A stretch of DNA of 64,000 nt from Zanthoxylum bungeanum (taxonomy: Eukaryota > Streptophyta > Magnoliopsida > Sapindales > Rutaceae): positions 1-64,000 of the forward strand of contig SKCR01034804.1 in assembly GCA_019454045.1 (NCBI GenBank). The letters run 5' to 3'. Below are positions 1 to 64,000 of this stretch, one piece after another (positions within the stretch are counted from its first letter, which is position 1; each line of letters begins with the position of its first letter). The notes below the pieces were generated by a model. That model had not been told where the DNA came from, searched no databases, and worked only from the letters and a program-made list of their open reading frames with translations. The position numbers were made by a program, and so were the translations under genes.

Positions 1-1036
1 TAGAATAAGGAATTGTAATAAGAATAAATATTATAGTTTCCTTTTTGATAATATTCTTAACATCCAGAAGGCAATTTTTTTTCCCCAATAAATGCTATAG
101 TCTATACTCAGATAAATGAAACCATATTCAAAGTCACCCACGCGGACTTTATGATCACATGCAGCATGACAGTCACCAGCAAATTCATTGTATTTGTGAT
201 TTATGTCAAGTATGCGTGAATCATGCAATGTTTCTGATTTTACAACACAAAATCATAATAACTTCTTAAGATTGTAGGAGGGGTGTCTTGTAATTACTTA
301 AACATGCATAATTCATAAAAGAACAATACTCAACAATAAATATCATGTATGCATTACATAAATCAAAGGTTTTAGACAAACCTGAAATTAATTTGTGGAT
401 GAAGAAGAAAAGAATACCAAGTCGTGCAATTCTCTATCCTTAAGAACTTATTAGCCCCGTCTCGGTGCTATACGGATTTTTTGGTTAACGTCCTCCCAGG
501 ATAACTTGGATTCCTCTTGTTCAAGAGACACTCCTTAACAAGATTTTGAATTATGACAATGGTGGTAACTTTCTCTGACTCTAAAACAAATGAATGAGAC
601 TTTTGTACTGGATTTCAGATTCACTTTCTGTATATAGAATGAACAACCTTAAGGGCACCCTTTGGGTTGGGGTGCAACCCATCCAAAAGACATGTCCATC
701 CTATTAATATTAGAAGAATTTTCAACACACATCACATCTAATAATGCATTAATAATGCCTTTACGTACTTATTGAGTAAGTTATACAAGGGAGTGATGGT
801 GAGACCTTAACTCACAAATTTATGGAGTGTAATGGGCTCACCCATCAAAATCCCACAACACCTTTAAAGCCCGCTCTAATATACACACATAAAAAAATAG
901 AGTGCAGTCCACTTTATTAGATCTGAAAATTGGGCTTGACAGTTTCAATTATAAAACCAATTATCTTAGCGCTTTATTAAAATTTATATCACAATTAATA
1001 GAAGCTCATAATTAGAATACAATATTCTAACGGTTC
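1..1036. other. AT-rich spacer, no gene seen
   Basis: No coding region, RNA gene or clear repeat boundary could be supported here. The short open frames lack recognisable protein character. The last bases (1037-1044) are one arm of the target duplication of the adjacent hAT-like element. Confidence 0.5.
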
Positions 1037-1044
1037 CTTTAAAT

Positions 1045-1580
1045 TATGCATGGCAGAAAAGCCCGAAGCCCGGCCCGGCCCGGCCCGAGCGGGCTTTGGC
1101 CCGGCCCGGCCCAGCAAGCCCGGCCCAGCCCGGGCGGGCTTTGGCCCGGCCCGGGGTAACACGGGCTCGGGCCGGGCTTCATCCAAAAAGCCCGGGCCCG
1201 GCCCGGCCCGGGCTTAAAATATAAATAAATATTTTAATTTATAAAATATAAATTTTATAATAAATTTTTTATATTTATAATTTTTTGTAATAAAAAAATC
1301 GAATCCGGGCTTAAAATAAATAAATAAATATTTTAATTTATAAAATATATATATATTTTTATAATAAATTTTTTATATTTATAATTTTTTATAATAAAAA
1401 AATCGGATCCGGACTTAAAATATATATATTTATATAATAAATTTTTTATTTATAATTAAAAAATTAGGCCCGGGCCCGGCCCGAGCCCGGCCCGGGCCCG
1501 ACCGGGCCTGCCCGATGACAGCACGGGCCCGGGCCGGGCTTCGATGAGCCCGGCCCGAGCCCGGCCCGTTGCCATGCATA
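1045..1580. mobile_element. Non-autonomous hAT-like element with GC-rich subterminal repeats
   Basis: The element is 536 bp. Its ends are a perfect 11-bp terminal inverted repeat, TATGCATGGCA at 1045-1055 and its complement at 1570-1580. It is flanked by a perfect 8-bp target duplication, CTTTAAAT, at 1037-1044 and 1581-1588. An 8-bp duplication is the hallmark of the hAT superfamily. Both subterminal regions are dense in GGCCCGGCCCG-type repeats in opposite orientation. The centre (about 1210-1460) is AT-rich with two to three tandem copies of a roughly 110-bp unit. There is no transposase, so movement would depend on an enzyme made elsewhere. The short frame across the GC-rich part is low-complexity and not a gene. 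Confidence 0.85.
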
Positions 1581-1588
1581 CTTTAAAT

Positions 1589-2064
1589 ATCTAGAAAACT
1601 TTTAATGTGTGGTACATATTTTACGTCTTTTAAATGTTGGCCACTAGAATTCAGATTTGGATTCCTTGAATTCTATCTACATTAAAAGAGTAACTAAGAA
1701 ACTCAAATCGGCCATCATTACTAACGTCCCGTTCATAATCTTTTGCTTAAAGAATAATCTTCTCTTCTCAAGACTGATTTATCCTTCATTCTCAAATACT
1801 ATGTGGTCTTTATGGCGCGATGCCAGCACCTAGGCGGCTGCCCCCAAGGGGTGTGGCTTGGTGGTGAAGGGTCCAGAATCTTACATTGAGGTTCTGGGTT
1901 CGAATTCAGGGGGTGTAACTTCTTGTAAGAGCCTGGGGCAGCCGGGGGTTTTACTGCGCCGCGGCCCAGAATGGGTAGTTTGGTGGCGGGATTTCCAACG
2001 ATTCAAAAAAAAAAGGTATTTGCCGTGCTCTGTTACGTTTTGAATGTCAAGAATTCACAGAAAG
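1589..2064 (+). pseudogene. Broken 5' duplicate of the CYP706-type P450
   Basis: The stretch matches the 5' flank and first codons of the intact P450 (about 2368-2740): shared leader, shared start region and shared membrane-anchor codons. Several lesions show it is dead. A deletion of about 22 bp removes the original start codon region before 1801. A GAG codon is changed to TAG at 1831-1833. A SINE interrupts it at 1841-2014 with loss of about 20 bp of target. Similarity stops near 2064, within the first 45 codons of the gene. The hAT-like element at 1045-1580 sits directly upstream. I infer a local tandem duplication followed by decay; only the 5' piece survives. Confidence 0.8.
1841..2014 (+). 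mobile_element. tRNA-derived SINE inside the P450 pseudogene
   Basis: About 174 bp with the internal RNA polymerase III promoter pattern of a tRNA-derived SINE: an A-box-like TGGCTTGGTGG at 1854-1864, a B-box-like GGTTCGAATTC at 1897-1907, and a 3' A-run at 2005-2014. It splits sequence that is continuous in the intact P450 copy. No clean target duplication is visible; target bases seem to be lost at the junction. The open frames at 1858-2043 and 1971-2186 cross this SINE and are not genes. The SINE family was not identified. Confidence 0.75.
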
Positions 2065-2613
2065 CATTTTTTTCTTTTTTATTTCCTTCAAAAATGAAAA
2101 TTTTAATCATAATTAAATCGATTTTTTCCGGTTCGGTCCGATTTTACGATTTCAGAAACACTGGAATCGTTAATCGGACAGTTTAATTCGATTTCGGAAA
2201 CGACCGTTGAAAATGTACAATCAGCAATAGCACTGTAATTGAAGATTTAAATCATGCAGTGCAATTATTTTGGAAGTTCCTTTAAATATTAGCCATCACT
2301 GATAGCTACAGTGAGATAGGTGTAGTTTTTGTAAGTGAGATTGTAGGTAAGTGTAGCATTTTTGTTAAATATTTAGAAAACTTTTCGTGTGTGGTATAGA
2401 TTCTACGTCTTTCATAACAAAATGTTGGCCGCTAGAATTCAGATTTGGATTCATACTTAAACACAACTCAACTAAATCCAAATTCCTTGAATTCTATCTA
2501 CATTAAAAGAGTAACTAAGAAACTCAAATCCGCCATTATTACTAGCGTCCCGTTCATAAACTTTTGCTTAAAGAATAAGATTTATCTTTCATTCTCAAAC
2601 ACTAAAATCGATT
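2065..2613 (+). promoter_or_regulatory. 5' flank and probable promoter of the P450
   Basis: This is the only upstream sequence between the pseudogene and the P450 start. Its 3' half (2368-2613) is the part conserved in the broken duplicate, so leader and proximal promoter were copied together. I see no convincing TATA box at a usual distance, so no transcription start is proposed. The open frame at 2445-2741 runs through the leader in another frame and is a shadow. Confidence 0.35.
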
Positions 2614-4326
2614 ATGGCATTTGGTATGTGGTCTTTATGGCGAGATGCCAGCACAGAGGCGGCAATTATCACTTCTTTAGTTACTGTATTTGCCGTGCTC
2701 TGTTACGTTTGGAATGTCAAGAATTCAAAAAAAGCAAATGAAACATTGCCACCAGGTCCTCACGGCTTGCCTTTAGTCGGATACTTCCCGTTTCTCGGTA
2801 CTGACCTCCACAGGACATTCACAGAATTAGCTGGAGTGTACGGTCCTATCTTCAAGATCTGGCTTGGAAACAAATTATGCGTAGTGGTGACCTCACCATC
2901 ACTCGCTAAAGAAGTGGTTCGTGATCAGGATACGATATTTGCTAACCGCGACCCACCAATCGCTGGACTGATCGCCTCCTTTGGTGGAAACGACATTGCT
3001 TTGTCCTCGTATGGTCCCGAGTGGAGAAAGCTGCGCAAAATATTCGTGGGCAAGATGATGAGTAACGCAAGCCTTGATGCTTGTTATTATCTAAGAAAAC
3101 AAGAGGTAAAGAACACCATCATGGATGTTTATAACAACAAAATTGGCAAGCCAATAGACGTTGGTGAGTTGTCTATTTCAACTTTGGTGTCTGTTATTCA
3201 GAACATGCTCTGGGGTGGAACGTTTGAATTAGGAGAGAAGGGGACTAATCTTGGGGCTGAGATGAAATTAAAGACTGCAGAACTCATGGAGCTAGTTGGA
3301 ACACCGAATGTTTCTGACATTTTTCCAATACTTTCAAGGTTTGATATACAAGGAATAGAAAGGAGAGCAAAGAAGATTGCTCTATGGATTGAAAATATTT
3401 TTGATTCCGCTGTTGAACAGTATAGAAATAAGGTCTCTGTTAAAGGTGAAGCAGCGAACAATGAAGGAAGGACTGACTTATTGCAGTTACTCTTGGAGTT
3501 TAGAGACAATGAAGACAGTGCTGCTTCAATTAGCATGACCCAATTTAAGGCCTTGCTGATGGTAAATTACTGAGTCCTTCTTTGAAATACTTAAAATCGC
3601 TTTAGTTAAGTAGCACTTCCAGACAAATCGCTTAGATCTTGTGGTGAGAAATGTTTTTCAACTTTTTTTAATTAGAATTTTGTGTTTTATTTTGAACAGG
3701 ACATGTTTACAGGTGGAACCGACACCACGACTACCATGGTGGAATGGACAATGGCAGAATTGATGCAGCATCCAGAACTAATGAAGAAAGTTCAACAAGA
3801 ATTAGCTGATGTTGTGGGTATGGAAAGTTTTGTTGAAGAATTTCACTTGCCTAAATTGAAGTATTTAGATTCTGTCATTAAAGAAACAATGCGTCTGCAC
3901 CCTGCGTTACCCTTATTAGTACCACGTAGGGCAAGCCAGTCCAGCAGTATTGGTGGCTATACCATACCCAAAGACACAACAATTATGTTGAACGTTTGGG
4001 CTATACACAGGGATCCTAAACTTTGGGATAATCCCTTAGAATTTTTACCTGAGCGGTTTCTGAATGACGCTAGCAAATTTGATTACATGGGTAATAATTT
4101 TCAGTATATGCCATTTGGTTCTGGTAGAAGGATATGTGCTGGGATTGCTCTGGCAGAGAGGATGTTGATGTTTGTTCTGGCTTCATTGTTACACTCATTT
4201 GAGTGGAAATTACCGACTGGAACAGATCTAGACTTGTCTGAAAAATTTGGGATTGTTATTAGGATAAAGGACCCTTTGGTTGCTATTCCGACACCTAGAC
4301 TACCCAATTCAGAGCTCTACAAATAA
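2614..4326 (+). CDS. Cytochrome P450, CYP706-type, two exons
   Basis: The product is an ER-anchored heme-thiolate monooxygenase. Exon 1 is 2614-3561, a GT-AG intron is 3562-3699, and exon 2 is 3700-4326, giving 524 residues, a normal plant P450 length. Visible in order: N-terminal membrane anchor (about residues 15-33), proline hinge PPGP (46-49), I-helix GGTDTT (321-326), ExxR pair E378/R381, PERF (433-436) and heme loop PFGSGRRICAG with the axial cysteine at 462. The single phase-0 intron just before the I-helix is the usual A-type position. Wording around residues 130-170 (GNDIALSSYGPEWRKLRK) resembles CYP706. Known CYP706 members oxidise sesquiterpenes or other small volatiles (CYP706B1 acts on delta-cadinene), but the substrate cannot be told here. 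A flavonoid 3'-hydroxylase-like label is possible from automated tools. No frameshift or stop is seen, so it is probably functional. Confidence 0.93.
3562..3699 (+). other. Intron of the P450 gene
   Basis: The 138-bp intron starts GTAAAT directly after an ATG codon and ends TTTGAACAG before GAC. Removing it joins the two exons in frame between residues 316 and 317, restoring the I-helix that neither open frame contains alone. Confidence 0.9.
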
Positions 4327-4504
4327 CACAAAATGTGTCTACCATTTCGATTCGGGATCAAGTCATGGCTCATGGGAACTTTATTTCTTATTTTATTAGA
4401 ATTTGTCTCATTTGGTTTGTATTTGAGTGTTTTGACTTATTTGCTTTATTTGTGTAATAAGTTGGAGATAATCGTCTATGGGTTGTAGTCTCATGTTATC
4501 ATTC

Positions 4505-4510
4505 AATAAA
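4505..4510 (+). terminator. Candidate polyadenylation signal of the P450
   Basis: AATAAA lies about 180 bp after the stop codon and is followed by a TTG-rich stretch, as in many plant 3' UTRs. The exact cleavage site cannot be read from sequence alone. Confidence 0.45.
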
Positions 4511-4782
4511 TGTCCAAGAGTTGTTGTTGTTGGGTTTTTTACATATCACTAATTAATAAATATATGATATATATATTTATATTTAAAATAACTATCATTT
4601 ATTTGATATATTTTTAATATTTTAATATACATGAGAGATATTATTAAATTATTATTACCATAATATCACCATTATATTATAGAATTTTTCATCATATGAT
4701 CTAATATCTATCTTAGAACTGTTTTGATCAGACTTACGTGCAGTCAGATCTCTTTTATACACCTCAGAACATGCTTTTGTTG

Positions 4783-4784
<2 letters not shown>

Positions 4785-4814
<30 letters not shown>
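4785..4814. repeat. (TC)15 microsatellite
   Basis: An uninterrupted TC dinucleotide run. A small open frame on the minus strand crosses it and reads an Arg-Glu run, which is an artefact of the repeat. Confidence 0.95.
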
Positions 4815-4818
<4 letters not shown>

Positions 4819-5341
4819 GGACGGAAGAAGCCCAAAATTTAACATAACTAAAAGAGAAAAGTGATTCTGAACTAATTGAAAGCCGAAAAGCAAAGAATCT
4901 TCGCACAAGTTATAATTAAATCAGATGAAGTCTCTTTCAAGATTCAATGATTTCTTTCAATCGAGATACACTAGCAAGGTGCTATAAACACAACATCCCA
5001 AAAATCCTTCAGTTTCCTAGAGAATGGATAAAAGCATCCGAACACCACGAAAATACCCAAATGAATTCCCTCCAGCGCATGAACCAACACATAATTCCCA
5101 AGCAAAAAGAATAGGAAAAAATAGATAATATGCACATTCACAAATCACACTAAAACACTTTCACTAACTTAAAAATGTTGGTATGATTTGTCATCATCGA
5201 TTGTTTTTATTTCAATAAGCTTAGATCTCACCTTAACACCTACAAACTCTCTTCGGCATATTTCCATATAACACAAATTTCTTTTTTCTAATTAGACCTC
5301 AATAATCAGGTTAAAACAGTACTTGTGATTTTTTGCATGGG

Positions 5342-6140
5342 TTAAAATAATACATAGGATGTAAATAGTATTGACACACTTACAAAATGATTCTTTACTC
5401 TCAAGTATAAGAGTGTCGAATTAATAAAATAACCCAATAAGTCTGAGATCGATCCACAAAGAATAGATTTAATAAGATAAACTATTAATTCAAATAATAA
5501 AATAAAAACAATAAAATAAAATACTAGTGTTATGAGATCCACGCTTGATATTTCAATATAAAATAATTTTTACTTTTGATAAAATATAAATTATAATTAT
5601 TCTCAATCAATTTATTTCATGATTATCATATATTAATTATGTCAACACATGTAATCCGTCTTTGTTATAATTAGTCCATGTCAATGTACTAAATATGTCA
5701 AAACATGTAAAATCGTATTGTCTATAATTAAACCAAATTTTTAATAGTCCAATCTCTCGCAATTATAGGATTCAAGTATTATCTGTGTCAATCATGGTCT
5801 ATTTACAGTTAGTTAAGAATTCTAAATAAACTGGAAAGAGTACGAATTTTATACGAGAAATAATCACAATTTATATATATGATATAAATAAAAAATTATC
5901 TATATTTTCGTATCAAAATCTTTACTCTTTATCCAATAGGATGCAAGTTAACAAATCAAAAATATATAAAAACACTTATAATTTTATTAATAAAAAAATT
6001 ACAAGAAAAATAAAAAAATTGTTGTCCAAAAATCTCAAGAAAGACTATGGAAATTAATGAAGATTGAGGTGCTTAGCACCTCATTGCAAATACAAATACA
6101 TAATACATTATTGCAATGCAATTATTCATTCCAAATGCAA
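5342..6140 (-). mobile_element. Decayed LTR-like repeat, inverted relative of 61010-61930
   Basis: Read on the minus strand, 5342-5545 matches 61718-61900 closely: the same order of TATTTTATTTTATT runs, a conserved GACACTCTTATAC block and the AGTAAAGAA block. A second shared block is 6061-6140 with 61010-61065 (a GGTG...CACCTC motif with AATAATG runs). Even the short open frames in the two copies translate alike, which reflects shared ancestry rather than a gene. The wording (a 'GTGAATCGACCCCG'-like block followed by a run of A/T) resembles U5 regions of plant gypsy LTRs. No primer site, TSD or coding region remains. Confidence 0.5.
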
Positions 6141-6364
6141 ATGGAGGTGAGTTGTCATTTTCCATTTTTAACTTTTTTTTAAGTGACAATACCAAAACGC
6201 TTTGGTTTTAACTCAGGAATCATACATCACAAATAGACAAAAGCTAGAAAGAGACAACTCCTCTTTCTAATTTCCAAAAATAGAAAAGTAAAAGAAAAAG
6301 TAGCCAGCTAGCCAACAACATCACAAATAATGGATTTAAATTTAATTTAATTTTTATTCATGTT

Positions 6365-9300
6365 TGTGGATGCTGGATTTCGGCCGAGGTCCACAATCGA
6401 GAATTTGTAGGTTGAGGGCATCAGCGATCCTGCAAGACAAAGTAGAGTGAGCGGGAGTAGACTACCACCGGTGTGGGGGTACCGGAGGCACTCCAACGCT
6501 CAAGTCAGTAGTATGAAATGAGCAGTAAAATGTAAAATGTGAAAGCAAGGTTTAATGTACTTTGACCTCTTTGGGTGGCCGTGAGGGCGGTGGAAAGTGT
6601 TTAAAGGGATGGAGTGCTCAGGGAGCTTGTGTCAGAGAGCAGAAGCATGTAAGAGAGAAGTGGAGCTTGGATTGGAGAACTCTCTCCCCTTTATGTGCTG
6701 AGTTACCTCTCTTTTTATAGATCGAAGGAATCATCCTTGTAGCTGTCAGATGAGCTGCATATGTGACCTACAACGTGCTGTGATTTCTGGCAATGGGGCC
6801 TCGCACATGTTTAATGTTTCTACTTTCGGCGGGGGGGAGGATAATGTGCATGTGTTTGTGTTTTTAGAAAAAGAGGAATAGTTAGTAACAATTGTGTTTT
6901 ATGCTATCTACTTATTTGGCTTTTCATTTGTAGCGTTATGTACCGATGGAATAAAGTCTTTTGGGCTGGGTTCTTCCAATATGGTTTTTAAGGGCCAATA
7001 TTTGTGGGCTTTTGGTATTGAATTTTGACGTGAAAAGACAATTTTACCCCTGGCCCAAATTTGGCACGTACAGTTTGTCCCCTACTCTCTAAGTCAAGTC
7101 GTCATTGACTTGGAGAGTATTTCAATATATGTCGAATATAACAAGATGTATCTCGTACCAGTCAAGAATGTACTAGTTCATGTTTCATACGACAGAGTGA
7201 ATTCAATGCATGGTTTATGAGTAGTCCAAGTCTTCAACTTGGCTTGACACAAGCCATGGGGAATGTCCCCAGTCGACTGAACCATAATACGGTTCAGGAG
7301 TATATTCCATACGATAATTGTAAACTGGACAGATGAAGTCCAGGTCTTCAACTTGACTCGGCATTATTCGTGGGGAATGTCCCCAGTCGACTGAACCTGA
7401 CGAAGGTCAGGATAATCCCCATACTATTGGTCAAAGGACCAGGGGAGTCTTCAATGTCGTCTGACCAGATGAAGGTCATATATTGACTCTACTTGAGCCA
7501 TGGGGAATGTTCCCAGTCGACTGAACCAGACGAAGGTTCAGGATAATCTCCATACTACTAGTCATGGACCAGTGGAGTTTACAATGTCGTCTGACCAGAT
7601 GAAGGTCATATATTGACTCTACTTGAGCCATGGGGAATGTTCCCAGTCGACTGAACCAGATGAAGGTCAGGATATCTCCATACTACTGGTCAAGGACCAG
7701 GGGAGTCTTCAAATTATTCTAGACCAGTTGAAGGTTATATATTGACTCTACTTGAGCCATGGGGAATGTTCCCAGTCGACTGAACCATAAGAAGGTTCAG
7801 GATAATCTCCATACTACTAGTCATGGACCAGTGGAGTTTACAATGTCTTCTGGACCAGATGAAGGCCAGGTCTTCAACTTGACTCTACATGAGCCAATGG
7901 GGAATGTTCCCAGTCAACTGAACCTGATGAAGGTCAGGATAATCCTCATACTACTGGTCAAAGGACCAAGGGAGTCTATTATATCTTCTGGACCAGATAA
8001 AGGCCAGGTCTTCAACTTGACTCTACTTGAGCCAATTGGGAATGTTCCCAGTCGACTGAACCAGACGAAGGTTCAGGATAATCCCCATACTACGTGTCAA
8101 AGGACCAGGGGAATTTACAATATCGTCTGACCAGATGAAGGTCAGGTCTTCAACTTGACTCTACATGAGCCAATGGGGGATGTCACCGGTCGACTGAACC
8201 AGATGAAGGTCAGGATAATCCCCATACTACGGGTCGAAGGACCAGGGGAATCTACAATATCGTCTGACCAGATGAAGGTCAGGTCTTCAACTTGACTCTA
8301 CAAGAGCCAATGGGGGATGTCCCCGGTCGACTGAACCAGATGAAGGTCAGGATAATCCCCATACTACGGGTCGAAGGACCAGGGGAATTTACAATATCGT
8401 TTGACCAGATGAAGGTCAGGTCTTCAACTTGACTCTACATGAGCCAATGGGGGATGTCCCCGATCGACTGAACCAGATGAAGGTCAGGATAATGGGTATA
8501 TTGTCGAATGAGTTCATCAACAAGTTCCAAGATATAGGCGTGTAGATGTAGACTGGGATGAACATCAAGTCTCAAGTCATAACTATATGTGGTATCTATG
8601 ACGATTCCCAAACTATATACCAGATTATGTTTGCTGGGATTCATGTCATGTCTCAAGATATGCAAGTGTACTAACTATAACAATCTCCAAACTACATACT
8701 AGATGATGTCGATTGGGATCATCAATAAGTCCCAAACTATAGACGTTTAGTGTCGATTGGGATCAATATTACGCCCCAAGCTACACATGTAGATGTCGAA
8801 TGGGACAAACACCAAGCATCAAGTCATCCACGCATAAGATCCACAAGTTCCAAGCTACGCTCATGTAGATGTCGATTGGGAAAAACATAAAGCATCAAGC
8901 CATACACACATAGGATCCACAACAAGTTCCAAGCTACACACATGTAGATGTCGATTGGGACAAATTGACTTGATGAAAAGTCTATCAAGGTTATTACGCA
9001 TTCAATTGATGAAGATTTATGAGACTACGGTCGAATGAACTTTATGAAAGTTCAAAGAATAAATCACTCACTCTCATAGACCTGATGAAGGTTCAAGAGA
9101 CCCCAATAGATAAACTTGATGAAAGTCATCAATGTCGCTTCCATTCTACGAGACTACGGTCGAATGGACTTGATGGAAGTCCAAGGAGGTCATTACTCAC
9201 TATCATAGATTTGATAAAGGTCCAAGAGACAAAGGTAGAAAAGACTTTGAAAAATATCTATCAAGGTCATCACTCTTGACATTTCTACGATACTACCGTC

Positions 9301-9585
9301 GACTGGACTCATCGAACAGACTTGATGGAATTCCATGGAAGTCATTACTCATTATACTAGTCCTGAAGAAGGTCTACGATGCTACAATTGAATGAACTTG
9401 AAGTCATTACTCTTTTCTTTTCTGTGAGACTACTGTCGACTGGACTTCCACGAAGCTACGGTCGAATGAACCTGATGATTATCTATGAGAATCTTCATTC
9501 TACTAGACCTGATGAAGGTCCAAGAAGCTATGGTCGACTGAACATGATGTAAGTCCAAGTGAATCTTCATTCTACCTATTCATTA
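6365..9585 (-). repeat. Long direct repeat, LTR-like copy 1
   Basis: The segment begins TGTGGATGC and is nearly identical over about 3.2 kb to 12051-15272, with only scattered substitutions and small indels. The second copy is preceded by a primer-site-like sequence, so I read the pair as long terminal repeats of a minus-strand element. Copy 1 continues past 9585 into related repeat sequence, so its true end is not fixed; a possible end lies near 10867. It contains the tandem array at 7250-8500 and, beyond it, degenerate units built on GGTCGAATGAAC. No protein is encoded. Confidence 0.6.
7250..8500. repeat. Tandem array of about ten ~130-140-bp units (copy 1)
   Basis: Units each carry the order GCCATGGGGAATGTTCCC, AGTCGACTGAACC, GAAGGTCAGGATAA, CCATACTAC, GGACCAG and TGACCAGATGAAGGTC. 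Unit starts fall near 7253, 7370, 7497, 7627, 7757, 7892, 8029, 8168, 8308 and 8443. The later units are more alike than the earlier ones. The open frames inside (7759-8130 and others) follow the repeat and are not genes. Confidence 0.85.
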
Positions 9586-12050
9586 TACTACTGTTGGATG
9601 GAACTGACAAAGGTCCATGAGACACGGTCGTATGAAACTAATGCATGTGTTATAAGAATCACCACTTTACTAAACTTGATAAAGATTGGTTTGACTGAAC
9701 CTGATAGAGGTTCAAGAGAATTTCATACTACCTAACTTGAAAAAGGCTGGTCGATTGAACTTGATGTAGGTTTATGGGGCTCTTCATTCTACTATTCCAT
9801 GAGACTATTGTCAAATGGACCTGACAAAGGTCCATGAGACACGGTCGAATGAATTTAACGAATGTTTATGAGAATCTTTACTCTACTAGATCTGATGAAG
9901 GTCCAAATGAATTTTTATTCTACCTATCCATGAGACTACGGTCGAATGAACCTCACAAAGGTTCATGAGGCCTTTCCAATGCTTTTTAGAGTTTATGAAA
10001 ATCCATCCATATAGTCTAGAGTCGATGATAATCTCCATACGTAGTGTGAAAATGATTATCTTCATATGTAGTATGGAAGAGATGGATGTCTACCAAGGTC
10101 ATTACTAATTATACAATACATGACTAAGGTCAATGATACTACAATAGAATGAACTTTGATGAGAGTCATATATAATTTCCATACTACATAATCTAATTCA
10201 GGTTGGTCGATTGGACTTAAAGGAGATCAAATAGTTTTTCATACTACTAGGCATGATAAAAGATTCCCTATGTAGTATGGAGTTGGCAATATTAAATCAA
10301 TGTAGCATGGAGATGATAACTAACCTTTGATTTAGTCTGGAGGAGTTGACAACCATTCCAAGAAGTCTGGAAGAGATTGGAATTTTCCATGTAGCCTGGA
10401 GTTGATAGCCACTCACCTTGTCGTATGGATAATATGACAATCAAGCAGTTTTGTTGTTTTAGCTTTATATTAATGCTACAAAAGAGAGGTTCAGTTGTGA
10501 GTGGATGATAGCTTCATCTTTCAAGTTTTTCTTTTTCACGTAGGATCGGTTCATGAACCATATAAGCAAAGGAGCATTTATCATTGGTTGCCAATGTTCA
10601 TGGCCTGGAGTACCCACTATGAGTATACTGTATGCCATCACTTGATATGAGCAATGGAATACAAGACAAAGAAGACATGCTTATAGTCCAATAACATGAC
10701 TATCATTTTAATTTGTTGAGTTACTACTATCCACTTTTGGTTCATCGGCCATTACTTGTTTGCCCCAGTCCAATCTACATGAGTCTACTAATAGACATCA
10801 CTTGTATCTTTTTGACAGCGTCCATACTATAATATACCCATTCATTTTTGGGTCCCACTGTCGCATGAACATCCCCCTATGAACCGTCACTTTTTTTTAC
10901 GCCAATTTTTTTTTTTATGCCATTTTTTTTTACGCCAAATTTTTTTTTTTATGCCATTTTTTTTTATGCCATTTTTTTTTGATTTGGCATATTGATGTGT
11001 GTAGAATGGCATGTGGCAGCCTTGCAAGTGTCGAATGATGGCTGCACATGGAGTGACTCTTGTGTGGTGGCATGAGGTGTTGTCTTTGTGAATAGGGTAT
11101 GAAGGTTTCGTCGAGTGAGGTAGTATGTCCATGTTGGTGGTTTATGGTTGGCATCGCCTGGGTGGGAGTGTAAGAATTTTCAGAGTTGTTATATGAGGGT
11201 CGGCTGCAACCATGGATTTGGAGATTGGATCTGATGAATCACTCTGTCGCATGCAAGAAATAAATAAATTTTATGCTTTGGAGACATTATGTCAACCAGT
11301 GGTATAATCTCTCTTTCTACTAAATGCGCTCCCATGTCTCCAATACCAAATTGCTCGGCTCCTTCATTCTTTCATGTAGTGTGGAAAAGATGACATGTCC
11401 TCTGGGGGAGATGAGAATGCTTTTAACATCATCTGAAAAAGATGACATTTTTTTTTGTCGTATGAAAGGGATTGAAATTCACAGTTCGTCGGGTCTGGAG
11501 AAGATAATCATCCACTCATGTCATCTGGAGTAGATGAAATTCCATCGATGTGGAATGGAGAAAATGATAATCTTATTATGTTATCCATAAGTGGTGATAA
11601 TCCATCTATGCCATTTGGATTTGATGCCATCAATCTTGTCGTATGGACAATATGACAATCTTCACATGAAGTGAGAGGTTGATGATGATCCTTATACGTA
11701 GTCTGTGGGAGATTATCATTTTACATGTCGCTTGGAAAAGATGGTCCTCTGATTGTGGATTTTCACTGGACATATTGTTGACTGCTTTTAAGAGATTTGC
11801 TTGATAAGATAGTTGGAAAGAGTTGTAGCCTCATGCCTTTGAGTGGCCGAAGAATGAATTATGTTCCAGATACTATTGGAGATTAGTACTGGAGTTTTAC
11901 ATGGATCAATTTTCATCTTCCATTGATCGTAACTGTTTTGTAGAGTGGCTGATTATGCCACCATGGGATCTGATGTCTGTTTGTAAGGATTGTAGACTAG
12001 ATGGTCTTTACTTGCTATGAATCGCTAAGGCCCCACGGTGGGCGCCAAAT
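9586..12050 (-). other. Central part of the 3.2-kb-repeat element, non-coding
   Basis: About 2.5 kb between the two shared copies. It holds degenerate repeats (TCTGGAGTAGATGA-like units at 11350-11760), a T-rich block at 10889-10980 made of near-tandem TTTTTTTTACGCCA / ATGCCA units, and no gag or pol. Minus-strand frames at 10887-11154 reflect the T-rich block. The element is therefore a large retrotransposon derivative type without coding capacity. Confidence 0.55.
12029..12047 (-). other. Primer-binding-site-like sequence
   Basis: GGCCCCACGGTGGGCGCCA lies three bases before the TGTGGATGC start of the right repeat. The sequence ends in CCA like a tRNA 3' end, as expected for the complement of a retrotransposon primer site on the minus strand. 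I could not assign the tRNA with confidence. Its position fixes the element's orientation as minus. Confidence 0.55.
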
Positions 12051-15000
12051 TGTGGATGCTGGATTTCGGCCGAGGTCCACAATCGAGAATTTGTAGGTTG
12101 GGGGCATCAGCGATCCTGCAAGACAAGTAGAGTAGAGTGAGCGGGAGTAGACTACCACCGGTGTGGTGGGTACCGGAGGCACCGACGCTCAAGTCAGTAG
12201 TATGAAATGAGCAGTAAATATGTAAAATGTGAAAGCAAGGTTTAATGTACTTTGACCTCTTTGGGTGGCCGTGAGGGCGGTGGAAAGTGTGTTTAAAGGG
12301 ATGGAGTGCTCAGGGAGCTTGTGTCAGAGAGCAGAAGCATGTAAGAGAGAAATGGAGCTTGGATTGGAGAACTCTCTCCCCTTTATGTGCTGAGTTACCT
12401 CTTTTTTATAGATCGAAGGAATCATCCTTGTAGCTGTCAGATGAGCTGCATATGGGACCTACAACGTGCTGTGATTTCTGGCAATGGGGCCTCGCACATG
12501 TTTAATGTTTCTGCTTTCGGCGGGGAGGATAATGTGCATGTGTTTGTGTTTTTAGAAAAAGAGGAATAGTTAGTAACAATTGTGTTTTATGCTATCTACT
12601 TATTTGGCTTTTCATTTGTAGCGTTATGTACCGATGGAATAAAGTCTTTTGGGCTGGGTTCTTCCAATATGGTTTTTAAGGGCCAATATTTGTGGGCTTT
12701 TGGTATTGAATTTTGACGTGAAAAGACAATTTTACCCCTGGCCCAAATTTGGCACGTACAGTTTGTCCCCTACTCTCTAAGTCAAGTCGTCCTTGACTTG
12801 GAGAGTATTTCAATATATGTCGAATATAACAAGATGTATCTCGTACCAGTCAAGAATGTACTAGTTCATGTTTCATACGACAGAGTGAATTCAATGCATG
12901 GTTTATGAGTAGTCCAAGTCTTCAACTTGGCTTGACACAAGCCATGGGGAATGTCCCCAGTCGACTGAACCATAATACGGTTCAGGAGTATATTCCATAC
13001 GATAATTGTAAACTGGACAGAGGAAGTCCAGGTCTTCAACTTGACTCGGCATTATTCGTGGGGAATGTCCCCAGTCGACTGAACCTGACGAAGGTCAGGA
13101 TAATCCCCATACTATTGGTCAAAGGACCAGGGGAGTCTTCAATGTCGTCTGACCAGATGAAGGTCATATATTGACTCTACTTGAGCCATGGGGAATGTTC
13201 CCAGTCGACTGAACCAGACGAAGGTTCAGGATAATCTCCATACTACTAGTCATGGACCAGTGGAGTTTACAATGTCGTCTGACCAGATGAAGGTCATATA
13301 TTGACTCTACTTGAGCCATGGGGAATGTTCCCAGTCGACTGAACCAGATGAAGGTCAGGATATCTCCATACTACTGGTCAAGGACCAGAGGAGTCTTCAA
13401 ATTATTCTAGACCAGTTGAAGGTTATATATTGACTCTACTTGAGCCATGGGGAATGTTCCCAGTCGACTGAACCAGAAGAAGGTTCAGGATAATCTCCAT
13501 ACTACTAGTCATGGACCAGTGGAGTTTACAATGTCTTCTGGACCAGATGAAGGCCAGGTCTTCAACTTGACTCTACATGAGCCAATGGGGAATGTTCCCA
13601 GTCAACTGAACCTGATGAAGGTCAGGATAATCCTCATACTACTGGTCAAAGGACCAGGGGAGTCTATTATATCTTCTGGACCAGATAAAGGCCAGGTCTT
13701 CAACTTGACTCTACTTGAGCCAATTGGGAACGTTCCCAGTCGACTGAACCAGACGAAGGTTCAGGATAATCCCCATACTACGTGTCAAAGGACCAGGGGA
13801 ATTTACAATATCGTCTGACCAGATGAAGGTCAGGTCTTCAACTTGACTCTACATGAGCCAATGGGGGATGTCCCCGGTCGACTGAACCAGATGAAGGTCA
13901 GGATAATCCCCATACTACGGGTCGAAGGACCAGGGGAATCTACAATATCGTCTGACCAGATGAAGGTCAGGTCTTCAACTTGACTCTACAAGAGCCAATG
14001 GGGGATGTCCCCGGTCGACTGAACCAGATGAAGGTCAGGATAATCCCCATACTACGGGTCGAAGGACCAGGGGAATTTACAATATCGTTTGACCAGATGA
14101 AGGTCAGGTCTTCAACTTGACTCTACATGAGCCAATGGGGGATGTCCCCGGTCGACTGAACCAGATGAAGGTCAGGATAATGGGTATATTGTCGAATGAG
14201 TTCATCAACAAGTTCCAAGATATAGGCGTGTAGATGTAGACTGAGATGAACATCAAGTCTCAAGTCATAACTATATGTGGTATCTATGACGATTCCCAAA
14301 CTATATACCAGATTATGTTTGCTGGGATTCATGTCATGTCTCAAGATATGCAAGTGTACTAACTATAACAATCTCCAAACTACATACTAGATGATGTCGA
14401 CTGGGATCATCAATAAGTCCCAAACTATAGACGTTTAGTGTCGATTGGGATCAATATTACGCCCCAAGCTACACATGTAGATGTCGAATGGGACAAACAC
14501 CAAGCATCAAGTCATCCACGCATAAGATCCACAAGTTCCAAGCTACGCTCATGTAGATGTCGATTGGGAAAAACATAAAGCATCAAGCCATACACACATA
14601 TGATCCACAACAAGTTCCAAGCTACAACATGTAGATGTCGATTGGGACAAATTGACTTGATGAAAAGTCTATCAAGGTTATTACGCATTCAATTGATGAG
14701 GATTTATGAGACTACGGTCGAATGAACTTTATGAAAGTTCAAAGAATAAATCACTCACTCTCATAGACCTGATGAAGGTTCAGGAGACCCCAATAGATAA
14801 ACTTGATGAAAGTCATCAATGTCGCTTCCATTCTACGAGACTACGGTCGAATGGACTTGATGGAAGTCCAAGGAGGTCATTACTCACTATCATAGATTTG
14901 ATAAAGGTCCAAGAGACAAAGGTAGAAAAGACTTTGAAAAATATCTATCAAGGTCATCACTCTTGACATTTCTACGATACTACCGTCGACTGGACTCATC

Positions 15001-15272
15001 GAACAGACTTGATGGAATTCCATGGAAGTCATTACTCATTATACTAGTCCTGAAGAAGGTCTACGATGCTACAATTGAATGAACTTGAAGTCATTACTCT
15101 TTTCTTTTCTGTGAGACTACTGTCGACTGGACTTCCACGAAGCTACGGTCGAATGAACCTGATGATTATCTATGAGAATCTTCATTCTACTAGACCTGAT
15201 GAAGGTCCAAGAAGCTATGGTCGACTGAACATGATGTAAGTCCAAGTGAATCTTCATTCTACCTATTCATTA
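12051..15272 (-). repeat. Long direct repeat, LTR-like copy 2, truncated at its right end
   Basis: This is the partner of 6365-9585 and includes the same tandem array (about 12937-14185) and the same degenerate tail. Similarity to copy 1 stops abruptly after 15272 where copy 1 continues in repeat sequence but copy 2 turns into AT-rich DNA leading to the Helitron-like end. No terminal CA with a matching target duplication was found, so this LTR appears cut. Confidence 0.6.
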
Positions 15273-15297
15273 ATTAAAAAACAAAATCATTTAATTC

Positions 15298-15397
15298 TGT
15301 AACACCGTGCCTACGGCACGAGCAAATACTGTAACACCGTGCCGTAGGCACGGGCCAAATACTGTAACACCGTGCCGTAGGCACGGGCAAAAACTAG
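15298..15397 (+). mobile_element. Helitron-like 3' terminus with three tandem hairpins
   Basis: Three near-identical units of roughly 34 bp follow one another, each with a palindrome of the form CCGTGCCGTAGGCACGG (the first is imperfect). The last hairpin is followed by CAAAAACTAG and then T. A GC-rich hairpin about ten bases before CTAG, with T after it, is the usual Helitron 3' end. The matching 5' TC end was not found, so the extent of the element is unknown. A promoter or attenuator role for the hairpins is less likely. Confidence 0.55.
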
Positions 15398-15568
15398 TAT
15401 ATATATATATAAAGAAAGGCACAGAACCACTGATTCTTCTCAAACCAAAAAACAAAAGCTTTCAATCTGATTAGTCTTATAGAAGAAAAACAAAGATAAA
15501 CTGCAATTCATAACTTCGGCAAAAGAAAGCATGAAATTACATTGTGTTGAGCATGACGACGTAGAATA

Positions 15569-15957
15569 TTAAAAGGGAGTTCATAAGGTCGGGTTAAATT
15601 AATATCCGATCCGTTTTTTACGGACCGATTCACGGATTTGATAACGCAACCCGACTCAACCTAAAAAACAATTTTTTAGTAGTTTTCTAACATTTTTATT
15701 ATTTTTTAAAGTTTTTATTATTGTTCCAATTGTTTATTATTTTTTATATGTATGACAAGTTTCGGAATATAAAATAGTTAGTATTTATGTCTAAAAATAG
15801 TTAATAAAAAAATAAAAAACTTTTTTTCGCTGACCCAACCCGACCCTCTCGGATTTACATACTCAATTTTCGGGTTCGGATTCATCAACCCGCGTAACAC
15901 GGTCCGATCGGATTTCATAAAATTTGAAAAAAATATGACTCGTGAACATCCCTTGTA
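15569..15957. mobile_element. Possible degenerate hAT-type MITE
   Basis: The block starts with AGGGAGTTCATAAGGTCGGGTT and ends with TGACTCGTGAACATCCC when read to its right edge; the outer bases form an imperfect inverted repeat. Both sides carry opposed CCGATCCG / CGGATC and CCCGACC / GGGTCGG motifs around an AT-rich core, the same plan as the two hAT-like elements in this window. No target duplication is visible. A minus-strand frame at 15778-16158 overlaps it and shows no protein features. Confidence 0.35.
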
Positions 15958-16182
15958 TAGCTGAACAGGCTTGCAATATATTAAGAGACTCTCTTCACCG
16001 GCAGCTGCCGACAAAAGCTCACAAGAATTTTGATGGCACATCTGGTCCACATTCCAACTCCAAATCAAGCTGCAACCGAGATCAAATATCATATGATCAG
16101 AAAAATAAATACATAAATAAACAACGTTAATACTTGTTTGATGAATTCTGATTCTCATAGTGAATGCTCAATCAACACCTGT

Positions 16183-17033
16183 TGTTGACGGCTGATTTTG
16201 GTCTCAAGTCAATATGTGAATATTACTCCCGAGACGATCCTCCCTCAATAGTGAATTTGTTCTGTTAAGGGGGAACCAAAAGTAAATTTAGCAAAAGACA
16301 GATAAATACACCAATCAACAAGGAGATTTAACGTGGTTCGGCTGATCAGATCCAGCCTACGTCCACGGGCACAAAACGAATGATACTTTTATTACTGAGA
16401 TATGCTACTATGATATCTCTTGTGTTTACAAGTCTGATCGTAATGATCTTGATATTGATTCTGATATTGATTCTCCTCCCTCTTATGCACACTCTACCCT
16501 CCTATTTATAATAGTGTAGAAATCAGATTCCTTCTCCTACAAGAATTTCCTAGTTGAGATAATTTTCTTTTCCCATAAGGATTCATAGTCAAAACTATTA
16601 CATTTTCCCATAAGGATTCCTAATCAAAACTACCTTTACTTTCTTTATCCTACTAGGACTCTGACTCACCAATTTTCCCCATGAAAGTAGGATAACTTAT
16701 CTACTTACCCCATAAGAATATGATAACTTATCTCTTTATCCCATAAGAATATGATAACTTATCATCTGGAGCATATCTCGCTATCTGGTCGGTCTTTATG
16801 AGGTCGGTTACAATGGTCCTTTGAGCTGAGAATGCTGCTACCGATCTGATAATGCTCGGTCATCCGAACCAAAGTGGTCGGTCACCTATCATCATGTGTT
16901 TGGTCTCTACCTGTTGGCTTTATAACACTCATGTGGTCGGGTCGGCATTAATGATTTCGACCGAGAAGGGAATTACCCTTTTTACCCCTGTCGTACTCCT
17001 TAAATAACATAGGACCTGAAAACACCATCAACA
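16183..17033 (-). repeat. LTR of the TGTTGACGG family (third copy, truncated element)
   Basis: Starts TGTTGACGGCTGATTT and ends ACACCATCAACA, the same ends as the LTRs at 19206-19981 and 58947-59901, and shares the internal AACGTGGTTCGGC and CCTACRTCCACGGGCACAAA blocks. It is followed by TATGTCCCCTAGTTCTCGG, which corresponds to the polypurine tract next to the 3' LTR of that family. About 350 bp of related interior (17034-17380) follows, after which the element is lost. Divergence from the other two copies is clear. Confidence 0.65.
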
Positions 17034-19200
17034 TATGTCCCCTAGTTCTCGGTTCCAATGAGTCTTACAAGTTGGTGTCGGGAACTATATAAGAGTGGTA
17101 CAGTTGATGAACTGATAGCCGATCTTCTGAAGGAGAAATTTTGTCGGCCCTCACTTACATCCTGATCGGTCTGACTCAGGTGTTCGGTCTGACTTTCTTC
17201 CTACCGAGGTGAAATCCCCTTATTGTCCTTCTGTAATTTTGTCCCTCGAGACGCGCAACCGTCACATCCTCTTAAATGCCCATCGGATCACTTCTAGGGT
17301 TTGACGGGAGCCTGCCACTTGTCAACCATCCGTCGTGCTCCCGCCAAAAGCAAAAAAATCCGACCGTTATGGTCAATTAAAACTCAACAAAATAAAGAAG
17401 ACATAAGATTGATGAAGACTTCAAGGTGAACTTTCAATAAGGAAGAAAAAGTGATTATGAAGACTATGTATTTTGTGTTTCCGATGCTAGGTAAGATGGC
17501 TAAGACTTTCTTTATATAGATAGAGTTTTCCAACCCTTAAAAAACACGTCTAAAATAAGCAGAATACGCAGGGACATTCAAACAATAGTTGAACACGTGA
17601 CGAACATGCATTTTTCTGCAAATCACGTTCGAATGTGATAACAAACGCAACTCGTAAAGACATTGGAAGGTTTCGTTCGAATATTGAGACGAACTCAACT
17701 CAAACGTGAATACCTATAAGGTTCTCTAAAGTGTTTATAGATCATTTTGTGAGTCAAGCCCACCATCGTCTTTGTTGGTTGTGAGACATAGCGCGGAAGA
17801 ACATTCGAAGTTGGAACAAATTCCTCATCTTCTTTCATTTGTAATCACACGGTAGTGAGCAAAATTTTTTCTCACTGCCGCCACTTGTTGGTTGATTTGG
17901 GGGCTCGGTTTGATTTGATCTTTGTCCAGAAAAATTAGGTAACATAAATGGATATTTCAAGAGTGTTGTGGGGCTGTTTTGGTGGGGGAAAAATCAGACC
18001 TAAAACATAGCTATTGTACACGCAAATCATGGGCTGTTTTGGGTGAGTTGTGCCGCATTTTGGATGCAAAACAGATTAGATCTGAAATACTGTTATGGGG
18101 CTGAAAAATTGTTAAAAACAGAAGCAAAATATCATACCAGGGGCTGGTCAGATTTGGCATCAAAGGGAGAGGGCAGGAAAAATTTTCAAAGTCGATCCTG
18201 GTGCCTAAGCCGCTTTTGCTGCGCAAATCGTTTCCTACAAAAACATATATAGTTTCCTATTAAAATAAAAACACTATTAAATTATCTACAATTAACATAA
18301 TCTCTACAATTATTTTTGATTATTTAATTATAAAATTAAAATATCTCTACAATTATTTGTTATTATTAAATCATAAAATTAAAATAATAAAACAATATAA
18401 AAACATAATTTATAATTAAAGTAAAAAAAAAAACATATTAATTTAACTAATTAATATTTTAATCTATTATTATTAAATTATTAAATTAAAATAAATAAAC
18501 ATATTATAAAAGAAAATATATTATAATCTCTCATTAAAATAAAAACATATGTGACACTTAATCTTTACAATTAACCTCAACAATTAATTTTTTATTATGA
18601 AATTAAAATATATTTACAATTAATTTTTTTATTAAATAAAAAACTATTAAAATAAAAATACATACTATAATTCTATAACAATTATATTATGATACGAAAA
18701 TATATTATACTACTATATTACAATTAAAAACACTATTAAATTATAAAATTAAATTAATAAATCTATCAAATAAGAGCTCTATTATAACAAGAAAATATAT
18801 TATTCTATCATATTAATCATTAAATAATATCAAAGATAATCCGACGAAGAATATATATATAAGTTGAACATATTTAAGCTTTCTCATCGTGTCACGTGAG
18901 ACTTAATTTTTATAATTAATTTTTTATTACCTATTATGAAAAGAAAATATATTATAATCTTCTATTAAAATAAAAAATATATATGTGGCACATAATCTCT
19001 ACAATTAATGTTTTTGTTAGTAAATTATAAAATAAGAATAAAAAACATATTACAATATAAAAATATAATCTCATATTAAAAAAAGAAACAGTAGCCCACA
19101 AAATCTAGTTTTTTTTTTTGGACTCTGGGACTATTGTTATTTGTTATTTTATTTTGAATTATTTCTATAAATTTTTTATTTCATGAATTTTTTATTATTT
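17034..19200. other. TE remnants and AT-rich spacer
   Basis: 17034-17380 resembles the interior next to the 19206 LTR, including an AACTATATAA block. 17400-18000 has CGTTCGAA-type motifs that recall the Tat LTRs at 34805, but no boundary can be drawn. 18240-19140 is very AT-rich with no coding potential. Frames at 18011-18252 show no domain. Confidence 0.35.
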
Positions 19201-19205
19201 ACTGT

Positions 19206-19981
19206 TGTTGACGGCTGATTTCCGTCCCAAAGACAGTTTCAAGATAACTCCCCCGAGACAACCTTCCCCAAATCTTGAATTTGTTTGATTATGGTGAGAC
19301 CAAAGGCAAATTTAGTAAAAGGCGAGAAAAACACACAGATAGACAAAGAGTGTTTGAGACTACCCTCCATTTTTTATACTAATGAATATGTAACATTGTT
19401 CCCACGCCTCAATAACGTCACCCACGTGACCTTCCGACTGATTAACGGGCTCTCTGCCTCAAGACTGTCGTCGCCGAAAGTAAGCCTGCCGTCTGACGGC
19501 CTGTCACATCAACCTATTTTTCTTCTGCCACACGCAATATACTGGATCCAGCCTGTAAAGATCTTTCGTACAGTAACACAAATCAGAGATGGCCTGATCA
19601 CACATCGGTCTCCACATGATCGACCATGTGGTTAACCGGGCTACCCAAACTGATCTCGGCCCGACCCAAAACGTCCGAGCTCATTTTCCGTGGTACTGAA
19701 GATGAAACAGAACTGAACTGAGCTACCGGGCTCTTGCTGTGGTCGGTCTGAACTGTCCGACCCATCTTCCGTGATCGGTCTCTACTTTGATGTGGTCAGT
19801 CTTTGAATCTGTACCATACTGTGTGCTCTGGTCGTCCAGATCCGGAAAACTGTGTCAGAACTCTCTTTCTGGCCGATGAATAACCCAAACCCTCTGAACA
19901 CTTGACCATCTAAAAGGGAAAATCTCATCTATGCCTTTGTCGAACTGTTCACAGTATTTGTCACAAAAAACATCATCAACA
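19206..19981 (-). repeat. 3' LTR of the outermost element
   Basis: 776 bp, 955 bp in its partner; it lacks about 180 bp that contain the AACGTGGTTCGGC block, the junction lying near 19350. Immediately right of it TTAGTCCACTAGTTCTCGG is the complement of a polypurine-like tract. Confidence 0.75.
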
Positions 19982-20723
19982 TTAGTCCACTAGTTCTCGG
20001 TATCAATGAGTTAACGAGTTGATGCCGGGAACTATATAAAAAGATGGTGATGTGTTGATCGGCTATGCGGTGGTCGGCTCCAAGAGCCACGGAGAAAGCT
20101 GTCTTTGCTGCCAATCAGATCGTCCCTGTTACCTTCATACGCTCGGTCACTAAGGATTCTGATGCTCATCTATATGATTCTCTGACTTGGAGCCAATTCC
20201 TCATTTACCCTTCTAGTAGATGTCTCAACAGAAGCCGAAGTTCCTCCTACCGTCCCGACTGAAACTGACACCCCTTATGCCGAGCCTATACCAAAGATCC
20301 TGCCCCCCGGACCAGATCAAGATAATCCTACTGCCCAATTCCCTCTTCCGATGCTTATCTTCTGAATGCTTCCTTTATTGTCTTCCATACTTAGCATGAT
20401 TCCAAATTTTAACTTGCTAATTCGTTCTTCCAAATTTGAATGTGAGAAGAGATTTTGATCCTGACCAATTAGAACCTGTCCATGAGGGGAAAACTCTATC
20501 CCCGAGCCGATGATGATGCACTCGATGGGACGTAACTCGACCCCGAGCCAACAAAATACTAGGCTCTGAGGGAATATTACCTCCCCAGACCAATAGAGAG
20601 CCGGTCATGGGGAGATGCTCTGACCTCATATCGATGAAAATCCTCTCGGTGGGACGTAACCTGACCCCGAGGTAGAAGAAACACTTGGCTCTGGGGGAAT
20701 GTCACCTCCCCATACCAACAAAG
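19982..20723 (-). other. Left interior fragment of the outermost element
   Basis: Contains two or three degenerate copies of a unit with GGGACGTAAC, CCCCGAG and GGGAATNTTACCTCCCC (about 20520-20720). No coding features. It is interrupted after 20723 by the copia LTR. Confidence 0.5.
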
Positions 20724-21605
20724 TGTTGGACAATTATGACCCATAGCGTCACTATTTGTAAAAGACATTGTGGTTTTTGTACAAATTAACTATGTGACAA
20801 TGGAAAATATATTTTATCATTTTGTAATTAGATTACTTGTATATATAAATGATAAAAGTCCTTATGATTAGTTCCGGATTATAAGATATGAGACAATATC
20901 AATCCACAAAGATTTAATCATTAAATATCCATAGTCGTAGTACTATCGAGACTGGACATCGATAATGCAGAATAGACTAGTATTGCACTTGTGCGTGCTA
21001 TGGAAGAGTAACAGCATAGTTCTCATATATTTAAGTATTGGATACTTATGCAAGTGTGATAGGAGGTTGTGTTTACCGTTGGTGCGGAAACAGCTTTGCT
21101 CTGGATAGACCACGCGGAATCCCATTGGTAGTATGACTATGTGTCTATGGGAATCCGCTTCAGGGTAGGTGTATTTGGTCTTAACCTGAGACTTGCATCG
21201 CTAGTACTTACAACAATCAATACGCTTTGGTTTTGGTCGTCCGAGACTTTAACAGGTTTTGTGTACGCCTCTTCTGGGTTTATTGAGAATCGTAGTGTAT
21301 TGGGTGTGATGTCAAGACGGAAGTATCACTTCAGTCATATGGAGATGGTGATCACGCATGGATACAGAACCGGTTCTCTATTATGTTGCAACTATCGGGA
21401 TAATATGATAAGGTCATGATTATCCGATTATAGAGACTAGTTGATTGTGATCTGATATATGCTTCGTACGGGGCAAACACTATTCCAGCCTCAGGCCTTG
21501 CATGTGACATCAGATACTGGATCGCAATACGCAATACTACGTATAATACGTCTGTTATAGATTATATATTCCTTTAAGAATATTTCTGGAGAATTGGGTA
21601 GGCAC
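20724..21605 (+). repeat. Copia 5' LTR, left part
   Basis: Starts TGTTGGACAATTATGACC after AACAAAG. It continues after the 8-kb insertion at 29669, with GGCAC duplicated at 21601-21605 and 29664-29668. Frames at 20943-21534 are shadows within the LTR. Confidence 0.55.
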
Positions 21606-23681
21606 TGACCGGCGTAAACACACACGTATAACGCAAGCGCACGTATCGTTCAAGTAGTATAAAAATATCGATCCCACGAGGACTTAATTTCTACTGTTGT
21701 TATTAATTATTGAATCTATTTATTTACAGATATCTAATTAAATAGAGAAGAGAATGATTGTTTGATTGATTGAAAGTGGTTTTACAAAATAAATAAATAA
21801 ATAAAAAGACAAAAGAAAATACTAAGGAAAATAACAAAAGACACAAAGATCTAGGGTCGTGAATCATTCTAATATCATTTAAAAGATGAAGTGGTTATTT
21901 TATGTTTGTGTAATAAATCAGTTTACTAACCTGGAACACTAAATTATGCAAAAGCCTCTGCCGATGGTCAGACGCAAATACCCAGTTTAACCCAATTGAA
22001 CCATATGTCCATGTCAACCAAATTATCTGGATTCATTAAGTGTAAGTTCCAATTATGGCTACCCCCGCCCGACAGGTATATTCATATCCTGTAAGGAAAT
22101 CTATTAAAGGGTTATCTATCCTCAAGGAAGATCGTGGGCTATTAAGTCTAAGGCTGAAACCTAAAATCCCTATGTCTAGTTCATTTTAGATTTACCACAT
22201 CAATCTTATTGGTGATCAGACAACAAGAAGCATTAAGCTTAAGACTTAATAAGTAAACCTTTAAATTACCCAAACTATAAAACAACCATTTATAAACCGG
22301 TGATATTAGAATTCATCACAACCCCAGATAACTAACACATAACTAGGGCTAGTAACAACTTAAAAGTAAAAGACATAAAGTAAAAATACTGAAAAGTAAA
22401 AGACATAAAGTAAAAACTGAAAAGTAAAATAAAATAAAATGCTAAGGTAAAAGGAATTACTTTTACTACTACTAATTTAGATATCTCCCATAAAATAATA
22501 TATAAACCTGTGATATTATTTTACCAACCGACCAATCTGGCGGTATCCTGATTAAGTCAAATTAAGTCCAACTAGCCATATAGGCGGTAAAATTTGTCCA
22601 TAATCCAGCCATAAAGGCGGTACCAAAATAAATTTACCAACCGACCAATCTGGCGGTATCCTTGATTAGTCAGGTTTAAACCAGATTAAATTGAATTGCC
22701 AACCGACCAATATAGCGGTATCCTTTATTAATCAGTATTTTAAATAGTGAATATATTATTTTTAAGGGAGATTAATCTAAATAGTAACAGTAAAAGAATT
22801 ACCTTTCACCCTAGCTTGGGAAATTACCTCCTCATTACTGAAAAGTAAAAACTGAAAAATTAAAGAAAGAAAAGTACTGTGCGTAAAAGTAAATCGCGGA
22901 AAGTAAAAACTGAAAAGTAAAGAAAAGAAAGTGCGAAACTGAAAATTAATTACTGAAAACTAAAAATAAACAAACTAGATACAATCTTCTTATTTATTCA
23001 TTAAGAATTTCAAAGAAGAAAGTATGAATTTTACAAATGAAATGGCTTGGTATTTATAGGCAAAATTTTGCCTCCATCAAATCATCCATCAAATTCTCCA
23101 CCAAATCCATTATTAATTTCTCCACTAATTACTCCACCAAATCCATAATTGCTCCACTAATTGCTTATCTTGTTTGGTGTTGATTTGATAATTTTTATTA
23201 ATTATTAATTAATTAATATTTTGCTTTGAAAATGATTGATAATGACTTTTAATAATTACACTCCACACACTTCTGGATGGTTCATCAATTTCGGTCATGA
23301 AATCATCAGAATTTGAAAATATTTTCTCTTTCAAAGTTGTAGATCGTTGAGTCTTCTTTAATCTGGAACTTGAATCAGCTCAATCCGATATCGGAGTAAA
23401 AAGTTATGCCCAAAATACGACAGATGCGCAAAACTGGAATTTCCAAAACTGCACTTCGTCAAAAACGCCATTTCAAGTTTCCAATCTCCAAAATTAATAT
23501 ATCAAGTCCAATAATTGCCCTTATTTGATCCACATTTCATCCTAAATGATTTCATTGAGTCCCGATATTATTTTATCTGCAAAATAAAATAAAACATATC
23601 AAAACGTTCATCAAACCCGAGAAACTAAACAAAATATTAAGTAAAAGGGGCGGTAAATATTGATATATTTTCCGCTCATCA
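21606..23681 (-). repeat. 3' LTR of the LOG-carrying element
   Basis: Near-identical to 27591-29663. Inside are three to four copies of an AACCGACCAATCTGGCGG-like motif (22534, 22632, 22700 and a variant near 22586) and runs of GAAAAGTAAA units. Confidence 0.92.
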
Positions 23682-23697
23682 CACCCCCAAACCTAAC
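23682..23697 (-). other. Polypurine tract of the LOG-carrying element
   Basis: On the minus strand the sequence is GTTAGGTTTGGGGGTG directly before the TGATGAGCGG start of the 3' LTR, as expected for second-strand priming. A very similar GGTTTGGGGGT block recurs at 24899-24910 inside the element. Confidence 0.8.
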
Positions 23698-24250
23698 ATT
23701 TTGCTAGTCCTCGAGCAAAACAACAAAATAAAATTAAAATTAAACTAAGCCACTTTCGTAGGGATCACGATTGCATTTAGCATATGCGACAAGCCTTTAA
23801 ACCCCTAGGTGTCCCTAGTGGACGAGTTATATTCTCGTGAGGGCTTACAGCAACGATACCCACAAACGTTTTACAAAAGTAAAAAGATAATAAAACTAAT
23901 GCACACAAAAGAAAAAAGACAAACGAAAAGAGAATAAAGATGTTAGTGACTAATCAGGTGAAACTTCTACTCCAAGTTACTAGTTGTTTTGTTTTATTCT
24001 AAATTACTAAATAAGTAAATTCTCCGATTATTTTTACCATTCTTCATATACACAGCCAACATAATATTAAACAACTCATTTTTGCCCACAACAGTCATAA
24101 GTGCAGTTGATAAGAGAGTAATATTTTTGTCCTAAAGTTCTATCAGATTTCACACCTTTTTGTAGCAATGGAATAATTTTTCTGATTTTTCTGATTTTTT
24201 TCTTTGATTTTTCTGAATTTTGACTTTTTATTTATATACAATACCTTCCG

Positions 24251-24467
24251 TCTATGTAGCGAGTGTTGGGTCGGTGGCTCCCAAACCAATTGGCTTTAGG
24301 GCACCAGGTGTTAAGACACCCCTACAGACTTAATTACCCAGACTTAAGATATATATATATTTTTTGCAGCATCTTTGATCCATGTAACGAGCTTTGGGCC
24401 AGTGACTCCCAAACCAGTTGGCTTTAGGGCACTAGGTGTTAAGACACCCTTACAGACTTAATAACTC
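24251..24467 (-). repeat. Tandem duplication in the 3' untranslated part of the LOG-carrying element
   Basis: Two copies of about 93 bp (24251-24343 and 24377-24467) share CTCCCAAACCA, TTGGCTTTAGGGCAC, AGGTGTTAAGACACCC and ACAGACTTAAT. They lie between the LOG stop codon and the polypurine tract. No function is evident. Confidence 0.75.
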
Positions 24468-24997
24468 GGATCTCAGATTTTTTTTTTTTACTCCATTGCT
24501 TTTTGAGATGCTTCCTCCAATTAAACTAGAGCACTGAATATTACAAACTTTTCAATTTTAGCTCATGTCTGTATGTTACTATATATGTTGATAATATTTG
24601 TCAACTGAGCATATGAAGATTTATTTTAGTCCGTTTTATGGAGAATTCACAAACTAAATAATTCAAAATGAAATAAACAAAAATTAACTTGTTTCGAAAT
24701 AGGCTTGAGATACGTCTTAGGAATGGAAACTCCTTACTCGGCTATCTCTTACCAATTTCACTTTTTTAGTCAAATTAAAAACACAAAAACACAAAATATT
24801 TTTGTAATTTTTTGAAATTTTTTCATTTTTTTGTATTTTTCGAAAAAATTTAGACTAAAAATAAAAACACAATACAAACAAGTACTATTAACTATATCTC
24901 ACCCCCAAACCTAAATGAGACATTGTCCCCAATGTCTTAAACAGTGAAAGAAGAGTTTAGAAAATAATACCTGGTTAGCTGAAATTCTACAGGAAAA

Positions 24998-25651
24998 TTA
25001 AAGGTTAAGATCCAGATTTATTCGTCGCTTCTTACCACGATCGTCCTCAGACCATTTTATTTTTGAAATGATAGGGTCAACTTTCGGTTCATAGGCTATA
25101 AGTTGGTCTATTAGATCCGGAGCAGTTCTGGCAGTAAAGAGGAGTTCTTTCATAGGTTTCGACACGAACCCATTTCTCCGAGCATCATCAAGAAACACAC
25201 AAAGAAAATCATAAAATCCATCAACGTTGAGTAGTCCAAGCGGTTTCTGGTGTATGTTCAGGTTCGCCCAAGATAGAACTATAAAAATTTCCTCCAATGT
25301 GCCCAAGCCACCTGGCAAAGCGATAAAAGCATCAGCTCGATTAATCATTTCTACCAGTCGTTCAGACATACTTGGCACGATCAGTTCCTCTCCGTTTGAT
25401 GAACCAATAAGATTTTCCTCTGCCAAAGGTTTTGGGATGATTCCCAAAACATGACTGCCTCCTTCCTGTACAGCCTTTGAAACGATCCCCATAAGTCCAA
25501 GATTTCCTCCGCCATATATTAAGTGCATATTCCTTGCAGCTAAGACTCGACCCAATTCCTGTGCTGCTTCTATGTATTGTGGCTTAGTACCAACACTACT
25601 ACCGCAAAACACGCAGATGTTTTCAACTCGTTTTCTTGAAGTGGCTTCCAT
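24998..25651 (-). CDS. LOG-family phosphoribohydrolase ORF carried by a retrotransposon
   Basis: 217 residues, the usual size for plant LOG proteins, which release active free-base cytokinin from its riboside 5'-monophosphate in the cytosol and nucleus. Motifs: CVFCGSS (13-19), YGGGNLGLMG (46-55), the family signature PGGLGTLEE (113-121), GLLNVDGFY (139-147). The paired catalytic residues fit Arg98 (in SERLVEM, where most LOGs read RKAEM) and Glu121. The start follows AAAT and gives a standard N-terminus. The ORF is intact and has no introns, while host LOG genes usually have several, so a copy made through RNA is likely. It lies in the sense orientation of the element, 0.5 kb after the gag-like ORF, and could be read from the 5' LTR. 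Odd: lower similarity at the substrate loop and a C-terminal LDLNL. Activity and expression are unproven; another member of the lysine-decarboxylase-like family is possible. Confidence 0.88.
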   Translation of the reverse strand: MEATSRKRVENICVFCGSSVGTKPQYIEAAQELGRVLAARNMHLIYGGGNLGLMGIVSKAVQEGGSHVLGIIPKPLAEENLIGSSNGEELIVPSMSERLVEMINRADAFIALPGGLGTLEEIFIVLSWANLNIHQKPLGLLNVDGFYDFLCVFLDDARRNGFVSKPMKELLFTARTAPDLIDQLIAYEPKVDPIISKIKWSEDDRGKKRRINLDLNL

Positions 25652-25669
25652 ATTTTATGTATTTCTTTT

Positions 25670-26116
25670 TCAAATCAGGATGCCTTCAAAAGTGTAATGA
25701 CGGGCTGAATTTATAGTACCTGAAAAAGGGTGAGTAATAATAGCACTAATATCTTCCAGAGGACGATTGTTAGTTAAACAACAAAAGAAATCGTGAAAGG
25801 TCAAAAAGTCTGGATCCTGTCTACGAAAATAAAGATAATTACAATAGAAAAGCGAATCAAAGCAATAATTAATGTAACAGAATTGTGTACGCAATACGCC
25901 ACTCGTTTGGTATAAATTCATTAGGATGCGTCTCAAGAATTAATTCTTTACTCAGCCATTGCTAATGAATTGTTTCTCTACTTTGTGATTGCCAAACACA
26001 TTCCTTCTGTCTTAAAATGCTCCGTTTATGCTTTTCCCTACAAAAATAACACACAAAATTAAAAACTCTACCACATGGATACACAAAATATAAAAACAAA
26101 AATTACAACAAATTGC
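25670..26116 (-). other. Spacer between LOG ORF and gag-like ORF
   Basis: An 88-residue open frame at 25670-25936 has no recognisable features. The stretch may be leader for LOG translation or leftover from the captured transcript. Nothing else is supported. Confidence 0.3.
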
Positions 26117-26140
26117 ATGGGTTGCCTCCCTGCTAGCGCT
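26117..26140 (-). other. Conserved GGGAGGCAACCC block between the two ORFs
   Basis: On the minus strand this reads AGCGCTAGCAGGGAGGCAAC and continues CCATG. From memory, a GCGCT...GGGAGGCAACCCA block is a recurring feature after the pol region of Athila-type gypsy elements and ahead of their env-like ORF. Its role is unknown. Here it separates the gag remnant from the LOG ORF. Confidence 0.45.
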
Positions 26141-26181
26141 AAATTTTTCGTCTTCAGCCAGACGTGACTGAAATCTATCTG

Positions 26182-27462
26182 TCAAGGAGGTTTCAGTGTT
26201 GTTTTGGATGTCCGATTAAAGACAATCCCATGTGTGTTGCTTTTGAAGGGTCTCTTCCAACGGTACAGTGGCAAAAAATATTTTGTCTCATTCAGTGCTC
26301 GTGCCACCTTTTTTCTCCTTGTTACTCCAGTGGTTCCTGCAAAGAAAGAAAGAAAATCAGGAGGTCTCGTATGATGCTTGACTTGGAATGGAAATTCCAT
26401 TCTGTCAAGCTTCTGGTTGATATCTTTAATTTGTACTCCCCAAAATAGCGATGTTTCTCCTGAATGCTCTGGATCTTTATTAAGGTCAGACATTTGCTCC
26501 TCCATTTGCTCTGTTTCTTGCTCCACATTTTCTTCACAGATGTATTTTAAAATTTCTATATTCAGCTCTTCATCTGTCATCTGTGAAATACATGCTTCAA
26601 AATTGTCAACCTGAGGATGCAAAGATGTTTCTGACTTTAGGTTTTCATCCTCTGATACGACTGGAATGGATGGTTCAGATAGATCTTCTTCAAACATCAA
26701 GGTAAAGCATGCTCCAAGATCTTCATTTTGAGGATTGAAAGTTTGATCCTCCGTTGTTGGTGCAGTTGGTACAAATAGATCAGCTTCATCCTCGTCAAAA
26801 TCTGAATAATAAAAGTCAAATTGAGACTTTGCCGGTTCGGGCTCCTGAACTGATACCTCTGGTTGTTGATACTGCTCAGCCTCCTCCTCTGTTGAAGTGT
26901 CATTGTGAAATGATTGGTACTCGAAGGCTTCATCTATGTCATCTGAAACTGGTTCTTGAGGTATGTAGTTCTGGTTTTCTGTGAATTGTCTCATTTGATT
27001 TGTCATCCTCTGAATGAATTCTGATTGTCTCTGAATACTTTCAAATTGTTTCTGGCTTGTTTCAAGCATTTCATCCAACTTTTGTTTCTCGAACATATCT
27101 TTGAGCATGTTTAACAACTGATCTTCCTCTGATGGTTCTGGTTGTTGATGAAAATCGCATATGGATGGTGGATAAGATGGAAAATGTGATGGTTTTTCAT
27201 ATTTTGAATGATTCTGAAAATTCTGCCACTCTGAACGGTATATACATTGATCGCTCGGGTGGTTACCATCACATATTACACATCTTCCCATTTCGTTCTG
27301 TTGAGCATATGTAGAATTGTTTGGTTCTGGCATCCAGTGATAATTGTTGGGCTGGACAACAGGCCTCAGAAAACCGGACTGTTGCTCCCAGATGTGGGGT
27401 GTATCTTCTTGTAAAGCTCGTAATCTCTCAATCTCCCAGTAGTGTTCCATTTTTTTTTTCAA
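26182..27462 (-). CDS. Gag-like ORF with zinc knuckle, no capsid or pol
   Basis: 426 residues starting about 130 bp inside the 5' LTR and primer site. A zinc-knuckle-like CVICDGNHPSDQC (C-x2-C-x3-H-x4-C) lies at about 60-72. A Gln/Glu-rich segment with coiled-coil character (about 115-165), including QKQFESIQRQSEFIQR, is followed by a long acidic region (about 170-330), and the C-terminus is basic. No capsid domain is recognisable before the knuckle, so the usual Gag N-terminus seems to be missing, and no protease or polymerase follows. I infer a Gag-derived nucleocapsid-like protein of a non-autonomous element. A fully novel protein cannot be excluded. Overlapping frames on both strands at 26164-27314 are shadows. 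Confidence 0.65.
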   Translation of the reverse strand: MKKKMEHYWEIERLRALQEDTPHIWEQQSGFLRPVVQPNNYHWMPEPNNSTYAQQNEMGRCVICDGNHPSDQCIYRSEWQNFQNHSKYEKPSHFPSYPPSICDFHQQPEPSEEDQLLNMLKDMFEKQKLDEMLETSQKQFESIQRQSEFIQRMTNQMRQFTENQNYIPQEPVSDDIDEAFEYQSFHNDTSTEEEAEQYQQPEVSVQEPEPAKSQFDFYYSDFDEDEADLFVPTAPTTEDQTFNPQNEDLGACFTLMFEEDLSEPSIPVVSEDENLKSETSLHPQVDNFEACISQMTDEELNIEILKYICEENVEQETEQMEEQMSDLNKDPEHSGETSLFWGVQIKDINQKLDRMEFPFQVKHHTRPPDFLSFFAGTTGVTRRKKVARALNETKYFLPLYRWKRPFKSNTHGIVFNRTSKTTLKPP

Positions 27463-27566
27463 ACACCTGAAAACAAAAGAAAGAAATAAAAATTACAGAT
27501 AAAAATAAAGAAAATTAGATACAAGTAAATTGGATAGCATCAAAATTAATAACTCAAGAATATAAA

Positions 27567-27584
27567 TCCCCGGCAACGGCGCCA
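27567..27584 (-). other. Primer-binding site for tRNA-Asp
   Basis: On the plus strand TCCCCGGCAACGGCGCCA equals the 3' end of plant tRNA-Asp(GUC) including CCA. On the minus strand it is a perfect 18-nt primer site, six bases after the end of the 5' LTR. Confidence 0.85.
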
Positions 27585-27590
27585 AAAACT

Positions 27591-29663
27591 TGACCGGCGT
27601 AAACACACACGTATAACGCAAGCGCACGTATCGTTCAAGTAGTATAAAAATATCGATCACACGAGGACTTAATTTCTACTGTTGTTATTAATTATTGAAT
27701 CTATTTATTTACAGATATCTAATTAAATAGAGAAGAGAATGATTGTTTGATTGATTGAAAGTGGTTTTACAAAATAAATAAATAAATAAAAAGACAAAAG
27801 AAAATACTAAGGAAAATAACAAAAGACACAAAGATCTAGGGTCGTGAATCATTCTAATATCATTTAAAAGATGAAGTGGTTATTTTATGTTTGTGTAATA
27901 AATCAGTTTACTAACCTGGAACACTAAATTATGCAAAAGCCTCTGTCGATGGTCAGACGCAAATACCCAGTTTAACCCAATTGAACCATATGTCCATGTC
28001 AACCAAATTATCTGGATTCATTAAGTGTAAGTTCCAATTATGGCTACCCCCGCCCGACAGGTATATTCATATCCTGTAAGGAAATCTATTAAAGGGTTAT
28101 CTATCCTCAAGGAAGATCGTGGGCTATTAAGTCTAAGGCTGAAACCTAAAATCCCTATGTCTAGTTCATTTTAGATTTACCACATCAATCTTATTGGTGA
28201 TCAGACAACAAGAAGCATTAAGCTTAAGACTTAATAAGTAAACCTTTAATTACCCAAACTATAAAACAACCATTTATAAACCGGTGATATTAGAATTCAT
28301 CACAACCCCAGATAACTAACACATAACTAGGGCTAGTAACAACTTAAAAGTAAAAGACATAAAGTAAAAATACTGAAAAGTAAAAGACATAAAGTAAAAC
28401 TGAAAAGTAAAATAAAATAAAATGCTAAGGTAAAAGGAATTACTTTTACTACTACTAATTTAGATATCTCCCATAAAATAATATATAAACCTGTGATATT
28501 ATTTTACCAACCGACCAATCTGGCGGTATCCTGATTAAGTCAAATTAAGTCCAACTAGCCATATAGGCGGTAAAATTTGTCCATAATCCAGCCATAAAGG
28601 CGGTACCAAAATAAATTTACCAACCGACCAATCTGGCGGTATCCTTGATTAGTCAGGTTTAAACCAGATTAATTGAATTGCCAACCGACCAATATAGCGG
28701 TATCCTTTATTAATCAGTATTTTAAATAGTGAATATATTATTTTTAAGGGAGATTAATCTAAATAGTAACAGTAAAAGAATTACCTTTCACCCTAGCTTG
28801 GGAAATTACCTCCTCATTACTGAAAAGTAAAAACTGAAAAATTAAAGAAAGAAAAGTACTGTGCGTAAAAGTAAATCGCGGAAAGTAAAAACTGAAAAGT
28901 AAAGAAAAGAAAGTGCGAAACTGAAAATTAATTACTGAAAACTAAAAATAAACAAACTAGATACAATCTTCTTATTTATTCATTAAGAATTTCAAAGAAG
29001 AAAGTATGAATTTTACAAATGAAATGGCTTGGTATTTATAGGCAAAATTTTGCCTCCATCAAATCATCCATCAAATTCTCCACCAAATCCATTATTAATT
29101 TCTCCACTAATTACTCCACCAAATCCATAATTGCTCCACTAATTGCTTATCTTGTTTGGTGTTGATTTGATAATTTTTATTAATTATTAATTAATTAATA
29201 TTTTGCTTTGAAAATGATTGATAATGACTTTTAATAATTACACTCCACACACTTCTGGATGGTTCATCAATTTCGGTCATGAAATCATCAGAATTTGAAA
29301 ATATTTTCTCTTTCAAAGTTGTAGATCGTTGAGTCTTCTTTAATCTGGAACTTGAATCAGCTCAATCCGATATCGGAGTAAAAAGTTATGCCCAAAATAC
29401 GACAGATGCGCAAAACTGGAATTTCCAAAACTGCACTTCGTCAAAAACGCCCTTTCAAGTTTCCAATCTCCAAAATTAATATATCAAGTCCAATAATTGC
29501 CCTTATTTGATCCACATTTCATCCTAAATGATTTCATTGAGTCCCGATATTATTTTATCTGCAAAATAAAATAAAACATATCAAAACGTTCATCAAACCC
29601 GAGAAACTAAACAAAATATTAAGTAAAAGGGGCGGTAAATATTGATATATTTTCCGCTCATCA
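27591..29663 (-). repeat. 5' LTR of the LOG-carrying element
   Basis: Near-identical partner of 21606-23681. A TATA-like box lies inside it on the minus strand. This LTR would drive the transcript that includes both ORFs. Confidence 0.92.
29033..29040 (-). promoter_or_regulatory. TATA-like box in the 5' LTR of the LOG-carrying element
   Basis: The minus strand reads CCTATAAATACCAAGCC. A duplicate lies at 23051-23058 in the 3' LTR. Position within the LTR and orientation fit a promoter for the element's own transcript. This is motif evidence only. Confidence 0.5.
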
Positions 29664-30710
29664 GGCACGACGCTTTGCTAGAAGCCAACCATGTCTCGTA
29701 AATTGGTAAAAACATGGTACGAAGTACGCACGTGTTCGGATAGTCCGACGACCGGATTTACCGCCAACATATCCAGAGATCTCATGGGTCGCTTCCCGAA
29801 GATTCACCGATGACGTATGACTCGAACATAATAATCTAGGATTAATTGCGGAAAGATTTTATCTGGGATAAAATTCTATTTAGAAGAGAGAGAACGATTA
29901 ATTTGGAATTAATCGATTAAAATAATATATTTGATATATTAAATGAAATTAGATTTCGACGCGAAATTAAAATTGGATTTTAATTCGGGCGAACGAATTA
30001 ATTTAGAATTAATTCACGAGCGACTTTAATGGTAATTTTGCTAGGCATAATTATTTAATTAAATTTGTTTTAATTAAGTTGCAATGGAAAATTCGTTAAT
30101 TCGGAATTAAAGAACCCGAGTCTGGGATGTGTTTGCGGGCCCACTCCGATTTTGAATCAAGTGGGGCACACATCAAGTCACATCAATTGTCACTTCAGTG
30201 ATGGAAGTCATGTCAACTTTTTGGTGATAGACATCTAGTCACTTTAGATGATGGGAGTAGTTGGGAGTAATAAATGCTATTTTCCCTCCAAATTTTGGTT
30301 AAGCTTTTTGGAAAACAAATACCAAAGATTTGAGAAAAACTTTTGTAATTGTTTTTTAGAAAAACAAAACACAAAAATATCAAAAGCTCTCTCCTCTCCC
30401 TTTTATCTCTCTTGACCGAAACACACTAACAAGAACAAGGAAATTTGTTGCAAATTTTCAAAGTGCTAGCACACATCAAGAATCATACTAAGGTGTTACG
30501 GAAACTCTCCCATTGAGCTTGGAATCTCAAATCACTCAAAGCTTGGAGCTCAACTTCATCAAAGAAAGCTTGGACACTTTCAAGGAAGGAAAAGTTTTGT
30601 TCTACACACATCATCTCTACTGATCAAAGTGAGTATATTTCCGCTATACTTCTTTTACGTATTCACATTATTTCATGCTTTAAATGTTCTTGGGATGATC
30701 TTAGAGACCA
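29664..30710 (+). repeat. Copia 5' LTR, right part
   Basis: Continues the LTR begun at 20724, giving about 1.9 kb without the insertion. It ends in AGAGACCA four bases before a tRNA-iMet-like primer site. A possible splice donor AAA|GTGAGT lies near 30627. Confidence 0.5.
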
Positions 30711-30714
30711 AAAA

Positions 30715-30728
30715 TGGTATCATGAGCC
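30715..30728 (+). other. Copia primer-binding site, tRNA-iMet type
   Basis: TGGTATCATGAGCC starts with the TGGTATCA that pairs with the 3' end of initiator tRNA-Met, the usual primer of plant copia elements. Confidence 0.6.
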
Positions 30729-33217
30729 TTAATGAACATGAAATTGAATTTAGGGTTTATAATCTTGATTTGGGTATTTTTGATTTGAGCATGTTTTAAT
30801 CAAATTGTTTGTTTGAGTATGCTTGTATGTTGATAACTTAGAGTTATGCATGATCAATTTTATGAAAAATTAATTGGATTAATTTTGCCCAAAATCTTAG
30901 GCTTGGCCGAATGTATATATAACCCTAGGTCATGGTGATTTTTTGTTTTAAGCCATTGGATGTGTTTAAAATGCTTGGATATATTGATTTGTGATTTAAT
31001 CGGATTGAAATCGAAATCGGATATAAAATCCTTCAATTGCCGTGACCATAATAACATGTTAATGACTTGATTTTGGTTCAATAATGTTAGACATGTGTTG
31101 AATATAATAAAGCATGATTAATTGATTAAATTAGTATTTTGGAAATGTTGATTTAAATAATTGATTATGGCTAAGCACTTTAGTTAATTAAATTGTGAAA
31201 TTTGGAATATTAGAATTTAATTAATTGGGTTTAATTTGGAATTGGGCTAAAGTTGTTGTATATAGGCCTAATGGGCTTGGTTGGGCCAAGTTGGTTTAGG
31301 ACAATTGGATTGGATCCAAATTGGGCCTAAATCATTCCATTAAGTCCAAATATAATATATGGGCCTTTAAATATTTAATTGGGCCGAATTGGCCAAAATT
31401 AATTTTGTGGCAAATGGTGATTCTTTATTGGGCTTTGGTTGCCAAAGTCCATGCCTTAAGAAATTAATTGAAAGCCCATTGGATTTTAATTAAATTAACA
31501 TTGGATGTTAATTGGGCTTTGAGACCCATTAAGATTAGATTTAGAATCTAAGTCGTAAAGGCACATTAAAAGTGTAATTATTTAATTTGGAATTAAATAT
31601 AGAATTAGTATTGAATACAAATTGAATCGGATTTAAATTTGTAGTTCGATATAATTCAAGAATTCGTACTTTGAGTGCATATTCTTAAATGAGTTGGACT
31701 CGCGCAAATCAAATCTTTATTTGAACATTGGATGATCACTTAATTCAAAGATTAATTAATTGGATTAGATTGAATGAATAACATGCTTTGTGTGAATACA
31801 TGGATGTGTTGTATGAATAATGTATATCAGATGGATATTAGATGGGTGAGGGCAATTTTGGAAATTGTTGTAATAAATTTAGAATTTATTAAATTGGACA
31901 TGCGTGTCCAGCTTTTATCTCTCGATTCTTTGTAATTCTCTTCTCACCAATTCCCCTCAATGTAATGAGGTTTCTTTGATGTATTATGTAATTGGGTAGA
32001 AGTTAGAATAGTACTAGCCGGGGAGAGGAAATAGAGTGATTTGTTCTAGGAACGATTTGTGAGATATCCATCCGCATGTCATTATTAATTTATTTACCGC
32101 GCCTTATTATGCTTTTAGAATGCATGCTTAAGGGTGTATGATGAGACCTAATTAAAGATAATTAATTGGTTGCCAATTACGCGAAATACGAATTCAAGTT
32201 TAAGAACAAATGGACATTATGAGTACATTATTTTCTTTGGTATATCGGATGGAAACCGGATATAAATTCCATAGCCGCTTCTGAATGGACGGTAATTTGG
32301 TTTGCACTCGGGATATAATTCCACGTACCTTTGGAGTAAATAACGTACTTTTAATCTATTAAATGGTTTGATGACATATAGTTCATTAGTTGAATTCTAA
32401 AATTTTAAAACCTATAAGTGAACTAATTTTTTTTTAAAAGTTAAAATTGATTAGATCACTTAAGAAAACTTGATTAAATTAGTTTAATTAAGTTAATTGG
32501 TTAGTAGAGACTAATCGGGATTAGTGAATAAAATTTTAAAAGTTAAAATTGGTTAGATCACTATGTCATCAACTAGTATTAATTAAGGTCATGACTTTAG
32601 CCAAGCATAATCTAAGATTCATAAAATACTAGTGAGATAGAAACCTTACTCTTTTTAATAGTGAGTGGGAGAGGGGTATACCACAATATATCCCGCGATC
32701 TCCATTGTTATCCAGAAACGTGAGATTCAATAGGCGCCTCGAGATGGCTTTTCTTTTGTCCCCCTACGGATGGTGTCCTTTTTGGGTCAATATCAGGTTT
32801 GGATTTCGAAAGGATATGGACTCTAGATGTATTGGTGATTTGACCTACCCTACGGTGGCACTTCACTAGTTAAGTCCAAGGGTTCCGAAATAATGGGTCA
32901 CACTCACAAAGGAATGATTACGTTGTTAATCAAAGCTTCCTTGATCAAAATAACTGTAGTTGATTAATATAGGAATAAAAGTTATTTCAGATATATTAAT
33001 CAATTGAGAATGTCTCAATCTATCATGCGAATACTTAACCTACCCTACGGCGGCACTTATTTGTGGGATGATAGATAACCTTGGAATAGTAATTCTTTTA
33101 GGTTTCTAATTCATTATACATTGATCATGCATCATTTTAATTTTATGCCTAAATGTTTTGAAAATTTTAATATGCGTTGAATGAATATTGAATGCGCGTT
33201 TATTATTTTTTTCAGCC
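30729..33217 (+). other. Copia leader, 2.5 kb, non-coding
   Basis: A long AT-rich leader before gag. It includes a block at 32235-32345 that matches a block of the Tat LTRs (36045-36150), and two CCTACCCTACGG(C/T)GGCACTT repeats (about 32850 and 33040). It ends with a polypyrimidine tract and CAG at 33213-33215, three bases before the gag ATG, as in a splice acceptor. No other gene is seen. Confidence 0.45.
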
Positions 33218-34799
33218 ATGGCATCTGCAATAATCTCCATTATCAAACAACAAGAAAAATTAACTGAGGATAATTATGTTAAATGGAAAAGTGACATGAA
33301 TGCTATCTTGGTCTGTGAAGACCTTAAATTTGTCCTAATGGAGGAATGTCCTCCTGAGCCAGCACCAAATGCTGCCAGAGCTGCACGTAATGCCTATAAT
33401 AATTGGATTAAAGCTGATGAGACAGCTCATAGCTATTTGATAGCATCCATGTCTGAGGTTCTTGCTGCACAGCATGAGCCTATGGCGACAGCATCAATGA
33501 TTATGCAGTCATTACAGAACATGTTTGGGCAACCTTCAGACCGACAACAACATGAGGCAATTGCCTCTGTATTGACTGCTAGAATGAAGGAAGACACATC
33601 AGTCCGAGACCATGTGTTAAGGATGATGGCTCATCTTAATATGGCTGAAACCCATGGTGCACGTATTACTGTGCAAAACCAAGTGACAATGATCATGGAA
33701 ACCCTTTCGAAGAGTTTCCTGCAATTTAAGAGCAACTATTCTATGAACAAGTTGACTTTCACGTTGACTGAACTGCTAAATGAGCTCACCAATTACGAGT
33801 CTGTTATGAATGGTCCTCATAGGCCCAATGCCGAGGCAAATGTTGCTGAATCTTCTAAATATGCAAACAAGAAGAAGAAAGGCAATTGGAAGGCAAAGGC
33901 AAAACCAATGAAAAAGAAGAACAATAAAAGCTCCAAATGAACCAATGCCAAAGGAAAATGTTTCCATTGTGAACAACAAGGGCATTGGAAAAAGAATTGT
34001 CCAAAATACCTTGCCGAGCTTAAAGAGAAGAAAAACTCAGGTAAATATGATTTACTTGTCATTGAGTCTCTTTTGGTGGAGGATGATAAATCCATATGGA
34101 TTGTTGATTCTGGTGCCACTAACCATGTTTGTTGTTCTTTGCAGCTACTTGACTCATGGAGGGACCTTGCTGAAGGTAGATTTACCATGAGAGTTGGGAC
34201 ATGGGATGCTGTTTCAGCAAGAGCAATGGGAGTTTCAAATTTGAATTTTAATAAAAGTTATTTATTTTTGAATGGTGTGCTATATATTCATGGTTTTCGC
34301 AGGAATTTGATTTCTGTAACAAAACTTATGGAATGTGGTTTTTCTGTTTCATTTAATAATAAGTCAGTTATTATTAGTAGAAATGGATTAAATATATGCA
34401 CGGGAAACTCCGAAAATAATCTATATGTTTTAAGACCGTTAATGCATTAATCACTGTTTAATACTGAAATGTTTAAGATTGAAAGATCTAAAACTAAACG
34501 GCAAAAGATTTCTCATTATGATACCTATTTATGGAACCTTAGACTTGGTCACATTAACCTTGACTGGATAGATAGATTAATTAAGAACAGAGTTTTAAAT
34601 CAGTTCAAACTCGGTAGTTTACCTGTCTGCGAATCCTGTCTAGAAGGAAAAATGACCAAGAGACATTTTACTGGAAAATGGATAAGAGCCAAATAAACTC
34701 TTGAGCTAATACATTCAGATGTTTTTGGACCGATGAATGTAAAAGCCCGAGGTGGTTTTGAATACTTCGTCACTTTCATTGACGATTATTCTAGATATG
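33218..34799 (+). pseudogene. Copia gag, protease and start of integrase
   Basis: One reading frame throughout, broken by three in-frame stops: TGA at 33938, TAA at 34448 and TAA at 34694. Order: Gag with KLTEDNYVKWKSDMNAIL near its start, basic Lys-rich linker, zinc knuckle CFHCEQQGHWKKNC, aspartic protease motif IVDSGATNHVC (about 34100), GAG-pre-integrase domain (WNLRLGHINLDWIDRL, CESCLEGKMTKRHF), then integrase HSDVFGPM...FVTFIDDYSRYGY. The frame is cut after 34799 by the Tat insertion and resumes at 54236. The changes look like single base substitutions, so decay is moderate. Confidence 0.88.
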
Positions 34800-34804
34800 G
34801 GTAT

Positions 34805-37586
34805 TGTAGGCACTGCATTTTTGCATATAAGACCCTATGATGAGTCTCATTTGGAGGCACTACCTTTTAAGTCACGGAAGTCACGGGAAACAGACGTCGG
34901 AATGAGAAATTCAGAATAGACATGTCATCAGATTCATTTCACAAGTTCACTGTTTTCGTTCGTGCTGCGTTCGTTACCACGTTCGAACGTCAAATAGATT
35001 GCGGGCGTTCGTGTAGCGTTCGAATAGGTGTTCGAACGGTGTCGGTATTTCTGGTTTTGCTGCTAGCCTCACACCCAAGCCCATTTAGCCCACTAAAGCC
35101 CATAAAACACTAATTAAATCATATAGCAAATTAAATAAAATATTAATTAAATCATATACCAAATTCAATAAAACATTAAATAAAATCATGTCTAATTAAA
35201 ATCAATCAACCAATATCATTCCTAATTAAAAATATATTATTCCTAACTTAAAATATTGTATGCCTAATCAACACAAATTAAATACTAACTTCCTAATCAA
35301 GCTTAAATTTTTCCCCTATCTTGTATTTACCTTACATGAAACTAAATCATATCTCCATTTTATGAGAGGATCTCTTCCTTGTCAAGCAAGGGCTCACCTT
35401 TTCCCTTTGTCTATAAAAGCAAGCCAAAACCAAAGCCATCTAGGTCTCCAACTTACACGCATTTGACAAGCAAGAAAGATCTTTCACATACACAAACAAA
35501 ACAAGCAAAAAGAACTTCTTTCTTCTCCCTTCTAGGACCAAAAATCACAGCCACCAAACACCTCATACCACCGAAAATACACCTCTAAAAACAGTGAGCA
35601 GAAACCGCATAAACAACAGCCACATACACGCATAAAGCAGCAGCCATACACACATAACATCACCACCAAAAATACACCCCCAAACAGCAGCCCAAACACC
35701 CAAAAAATAGTCCATTATTTACCGAAAACCAGTAAGCCAATATTGTGACCAGAATATAGTAGCAATAGCAGCGAATCAGAGTCAAAACAGTAGCTCGAGC
35801 AGTGGAACAGCGAGGAAAGGCGTGAACCTGTGAACCGGAGGAGTTACGGAGCATCCCCCTTTTCCGACGACCGTGCACCGTACTTCCGAGAGTCGACATA
35901 AAATGTTAGACCTGAGGGCACCTTTCTCATTAGTTTATATTCGTCTTTTAATTGTTTATTGAATTCTATTCGTATGAGAGTCATTTGTGAATGCATGTTG
36001 TGGCTGTGAATAAAATGGAAAATGTGTCGCCTCTTGTGGTATATAGGATGGAAACCCGGACATAAATTTCATAGCTGATTCCGAATGGATGGTAGTATGA
36101 TCTGTACTCGGGATACAACTCCACGTACCACTTGAGTAAACATCGCATATTTCGTTTTCTGTTGTTTTGATGTGTTTATTATTCGTTATTTAATTTCTGC
36201 ATGTTATTCGTTCACATAATGATGTGATCGAGCACATGGTCTTAGTAAGTCAGATTAAAGGCCCCCTATTTTGTGGGGTTAAAACCCTTTACCACGATGA
36301 TTTGCCACGCCGGTTGATGTATATTCGGTTGAATGTAAGATGTGTTCAATCAGGTATACGAAGTTAGATATTGTTTCTTTTATTTCTTATATGCATTGGT
36401 GATAAAGCGCATGGGCTTAGTAAATGCGATTAAAGGTCCTATATTTTGAGAGGTTAAAATCCTTTACCACGATGCTTTGCCGCGCCGGATAATGTACATT
36501 CGATTGGATGTGAGATATGTTCAATCGGATACACGAAGTCCGATATCGTTGTCTTTACTTCTTTATATATGTATTGTGTTGTTTGCGCATGGGCTTAGTA
36601 ACTGCGATTAAAGGTCCTCTATTTTGAGAGGTTAAAATCATTCACCACGATGCTTTGCCGCGCTGGATAGTGTATGTTCGATTGGATGCGAGATGAGTTC
36701 AATCGGATACGTGAGGTCCTATATTGTGGATTTGTTTGTTTACGTATGTGTTGTATGCATCAGGTCTGGTTCCGTTCAAACGCGTTCTCGAACGCCACAC
36801 GAACGCGAACCTTCTGTTTACCATTCAAACGCGTTCTCGAACGCTACGCGAACACGCACGTAGTTTCTTAGTTTAATCATGCATCAGGTCTGGTTCTGTT
36901 CGAACGCGTTCTCGAACGCTATACGAATGCGAACCTTCTGTTTACCGTTCGAACGCGTTCTCGAACGCTGCACGAACGCGCACCCACCCCATTGAGTCTT
37001 TTTCATCACATCACGACATGTCTATTTTAGCATATAGTTGTCTTTTTTTTTTACCTTATGCATTTGTAATACTGCTTTAGGTATCTATTTCCGTCATGCG
37101 CTTAATTGTCTTTCCTTAATATGCTTGCTTGTATGAATGTTATTTGTTTGCGCTTCTGTGTCTACCAATGTGAAATTGTATGCTTTCCGTATGTCAATTT
37201 ATCTGTATGCAAATTGAGACATAGATTACATGAAAATAGGCTGTATGCACATTTGGATATGTGTTACATGTAAATTTAGATGAACTTGTTGATATATGCA
37301 TGCAAACTTAGAGGTAGATTATCCTTGGAAATATGTTGCTTAGGCTTGGTTAGATTATTGCACAAATCATTTTATTACAAGTGGCATAAGTAAGGGACCA
37401 TTCTGAACCCAACGGTTTGAGGTCTTCCCTTGCGAGGGGTGAGTGCGGCCTTAAATCTCATTTTCCCGGTTCACACCGGGTGGCGACTCCATTATTATCC
37501 GGTTTAGTCCCCCGCGGGCTACTCTGTACTCCCAACTAGGCCGCGAGCCTAGAACAGCATGCGTCGCCCATTTTATGTGTCCCACA
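34805..37586 (+). repeat. 5' LTR of the Tat element
   Basis: 2782 bp. It has a TATAAAA box at 35412-35418, a tandem triplication (starts near 36237, 36407 and 36585) with GCGCATGGGCTTAGTAA and TTTACCACGATGCTTTGCC, and repeated CGAACGCGTTCTCGAACGC palindromic units at 36775-36985. Open frames in it are not genes. Confidence 0.85.
35412..35418 (+). promoter_or_regulatory. TATA box in the Tat 5' LTR
   Basis: TATAAAA in CTATAAAAGCAAGCC; the same box lies at 43629-43635 in the 3' LTR. Its place in the LTR fits the retrotransposon promoter. Confidence 0.55.
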
Positions 37587-37589
37587 GTT

Positions 37590-37607
37590 TGGTGACTCCA
37601 CTGGGGA
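37590..37607 (+). other. Primer-binding site, tRNA-Arg type
   Basis: TGGTGACTCCACTGGGGA pairs with the 3' end of plant tRNA-Arg(ACG), with one mismatch at the fourth base. It lies three bases after the LTR end. Confidence 0.75.
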
Positions 37608-38870
37608 TAGAGAATCGGCCCCGAAATATTGTCTTGTGATATTATCATTTGTGCTTTAATTAACTGTGTTTACTGTGGGTGGAAAAGAGTTTAATCAAAG
37701 ACACTTTTTAAGGCTAGGTAATGGTTTGGTGTCTTCCCTCATTCACTACATTTCTATAAGAAAAAGCTGTGAAGGCACCTAGATAATCACTTACTTGTGG
37801 CCTATTGTGATGGACTAATTTGGAGGACTCGTTGTTTATTCCTGTCACCAAGCGATAAGAGCCAAAGAGGTTAGGGTACTTAAGAGAGCCTCGCTCCACC
37901 ATCCCTCTGGGGAATCTACAACAGGAAATCCATTTGACAGTCAGTCACACACCATAACTCGTTGGCACGTACTGTAAGGTATAAAAAAGGTGTGCTCCCT
38001 TGGTCGCTCGAACCCTTGAGTGGGGAGACCTAGTTGTGGGTAATCCTTCGCCAGCGAGAGTCTTTGTCTACACTCCCGCAAACCCACACGTAGACCGGAA
38101 TTGTATGGCCTATAGCAACTATTTCCTTGTGCTTGTGGACCATCCTCATTTGGATGCAGTTGGACTTCTTGTCAGAAATGCGAACTTGTTGGGCCATTTA
38201 AACTGGGACGAGTTCGTATCCTATGACAATTGGGCCAAAAGCTTCTGAAATGTTGATGGGCCACTCTGTAGAAATTATTTCTGTATGCCTGTGTTTAGGA
38301 ATATTATCGTTTGGATCTATTCGGACCTTTTGTCATGAGGTATGGGCTTGTTGGGCCATTTAAACTGGGACAAGAACGTATCTTATGACGGTTGGGCCAA
38401 AAGCTCCTAAAACGCCAATGGGCCATTATATGTTTGTGTTTAGGAACATTATCATTTGGATACAGTTGGACTTCTTGCCATGAGATGTGAACTTGCTGGG
38501 TCATTTAAACTGGGGCGAGTTCACTCCTATGACAGTTAGCCCAAAAGCTTCTATAATGATGATGGGCCGATTTGTGTGAAAATTTTCATGAGTTGATATA
38601 TTTCTTGTATCGCATGCATCTCCTTCATATCATGCATACATATACCCTGTTAACACCCTCTATGTCAAAAAGATATCATAGAGTCCCGTTGGGTTAGGGA
38701 AGAAGGAAGACTCACTAAAAGACTGGTAAAAGATATGAGTACATCCGATAGCGAGGTATCCAAGATAGATCAGTTGGAAAATGGTCTCGCCAAAATTACT
38801 GAACAGTTGCAGGCATTGACTACTGCTATGGCTGGTATGGCTGTACCCCGCGCTGGGGGGTTCTGAGAAT
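37608..38870 (+). other. Leader and degenerate gag start of the Tat element
   Basis: About 1.3 kb with no intact frame. It contains near-repeats of GTTGGGCCATTTAAACTGGG (38190, 38350, 38490). The part at 37700-37960 matches 51170-51430 in the opposite-strand element, showing common descent. Confidence 0.5.
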
Positions 38871-39250
38871 GTGAGGTGCGAGGAGCCTCCGAATGGGTTG
38901 GGGGATGATATCCCCACTTTTGACGATGACATGGCAGAATATGCAACAGGCAAAGTGATGGGGTCTCAGGCAGAATTTCAGAAGCTTCGGGATCAAGTTG
39001 GAACAGTTACCCGCAAAATGAAGGGTAATCATGAAGAGTTGTTAGATTATGAGGCAATGACCTTCGAAGAACAGTTGCCTGATCAGTTCAAGATGCCGGA
39101 TATGGCTAAGTTCAACGGGAATGGGGATCCAATGGTTCATCTCCGTCAGTATGTATCAGTTATGAGTTCCGTGGGTTTGACAAAGCTACAGGTGCAGAAG
39201 ATGTTTGGAATGTCACTCGAGGGGGCACCAGTGGTATGGTATCACACCTT
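38871..39250 (+). pseudogene. Gag remnant of the Tat element
   Basis: The frame reads FKMPDMAKFNGNGDPMVHLR and continues to EGAPVVWYHTL, matching the core of the gypsy Gag domain (xFxxPxFxxYxGxxDPxxHL). The Gag domain is truncated at about WYHTL, where sequence passes directly into the reverse transcriptase palm. The missing stretch includes the rest of Gag, protease and the N-terminus of reverse transcriptase. Confidence 0.75.
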
Positions 39251-40345
39251 GAGAAGAAAGACAGGAAAGTCAGAATGTGTGTGGATTACAGAGATCTCAA
39301 CAAGGCTTGCCCGAAAGATGATTTTCCTCTACCGCACATAGATGTTCTGGTTGATAGTGCGGCTCTATCTATTATGTATTCATTTGCAGACGGGTTTTCA
39401 GGTTACAATCAGGTGCTCATGGCTGAGGAAGATAAGCACAAGACTGCCTTTGTTATTGAGTGTGGTACTTATTGTTACATGGTAATTCCGTTCGGGCTCA
39501 AGAATGCGGGAGCTACATATCAGCGGATGGCCACTACGTTGTTCCACGATCTGATGCACAAAGAGATTGAAGTGTATGTGGATGACATGATGGTGAAATC
39601 ATAGACAAGAATTGGGCATATAGAAGCACTAGAGAGGTTCCTTCAGAGAGTTGACAAGTACAACCTGCGGCTGAACCCCAAGAAATGTGTGTTTGGGGTA
39701 ACATCAGGAAAGCCACTGGGGCATACAGTGGGAATGGGAGGAATTGAGGTAGACTCTGAAAAGATCAAAGCAATCACAGAAATGCCTGCACCGAAGACTG
39801 GGAAAGAAGTCAGAGCATTCCTAGGGAAGATTCAGTACATTAGTCGGTTCATCGCCAAGTTGACGTCAGTGTGTGAGCCCATCTTCAAACTGTTGAGAAA
39901 AGATCAGCCGGTAAAGTGGAATGAGCGGTGTCAAGCAGCCTTCGACAAGATCATAGAGTACTTGGTAAAGCCTCATGTGTTGAAACCTCCGAGATTGGGC
40001 AGACCTTTGATATTGTATTAGGCCATAGAATCAGAAGTACTGGGGGCAATGATGGTACAGGCAGATGAGACAGGGATAGAACATGCAGTTTACTATCTGA
40101 GTAAGAAGATGCTCCCGTATGAGGCTCGTTATCAAGAAGTAGAGAAGATCTGTCTTACAGTGATATGGGCTTCCAGAAAATTATGGCATTATTTCCAGTC
40201 TTACAAGATCCAGGTAGTGGCAAAGGAGAATCCTCTGAAATATCTGCATTCAGTGTCTTCGCTAGTGGGGAAATTGGGCAGATGGTTAGTATTGCTGACA
40301 GAGTTCGACATTGAGTATCTCACCACCAAAGTGATCAAGGGGTGA
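39236..40345 (+). pseudogene. Reverse transcriptase and RNase H of the Tat element
   Basis: Reads VRMCVDYRDLNKACPKDDFP, FADGFSGYNQ, TYCYMVIPFGLKNAGATYQR, and YVDDMMVKS with the catalytic Asp pair, then RNase H-type IHAVYYLSKKMLPYEARY-like text. In-frame stops lie at 39602 (TAG), 40019 (TAG) and 40343 (TGA). The N-terminal fingers are missing due to the gag-RT deletion. No active enzyme is expected. Confidence 0.9.
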
Positions 40346-40363
40346 GCAGTAGCAGAGTTTCTG

Positions 40364-40849
40364 GTGCTGCAACCTATTGAAGGGGATCAGTATAAGTTTG
40401 AATTTCCAGATGAAGAGATCCAAGCAATAACAGTTCAGAGATGGAAAATGTATTTTGACGGAGCCGTGAATTATAAGGGAGCCGGAATTGGGATTGTGAT
40501 AGTGACCCTCGAAGGAGAAACCTTGCCTTTGGCCAAAAGGTTGACATTCAGAGTAACAAACAACATGGCCGAGTATGAAGCATGTGTTTTTGGTTTAACC
40601 GCATTGATAGCCTTGAAGGCCGAAAGTGTGAAAGTCTACGGAGATTCTATGTTGGTAGTGTAGCAGATGCGAGGAGAATATGAATTGAAAGAAGAACGAC
40701 TGAAACCTTACCTTTTTCACCTCAGAAAGTTGGCACAGGTTATCCCTGATTGTAAGTTTCAGCACTTGCCAAGAGAAGAGAATCAGATGGCAGATGCATT
40801 AGCTACACTTGCAGCGACTTGGGAAAATCCAGAAAAGTTAGTGATGTGA
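40364..40849 (+). pseudogene. Second, archaeal-type RNase H of the Tat element
   Basis: Reads WKMYFDGAVNYKGAGIGIVI, FRVTNNMAEYEACVFGL and VYGDSMLVV, the extra RNase H that marks Tat/Ogre elements, then a linker with HLPREENQMADALATLA. Stops at 40661 and 40847 break the frame. Confidence 0.88.
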
Positions 40850-40852
40850 CCG

Positions 40853-42176
40853 TTGATACTGACAACAGCCAGAAGACCTGTTTATGAGATAGAGAGAATT
40901 CTGGAAAAAGAGGTCGATGACGGTAAACTGTGGTATCATGACATTCAGAGGTATCTGGAACATGGGGAACTCCCAGAGGGAGCTGGCAGAAAAGACGAAA
41001 TATTCATTCAGAGGTTAGCTTCCCAGTATGTGATTTTGAAAGGGGAACTGTACAAGAGGCAAGCAAACGGTATTCAGTTGAAATGTGTGAGAAGAGAAGA
41101 GGCTCAGCAGGTAATGGGAGAAGTACACGCCGGAGTATGTGGTCCGCACATGAACGGGTTGAATCTGTCCCGTAAGATAGTGAGACAAGGTTTCTACTGG
41201 TCGACCATGGAGACGGATTGTGCGAAGATGGTAAAGCACTGTTATGATTGTCAAGCACATGGTAATTTGAATCATTTGCCGCACACAGAGTTGCATGGGC
41301 TGTTAGAGCCGTCGCCTTTCTCAGCATGGGGAATTGATATGATTGGAGAGATTCGACCGAATGTATCGAATAGGCATCGCTTCATAGTAGTGGCAGTAGA
41401 CTACTTCTCGAAATGGGTGGAAGCCGAGTCATTCTGCAACGTTACAGCGAAACAGATGGCAAAGTTTATAGCTCGGAATCTTATTTGTCGGTATGGTATG
41501 CCGCACCATGTAGTGACAGACAACAAAGTTCAGTTTCAAGGAAAGACAAAGGCAATGCTACAGAAATATGGGATAGGCCATCACAAGTCATCACCGTATA
41601 GGCCGCAGGCAAATGGGGCAGTTGAGGCAGCCAACAAGACTATAAAGATGATTTTAGCCAAGATGACAGAAAACTGCAGAGATTGGGCCGACAAAATGCC
41701 ATATGCTTTGTGGGGGTACATAACATCAGTAAGAACAGCAACAGGGGCCACGCCTTACTCTTTGGTCTATGGAATGGAAGCAGTATTGCAAGTGGAAGTG
41801 GAAATACAGTCTATGAGGGTATTAACAGAGGCAGAGTTACCGGAACAAGAATGGGCCGCACAAAGGTTTGATCAGTTAGCATTGTTGGATGAGAAGAGAA
41901 CAAAGGCTTTGTATCATATGCAGTTGTATCAGAAGAGACTAGCCCGAGCATTCAACAAGAAAGTACGTCCCACCAAGATCAGAAAAGGGTGATTTGGTAC
42001 TTAAGCAGTCGAGGCCATCGACGACAGATCCGAGAGGAAAGTTCAGACCTAACTGGGAAGGACCCTACATAGTGCAGAAAGTAATGGGAAATGGGGCAGT
42101 GCAACTGTCAGACTTGGAGGGTAATGAGTTCACTGAGCCGATCAACGTGGACATATTGAAGCAATATTTTCCCTGA
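40853..42176 (+). pseudogene. Integrase of the Tat element
   Basis: Zinc-binding part (HAGVCGPHMNG, CYDCQAHGN), then catalytic core with WGIDMIGEI (first Asp), VVTDNKVQFQG (second Asp) and PQANGAVEAANK (Glu). The open frame 40853-41992 ends at a TGA; the C-terminal domain (GKFRPNWEGPYIVQKV, INVDILKQYFP) continues in another frame to 42176. The remaining frame is largely intact for about 380 residues. Confidence 0.9.
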
Positions 42177-42354
42177 GAAAGAGAAGACTTGGCAGAAGGC
42201 CTAACCCGACGGGATAAGGTAACTCATGCACGCAGGCATACACGTAACACATTTTGGCATTCGTTTTGTGTTTGTTTTGTATTCACATTTTGAAGAAGAA
42301 AAGAGAAAGCGGCAAAGAAAAGCCGATTAGAAACATTAACATACCAGCAGCAGT

Positions 42355-42905
42355 TTTGGGATGCGTCCCAGGAGGCGAGGCCCACATCAATACTAGCAGC
42401 AGTCTTGGGGATGTATCCCGGGGTTGAGGCCCACGTCAAACATATACCAGTTTCAGTTATTGGGATGCGTCCCAAGATCGAGGTCCATCACATCATCAGT
42501 TTCGGGATGCATCCCAGGGTCGAGGCCCACATTTTGTCAGCGGTATTGGGATGCGTCCAGGGTCGAGGCCCCCGTTGTCGGTTGCAGCTATTGGGATGCG
42601 TCCCAGGATCGAGGTCTGTTGCATCATCAGTTTCGGGATGCGTCCCAGGGTCGAGGCCCACATTTTATCAGCGGTATTAGGATGCGTCCAGGGTTGAGGC
42701 CCCGTTGTCGGTTGCAGTTAGTTATCGGATGCATCCCAAGGTCTTTGGCCCCCTGCATCGTTAGTATTGGGATGCGTCCCAGGGTCGAGGCCCACATTTT
42801 GTCAGCGGTATTGGGATGCGTCCTAGGGTCGAGGCCCCCGTTGTCAGTTGCAGCTATTGGGATGCGTCTCAGGATCGAGGTCCATTGCGGCATCAACTCA
42901 GGTCG
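42355..42905 (+). repeat. Tandem array in the 3' region of the Tat element
   Basis: About ten units of 50-65 bp with TTGGGATGCGTCCCAGGGTCGAGGCCCAC as the core, broken into shorter parts here to stay within the limits: GGGATGCGTCCC and GTCGAGGCCCAC. The same repeat occurs in reverse orientation in the element at 45183-53723 (48800-50250). Frames at 42405-43137 are artefacts. Confidence 0.85.
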
Positions 42906-43001
42906 AGGCAGCATGCAAGTCAGATGGCAGCTGATGAGCCAAGTAAGTGAAAATGCATTGCTTAACTTTGATATGATTGTCACTGTTACACATTACACAA
43001 G

Positions 43002-43022
43002 TCCCATCAAAGTGGGGGCGAC
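43002..43022 (+). other. Polypurine tract of the Tat element
   Basis: CATCAAAGTGGGGGCGAC directly before the TGTAGGCA start of the 3' LTR. The opposite-strand element has the matching GTCTCCCCACTTTG at 47346-47359. Confidence 0.7.
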
Positions 43023-45182
43023 TGTAGGCAGTGCATTTTTGCATATAAGTCCCTATGATGAGTCTCATTTGGAGGCACTACCTTTTAAGTCACGGAAGTC
43101 ACGGGAAACGGACGTCGGAATGGGAAATTCAGAATAGACATGTCATCAGATTCATTTCACAAGTTCACTGTTTTCATTCGTGTTGCGTTCGTTACCACGT
43201 TCGAACGTCAAAGGATTGCGGGCGTTCGTGTAGCGTTCGAATAGGTGTTCGAACGGTGCCGGTATTTCTGGTTTTGCTGCTAGCCTCACACCCAAGCCCA
43301 TTTAGCCCACTAAAGCCCATAAAACACTAATTAAATCATATACCAAATTAAATAAAATATTAATTAAATCATATACCAAATTAAATAAAACATTAAATAA
43401 AATCATGCCTAATTAAAATCAATCAACCAATATTATTCCTAATTAAAAATATATTATTCCTAACTTAAAATATTGTATGCCTAATCAACACAAATTAAAT
43501 ACTAACTTCCTAATCAAGCCTAAATTTTCCCCCTATCTTGTATTTACCTTACATGAAACTAAATCATATCTCCATTTTATGAGAAGATCTCTTCCTTGCC
43601 AAGCAAGGACTCACCTTTTCCTTTTGTCTATAAAAGCAAGCCAAAACCAAAGCCATCTAGCTCTCCAACTTACACGCATTTGACAAGCAAGAAAGCTCTC
43701 TCACATACACAAACAAAACAAGCAAAAAGAACTTATTTTCTTCTCACTCCTAGGACCGAAAATCACAGCCACCAAACACCTCATACCACCGAAAATACAC
43801 CTCTAAAAATAGTGAGCAGAAACCGCATAAACAACAGCCACATACACGCATAAAGCAGCAGCCATACACACATAACATCACCACCGAAAATACACCCCCA
43901 AACAGCAGCCCAAACACCCAAAAAACAGTCCCTTATTTACCGAAAACCAGTAAGCCAATATTGTGACCAGAATACAGTAGCAATAGCAGCGAATCGGAGT
44001 CAAATCAGTAGCTCGAGCAGTGGAAAAGCGAGGAAAGGAAAGGCGTGAACCTGTGAACCAGAGGAGTTACGGAGCATCCCCCTTTTTCGACGACCGTGCA
44101 CCGTACTTCCGAGAGTCGACATAAAAGGTTAGACCTGAGGGCACTTTCTCATTAGTTTATATTCGTCTTTTAATTGTTTATTGAATTCTATTCGCATGAG
44201 AGTAATTTGTGAATGCATGTTGTGGCTGTGAATAAAATGGAAAATGTGTCGCCTCTTGTGGTATATAGGATGGAAACCCGGACATAAATTTCATAGCCGA
44301 TTCCGAATGGACGGTACTATGATCTGCACTAGGGATACAACTCCACGTACCACTTGAGTAAACGGCGCATATTTCATTTTCTGTTGTTTTGATGTGTTTA
44401 TTATTCGTTATTTAATTTCTGAATGTTATTCGTTCGCATAATGATGTGATCGAGCGCATGGGCTTAGTAAGTCGGATTAAAGGTCCCCTATTTTGAGGGG
44501 TTAAAACCCTTTACCACGATGCTTTGCCGCTCCGGTTGATGTATATTCGGTTGAATGTAAGATGTGTTCAATCGGGTATACGAAGTAGTTAGATATGTTT
44601 CTTTTATTTCTTATATGCATTGGTGATAAAGCGCATGGGCTTAGTAAGTGCGATTAAAGGTCCTCTATTTTGAGAGGTTAAAATCCTTTACCACGATGTT
44701 TTGCCGCGCCGGATAATGTACATTCGATTGGATGTGAGATATGTTCAATCGGATACACGAAGTCCGATATCGTTGTCTTTACTTCTTTATATATGTATTG
44801 TGTTGTTTGCGCATGGGCTTAGTAACTGCGATTAAGGTCCTCTATTTTGAGAGGTTAAAATCATTTACCACGATGCTTTGCCGCGCTGGATAGTGTATGT
44901 TCGATTGGATGTGAGATGAGTTCAATCGGATACGTGAGGTCTTACATTGTGGATTTGTTTGTTATTGTAAGTGTTGTATGCATCAGGTCTGGTTCCGTTC
45001 TAACGCGTTCTCGAACGCTATACGAACGCGAACCTTCTGTTTTCCGATTCGAACGCGTTCTCGAACGCAGCATGAAGGCGCACCCAATGCACTGAGTCCT
45101 TTTTATCACATCACGACATGTCTATTTTACATATAGTTGTCTCTTTTTTTACCTTATGCATTTGTAGTACCGCTTTAGGTAT
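43023..45182 (+). repeat. 3' LTR of the Tat element, left part
   Basis: Matches 34805-37060 with scattered differences and one fewer CGAACGCG unit. Ends in GGTAT at 45178-45182, the target duplication of the next insertion; the LTR resumes at 53724. Confidence 0.85.
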
Positions 45183-47345
45183 TGTAGGACACAGAAATCG
45201 GCGACGCTGTTCTAGGCTCGCGGCCTAGTTGGGAGTACGAAATAACATGAAGTCGCCACCCGGTGTGAACCGGGACAAAGATTTAAGGCCGCACTCACCC
45301 CTCGCAAGGGAAGACCTCGAACCGTTGGGTTCGGAATGGTCCCTTACTTATGTCACTTGTAATGTTGTGATTTGTGCAATAAACTAACCGAATCTACTCA
45401 ACATGTATGCTCAAAGGTAACTTACACCTAATTTCACATGCATAATAATAACAATGAAAACCTATATCTAAGTTCGCATACTTCAAAGTAAGTTGTCATA
45501 ACGGAAAACACGCAATAACATACAATCATCACACAAGCATGCTCAATTATCTAATGCGGAAAATAAATAAGAATCTAAGCATAAATATAAATTAAATCCC
45601 TAATGTGAAAACAACATAATCATGCATAAAGAAAGAAATTTCTATCGACTAAATCATGTTTAAGATAAATAACATGCTAACAACATAATCATGCTCGAAT
45701 ACAATGTTGATGAATGAAATATGTGTATCTCTCAAGTGGTACGTGGCATTGTATCCCGAGTACAAACTGCACTACCGTCCATTCGGATTCGGCTACTGAA
45801 TTTACGTCCGGGTTTCCATCCGATATACCACAAAAGAGAACACGCATTCCGTTCATCCGGAATTCACATCATACCTCAACAAACGACTCTCATGCGATAA
45901 TATATTAAAATAAATAAAAGAAATGAAGGATAATAAGTAAAAAGGGTGTCCTCAGGTCTAACCTCTTTTGTCGTCTCTCGAAAGCGCGTTACACGGTCGT
46001 CGGAAGGGAGAATGCTCTACAACTTTTCTGGTTCACTAATCCAACATTTTTTCCTCGTTGTTTCGCTGTCTGGGCTGCTGTTTTCACTCTGTTTCGCTTA
46101 TATTTTGGTTGTATTTTCTGTCACTGTTTTTGGTAATTTAGGCTACTGTTTTGGGAGGTTTAGGGGGCGGTTTTTTGGTCACTGTTTTAAGGGTTAAACT
46201 TGCGGCTGAACTGGGCTGGTTTTTGGGCGTTTATGTGTGCAATTTGGAGGTTGTATATGCGGCTGGCATGGGCGTTTTGTGTTGGGGCAGTGGATGTGTT
46301 GTTAAGTGCTAATGACGCGAGTTGGGTTGGGGAGCAGGTGGCGTGTGGTGAGGCAATGAAGTGGGCGAGCTGTGGCTAATGGTGTGGGGATCAGCTAAAT
46401 GTGTGAAGGCTATGTGGAAGCTTGCGTGAGGGTTAGTGAGTGCAGGGACGTGTTGAGCAAGGGCAATTGTGGGCTGAGTGTGAGCTGGTACGTGGCTTTT
46501 GATAGAGGTAGCCACGTTTGTGAGTGAGGTTTGAAGGGTAAGTGGCTTATGCGTGAGCGGTTTGGTGGCTAAGCGATGTGGGATCGTGTGTGGTGTTGTT
46601 GATTATGTTGAAGGGTTAGTGAGTGGAGGTTGCAATGTGTGAATGAGGGGCTGGTGCGTGAGTGCTAGGCGTGGTCTTCTCGTAGGTCAGGTGTTGCCGA
46701 GAGTGAGGCAATGTGGGAGAGGCTGTGCGTTGATTTTGAGAAGGCAGGGGCTGATGCGTGAGAGAAGAGAGATGGTGAAGCTCCGGGTTATTTTCTTTGT
46801 GTTTTCGTGAGAATGAGCGAGGGTTCAATGTGTTGGTGAATGGTTCTTTTTATAGGAAAATGGATTGGGCTTTCCTTATTTGAGAATGAGAATAATTTGT
46901 TCATTAAAGGAAATATCTTTTAAATTAGTATGTGATAAGGAAATCTGTTAATTAGGGAAATGATTTGATTTAATTTGATTTCTTCTTCTTTAATTAGGGA
47001 AGATGATTTAATTTAATTAGGAATGTGATTTATTTAAATTAGGAAGGTAATTTATTTTAATTTAATTGGATTTAATTTGATTTAATTTGTGACATGTATT
47101 TTAAATGTTTTTAATTATTTGGATTGACTTTAATGGGCGTGTGGTTTTGGTTTTAGGCTAAGGATGTGTTTTAAAACGGAGGTCAACAAGCGAACCCGCA
47201 GCTACTCCAGCGAATTAAATCCAACAATGCGTCAATTATTGACTCTTCCTTCCGACGTCTGTTTCCCGCGGCTTCCACAATAAAGAGGTAGTGTCTCCAT
47301 ACGAGACTCATCATGGGACTTATATGCAAAAATGAAGTGCCTACA
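45183..47345 (-). repeat. 3' LTR of the non-coding Tat-family element
   Basis: 2163 bp, starting TGTAGGACACAG and ending GTGCCTACA on the plus strand. On the minus strand a TATAAAAAG box lies near 46848. The partner is 51550-53723. Confidence 0.85.
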
Positions 47346-47529
47346 GTCTCCCCACTTTGATGGGACTTGTGTAATGTGTAACAGTGACAATCCTATCAAA
47401 GCTATGCAATGCATTTTTACTTACCTGGCTCACCAGCTGCCACTTGACTTGTCTGTTGCTTCAAACTGAATTGATCTGGTGTGAAGTGCTTCGACCCCAA
47501 GTTTCATCCCTGCAAGATGCTACGATCTC

Positions 47530-48225
47530 TGGGAATCACTACCAAACTGCTGATGATTGGGCTTTGTTCCCAAACTGAATGTGATGGCGATGTGCCTCGA
47601 CCTCTGGGCTTTGTTCCCGAACCACCTGTGGGCATTGTTCCCGAACTGTGTAAAGATTGGGCTTTGTTCCCGTTGTGTTGAATGTGATGGCGAGGTGCCT
47701 CGACCTCTGGGCTTTGTTCCCGAACCACATGTGGGCTTTGTTCCCGAACTGTGTAGATATTGGGCTTTGTTGCCTGAACTGATTTGATTGTGCCATACCC
47801 GGCGTGCTAAACCCCATACCCGAGGTGTCGCGGTTGCTGTGAATTGAGTTGATGTTGTTGTGCCATTCTCAGCGTTCTAAAACCCGTACCTAGGGCGTAG
47901 TAGTTGTGCCATTCTCGGCGTGCTAAACCCCGTACCTAGGGTGTCGCAGTTGTGCCATTCTCGGCGTGCTAGCCCCTTACCTAGGGTGTCGCTGTTGCAT
48001 CTTCATACCTAGAGTGTCGCAGAGTTGATGTTGTTGTACCATTCTGGGCGTGCTAAACCCCGTACCTAGGGCGTCGCAGTTGCGTCTCCATTCCTAGACT
48101 GTCGCAGAGTTGATGTTGTTGTGCTTTTCTCAGCGTGCTAAACTCCGTACCTAGGGCATCGCAGTTGCGTTTCCATTCCTAGAGTGTCGCAGAGTTGATG
48201 TTGTTGTGCCATTCTCGGCGTGCCA
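47530..48225 (-). repeat. Tandem arrays based on GGGCTTTGTTCCCGAAC and CCCCGTACCTAGGG
   Basis: First array (about 47560-47780) repeats TGGGCTTTGTTCCCGAAC with inserts such as GATGGCGA(G/T)GTGCCTCGACCTC. Second array (about 47800-48225) repeats TGCCATTCTCGGCGTGCTA and CCCGTACCTAGGG(C/T)G(T/C)CGCAG with TTGATGTTGTTGTG. Non-coding. Confidence 0.8.
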
Positions 48226-48690
48226 TTCTCGGCTTGTTCATTCTCGAACTGTACTCCATTCTCGGAGTGCCATTCCCGGCTTGTTCATTCCCGAACTGTG
48301 CTCCATTCTCGGAGTGCCATTCCCGGCTTGTTCATTCCCGAACTGTGCTCCATTCTCGGCTTGTTCATTCTGGAACTGTGCTCCATTCTCCGAGTGCCAT
48401 TCTCGGCTTGTTCATTCTCGAATTGTGCTCCATTCTCGGAGTTTCATTCCCGGCTTGTTCATTCTGGAACTGTGCTCCATTCTCGGAGTGCCATTCTCGG
48501 CTTGTTCATTCTGGAACTGTGCTCCATTCTCGGAGTGCCATTCCTGGCTTGTTCATTCTCGAACTGTGCTCCATTCTCGGAGTGCCATTACCGGCTTGTT
48601 CCTTCCTGAACGGTGCTTCATTCTCGGAGTGCCATTCTCGGCTTGTTCATTCTCGAACTGTGCTCCATTCTCGGAGTGCCATTCCCGGCT
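48225..48690 (-). repeat. 47-bp minisatellite, about ten units
   Basis: Each unit holds CTCCATTCTCGGAGTGCCAT, TCCCGGCTTGTTCATTC and GAACTGTG. The period is 47 bp, not a multiple of three, and the unit has no stop in any forward frame, so three overlapping frames of 129-225 residues stay open. These are artefacts of the repeat. Confidence 0.88.
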
Positions 48691-48696
48691 TTCTGA

Positions 48697-48795
48697 TGAT
48701 GTGTGTCTCCATTCCCGGAGTGCTGATGATGTGTGTCTCCATACCCGGAGTGCTGATGATGTGTGTCTCCATACCCAGAGTGTTGATGATGTGTG
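48697..48795 (-). repeat. 30-bp tandem repeat, 3-4 units
   Basis: Units of TGATGATGTGTGTCTCCAT with (A/T)CCCGGAGTGC follow the 47-bp array without a gap. Confidence 0.8.
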
Positions 48796-48799
48796 GGTC

Positions 48800-50250
48800 T
48801 CAACCCCAAACTGATACTGATGTGGGCCTCGACCCTAGAGTGATACTGATGTGGGCCTCGTCCCCATACTGATACCGATGTGGGCCTCGCCCCTGGGACG
48901 CATCCCAAAACTGCTGACAACGTGGGCCTCGACCTTGGGACGCATTCCAAAACCGCTGAGAATGTGGGCCTCGACCATGGGACGCATCCAAAACTGCTAC
49001 ATATGTGTGGGCCTCGACCTTATAACGCATCCCAAAACTGCTACAGATGTGTGGGCCTCGACCCTGGGACGCATCCCAAAACCGCTAATGATGTGGGTCT
49101 CGCCCTCAAACTGATGATGTAGTGGGTCCTCGACCCTGGGACGCATCCCGGAACTACAACTGATGATGCAGTGGGCCATCGACCCTGGGACGCATCCCAG
49201 AACTGCAACCGACAACGGGGGCACCTCGACCCTGGGACGCATCCCAATACCACTGACAATGTGGGCCTTGCCCTCAAACTGATGATGATGTAGTGGGTCC
49301 TCGACCCTGGGACGCATCCCGGAACTACAACTGATGATGTAGTGGGCCCTCGACCATGGGACACATCCCGGAACTGCAACTGACAACGGGGGCACCTCGA
49401 CCCTGGGACGCATCCCAATACCGCTGACAATGTGGGCTTCTCCCTCAAACTGATGATGTAGTGGGTCCTCGACCCTGGGACGCATCTCGAAACTACAACT
49501 GATGATGCAGTGGGCCCTCGACACTAGGACGCATCCCAAAACTGCAACCGACAATGGGGGCACCTCGACCCAATACTGCTGATAAAGTGGGCCTCGCCCT
49601 TAAGCTGATGATGTAGTGGGTCCTCGACCCTAGGACGCATCCTGGAACTACAACTGATGATGCAGTGGGCCCTTGACTCTAGGACGCATCCCGGAACTGC
49701 AACCGACAATGGGGGCACCTCGACCCTGGGACGCATCCCAATACCGCTGACAATGTGGGCATCGCCCTCAAACTGATGATGTAGTGGGTCCTCGACCCTG
49801 AACTGGTACTGATGTGGGCTTCGCCCTCAAACTGATACTGATGCGGGCCTCGCCCCCAGACTAATACTTATGTGGGCCTCGCCCTCAATATGATATTGAT
49901 GTGGGCCTCGCCCCAAACTAATGTTGATGTGGGCCTCGCCCTCAAAGTGATACTGATGCGGGCCTCGCCCCCAGACTGATACTTATGTGGGCCTCGCCCT
50001 CAAACTGATGCTGATGTGGGCCTCGCCCCAAACTGATTATGATGTGGGCCTCGAACCTGAGACTCATCCCTAAGCTGATACTGATGTGGGCCTCGGCCCT
50101 GGGACTCATCCCCAAAACTGATACTAACGTGGGCCTCGACCCTGGGACTCATCCCCAAAACTGACACTGATGTGGGCCTCGCCCCCAAACTGATGTCGGC
50201 CTCGCCCCCAAGCTGATACTGATGTTGATATGGGCCTCGACCATGGGTAG
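48800..50250 (-). repeat. GTGGGCCTCGACCC tandem array
   Basis: Dozens of degenerate units of GTGGGCCTCGACCCTGGGAC followed by GCATCCC and a CTGAT/ACTG spacer. Two higher-order blocks exist (about 49080-49800 with TGATGTAGTGGGTCC, and 49800-50250 with shorter GTGGGCCTCGCCC units). It is the reverse of the array at 42355-42905. Confidence 0.85.
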
Positions 50251-50587
50251 CTTCACGCTTATCGGTTATAGGTGGTTCAATTTTTTTCCTTAGAGACTTT
50301 TCTTTTATTTTCAACCATACCACACATCATAACATAAGCAAATCAAGATAGACATCTAAGCAAACGGTCATTCACCGACCTACAATTTCTTCAACTAGTC
50401 ACCTTGCCAACTACTCAGGTTTTCACCGCTAAGAACCTGTAGTGGAGTGTTTACGAGTCTAACATAGATCAATCATTCAAAGTATTAGATAAAAGCACAT
50501 CAAGAGTTTATCGTTTCTAAGATTTCTCCTTAAAGCAAACGATTTCATCATTGGACTTATTCCTAACTATTAAGGACTTAAAAAATT

Positions 50588-50650
50588 ATTTTTTTTTTTT
50601 TTTTTTTTTTTCTTTTTTTTTTTTTTTTTCTTTTTTTTTTCTTTTTTTTG
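50588..50650. repeat. Long T-run
   Basis: About 60 bases almost entirely T, with a few C. The open frame over it (50551-50790) reads poly-Phe and is an artefact. Confidence 0.9.
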
Positions 50651-51528
50651 GGGCCCACCATGGTCTTTCTGTCATTGCCATAAAATTTTCTATTTCTCGG
50701 CTTCCTTTTTCCCGATGTCCATGTTTGCTAAACTCTTCTTTGACAATTCATCTTTTTCCTAACCCAACAGATATCTATGATGGCTTTTAAGACAAGTGGG
50801 TTAACATGATGTGTGAATGCATGAGATGCATGAGATGCGTGTGATGTATGGAATATATAAGTCGGCCCAATGGCATTTCAGAAGCTTTTGGCCCAATTGC
50901 CATAAAGCACAGACTCGTCCCAGTTTAAATGGCCCAACAAGCCCATACCTCATGACAACAAGTCCAACTGAATCCAAATGACAATGGTCCTAAACGCAAA
51001 CATAAAGGAATAGTCTCTATTAGTCCTACAACCACAGCTCACACGCAGGTTTACAGGGATGTAGACAAAGGCTCCCGCTGACGAAGGATTGCCCACAACT
51101 AGGACTCCCCACTCAAGGGTTCAAGCGACCAAGTGAGCGCACCTTTTTTATACCTTACGGTACGTGCCAACGAGTTATGGTGCGTGACTGACTGTCAAAT
51201 GGATTTCCCGTTGTAGATTCCCCAGAGGGAGGGTGGAGCGAGGCTCTCTTAAGTACCCAAGCCTCTTAGGCTCTTATCGCTTGGTGACAGGAATAAACAA
51301 CGAGTCCTCCAAATTAGTCCATCACAATAAGCTACAAGTACATGATTATCTAGGTGGCTTCACAACTTTTCCTTACCGAAAGGTAGTGAATGAAGGAAGA
51401 CACCAAACCATTACCTAGCCTTAAAAGTGCCTTTGATTAAACCCCTTTCAACCTACAGTAGACATAGTTAACTAAAGCACAAATTACAATCACTACAAGA
51501 CATTATTTCGGGGCCAATTCTCTATATA
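50651..51528 (-). other. Leader of the non-coding Tat-family element
   Basis: Matches the Tat leader (37610-38600) in reverse: GTTCAAGCGACCAA, CCTCTTAGGCTCTTATCGC, and the GGCCCAACAAGCCCATACCT block. No coding frame. Confidence 0.55.
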
Positions 51529-51546
51529 TCCCCAGTGGAGTCGCCA
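51529..51546 (-). other. Primer-binding site, tRNA-Arg type
   Basis: On the plus strand TCCCCAGTGGAGTCGCCA, a perfect match to the 3' end of tRNA-Arg(ACG) with CCA. It lies three bases left of the 5' LTR. Confidence 0.8.
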
Positions 51547-51549
51547 GAC

Positions 51550-53723
51550 TGTAGGACACAGAAATCAGCGACGCTGTTCTAGGCTCGCGGCCTAGTTGGG
51601 AGTACGAAATAATATGGAGTCGCCACCCGGTGTGAACCGGGACAAAGATTTAAGGCCGCACTCACCCCTCGTAAGGGAAGACCTCAAATCGTTGGGTTCG
51701 GAATGGTCTCTTACTTATGTCACTTGTAATGTTGTGATTTATGCAATAAACTAAACGAATCTACTCAACATGTATGCTCAAAGGTAACCTACACCTAAGT
51801 CTGCATGCATAATAATAACAATGAAAATCTATATCTAAGTTCGCATACTTCAAAGTAAGTTTTCATAACGGCAAACACGCAATAACATACAATCATCACA
51901 CAAGCATGCTCAATTATCTAATGCGGAAAATAAATAAGAATCTAAGCATAAATATAAATTAAATCCCTAATGTGAAAACAACCTAATCATGCATAAAGAA
52001 AGAAATTTCTATCGACTAAATCATGCTTAAGATAAATAACATGCTAACAACCTAATCATGCTCGAATACAATGTTGGATGAATGAAATATGTGTATCTCT
52101 CAAGTGGTACGTGGCATTGTATCCCGAGTACAAACCGCACTACCGTCCATTCGGATTCGGCTACGGAATTTACGTTCGGGTTTCCATCCGATATACCTCA
52201 AAAGAGAACACGCATTCCGTTCATCCGGAATTCACATCATGCCTCAACAAACGACTCTCATGCGATAATATATTAAAATAAATAAAAGAAACAAAAGATA
52301 ATAAGTAAAAAGGGTGCACTCAGGTCTAACCTATTTTTTCGTCTCTCGAAAGCGCGTTACACGGTCGTCGGAAGGGAGAATGCTCTGCAACTTTTCTGGT
52401 TCACTAATCCAACATTTTTTCCTCGCTATTTCGCTGTCTGGGCTGTTGTTTTCACTCCGTTTCGCTGCTGTTTTTGTTGTATTTTCTGGTCACTATTTTT
52501 GGTAATTTAGGCTACTGTTTTGGGCGGTTTAGAGGGCGGTTTTTGGTCATTGTTTTAAGGGTTAAACTTGCGGCTGAAGTGGGCTGGTTTTTGGGCGTTT
52601 ATGTGTGCAATTTGGAGGTTGTATATGCGGCTGGCATGGGCGTTTTGTGTTGGGGCAGTGGATGTGTTGTTAAGTGATAATGACGCGAGTTGGGTTGGGG
52701 AGCAGGTGGCGTGTGGTGAGGCAATGAAGGGGTGAGCTGTGGCTAATGGTGTGGGGATCAGCTAAATGCGTGAAGGCTATGTGGAAGCTTGCTTGAGGGT
52801 TAGTGAGTGCAGGGACGTGTTGAGCAAGGGCAATTGTGGGCTGAGTGTGAGCTGGTACGTGGCTTTTGATAGAGGTAGCAACGTTTGTGAGTGAGGTTTA
52901 AAGGGTAAGTGGCTTATGCGTGAGCGGTTTGGTGGCTAGGCGATGTGGGATCGTGTGTGGTGTTGTTGATTATGTTGAAGGGTTAGTGAGTGGAGGCTGC
53001 AATATGTGAATGGGGGGCTGGTGCATAAGTGCTCGGCGTGGTCTTCTCGTGGGTCAGGTGTTGCCGAGAGTGAGGCAATTTGGGAGAGGCTGTGCGTTGA
53101 TTTTGAGAAGGCAGGGGCTGATGCGTGAGAGAAGAGAGAAGGTGAAGCTCCGGGTTATTTTCTTTGTGTTTTCGTGAGAATGAGCCATGGTTTAATGTGT
53201 TGGTGAATGGTTCTTTTTATAGGCAAATGGATGGGAGCTTTCCTTATTTGAGAAGGAGAATGATTTGTTCATTAAAGGGAATATCTTTTAAATTAGTATG
53301 TGATAAGGAAATCTTTTAATTAGGGAAATGATTTGATTTAATTTGATTTCTTCTTCTTTAATTAGGGAAGGTGATTTAATTTAATTAGGAATGTGATTTA
53401 TTTAAATTAGGAAGGTGATTTATTTTAATTTAATTGGATTTAATTTGATTTGATTTAATTTGTGACTTGTATTTTAAATGTTTTTAATTATTTGGATTGG
53501 GCTTTAATGGGCGTGTGGTTTTGGTTTTAGGCTAAGGATGTGTTTTAAAACGGAGGTCGAACAAGCGAACCCGCAGCTACTCCTGCGAATTAAATCCAAC
53601 AATGTGTCAATTCTTGACTCTTCCCTTCCGACGTTCGTTTCCCGCGGCTTCCACAATTAAAGAGGTTGTATCTCCATACGAGACTCATCATCGGGACTTA
53701 TATGCAAAAATACAGTGCCTACA
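51550..53723 (-). repeat. 5' LTR of the non-coding Tat-family element
   Basis: 2174 bp, near-identical to 45183-47345. Minus-strand TATAAAAAG box near 53213-53221. Confidence 0.85.
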
Positions 53724-54230
53724 GGTATCTATTTCCGTCATGCGCTTAATTGTCTTTCCTTAATATGCATGCTTGTATGAATGTTATTTGTTTGCGCTTC
53801 TGTGTCTACCAATGTGAAATTGTTTGCTTTCCGTATGTCAATTTATCTGTATGCAAATTGAGACATAGATTACATGCAAATAGGCTGTATGCAAATTCGG
53901 ATATGTGTTACATGTAAATTTAGATGAACTTGTTGATATATGCATGCGAACTTAGGGGTATATTATCCTTGGAAATATGTTGCTTAGGCTTGGTTAGATT
54001 ATTGCATAAATCATTTTATTACAAGTGGCATAAGCAAGGGACCATTCCGAACCCAACGGTTTGAGGTCTTCCCTTGCGATAGGTGAGTGCGGCCTTAAAT
54101 CTCATTTTCCCGGTTCACACCAGGTGGCGACTCCATTATTCTCCGGTTTAGTCCCCTGCGGGCTACTCCGTACTCCCAACTAGGTCGCGAGCCTAGAACA
54201 GCATGCGTCGCCCAGTTTCTGTGTCCCACA
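53724..54230 (+). repeat. 3' LTR of the Tat element, right part
   Basis: Matches 37080-37586 and ends GTGTCCCACA. With 43023-45177 it gives a full LTR of about 2.66 kb. The frame at 54203-54496 starts here by chance and runs into copia integrase. Confidence 0.85.
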
Positions 54231-54235
54231 TGTAT

Positions 54236-56620
54236 GTTTACCTAATGCAGCACAAGTCATATACATTTGAAAAGTTCAAAGAGTATCATGCTGAGGTTGA
54301 GAACCAATTAGGTAAAAGCATCAAAATTCTACGATCAGATCGTGGAGGAGAATACCTTGATAGAGATTTTGAGGAATTCTTAGTTGAGCATGGAATTGTT
54401 TCACTGTCCACAGCACCTGGAACACCACAACAAAATGGTGTTGCAGAAAGGAGAAATCGAACCCTACTGGGGGGACATGATAAGATAAATGTTTAGTTAT
54501 AGCACTCTACCTAGTTCATTCTGGGGGTATGTATTGCAAATTGCAATGTATATCCTGAATGTAGTTCATTCGAAGTTTGTTTCTAAGACTCCCTTAGAGT
54601 TGTGGAATGGTCGTAAAGCTAGTTTGTGACATTTTTGCATATAGGGGTGTCCGGCACATGTGTTAAAGAACAAGACTACTAAGTTGGAACCACGTTCACA
54701 TGTGTGCCTATTTGTAGGCTATCCAAAGGAAACTAGGGGTGGATTCTTTTATAGTCCAGAAGATAATAAAGTATTTGTGTCAACAAATGCTACATTTCTT
54801 GAGGATGACTATATGAGAGAGTTCAAACCTCGAAGTAAAGTGTTACTTAAGGAGTTACTTGCTGGTACGACCAGTACGCTATTGTCAAATGTTGACAAAG
54901 ACATAACACCTTCTACATCTGAAAGTCAGATGCAAGTTTATCAGGATACCATACCACCTAAACGTAGTGGGAGGGTTGTAAGACAACCGGAACGCTATAT
55001 AGGAAATGGTGAGGTGCAAGTTGTTGCATCTTGTGATGGTATTGATGATCCATTGACCTATCATAGTGCAATGAAAGATACTGATAACGAGGAATGGCTC
55101 AAAGCCATGAACCTCGAGATGGAGTCTATGTACTCTAACTCAGTCTGGAAACTTGTAGACCAACCTAATGGAGTAAAACCCATAGGTTGCAAGTGGATCT
55201 ACAAGAGAAAAAGAGGAATATATGGGAAAGTACAGACTTTCAAGGCTAGGCTAGTGGCAAAGGGTTATACCCAAAAAGAGGGAGTTGACTATGAAGAAAC
55301 TTTCTCACCAGTAGCCATGCTTAAGTCCATCAGGATTCTTCTTTCCATTGCTGCATATTATGACTATAAGATTTGGCAAATGGATGTCAAGACTGCATTC
55401 TTGAATGGTAATCTTGATGAGAGTATCTATATGGTACAACCAGATGGGTTCATTACCCAAGGTCAAGAGCAAAAAGTTTGCAAGTTGCAAAGGTCCATTT
55501 ATGGACTTAAGCAAGCATCTAGATCTTGGAACATAAGGTTTGATACTACAATCAAGTCTTATAACTTTGAGCTGAACATCGATGAGCCTTGTGTCTACAA
55601 GCGCATCATTGATGGGAATGTGGTTTTCCTTGTGTTATACGTTGATGATATTTTACTCATTGGGAATGATGTAAAGATATTATCGGACGTGAAAATCTGG
55701 CTAGCTAACCAATTCCAAATGAAATATTTGGGAGACAAGTTATGTACTTGGGATCCAGATTATTCGGGATCGCAAGAAACGACTGTTAGCAATGTCTCAA
55801 GCAACCTATATCGACAAGATTCTTGTACGATTTGGTATGCAGAATTCCAAGAAATGTAATTTACCTTTCAGGCATGGAATTCATTTGTCTAAGGAACAGT
55901 CTCCTAAGACACCTCAAGCAGTTGAGGAGATGAGACATATATCATATGCTTCAGCAGTTGGAAGTCTTATGTATGTTATGTTATGCACGAGACCGGACAT
56001 CTGTTTTGAAGTGGAAGTAGTCAGTAGGTTTCAATCCAACCCAGGATTAGATCATTGGGTAGCGGTGAAACATATTCTCAAGTATCTTCGGAGAACTATA
56101 AATTATATGCTTGTATATACAAGTCAGGATATGATTCTGAGAGGATGTACTGACTCTGATTTTCAGACGGATGTCGATTCTAGGAAATCAACATTTGGAT
56201 CAATGTTCACCATAGGTGGTGGGGATATAGTATGGAGGAGCATTAATTAATCTTGTATTGCTGACTCCAACATTGAGGCTGAATATGTAGCAGCTTGTGA
56301 AGTAGCTAAGGAAGCAGTCTGGCTCCGTAAGTTCTTGGCAGATCTTGAAGTTGTTCCAAATAAGGATAAACCACTCAAACTTTATTGCGATAATAGTGGT
56401 ACAGTGGCGAACTCCAAAGAACTAAGAAGCCACAAGAAAGGTAAGCATATTGAGAGGAAATATCACCTCATCAGAGAGATAGTGCATATATGAGATGTCG
56501 ATGTCACGCAGATTCTATCCGCAGACAACCTGGCTGATCCGTTTACAAAGACCTTATCGGCTATTATATTTGAAGGTCACCTAAATAGTTTAGGATTACA
56601 TGACATGTCTCATTTGCTCT
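54236..56620 (+). pseudogene. Copia integrase remainder, reverse transcriptase and RNase H
   Basis: Resumes integrase with VYLMQHKSYTFEKFKEY, SDRGGEYL (Asp) and TPQQNGVAERRNR (Glu). 54490-54650 is degenerate. Reverse transcriptase starts near 55080 with WLKAMNLEMESM, GCKWIYKRKR, DVKTAFLNGNL, LYVDDILLIG (catalytic Asp pair). A frameshift lies near 55735-55741, after which YVLGIQII and SQATYIDKILVRFGMQNSK continue in the next frame. RNase H (CIADSNIEAEYVAA, LYCDNSGTVANS, KHIERKYHLIRE, ADPFTKTL) is broken by TAA near 56248 and TGA near 56491. Not functional. Confidence 0.9.
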
Positions 56621-56636
56621 AGTCCAAGTGGGAGAT

Positions 56637-58490
56637 TGTTGGGATTTATGTCCTAGAGCTTCATGTATTGTAAACAGAATTGATTATTGTAATAATAATA
56701 AATGCATTATTCATTTTATCAAAGTTGTTTGATTTATATCGCATATTGTCCAATTGTCTTGTTTACCTTGATTACTCTTGTACCTTTAGACTCATTGTAT
56801 GTTTGATGCACAAGATGATTTAAGTCTAAAGTTAGTAATCTAAATAGTCCATAGAGAGCGAACAATGAGGGTAATTTGTTTGTGGTTTATCTATAGCTGC
56901 GGTCCATTCTATACTTGTATGACGATCTTGATCCAGGATCGTTCATGTAGTGACATGGGAATGGAGGCACCTTGTATGATAAGATCATATAGGACTGGAC
57001 TCGGATAAATACAAATTTCTTTTAATATCCATTAACCGAAGAAATTCATTTTATCTAATAGATGGTCATATATGGATTCGATCTTAATCCTGAGTGTACT
57101 ACGAACTCCTGCATGACAGGTTATGTCCTTTGATTTACTATGGTGAGGTTGGTGTTGCATTCACAGCCAATAACTACGTATTTTGGGGATATGATTTGGT
57201 ATGTAGCTGGGAACGTTTTACATAGATATGGAATTCACTCTTTCTTACGAGAAGCAGATGAATATCTCTTTTAAGAGTTGATTCGGGACTTGAATAATTT
57301 GAGCGCTCAACTTTTCTATTACGAATAGAAAGTATTTTATATTCATAATTGTTATGAATTAATTGTTCATTATAGAATCAATGGTGCTTAAGAGACAAAA
57401 TATTTAGATGGGTTTAACGGACTTATGACCCGGCTCTATTTATGAGATATTCGTGAAGGGCTATATCCATATGTAATGACTATATCGATGGACACTGAAA
57501 ATGTTCTGTTTATTTAATCCATCTACGGTAACGGGAGTTCAACTTCGAGTTTTTAGTGGAATAACGCGGAGTTAATAATTTGTAATATTTGATTAAAGAG
57601 TTTAATTAATATTACGAAATTATTGGAGCTCTCGGAACCGTAGGTCCATTTGGTCCCCGTGCTAGCTCGATCAACTGTAGCAAACCTAATATAATTAGAT
57701 TGTCTAATTATATGCTCACATTATATTATTTATATATTATTAATAAGATTAATAATATTTATTGTCACAAATGAAAACTATATTAAATTAATTTAACTTA
57801 ATGTTTTCTAGAATTCTTTGATTATGAGATAATCAAGTTAGTAATAATTATGAGATAATTACTACAACATAATTGAAGATAAATAAATCATTATTAATAT
57901 ATTGATTTTTATTTACCATTGGAGACAAAGCCATATGGCTTACCATGTCATCCAAGCAATCATCTATTAGGTGGCTTGGATACACCTAATAGTTTTGTCA
58001 TTAGCTAATGCATTTTATGCTTTGGTATGGCCTTCACATTTGTGTGTTTGTCATTGAAAGAAAACATTGAATACTTAATGACAAAGCCATTGTCTTTAGC
58101 TTAACATTTCTTATGCTTTGGTATGGCATTCACATTTTTGTGTTGGCCATTGTAAGAAATCATTAGATGCTTAATAACAAGGTTAGTTGGCTTGTGTAAG
58201 AGAATATAATCTCTACCATTTCTCTCACTTCCCAAGGTTACACTTTGCATTCATTCACACAATTGTTGTGAGAACAGATTTGAGAGAAAATAGAGAGAGT
58301 TCTAGCATTCACAATATTATGAAATTCCTAAAGCCAAACACCATTGTGACATCTTCAATCTCTAAATAGTTTAGAGGTTTAATCTTTGTGAGTGAAGCCC
58401 ACACTTCAGTTTGTTGGTTTTGAGTCATAGTTCGGAAGATCGAGTGGTTGATCTAAGTGTTGGACACCAAATGATTGATCTTGGCTACTA
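56637..58490 (+). repeat. Copia 3' LTR
   Basis: Starts TGTTGGGATTTATGTCC after the purine-rich CAAGTGGGAGAT. The right end is uncertain; 58490 is a rough estimate where sequence turns into the interior of the outer element. No second copy was found in the window. Frames at 58187-58859 are not convincing genes. Confidence 0.5.
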
Positions 58491-58946
58491 CAACAAAGAG
58501 AGAAGGCAACAAAAATTTTGAAGATCCATAACGGACCTGGTGCCACCACAAGCAACTTTCGCCGCGCTAAGGAAAGTCGATTCCTACACCTACCGCCCTT
58601 CTTACAACTCCTTGTGGGTCATTTCAGGAGAGGCTCTTACAAAAATATTCTGGCTCTTGTTTTGCAGTCCGATCATCTGATAATTCTGCCGCTCAAAGAG
58701 GAGAGCTATTGTCAATCTTCTCTCTTCTTGCGATCTCTTTCCCTTTTCCGTTCTGACCAGCTTCCACTCGTTCTCTTTTCAGTTCTGACCAGTTTCCACC
58801 CGTTCCCTTTCCTTTTTATCCAGTTTTTCCCTCATTCTTCCAAGCCACTCTGCTGCTAAACTCTCCAACGGTCCATGGTTTTCGCCTTATACCATCGTCT
58901 TACAACGCGAGTTGCTTCTTGTTATTTCCCCACAAACGGCGCCAAC
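58491..58946 (-). other. Right interior fragment of the outermost element
   Basis: Leader-like sequence with no coding frame. On its right edge TCCCCACAAACGGCGCCA (about 58928-58944) resembles a tRNA 3' end and so a primer site on the minus strand. It is close to, but not the same as, the tRNA-Asp site. Confidence 0.5.
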
Positions 58947-59901
58947 TATTGACGGCTGATTTCCGTCCCAGAGGCAGTTTCGAGATAACTCTCCCGAGAC
59001 AACCTTCCCTCAACCTTGAATTTGTTTGGTTATGGGGAGACCAAATGCAAATTTAGTAAAAGGCGAGAAAAGCACACAGATCGACAAAGAGTATTTAACG
59101 TGGTTCGGCGGAGCAAGTCCAGCCTACATCCACGGGCACAAAGTGGGGTGTTGCTTTTATTACCAAAATGAGCTCGGCCGACCTGTTTGTGGGCTGGTCT
59201 GAAGAAAACCGGGCTGTTTGATTTGTGTTTTCTTACAAGTGGTGCTTGAATAAGAATTTTCCCCAACCTATACAAATGAGACTACCTTCCCTTTTTATAC
59301 TAATGAATACGTAACACTGTTCCCACGCCTCAATAACGTCACCCACGTGACCTTCCGACTAATTGACGGGCTCTCTGCCCCAAGACTGTCGTCGCCGAAA
59401 GCAAACCTGCTGTCTGACGGCCTGTCACATCAACCTGTTTTTCTTCTGCCACAGGCAATATACTGGATCCAGCCTGTAAAGATCTTTCATACAGTAACAC
59501 ATATCAGAGATGCCCTGATCACACATCGGTCTCCACATGATCGGCCAGGTGGTTAATCGGGATACCCAAACTGATTTCGGCCCGACCCAAAACGTTCGAG
59601 CTCATTTTTCGTGGTACTGAAGATGAAACAGAACTGAACTGAGCTACTGGGCTCCTGTTGTGTCGGTCTGAACTGTCCGACCCATCTTTCGTGATCGGTC
59701 TCTACTTTGATGTGGTCGGTCTTTGAATCTGTACCATATTGTGTGCTCTGGTCGACCAGATCCGGAAAACTGTGTCATGGCTCTCTTTCTGGCGTATGAA
59801 TAACCCAAACCCTATGAACACTTGACCCTCTAAAAGGGAAAATCTCATCTCTGCTCTTGCCGAACTGTTCAAAGTACTTGTCACAAAAAACATCATCAAC
59901 A
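58947..59901 (-). repeat. 5' LTR of the outermost element
   Basis: 955 bp. It starts TATTGACGGC, one base changed from the TGTTGACGGC of its partner, and ends CATCATCAACA. A minus-strand TATAAAAAG box lies at 59291-59299. Confidence 0.75.
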
Positions 59902-59906
59902 ACTGT

Positions 59907-61009
59907 ATTTCATGATGCAAACTCTGATTATTAATTTTTACACCGTAAATTATAAATATAGGGATATATTGGTGATGTAAATATTTACGTTAATCTTATT
60001 ATACTTCCAATCAACCAATTCCTTGAGTACACCTCTATTTGTATAAGAAAAGTTGTATTACAGTTCATAAATATATCATTATTGTTATTTTGTTTTTTAA
60101 AACTATGAAGTATATGATAATAATATAATACTGTCACGTTAGACTGTACACGTATTTTTATTTTTTATTGGGTCAAAAAAAAAAGGTCTAAAAAGGTTGA
60201 ATTCCCCAGCTATTATAAAATATTTTGGTGGCCAACGACTTGTTCTGACGATTGACCGTGGTGTGTGGTAATTGGTCCGCACACCTCGTGACTTGGAAAA
60301 AATTATTAAATATGGACCATCTTTTTATTCTTATTTAAAATAATGATACATTCACAAATATTATATAAATATAAATATGCACAAAAAAATGTAATATTAA
60401 ATAAATACTTTGTGGATGTATTAAAACTCTAATATTAAAAGAGCAAGCATGTGATTTCTTATTAGAGCTCCGGCGTTGTTAGTCAACAAAGAGGGGCTCC
60501 TCCTCAACTTGCCCCGTTATATTATATTATTTTATTCTGTTTTGTACAAATCAAAAAGGAAAATATAATTATTTATAAAATAAAAATAGGGGCCAACCAA
60601 TTAATCATTTATAAAATATTCTAAAGGATAAAATACTGTTTTGGAAACTCAACAGGAAAAATGGATATGAGATCTGAATTATAAAACCCAGGAAACTCAA
60701 AAAAGTGTGACGGTTAGATTCAAATCAGACTAGGAAAATATTCACCGTGTTTAGCTTGACAACAAAATGAGCTTATGATATATTTAGCTAGACATATATT
60801 ATATTATTATTATAATATATATATATATAATGAAACGATTTTATTTTTTAATTAAATGATTTTACTCTTTAATTTATTTGGTAATTTTTATTTTCCATTA
60901 ATAAATGATTTTGTTCTTTAACTTATTTGGTAGTTTTCATTTTCATCTTTATAGAGATTCTATAATGGAAGGATTTTATAAGGATTTTAACTTATTCTTT
61001 AATAATGCA
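59907..61009. other. AT-rich spacer, no gene seen
   Basis: After the target duplication of the outer element. Mostly A/T with a (TA)n run near 60820. No coding frame or repeat boundary supported. Confidence 0.5.
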
Positions 61010-61960
61010 GCAAACGCAATAATGCATTTGCTCCGCAAATATGTGGTGTCAAGGCACCTCCTATAAAAGGAGGTGCTCAACTTCTCAGTGAGGGAGGGGA
61101 GAAGAGAGTCATCCTCCGATTCAGATGCTTTAACGTCTCAGTGAGGGAGGGGAGAAGAGAGCTCCCCTCCGATTCAGATGTTTTACTTCATTTTCCCCTC
61201 TCGAGAGAATTAGGGGTAATTAAGTATTATATGTATTTTTTATTTTTTGTAATTTTTTTTTCTTTTATTAATAAAATTATGTGTGTTTTTATTTATATCT
61301 TGTTTTGCCAATCTGCACATTGCTGGGCTAAAGGGTGAAACTCTTGATATGAAAATATGAGTGATTTTTTTTATATTATATTATATAAATTGTGATGATT
61401 TTCCAAATAAAATCCGTATTCTTTCCAGTTTATTGAGGACTATTGACTAGTTGTAAACAGTCCCCGATTGGTACATATAATACTTGAATCTCATAAATGA
61501 GAGAGAGTGGACCATTAAAGTTCTAGATTAGTTATAAACAATACAGTTCTACACGTTTTGACGTATTTAATACATTGGCATGACTAATTATCGACATGAC
61601 ACATTAAATGTATTGACATAATTAATACATGATAATAATGAAATAAATTGATTGAGAAATGATTAAAATTTATATTTTATAAAAAATAAAAATTATTTTA
61701 TATTTGAAATATCAATAGTGGATCATTTAACCCTGATATTTTATTTTATTATTTTTATTTTATTAGTTGAATTATTATTTTATCTTACTAAATTCATTCC
61801 CTGTGAATCGACCCCGCACTTACTGTATTATTTTATTATTTCGACACTCTTATACATGCGAGTAAAGAACCATTTTATGAATGTATCACTCGACACCAAT
61901 CGTCTATATTTAAATGTCGTTGGAGTGGATGCTAAGAAGCACTGAGTGTACAGTCTCGGC
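61010..61960 (+). mobile_element. Decayed LTR-like repeat, inverted relative of 5342-6140
   Basis: Shares two blocks with the region near the left end of the window, in reverse. A TATAAAAGGAGG box at 61061-61072 and the AATCGACCCCGC block near 61806 suggest U3 and U5 of an LTR. A direct duplication of about 53 bp lies at 61084-61189. The frame at 61718-61945 is the repeat, not a gene. Confidence 0.5.
61084..61189. repeat. 53-bp tandem duplication
   Basis: CTCAGTGAGGGAGGGGAGAA and CCTCCGATTCAGATG occur twice with a 53-bp offset. Confidence 0.85.
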
Positions 61961-62125
61961 TCTCTCGCTTTTTTATATCCATATTCATTGCACATCTCAT
62001 GTAAATCGTACTACTGTTTAGTTTTTGATGATAAATTTGAGCAGCATGTATAAGATCAAGTTAGGATTGAGATGCATACTATACAATAACCACTGGATGA
62101 AGAGCAGTAGACAAGAAATGAATAG

Positions 62126-62302
62126 ATGCAACGAATAGAGGAAAAGCAGCGGAAGAGAAATCAAGAGGTACATGATCTCAAACAAAAGATGGCAGAGATG
62201 AAGCGCTATTTTCAAATGATGAGAGACTTGAGTTCACATCCTTCATCTTCAGGTCCACCTCGTCTTGTGACTGATCTTGAGCAGACATATAAGAATGATT
62301 AG
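62126..62302 (+). pseudogene. Short coiled-coil ORF, possible CACTA transposase-associated remnant
   Basis: 58 codons, not covered by longer frames. Reads a charged coiled coil (IEEKQRKRNQEVHDLKQKMA) then a Ser/Pro segment and ends TYKND. A C-terminal coiled coil of this kind is common in the second protein of plant CACTA elements, and a CACTA end lies 0.7 kb downstream. The family is not certain; it could be chance. An in-frame stop lies directly upstream, so at most a remnant. Confidence 0.3.
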
Positions 62303-62459
62303 ATTATATGTATTTTTCATTAAATTTGAATATTGTATTTTCTTACATTATAACATTAATAATAAAATTTTAATTTTACTATTTTTTGTTTATTTTATTA
62401 ATTTAAGTAATTAATATATTTATTTTATAATGTTACTTTTTTATTTTACTGTTTAAAAT

Positions 62460-62986
62460 AAAATTCTTTAAAAAATATAAAAAGAGATTTAGAGCAATTT
62501 CGTCTCTATTAGCTATGAAATTTCCATCGCTAATTAGAAACGGAAGAATATCTGTAGCAATTCCATCTATATTTAGCTACAAAATTATTCAATTTCTAAA
62601 TAGAGACAGAATATCCATAGCAATTCCATATTTATTTTGCTACGGAATTTATGTCTCTAATTAGAAACATAAATTATTATGTTTATAATTAGCAACAAAA
62701 ATTTCGTATCAATTTTAGCTACGGAATTTTCGTCTCTAATTAGAAATAAAAATTAATCCGTATCAATTTTGTCTCTAATTAGCTATGAAATTTACGTCGT
62801 TAAATAGAGAAAGAATAAAATTCTATCGCTAATTTTAGCGACGGGTGTAATATTTCTGTCGCTATTTATTTGGTGACCAACAAAATAGAGACAAAATTTT
62901 TCCTTCTCCATTTCGTCGTTAATTAGCCATTAGCGATGAAATAGCTACAGATTTTGCCGTCACTATTTGACTAATTTATTCTAGTG
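62460..62986 (+). mobile_element. CACTA-type transposon terminus with subterminal repeats
   Basis: At least ten copies of TAGCGACGAAATTT-like motifs in both orientations (TCTCTAATTAG, TAGCTACGGAATTT) lead to an end that reads CACTAGAATAAATTAG on the minus strand at 62971-62986. CACTA(G) is the terminal signature of that superfamily. The opposite end was not found within the window. Confidence 0.6.
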
Positions 62987-63415
62987 TTTATTATTATTAT
63001 TATGATGAACGATTTAAATAGGTAATACCAAGAGAATAGCCCATATTAAGGATTATGTTCTAAATCAACAACCTAACAAAGGATAACAAACCTATCCCGT
63101 AATTTATTAATATACTCTAAATAATAATAAGTAATCCTAATCTTCGGCAACTGCATGGCTACGAGTTTGCATGAAACTCAAATGCTACTCTTTGAAAGAA
63201 AGCTAAATAACAGTTAGCTAAAGTTTAATCCATGATCCATCCATGCACATGCACATTTACGTACTCATCTTCTTAGCGATGAGTAATTTTTTGGTACAAC
63301 GGAGATATTGATGATGTGATATCACCAATAAATTAGTAAATGACATGTATGATTTAATATTCATTTTTAGTTGTTTTTTAATATTTTAACACGCGTGACA
63401 CTGAATTATTGGATT
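62987..63415. other. Spacer, no gene seen
   Basis: No coding frame, repeat or regulatory signal supported. 63416-63423 is the target duplication of the next element. Confidence 0.5.
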
Positions 63416-63423
63416 GTTGCACG

Positions 63424-63826
63424 TAGACCCGGCCGGCGGTTCGGTACACTAAAGTGGAACCGGAACCGAACCGTTCGGTTCCGGTTCCAGTTCCATTCAT
63501 TTTTTTTTCTTTATTGAAAATAAAAAATTGATATTGATACATCAATATAATTTAAAATTATGAATTTGAATTTATATAATACACTTACATTACATAATTA
63601 CATTAAATTACAAATAAAATTCTTATCTAAAAAATAATAAAAAATTATTATATAAATTCAAACCGGTTCCAATCGGAATCTTACGATTCAGGTTGGAACC
63701 GAACGGTTCCAGCGGTTCCAATCGGTTCGGTTAGGGTAGGAACCCTAACAGTACCGGTTGGAATCGGAACCGTCCGGTTCCAACTGGTTCGGTTCCGATT
63801 CCGAACCGGAACTTTGGCCGGGTCTA
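63424..63826. mobile_element. Second non-autonomous hAT-like element
   Basis: 403 bp. Terminal inverted repeat TAGACCCGGCC at 63424-63434 and its complement at 63816-63826. Flanking 8-bp duplication GTTGCACG (63416-63423) and GTTGTACG (63827-63834), one mismatch. Subterminal regions are packed with GGAACCG / CGGTTCC motifs and the centre is AT-rich. The plan is the same as the element at 1045-1580, with a different repeat word. No transposase. Confidence 0.78.
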
Positions 63827-63834
63827 GTTGTACG

Positions 63835-64000
63835 AATGACGTGGTACCTCCGTTGTATTGTAGATTTTCAGCTTAGTAAGGTGGCACTTTGTTAAAGTTG
63901 CATGCATGCTTACGTTACTATTGTGCAAGCCCGGAGGTCCCAAATTCATGCATATCACAGATAAAAGGTTGTTATTAAAATATAATATGTTTAAATCAAA
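63835..64000. other. Right edge, no gene seen
   Basis: Too short to judge; no feature supported. Confidence 0.4.

Follow-up and report, generated by a model that had tools for sequence, protein, structure and literature searches.

A YgdH/LOG domain has been described in LTR-retrotransposon consensuses of Citrus and Populus by Alvarado-Marchena et al. (2022, PMC9289625), who credit the YgdH/LOG report to Steinbauerova et al. 2011 and who, in the passages concerned, place all non-canonical domains passing their filter in Gypsy elements. The element presented here likewise carries a LOG-family domain in a plant LTR element, and Populus is also found among the LOG relatives of this study; the passages on the Citrus and Populus elements, however, do not deal with gene order, selection, substrate pocket, tail, a zinc-motif neighbour or the present host plant. 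In our literature search, PMC9289625 was the only paper returned for YgdH together with retrotransposon, and no paper joining LOG and Athila was found. The original prediction of a new type of link between a retroelement and host development through a mobile LOG gene therefore retains only part of its novelty, YgdH/LOG in Citrus and poplar LTR elements being already in print. The same source describes a Ty3/gypsy element of an orchid that encodes an RNA demethylase of AlkB type, so that there, too, a plant Gypsy element has a host-type enzyme as a fixed accessory; that enzyme is a different one, and its activity was shown in vitro, whereas the activity of the LOG discussed here is predicted.

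As presented by Neumann et al. (2019, PMC6317226), the Athila lineage shares with our elements the order gag-PR-RT-RH-INT, a 5-bp target-site duplication, extra ORFs, long non-coding parts and an RH and INT too close together to leave space for a second RNase H, but here a LOG and a carlavirus-NABP-like ORF take the place of the Athila ORF-1 domain. Carlavirus cysteine-rich or nucleic-acid-binding proteins (NABPs), as covered in PMC12172455, share PF01623/PF05515 similarity with a zinc-motif ORF of the fuller relatives, not with the element in the window. Plant type-I LOGs (Arabidopsis LOG3, 2a33; LOG8, 1ydh) have the fold, the PGGxGTxxE motif and the catalytic Arg and Glu in common with the element LOG, which differs in its sequence (about 50% identity), three pocket changes, a C-terminal basic-LxLxL tail and the absence of introns. 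The usual view of a plant retroelement is that of silenced cargo consisting of gag and pol. In the present family, a gene for a hormone-pathway enzyme has been held by element-level selection, multiplied, and altered at its substrate pocket and tail, and a plant-virus-like protein is now linked to an Athila-type element. Manipulation of host nucleotide or hormone signalling, or of transcription, by a retrotransposon becomes a testable question.

The window, the whole stretch of 64,000 nucleotides that was analysed, contains a young LTR retrotransposon on the minus strand at 21606-29663, with the following features:

21601..21605, no strand, target-site duplication GGCAC, left copy, flanking the element
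21606..23681, minus strand, 3' LTR, 2076 bp
23682..23694, minus strand, polypurine tract, adjoining the 3' LTR
24232..24487, no strand, tandem repeats, 2 x 128 bp with 77% identity, separating LOG from the 3' LTR
24998..25651, minus strand, LOG-family ORF, 217 aa, intronless, with the PGGxGTxxE motif and catalytic Arg98 and Glu121
25001..25036, minus strand, C-terminal tail of LOG, GKKRRINLDLNL, a basic cluster and then LxLxL (EAR-like), predicted to be disordered
26182..27450, minus strand, gag-like ORF, 422 aa, a remnant without capsid domain
27567..27584, minus strand, primer binding site, presumably for tRNA-Asp
27591..29663, minus strand, 5' LTR, 2073 bp; the sense of the element is minus
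29664..29668, no strand, target-site duplication GGCAC, right copy, flanking the element

The matching LTRs of about 2.07 kb and the 5-bp duplication, GGCAC on both sides, are as predicted. In the alignment of the two LTRs, we find three substitutions over 2073 aligned bases and three gap columns, from which two assumed substitution rates date the insertion to roughly 56-103 thousand years ago. The gag-like ORF is present as claimed, but it gives no Pfam gag match and, of the genuine Gag of the family, it resembles part of the C-terminal region alone (E=5e-5), so that it is a capsid-less gag remnant. No pol was found in the element, and an Rfam search of it gave no match. It is a non-autonomous, shortened derivative of larger LOG-bearing elements.

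The LOG gene is multi-copy, as had been proposed. In the plant's own 3.96-Gb genome, all 150 scored places carry a full-length LOG without in-frame stop at 95-100% identity; these places come from 70,556 first-look candidates, most of them unscored, so that the number of copies is at least 150. A second sample was chosen blind to LOG, on a non-coding stretch, and comprises 39 copies including the window, one of which (L070) has no LOG match. Among the remaining 38, LOG as assembled is fully intact in only five; 30 have one or more indels whose length is not a multiple of three, and eight have an in-frame stop. Many of these indels are single bases, which may be assembly errors. The reading frame of LOG is also disrupted at all six loci picked for a perfect zinc-motif ORF, and among the copies examined none has every ORF intact.

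The fuller relatives show the order 5'LTR-gag-RT-RH-INT-zinc-motif ORF-LOG. On one contig (C45892), LTR, gag (PF03732), RT (PF00078), RNase H (PF17917), INT (PF00665), zinc-motif ORF and LOG follow one another; the pol order RT-RNase H-INT, for which the window element has no counterpart, is read there from two pieces, the RNase H frame ending at position 6029 of L081 and L076 continuing straight into the INT frame. At all six zinc-motif loci, INT lies upstream and LOG-coding sequence downstream of the zinc-motif ORF. Pfam finds a single RNase H region and no additional RNase H (aRH), although this leaves some room for an aRH that went unrecognised; aRH is the mark of Tat in the lineage description of PMC6317226. 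The Athila ORF-1 domain PF03078 is absent from the Pfam matches of two gag ORFs, which is not a defining miss, since the same source gives it for 16% of Athila elements and its absence is usual in the lineage. Judged by its layout, the LOG-bearing family is probably an Athila-type Ty3/gypsy family. The INT motif of these elements presumably resembles that of Athila as well. In the genome-contig scan, one locus (L130) came from a supposed bacterial MAG, whose content looks like plant contamination; it has INT and the zinc-motif ORF, but LOG is absent from the following ~1 kb.

The zinc-motif ORF, missing from the window element and known from fuller copies, passes the Pfam gathering scores of two carlavirus NABP families, PF01623 (26.0 versus 20.9 bits) and PF05515 (25.0 versus 23). 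At E<=1e-3, the two are found in 38 and 39 of 43 family members, respectively, the similarity being barely above cut-off and spanning about 30-90 residues around a basic stretch and the cysteine motif. Its omega (dN/dS) is 0.221 in eight copies (seven of 27 loci besides L005), its structure model is poor (pLDDT 62.7, pTM 0.28), and a search of viral contigs with its alignment returned no relatives.

The predicted complete, intronless LOG-family gene of 217 aa is indeed there. Its product matches PF03641 (E=9.8e-36), contains PGGxGTxxE and both catalytic residues, and has Arabidopsis At2g37210 (2a33) as its best PDB match in sequence and fold. With models that serve bacterial annotation, it scores 167.7 against a cut-off of 96.35 for the TIGR00730 subfamily, and 119 bits against 300 for the NCBIfam equivalog cytokinin riboside 5'-monophosphate phosphoribohydrolase. 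In the protein alignment, the catalytic Glu is retained in 98 of 99 relatives and the catalytic Arg in 88, being missing in 11. The prenyl pocket has been described as Met96, His97, Lys100, Glu125 and Trp129 (CgLOG numbering; PMC4979012, in the part concerned). At these positions, the window LOG has M, S, L, I and W: Met96 and Trp129 are kept, whereas His97, Lys100 and Glu125 are replaced by Ser, Leu and Ile. The three replaced residues are present in 22, 7 and 7 of the 99 relatives, respectively, versus all of 114 host LOGs (proteins of 200-260 aa, out of 120 listed each). As three of the five described residues differ, we are unsure whether this putative enzyme activates cytokinin and is "hormone-activating", as first proposed. 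The protein ends in LDLNL (residues 213-217), which conforms to the EAR motif as defined in PMC9956375 (LxLxL or DLNxxP, in the passage concerned). Of 104 relatives, 75 have such a basic-LxLxL tail, as against none of 109 host LOGs, counting motif-bearing proteins out of 120 listed each. In the LOG-blind sample, the tail is no more constrained than the core (omega 0.395, from few changes, versus 0.206).

The element LOG is under purifying selection, as anticipated. On internal branches of the LOG-blind sample, there are 34 synonymous, 13 non-synonymous and no nonsense changes, giving an omega of 0.116 (p=1.5e-12 against neutrality); on terminal branches, omega is 0.299 (not 1), with 10 nonsense changes. 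The gag-like ORF is weakly constrained. In 14 LOG-chosen copies (13 loci kept out of 29, with 700 nt or more of the gag-like ORF), omega is 0.082 for LOG versus 0.656 for gag-like, at similar dS (0.142 and 0.150). The gap shrinks without LOG-based choice, to 0.217 versus 0.482 in the same 10 LOG-blind copies (a gag-like piece of 300 nt; nine of 11 loci kept). This better preservation of LOG than of the neighbouring reading frame suggests that the element itself uses LOG, perhaps not for making hormone.

A recent capture of an ordinary processed host LOG transcript, which would now be spreading a cytokinin-activating enzyme, had been proposed at the outset. The contrast on which it drew is real: the same-genome host LOG gene is split into exons (L092, L093) and the element LOG is intronless, with its catalytic motif retained and a plant LOG as best match. 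Identity to LOG3 is, however, merely about 50%, the pocket is changed, and LOG is common to pol-bearing and differently deleted relatives. Moreover, in an unrooted tree with one bacterial row and host sampling of LOG1/3 and LOG8 types, a single branch (98/93) separates 98 retro-type LOGs (97 of 120 relatives, 205-250 aa, and the window) from 22 plant LOG1/3/8 rows (20 chosen from 120 host-search proteins and two PDB segments). We reject a recent capture on this branch and hold it to be very unlikely; the element LOG belongs to an old family, whose place in larger elements is behind pol and ahead of the 3' LTR.

What has been observed, from the structure and number of the copies to the order of their genes, the selection on LOG, its conserved catalytic residues, its changed pocket and its extra tail, leads us to an explanation that we consider quite probable, namely a young non-autonomous Athila-type derivative with a standing, selected LOG-like accessory gene. 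This gene would sit between pol and the 3' LTR throughout the family, a place taken by an env-like gene in some Athila elements; in fuller copies it would follow immediately on the small ORF of apparent carlavirus-NABP type. Selection would maintain it on elements giving rise to new copies, with decay after insertion. LOG would be translated from LTR-driven RNA and may act as a nucleoside-5'-monophosphate phosphoribohydrolase on cytokinin ribotides or another nucleotide; its basic tail could draw it into the nucleus, and LxLxL may bind TOPLESS-type corepressors, possibly making the host cell friendlier to the element (dividing, or less well silenced). That LOG instead hitch-hikes with no gain to the element would agree with the 33 of 38 LOG-blind copies broken as assembled, the terminal nonsense changes, and several LOG-bearing derivatives without gag capsid or pol, but we reject a neutral passenger on the internal-branch omega, and catalytic residues are retained even where relatives, from several plant families, are down to 50-60% identity; we regard it as highly improbable. 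A true cytokinin-ribotide hydrolase, maintained since raised host-cell cytokinin favours transposition or inheritance, is conceivable if on balance unlikely. The LOG fold, motif, catalytic pair and the Met96 and Trp129 positions of the window copy speak for it, and the neighbouring ORF recalls carlavirus-type CRPs, described as inducing hyperplasia in the relevant part of PMC12172455; the Ser, Leu and Ile in place of the LOG3-type residues, and the rarity of the latter among relatives, speak against it.

Rather doubtful, though compatible with the findings, is a host-manipulation module of two genes in an old Athila-type lineage of eudicots, in which a carlavirus-like, silencing-suppressor-like NABP would act beside a re-specialised nuclear LOG; this LOG would have given up cytokinin production for the making or breakdown of another nucleotide signal, with a TOPLESS-recruiting LxLxL tail; if real, it would be a retrotransposon counterpart of pathogen effectors. 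A scan of viral contigs with the single LOG protein gave no relatives, and a scan with the LOG alignment gave 28 loci at 26-45% identity.

The minus-strand element at window 21606-29663 is a complete copy of an LTR retrotransposon, with a 5-bp target-site duplication (GGCAC) and 3 substitutions per 2073 aligned bases between its LTRs. Assuming 7e-9 and 1.3e-8 substitutions per site per year, this divergence corresponds to an age of about 103 and 56 thousand years, respectively. The LTRs enclose two ORFs:

26182-27450, minus strand: gag-like ORF of 422 aa, lacking a capsid domain
24998-25651, minus strand: 217-aa ORF of the LOG family of cytokinin-activation enzymes

The LTR retrotransposon with an intact LOG ORF of the original prediction is therefore present. 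Having no pol, this element cannot move on its own; it also lacks a 182-aa zinc-motif ORF that sits between integrase and LOG in fuller relatives. One such relative, on contig C45892 of the same genome, displays the order LTR, gag, RT, RNase H, integrase, 182-aa ORF, LOG, with frame breaks as assembled. No second RNase H domain was found in this relative, and since that domain separates Tat from Athila (accessible text of PMC6317226), the family appears to fit Athila better than Tat. At two LOG loci, a 5′ LTR 86-92% identical to that of the window element is followed by a Gag ORF (matching PF03732 in L031, the one scanned) and then by protease or integrase fragments, which are leftovers of internal pol deletions. 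Three loci (L022, L023, L024) have LTR-like sequence directly upstream of the LOG region, with the gag-like region missing, and represent a still shorter derivative type.

The LOG protein search of the genome assembly (3,956,113,105 bases, 51,709 contigs) yielded 70,556 first-look candidates, of which the best 150 were scored; all 150 were full-length, 95-100% identical and free of in-frame stops, so that many further copies of the internal LOG exist, ranking by protein score biasing this list toward intact ones. A LOG-blind search used the non-coding stretch beside LOG (window 24600-24990) as its query, and 40 of 3,586 candidates were scored. LOG lay beside this stretch in 38 of the 39 non-window copies. 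As assembled, it was fully intact in 5 of these 38, had an in-frame stop in 8 and carried one or more indels with a length that is no multiple of three in 30; single-base lengths, for which assembly error and decay are both possible sources, were common among the indels.

Comparison of Ka/Ks between copies revealed purifying selection on LOG. For 30 LOG-ranked copies (435 pairs), summed dN over summed dS was 0.080. In 14 copies with both LOG and the gag-like ORF, dN/dS was 0.082 for LOG versus 0.656 for the gag-like ORF at similar dS, a contrast inflated by the choice of copies through LOG; the gag-like ORF is frameshifted in 9 of the 13 non-window copies. The LOG-blind sample (38 copies plus the window) gave 0.210 over all pairs. 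On internal branches of its tree, dN/dS was 0.116 (34 synonymous, 13 non-synonymous and no nonsense changes; p=1.5e-12 against neutrality), versus 0.299 with 10 nonsense changes on terminal branches; a first tree that included LOG-ranked copies had given 0.107 and 0.305. Ten LOG-blind copies retaining 300 nt of the gag-like ORF gave 0.217 for LOG versus 0.482 for that piece. We read these values as selection on the source elements that is relaxed once a copy has inserted. LOG is a real, selected accessory gene of this Athila-type retroelement family.

The encoded protein is a LOG by sequence and predicted fold. Its best PDB relative is At2g37210 (sequence search, E=1.8e-61; Foldseek with the structure model, pLDDT 85.1, E=1.0e-19 and 52% identity). 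With C. glutamicum LOG as the reference for active-site residues (as described in the accessible part of PMC4979012), the catalytic Glu is retained in 98 of 99 relatives and the catalytic Arg in 88, versus 22 for His97 and 7 each for Lys100 and Glu125; these last three are each retained in 114/114 host LOGs, and are Ser, Leu and Ile in the window LOG. The window LOG matches the wider TIGR00730 model and scores 119 bits against a cut-off of 300 for the cytokinin-specific NCBIfam model, which was made for bacterial annotation. A C-terminal tail with a basic cluster followed by LxLxL occurs in 75 of 104 relatives versus none of 109 host-type LOGs. This tail is predicted to be disordered; within the own genome it is under no stronger constraint than the core. 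LxLxL is among the EAR consensuses (excerpted text of PMC9956375), and TOPLESS-binding pathogen effectors are named in the literature.

In a tree of 121 proteins, a branch (98/93) separates 98 retro-type LOGs, including members from Populus, Xanthoceras, Paulownia, Diplodiscus and Reevesia, from 22 host LOGs (LOG1/3 and LOG8 types) and one bacterial LOG. By this placement the family is old or fast-evolving, and does not look like a recent derivative of any host LOG sampled; the proposed recent capture of a processed host transcript is thus not supported. The LOG8-like gene of the host itself has an exon-intron structure (L092, L093), as had been expected of host LOGs. The database relatives of the element LOG probably also reside in retroelements, judging from their copy number, their intronless frames and the occurrence of the neighbour ORF in Populus and Xanthoceras as well.

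With 26.0 bits for Carla_C4 and 25.0 bits for Viral_NABP, the 182-aa neighbour ORF scored above the respective Pfam cut-offs of 20.9 and 23, and among 43 family members these domains were found in 38 and 39, respectively. Of 428 candidates in a homology search, 389 reached E<=1e-3; a precomputed Carla_C4 domain is present in the 120 listed, and Xanthoceras, Populus, Orobanche, Acer and Rhamnella are named among the matches listed. Carlavirus CRPs are described as silencing suppressors, and that of chrysanthemum virus B as a transcription factor that induces hyperplasia (accessible text of PMC12172455). The ORF resembles these proteins in sequence, and may share descent or function with them. 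Its dN/dS was 0.221 (8 copies), and at least one in-frame stop occurred in 13 of the best 150 matches scored from 46,237 candidates in the own genome. In each of the first six loci read (L075-L080), the 182-aa ORF is preceded by integrase sequence and followed by LOG-coding sequence whose frame is disrupted by indels; both ORFs are open in L005, L011 and L020. A contig of 3.3 kb, deposited under a Candidatus Nomurabacteria MAG but apparently plant contamination, carries a plant retroelement with integrase and the carlavirus-NABP-like ORF. No LOG follows within the roughly 1 kb after this ORF, and LOG is therefore no obligate companion of it.

A YgdH/LOG domain, as in the window element, has already been reported in LTR-element consensuses from two Citrus species and P. 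trichocarpa in the accessible portion of PMC9289625, which credits Steinbauerova et al. 2011. The novelty originally claimed for a mobile LOG is thus only partial. For gene order, selection, pocket changes, tail and carlavirus-like neighbour, our literature search, covering few subscription papers, found no account: the element LOG is of a known kind, with features unreported in the literature searched.

Elsewhere, the window holds the following:

2572-4326, plus strand: ORFs of 333 and 216 aa, by eye resembling a pair of exons from a host cytochrome P450 gene
6364-9585 and 12050-15272: LTR-like repeat pair, 98.98% identical, with internal tandem repeats
34805-36844 and 43023-45068: LTR-like pair (95.8%), with a Ty3-type integrase-like ORF between them at 40850-41992
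45183-47346 and 51550-53724: LTR-like pair (95.5%)
54645-56250, plus strand: polyprotein fragments in two frames, Ty1/copia-like by eye
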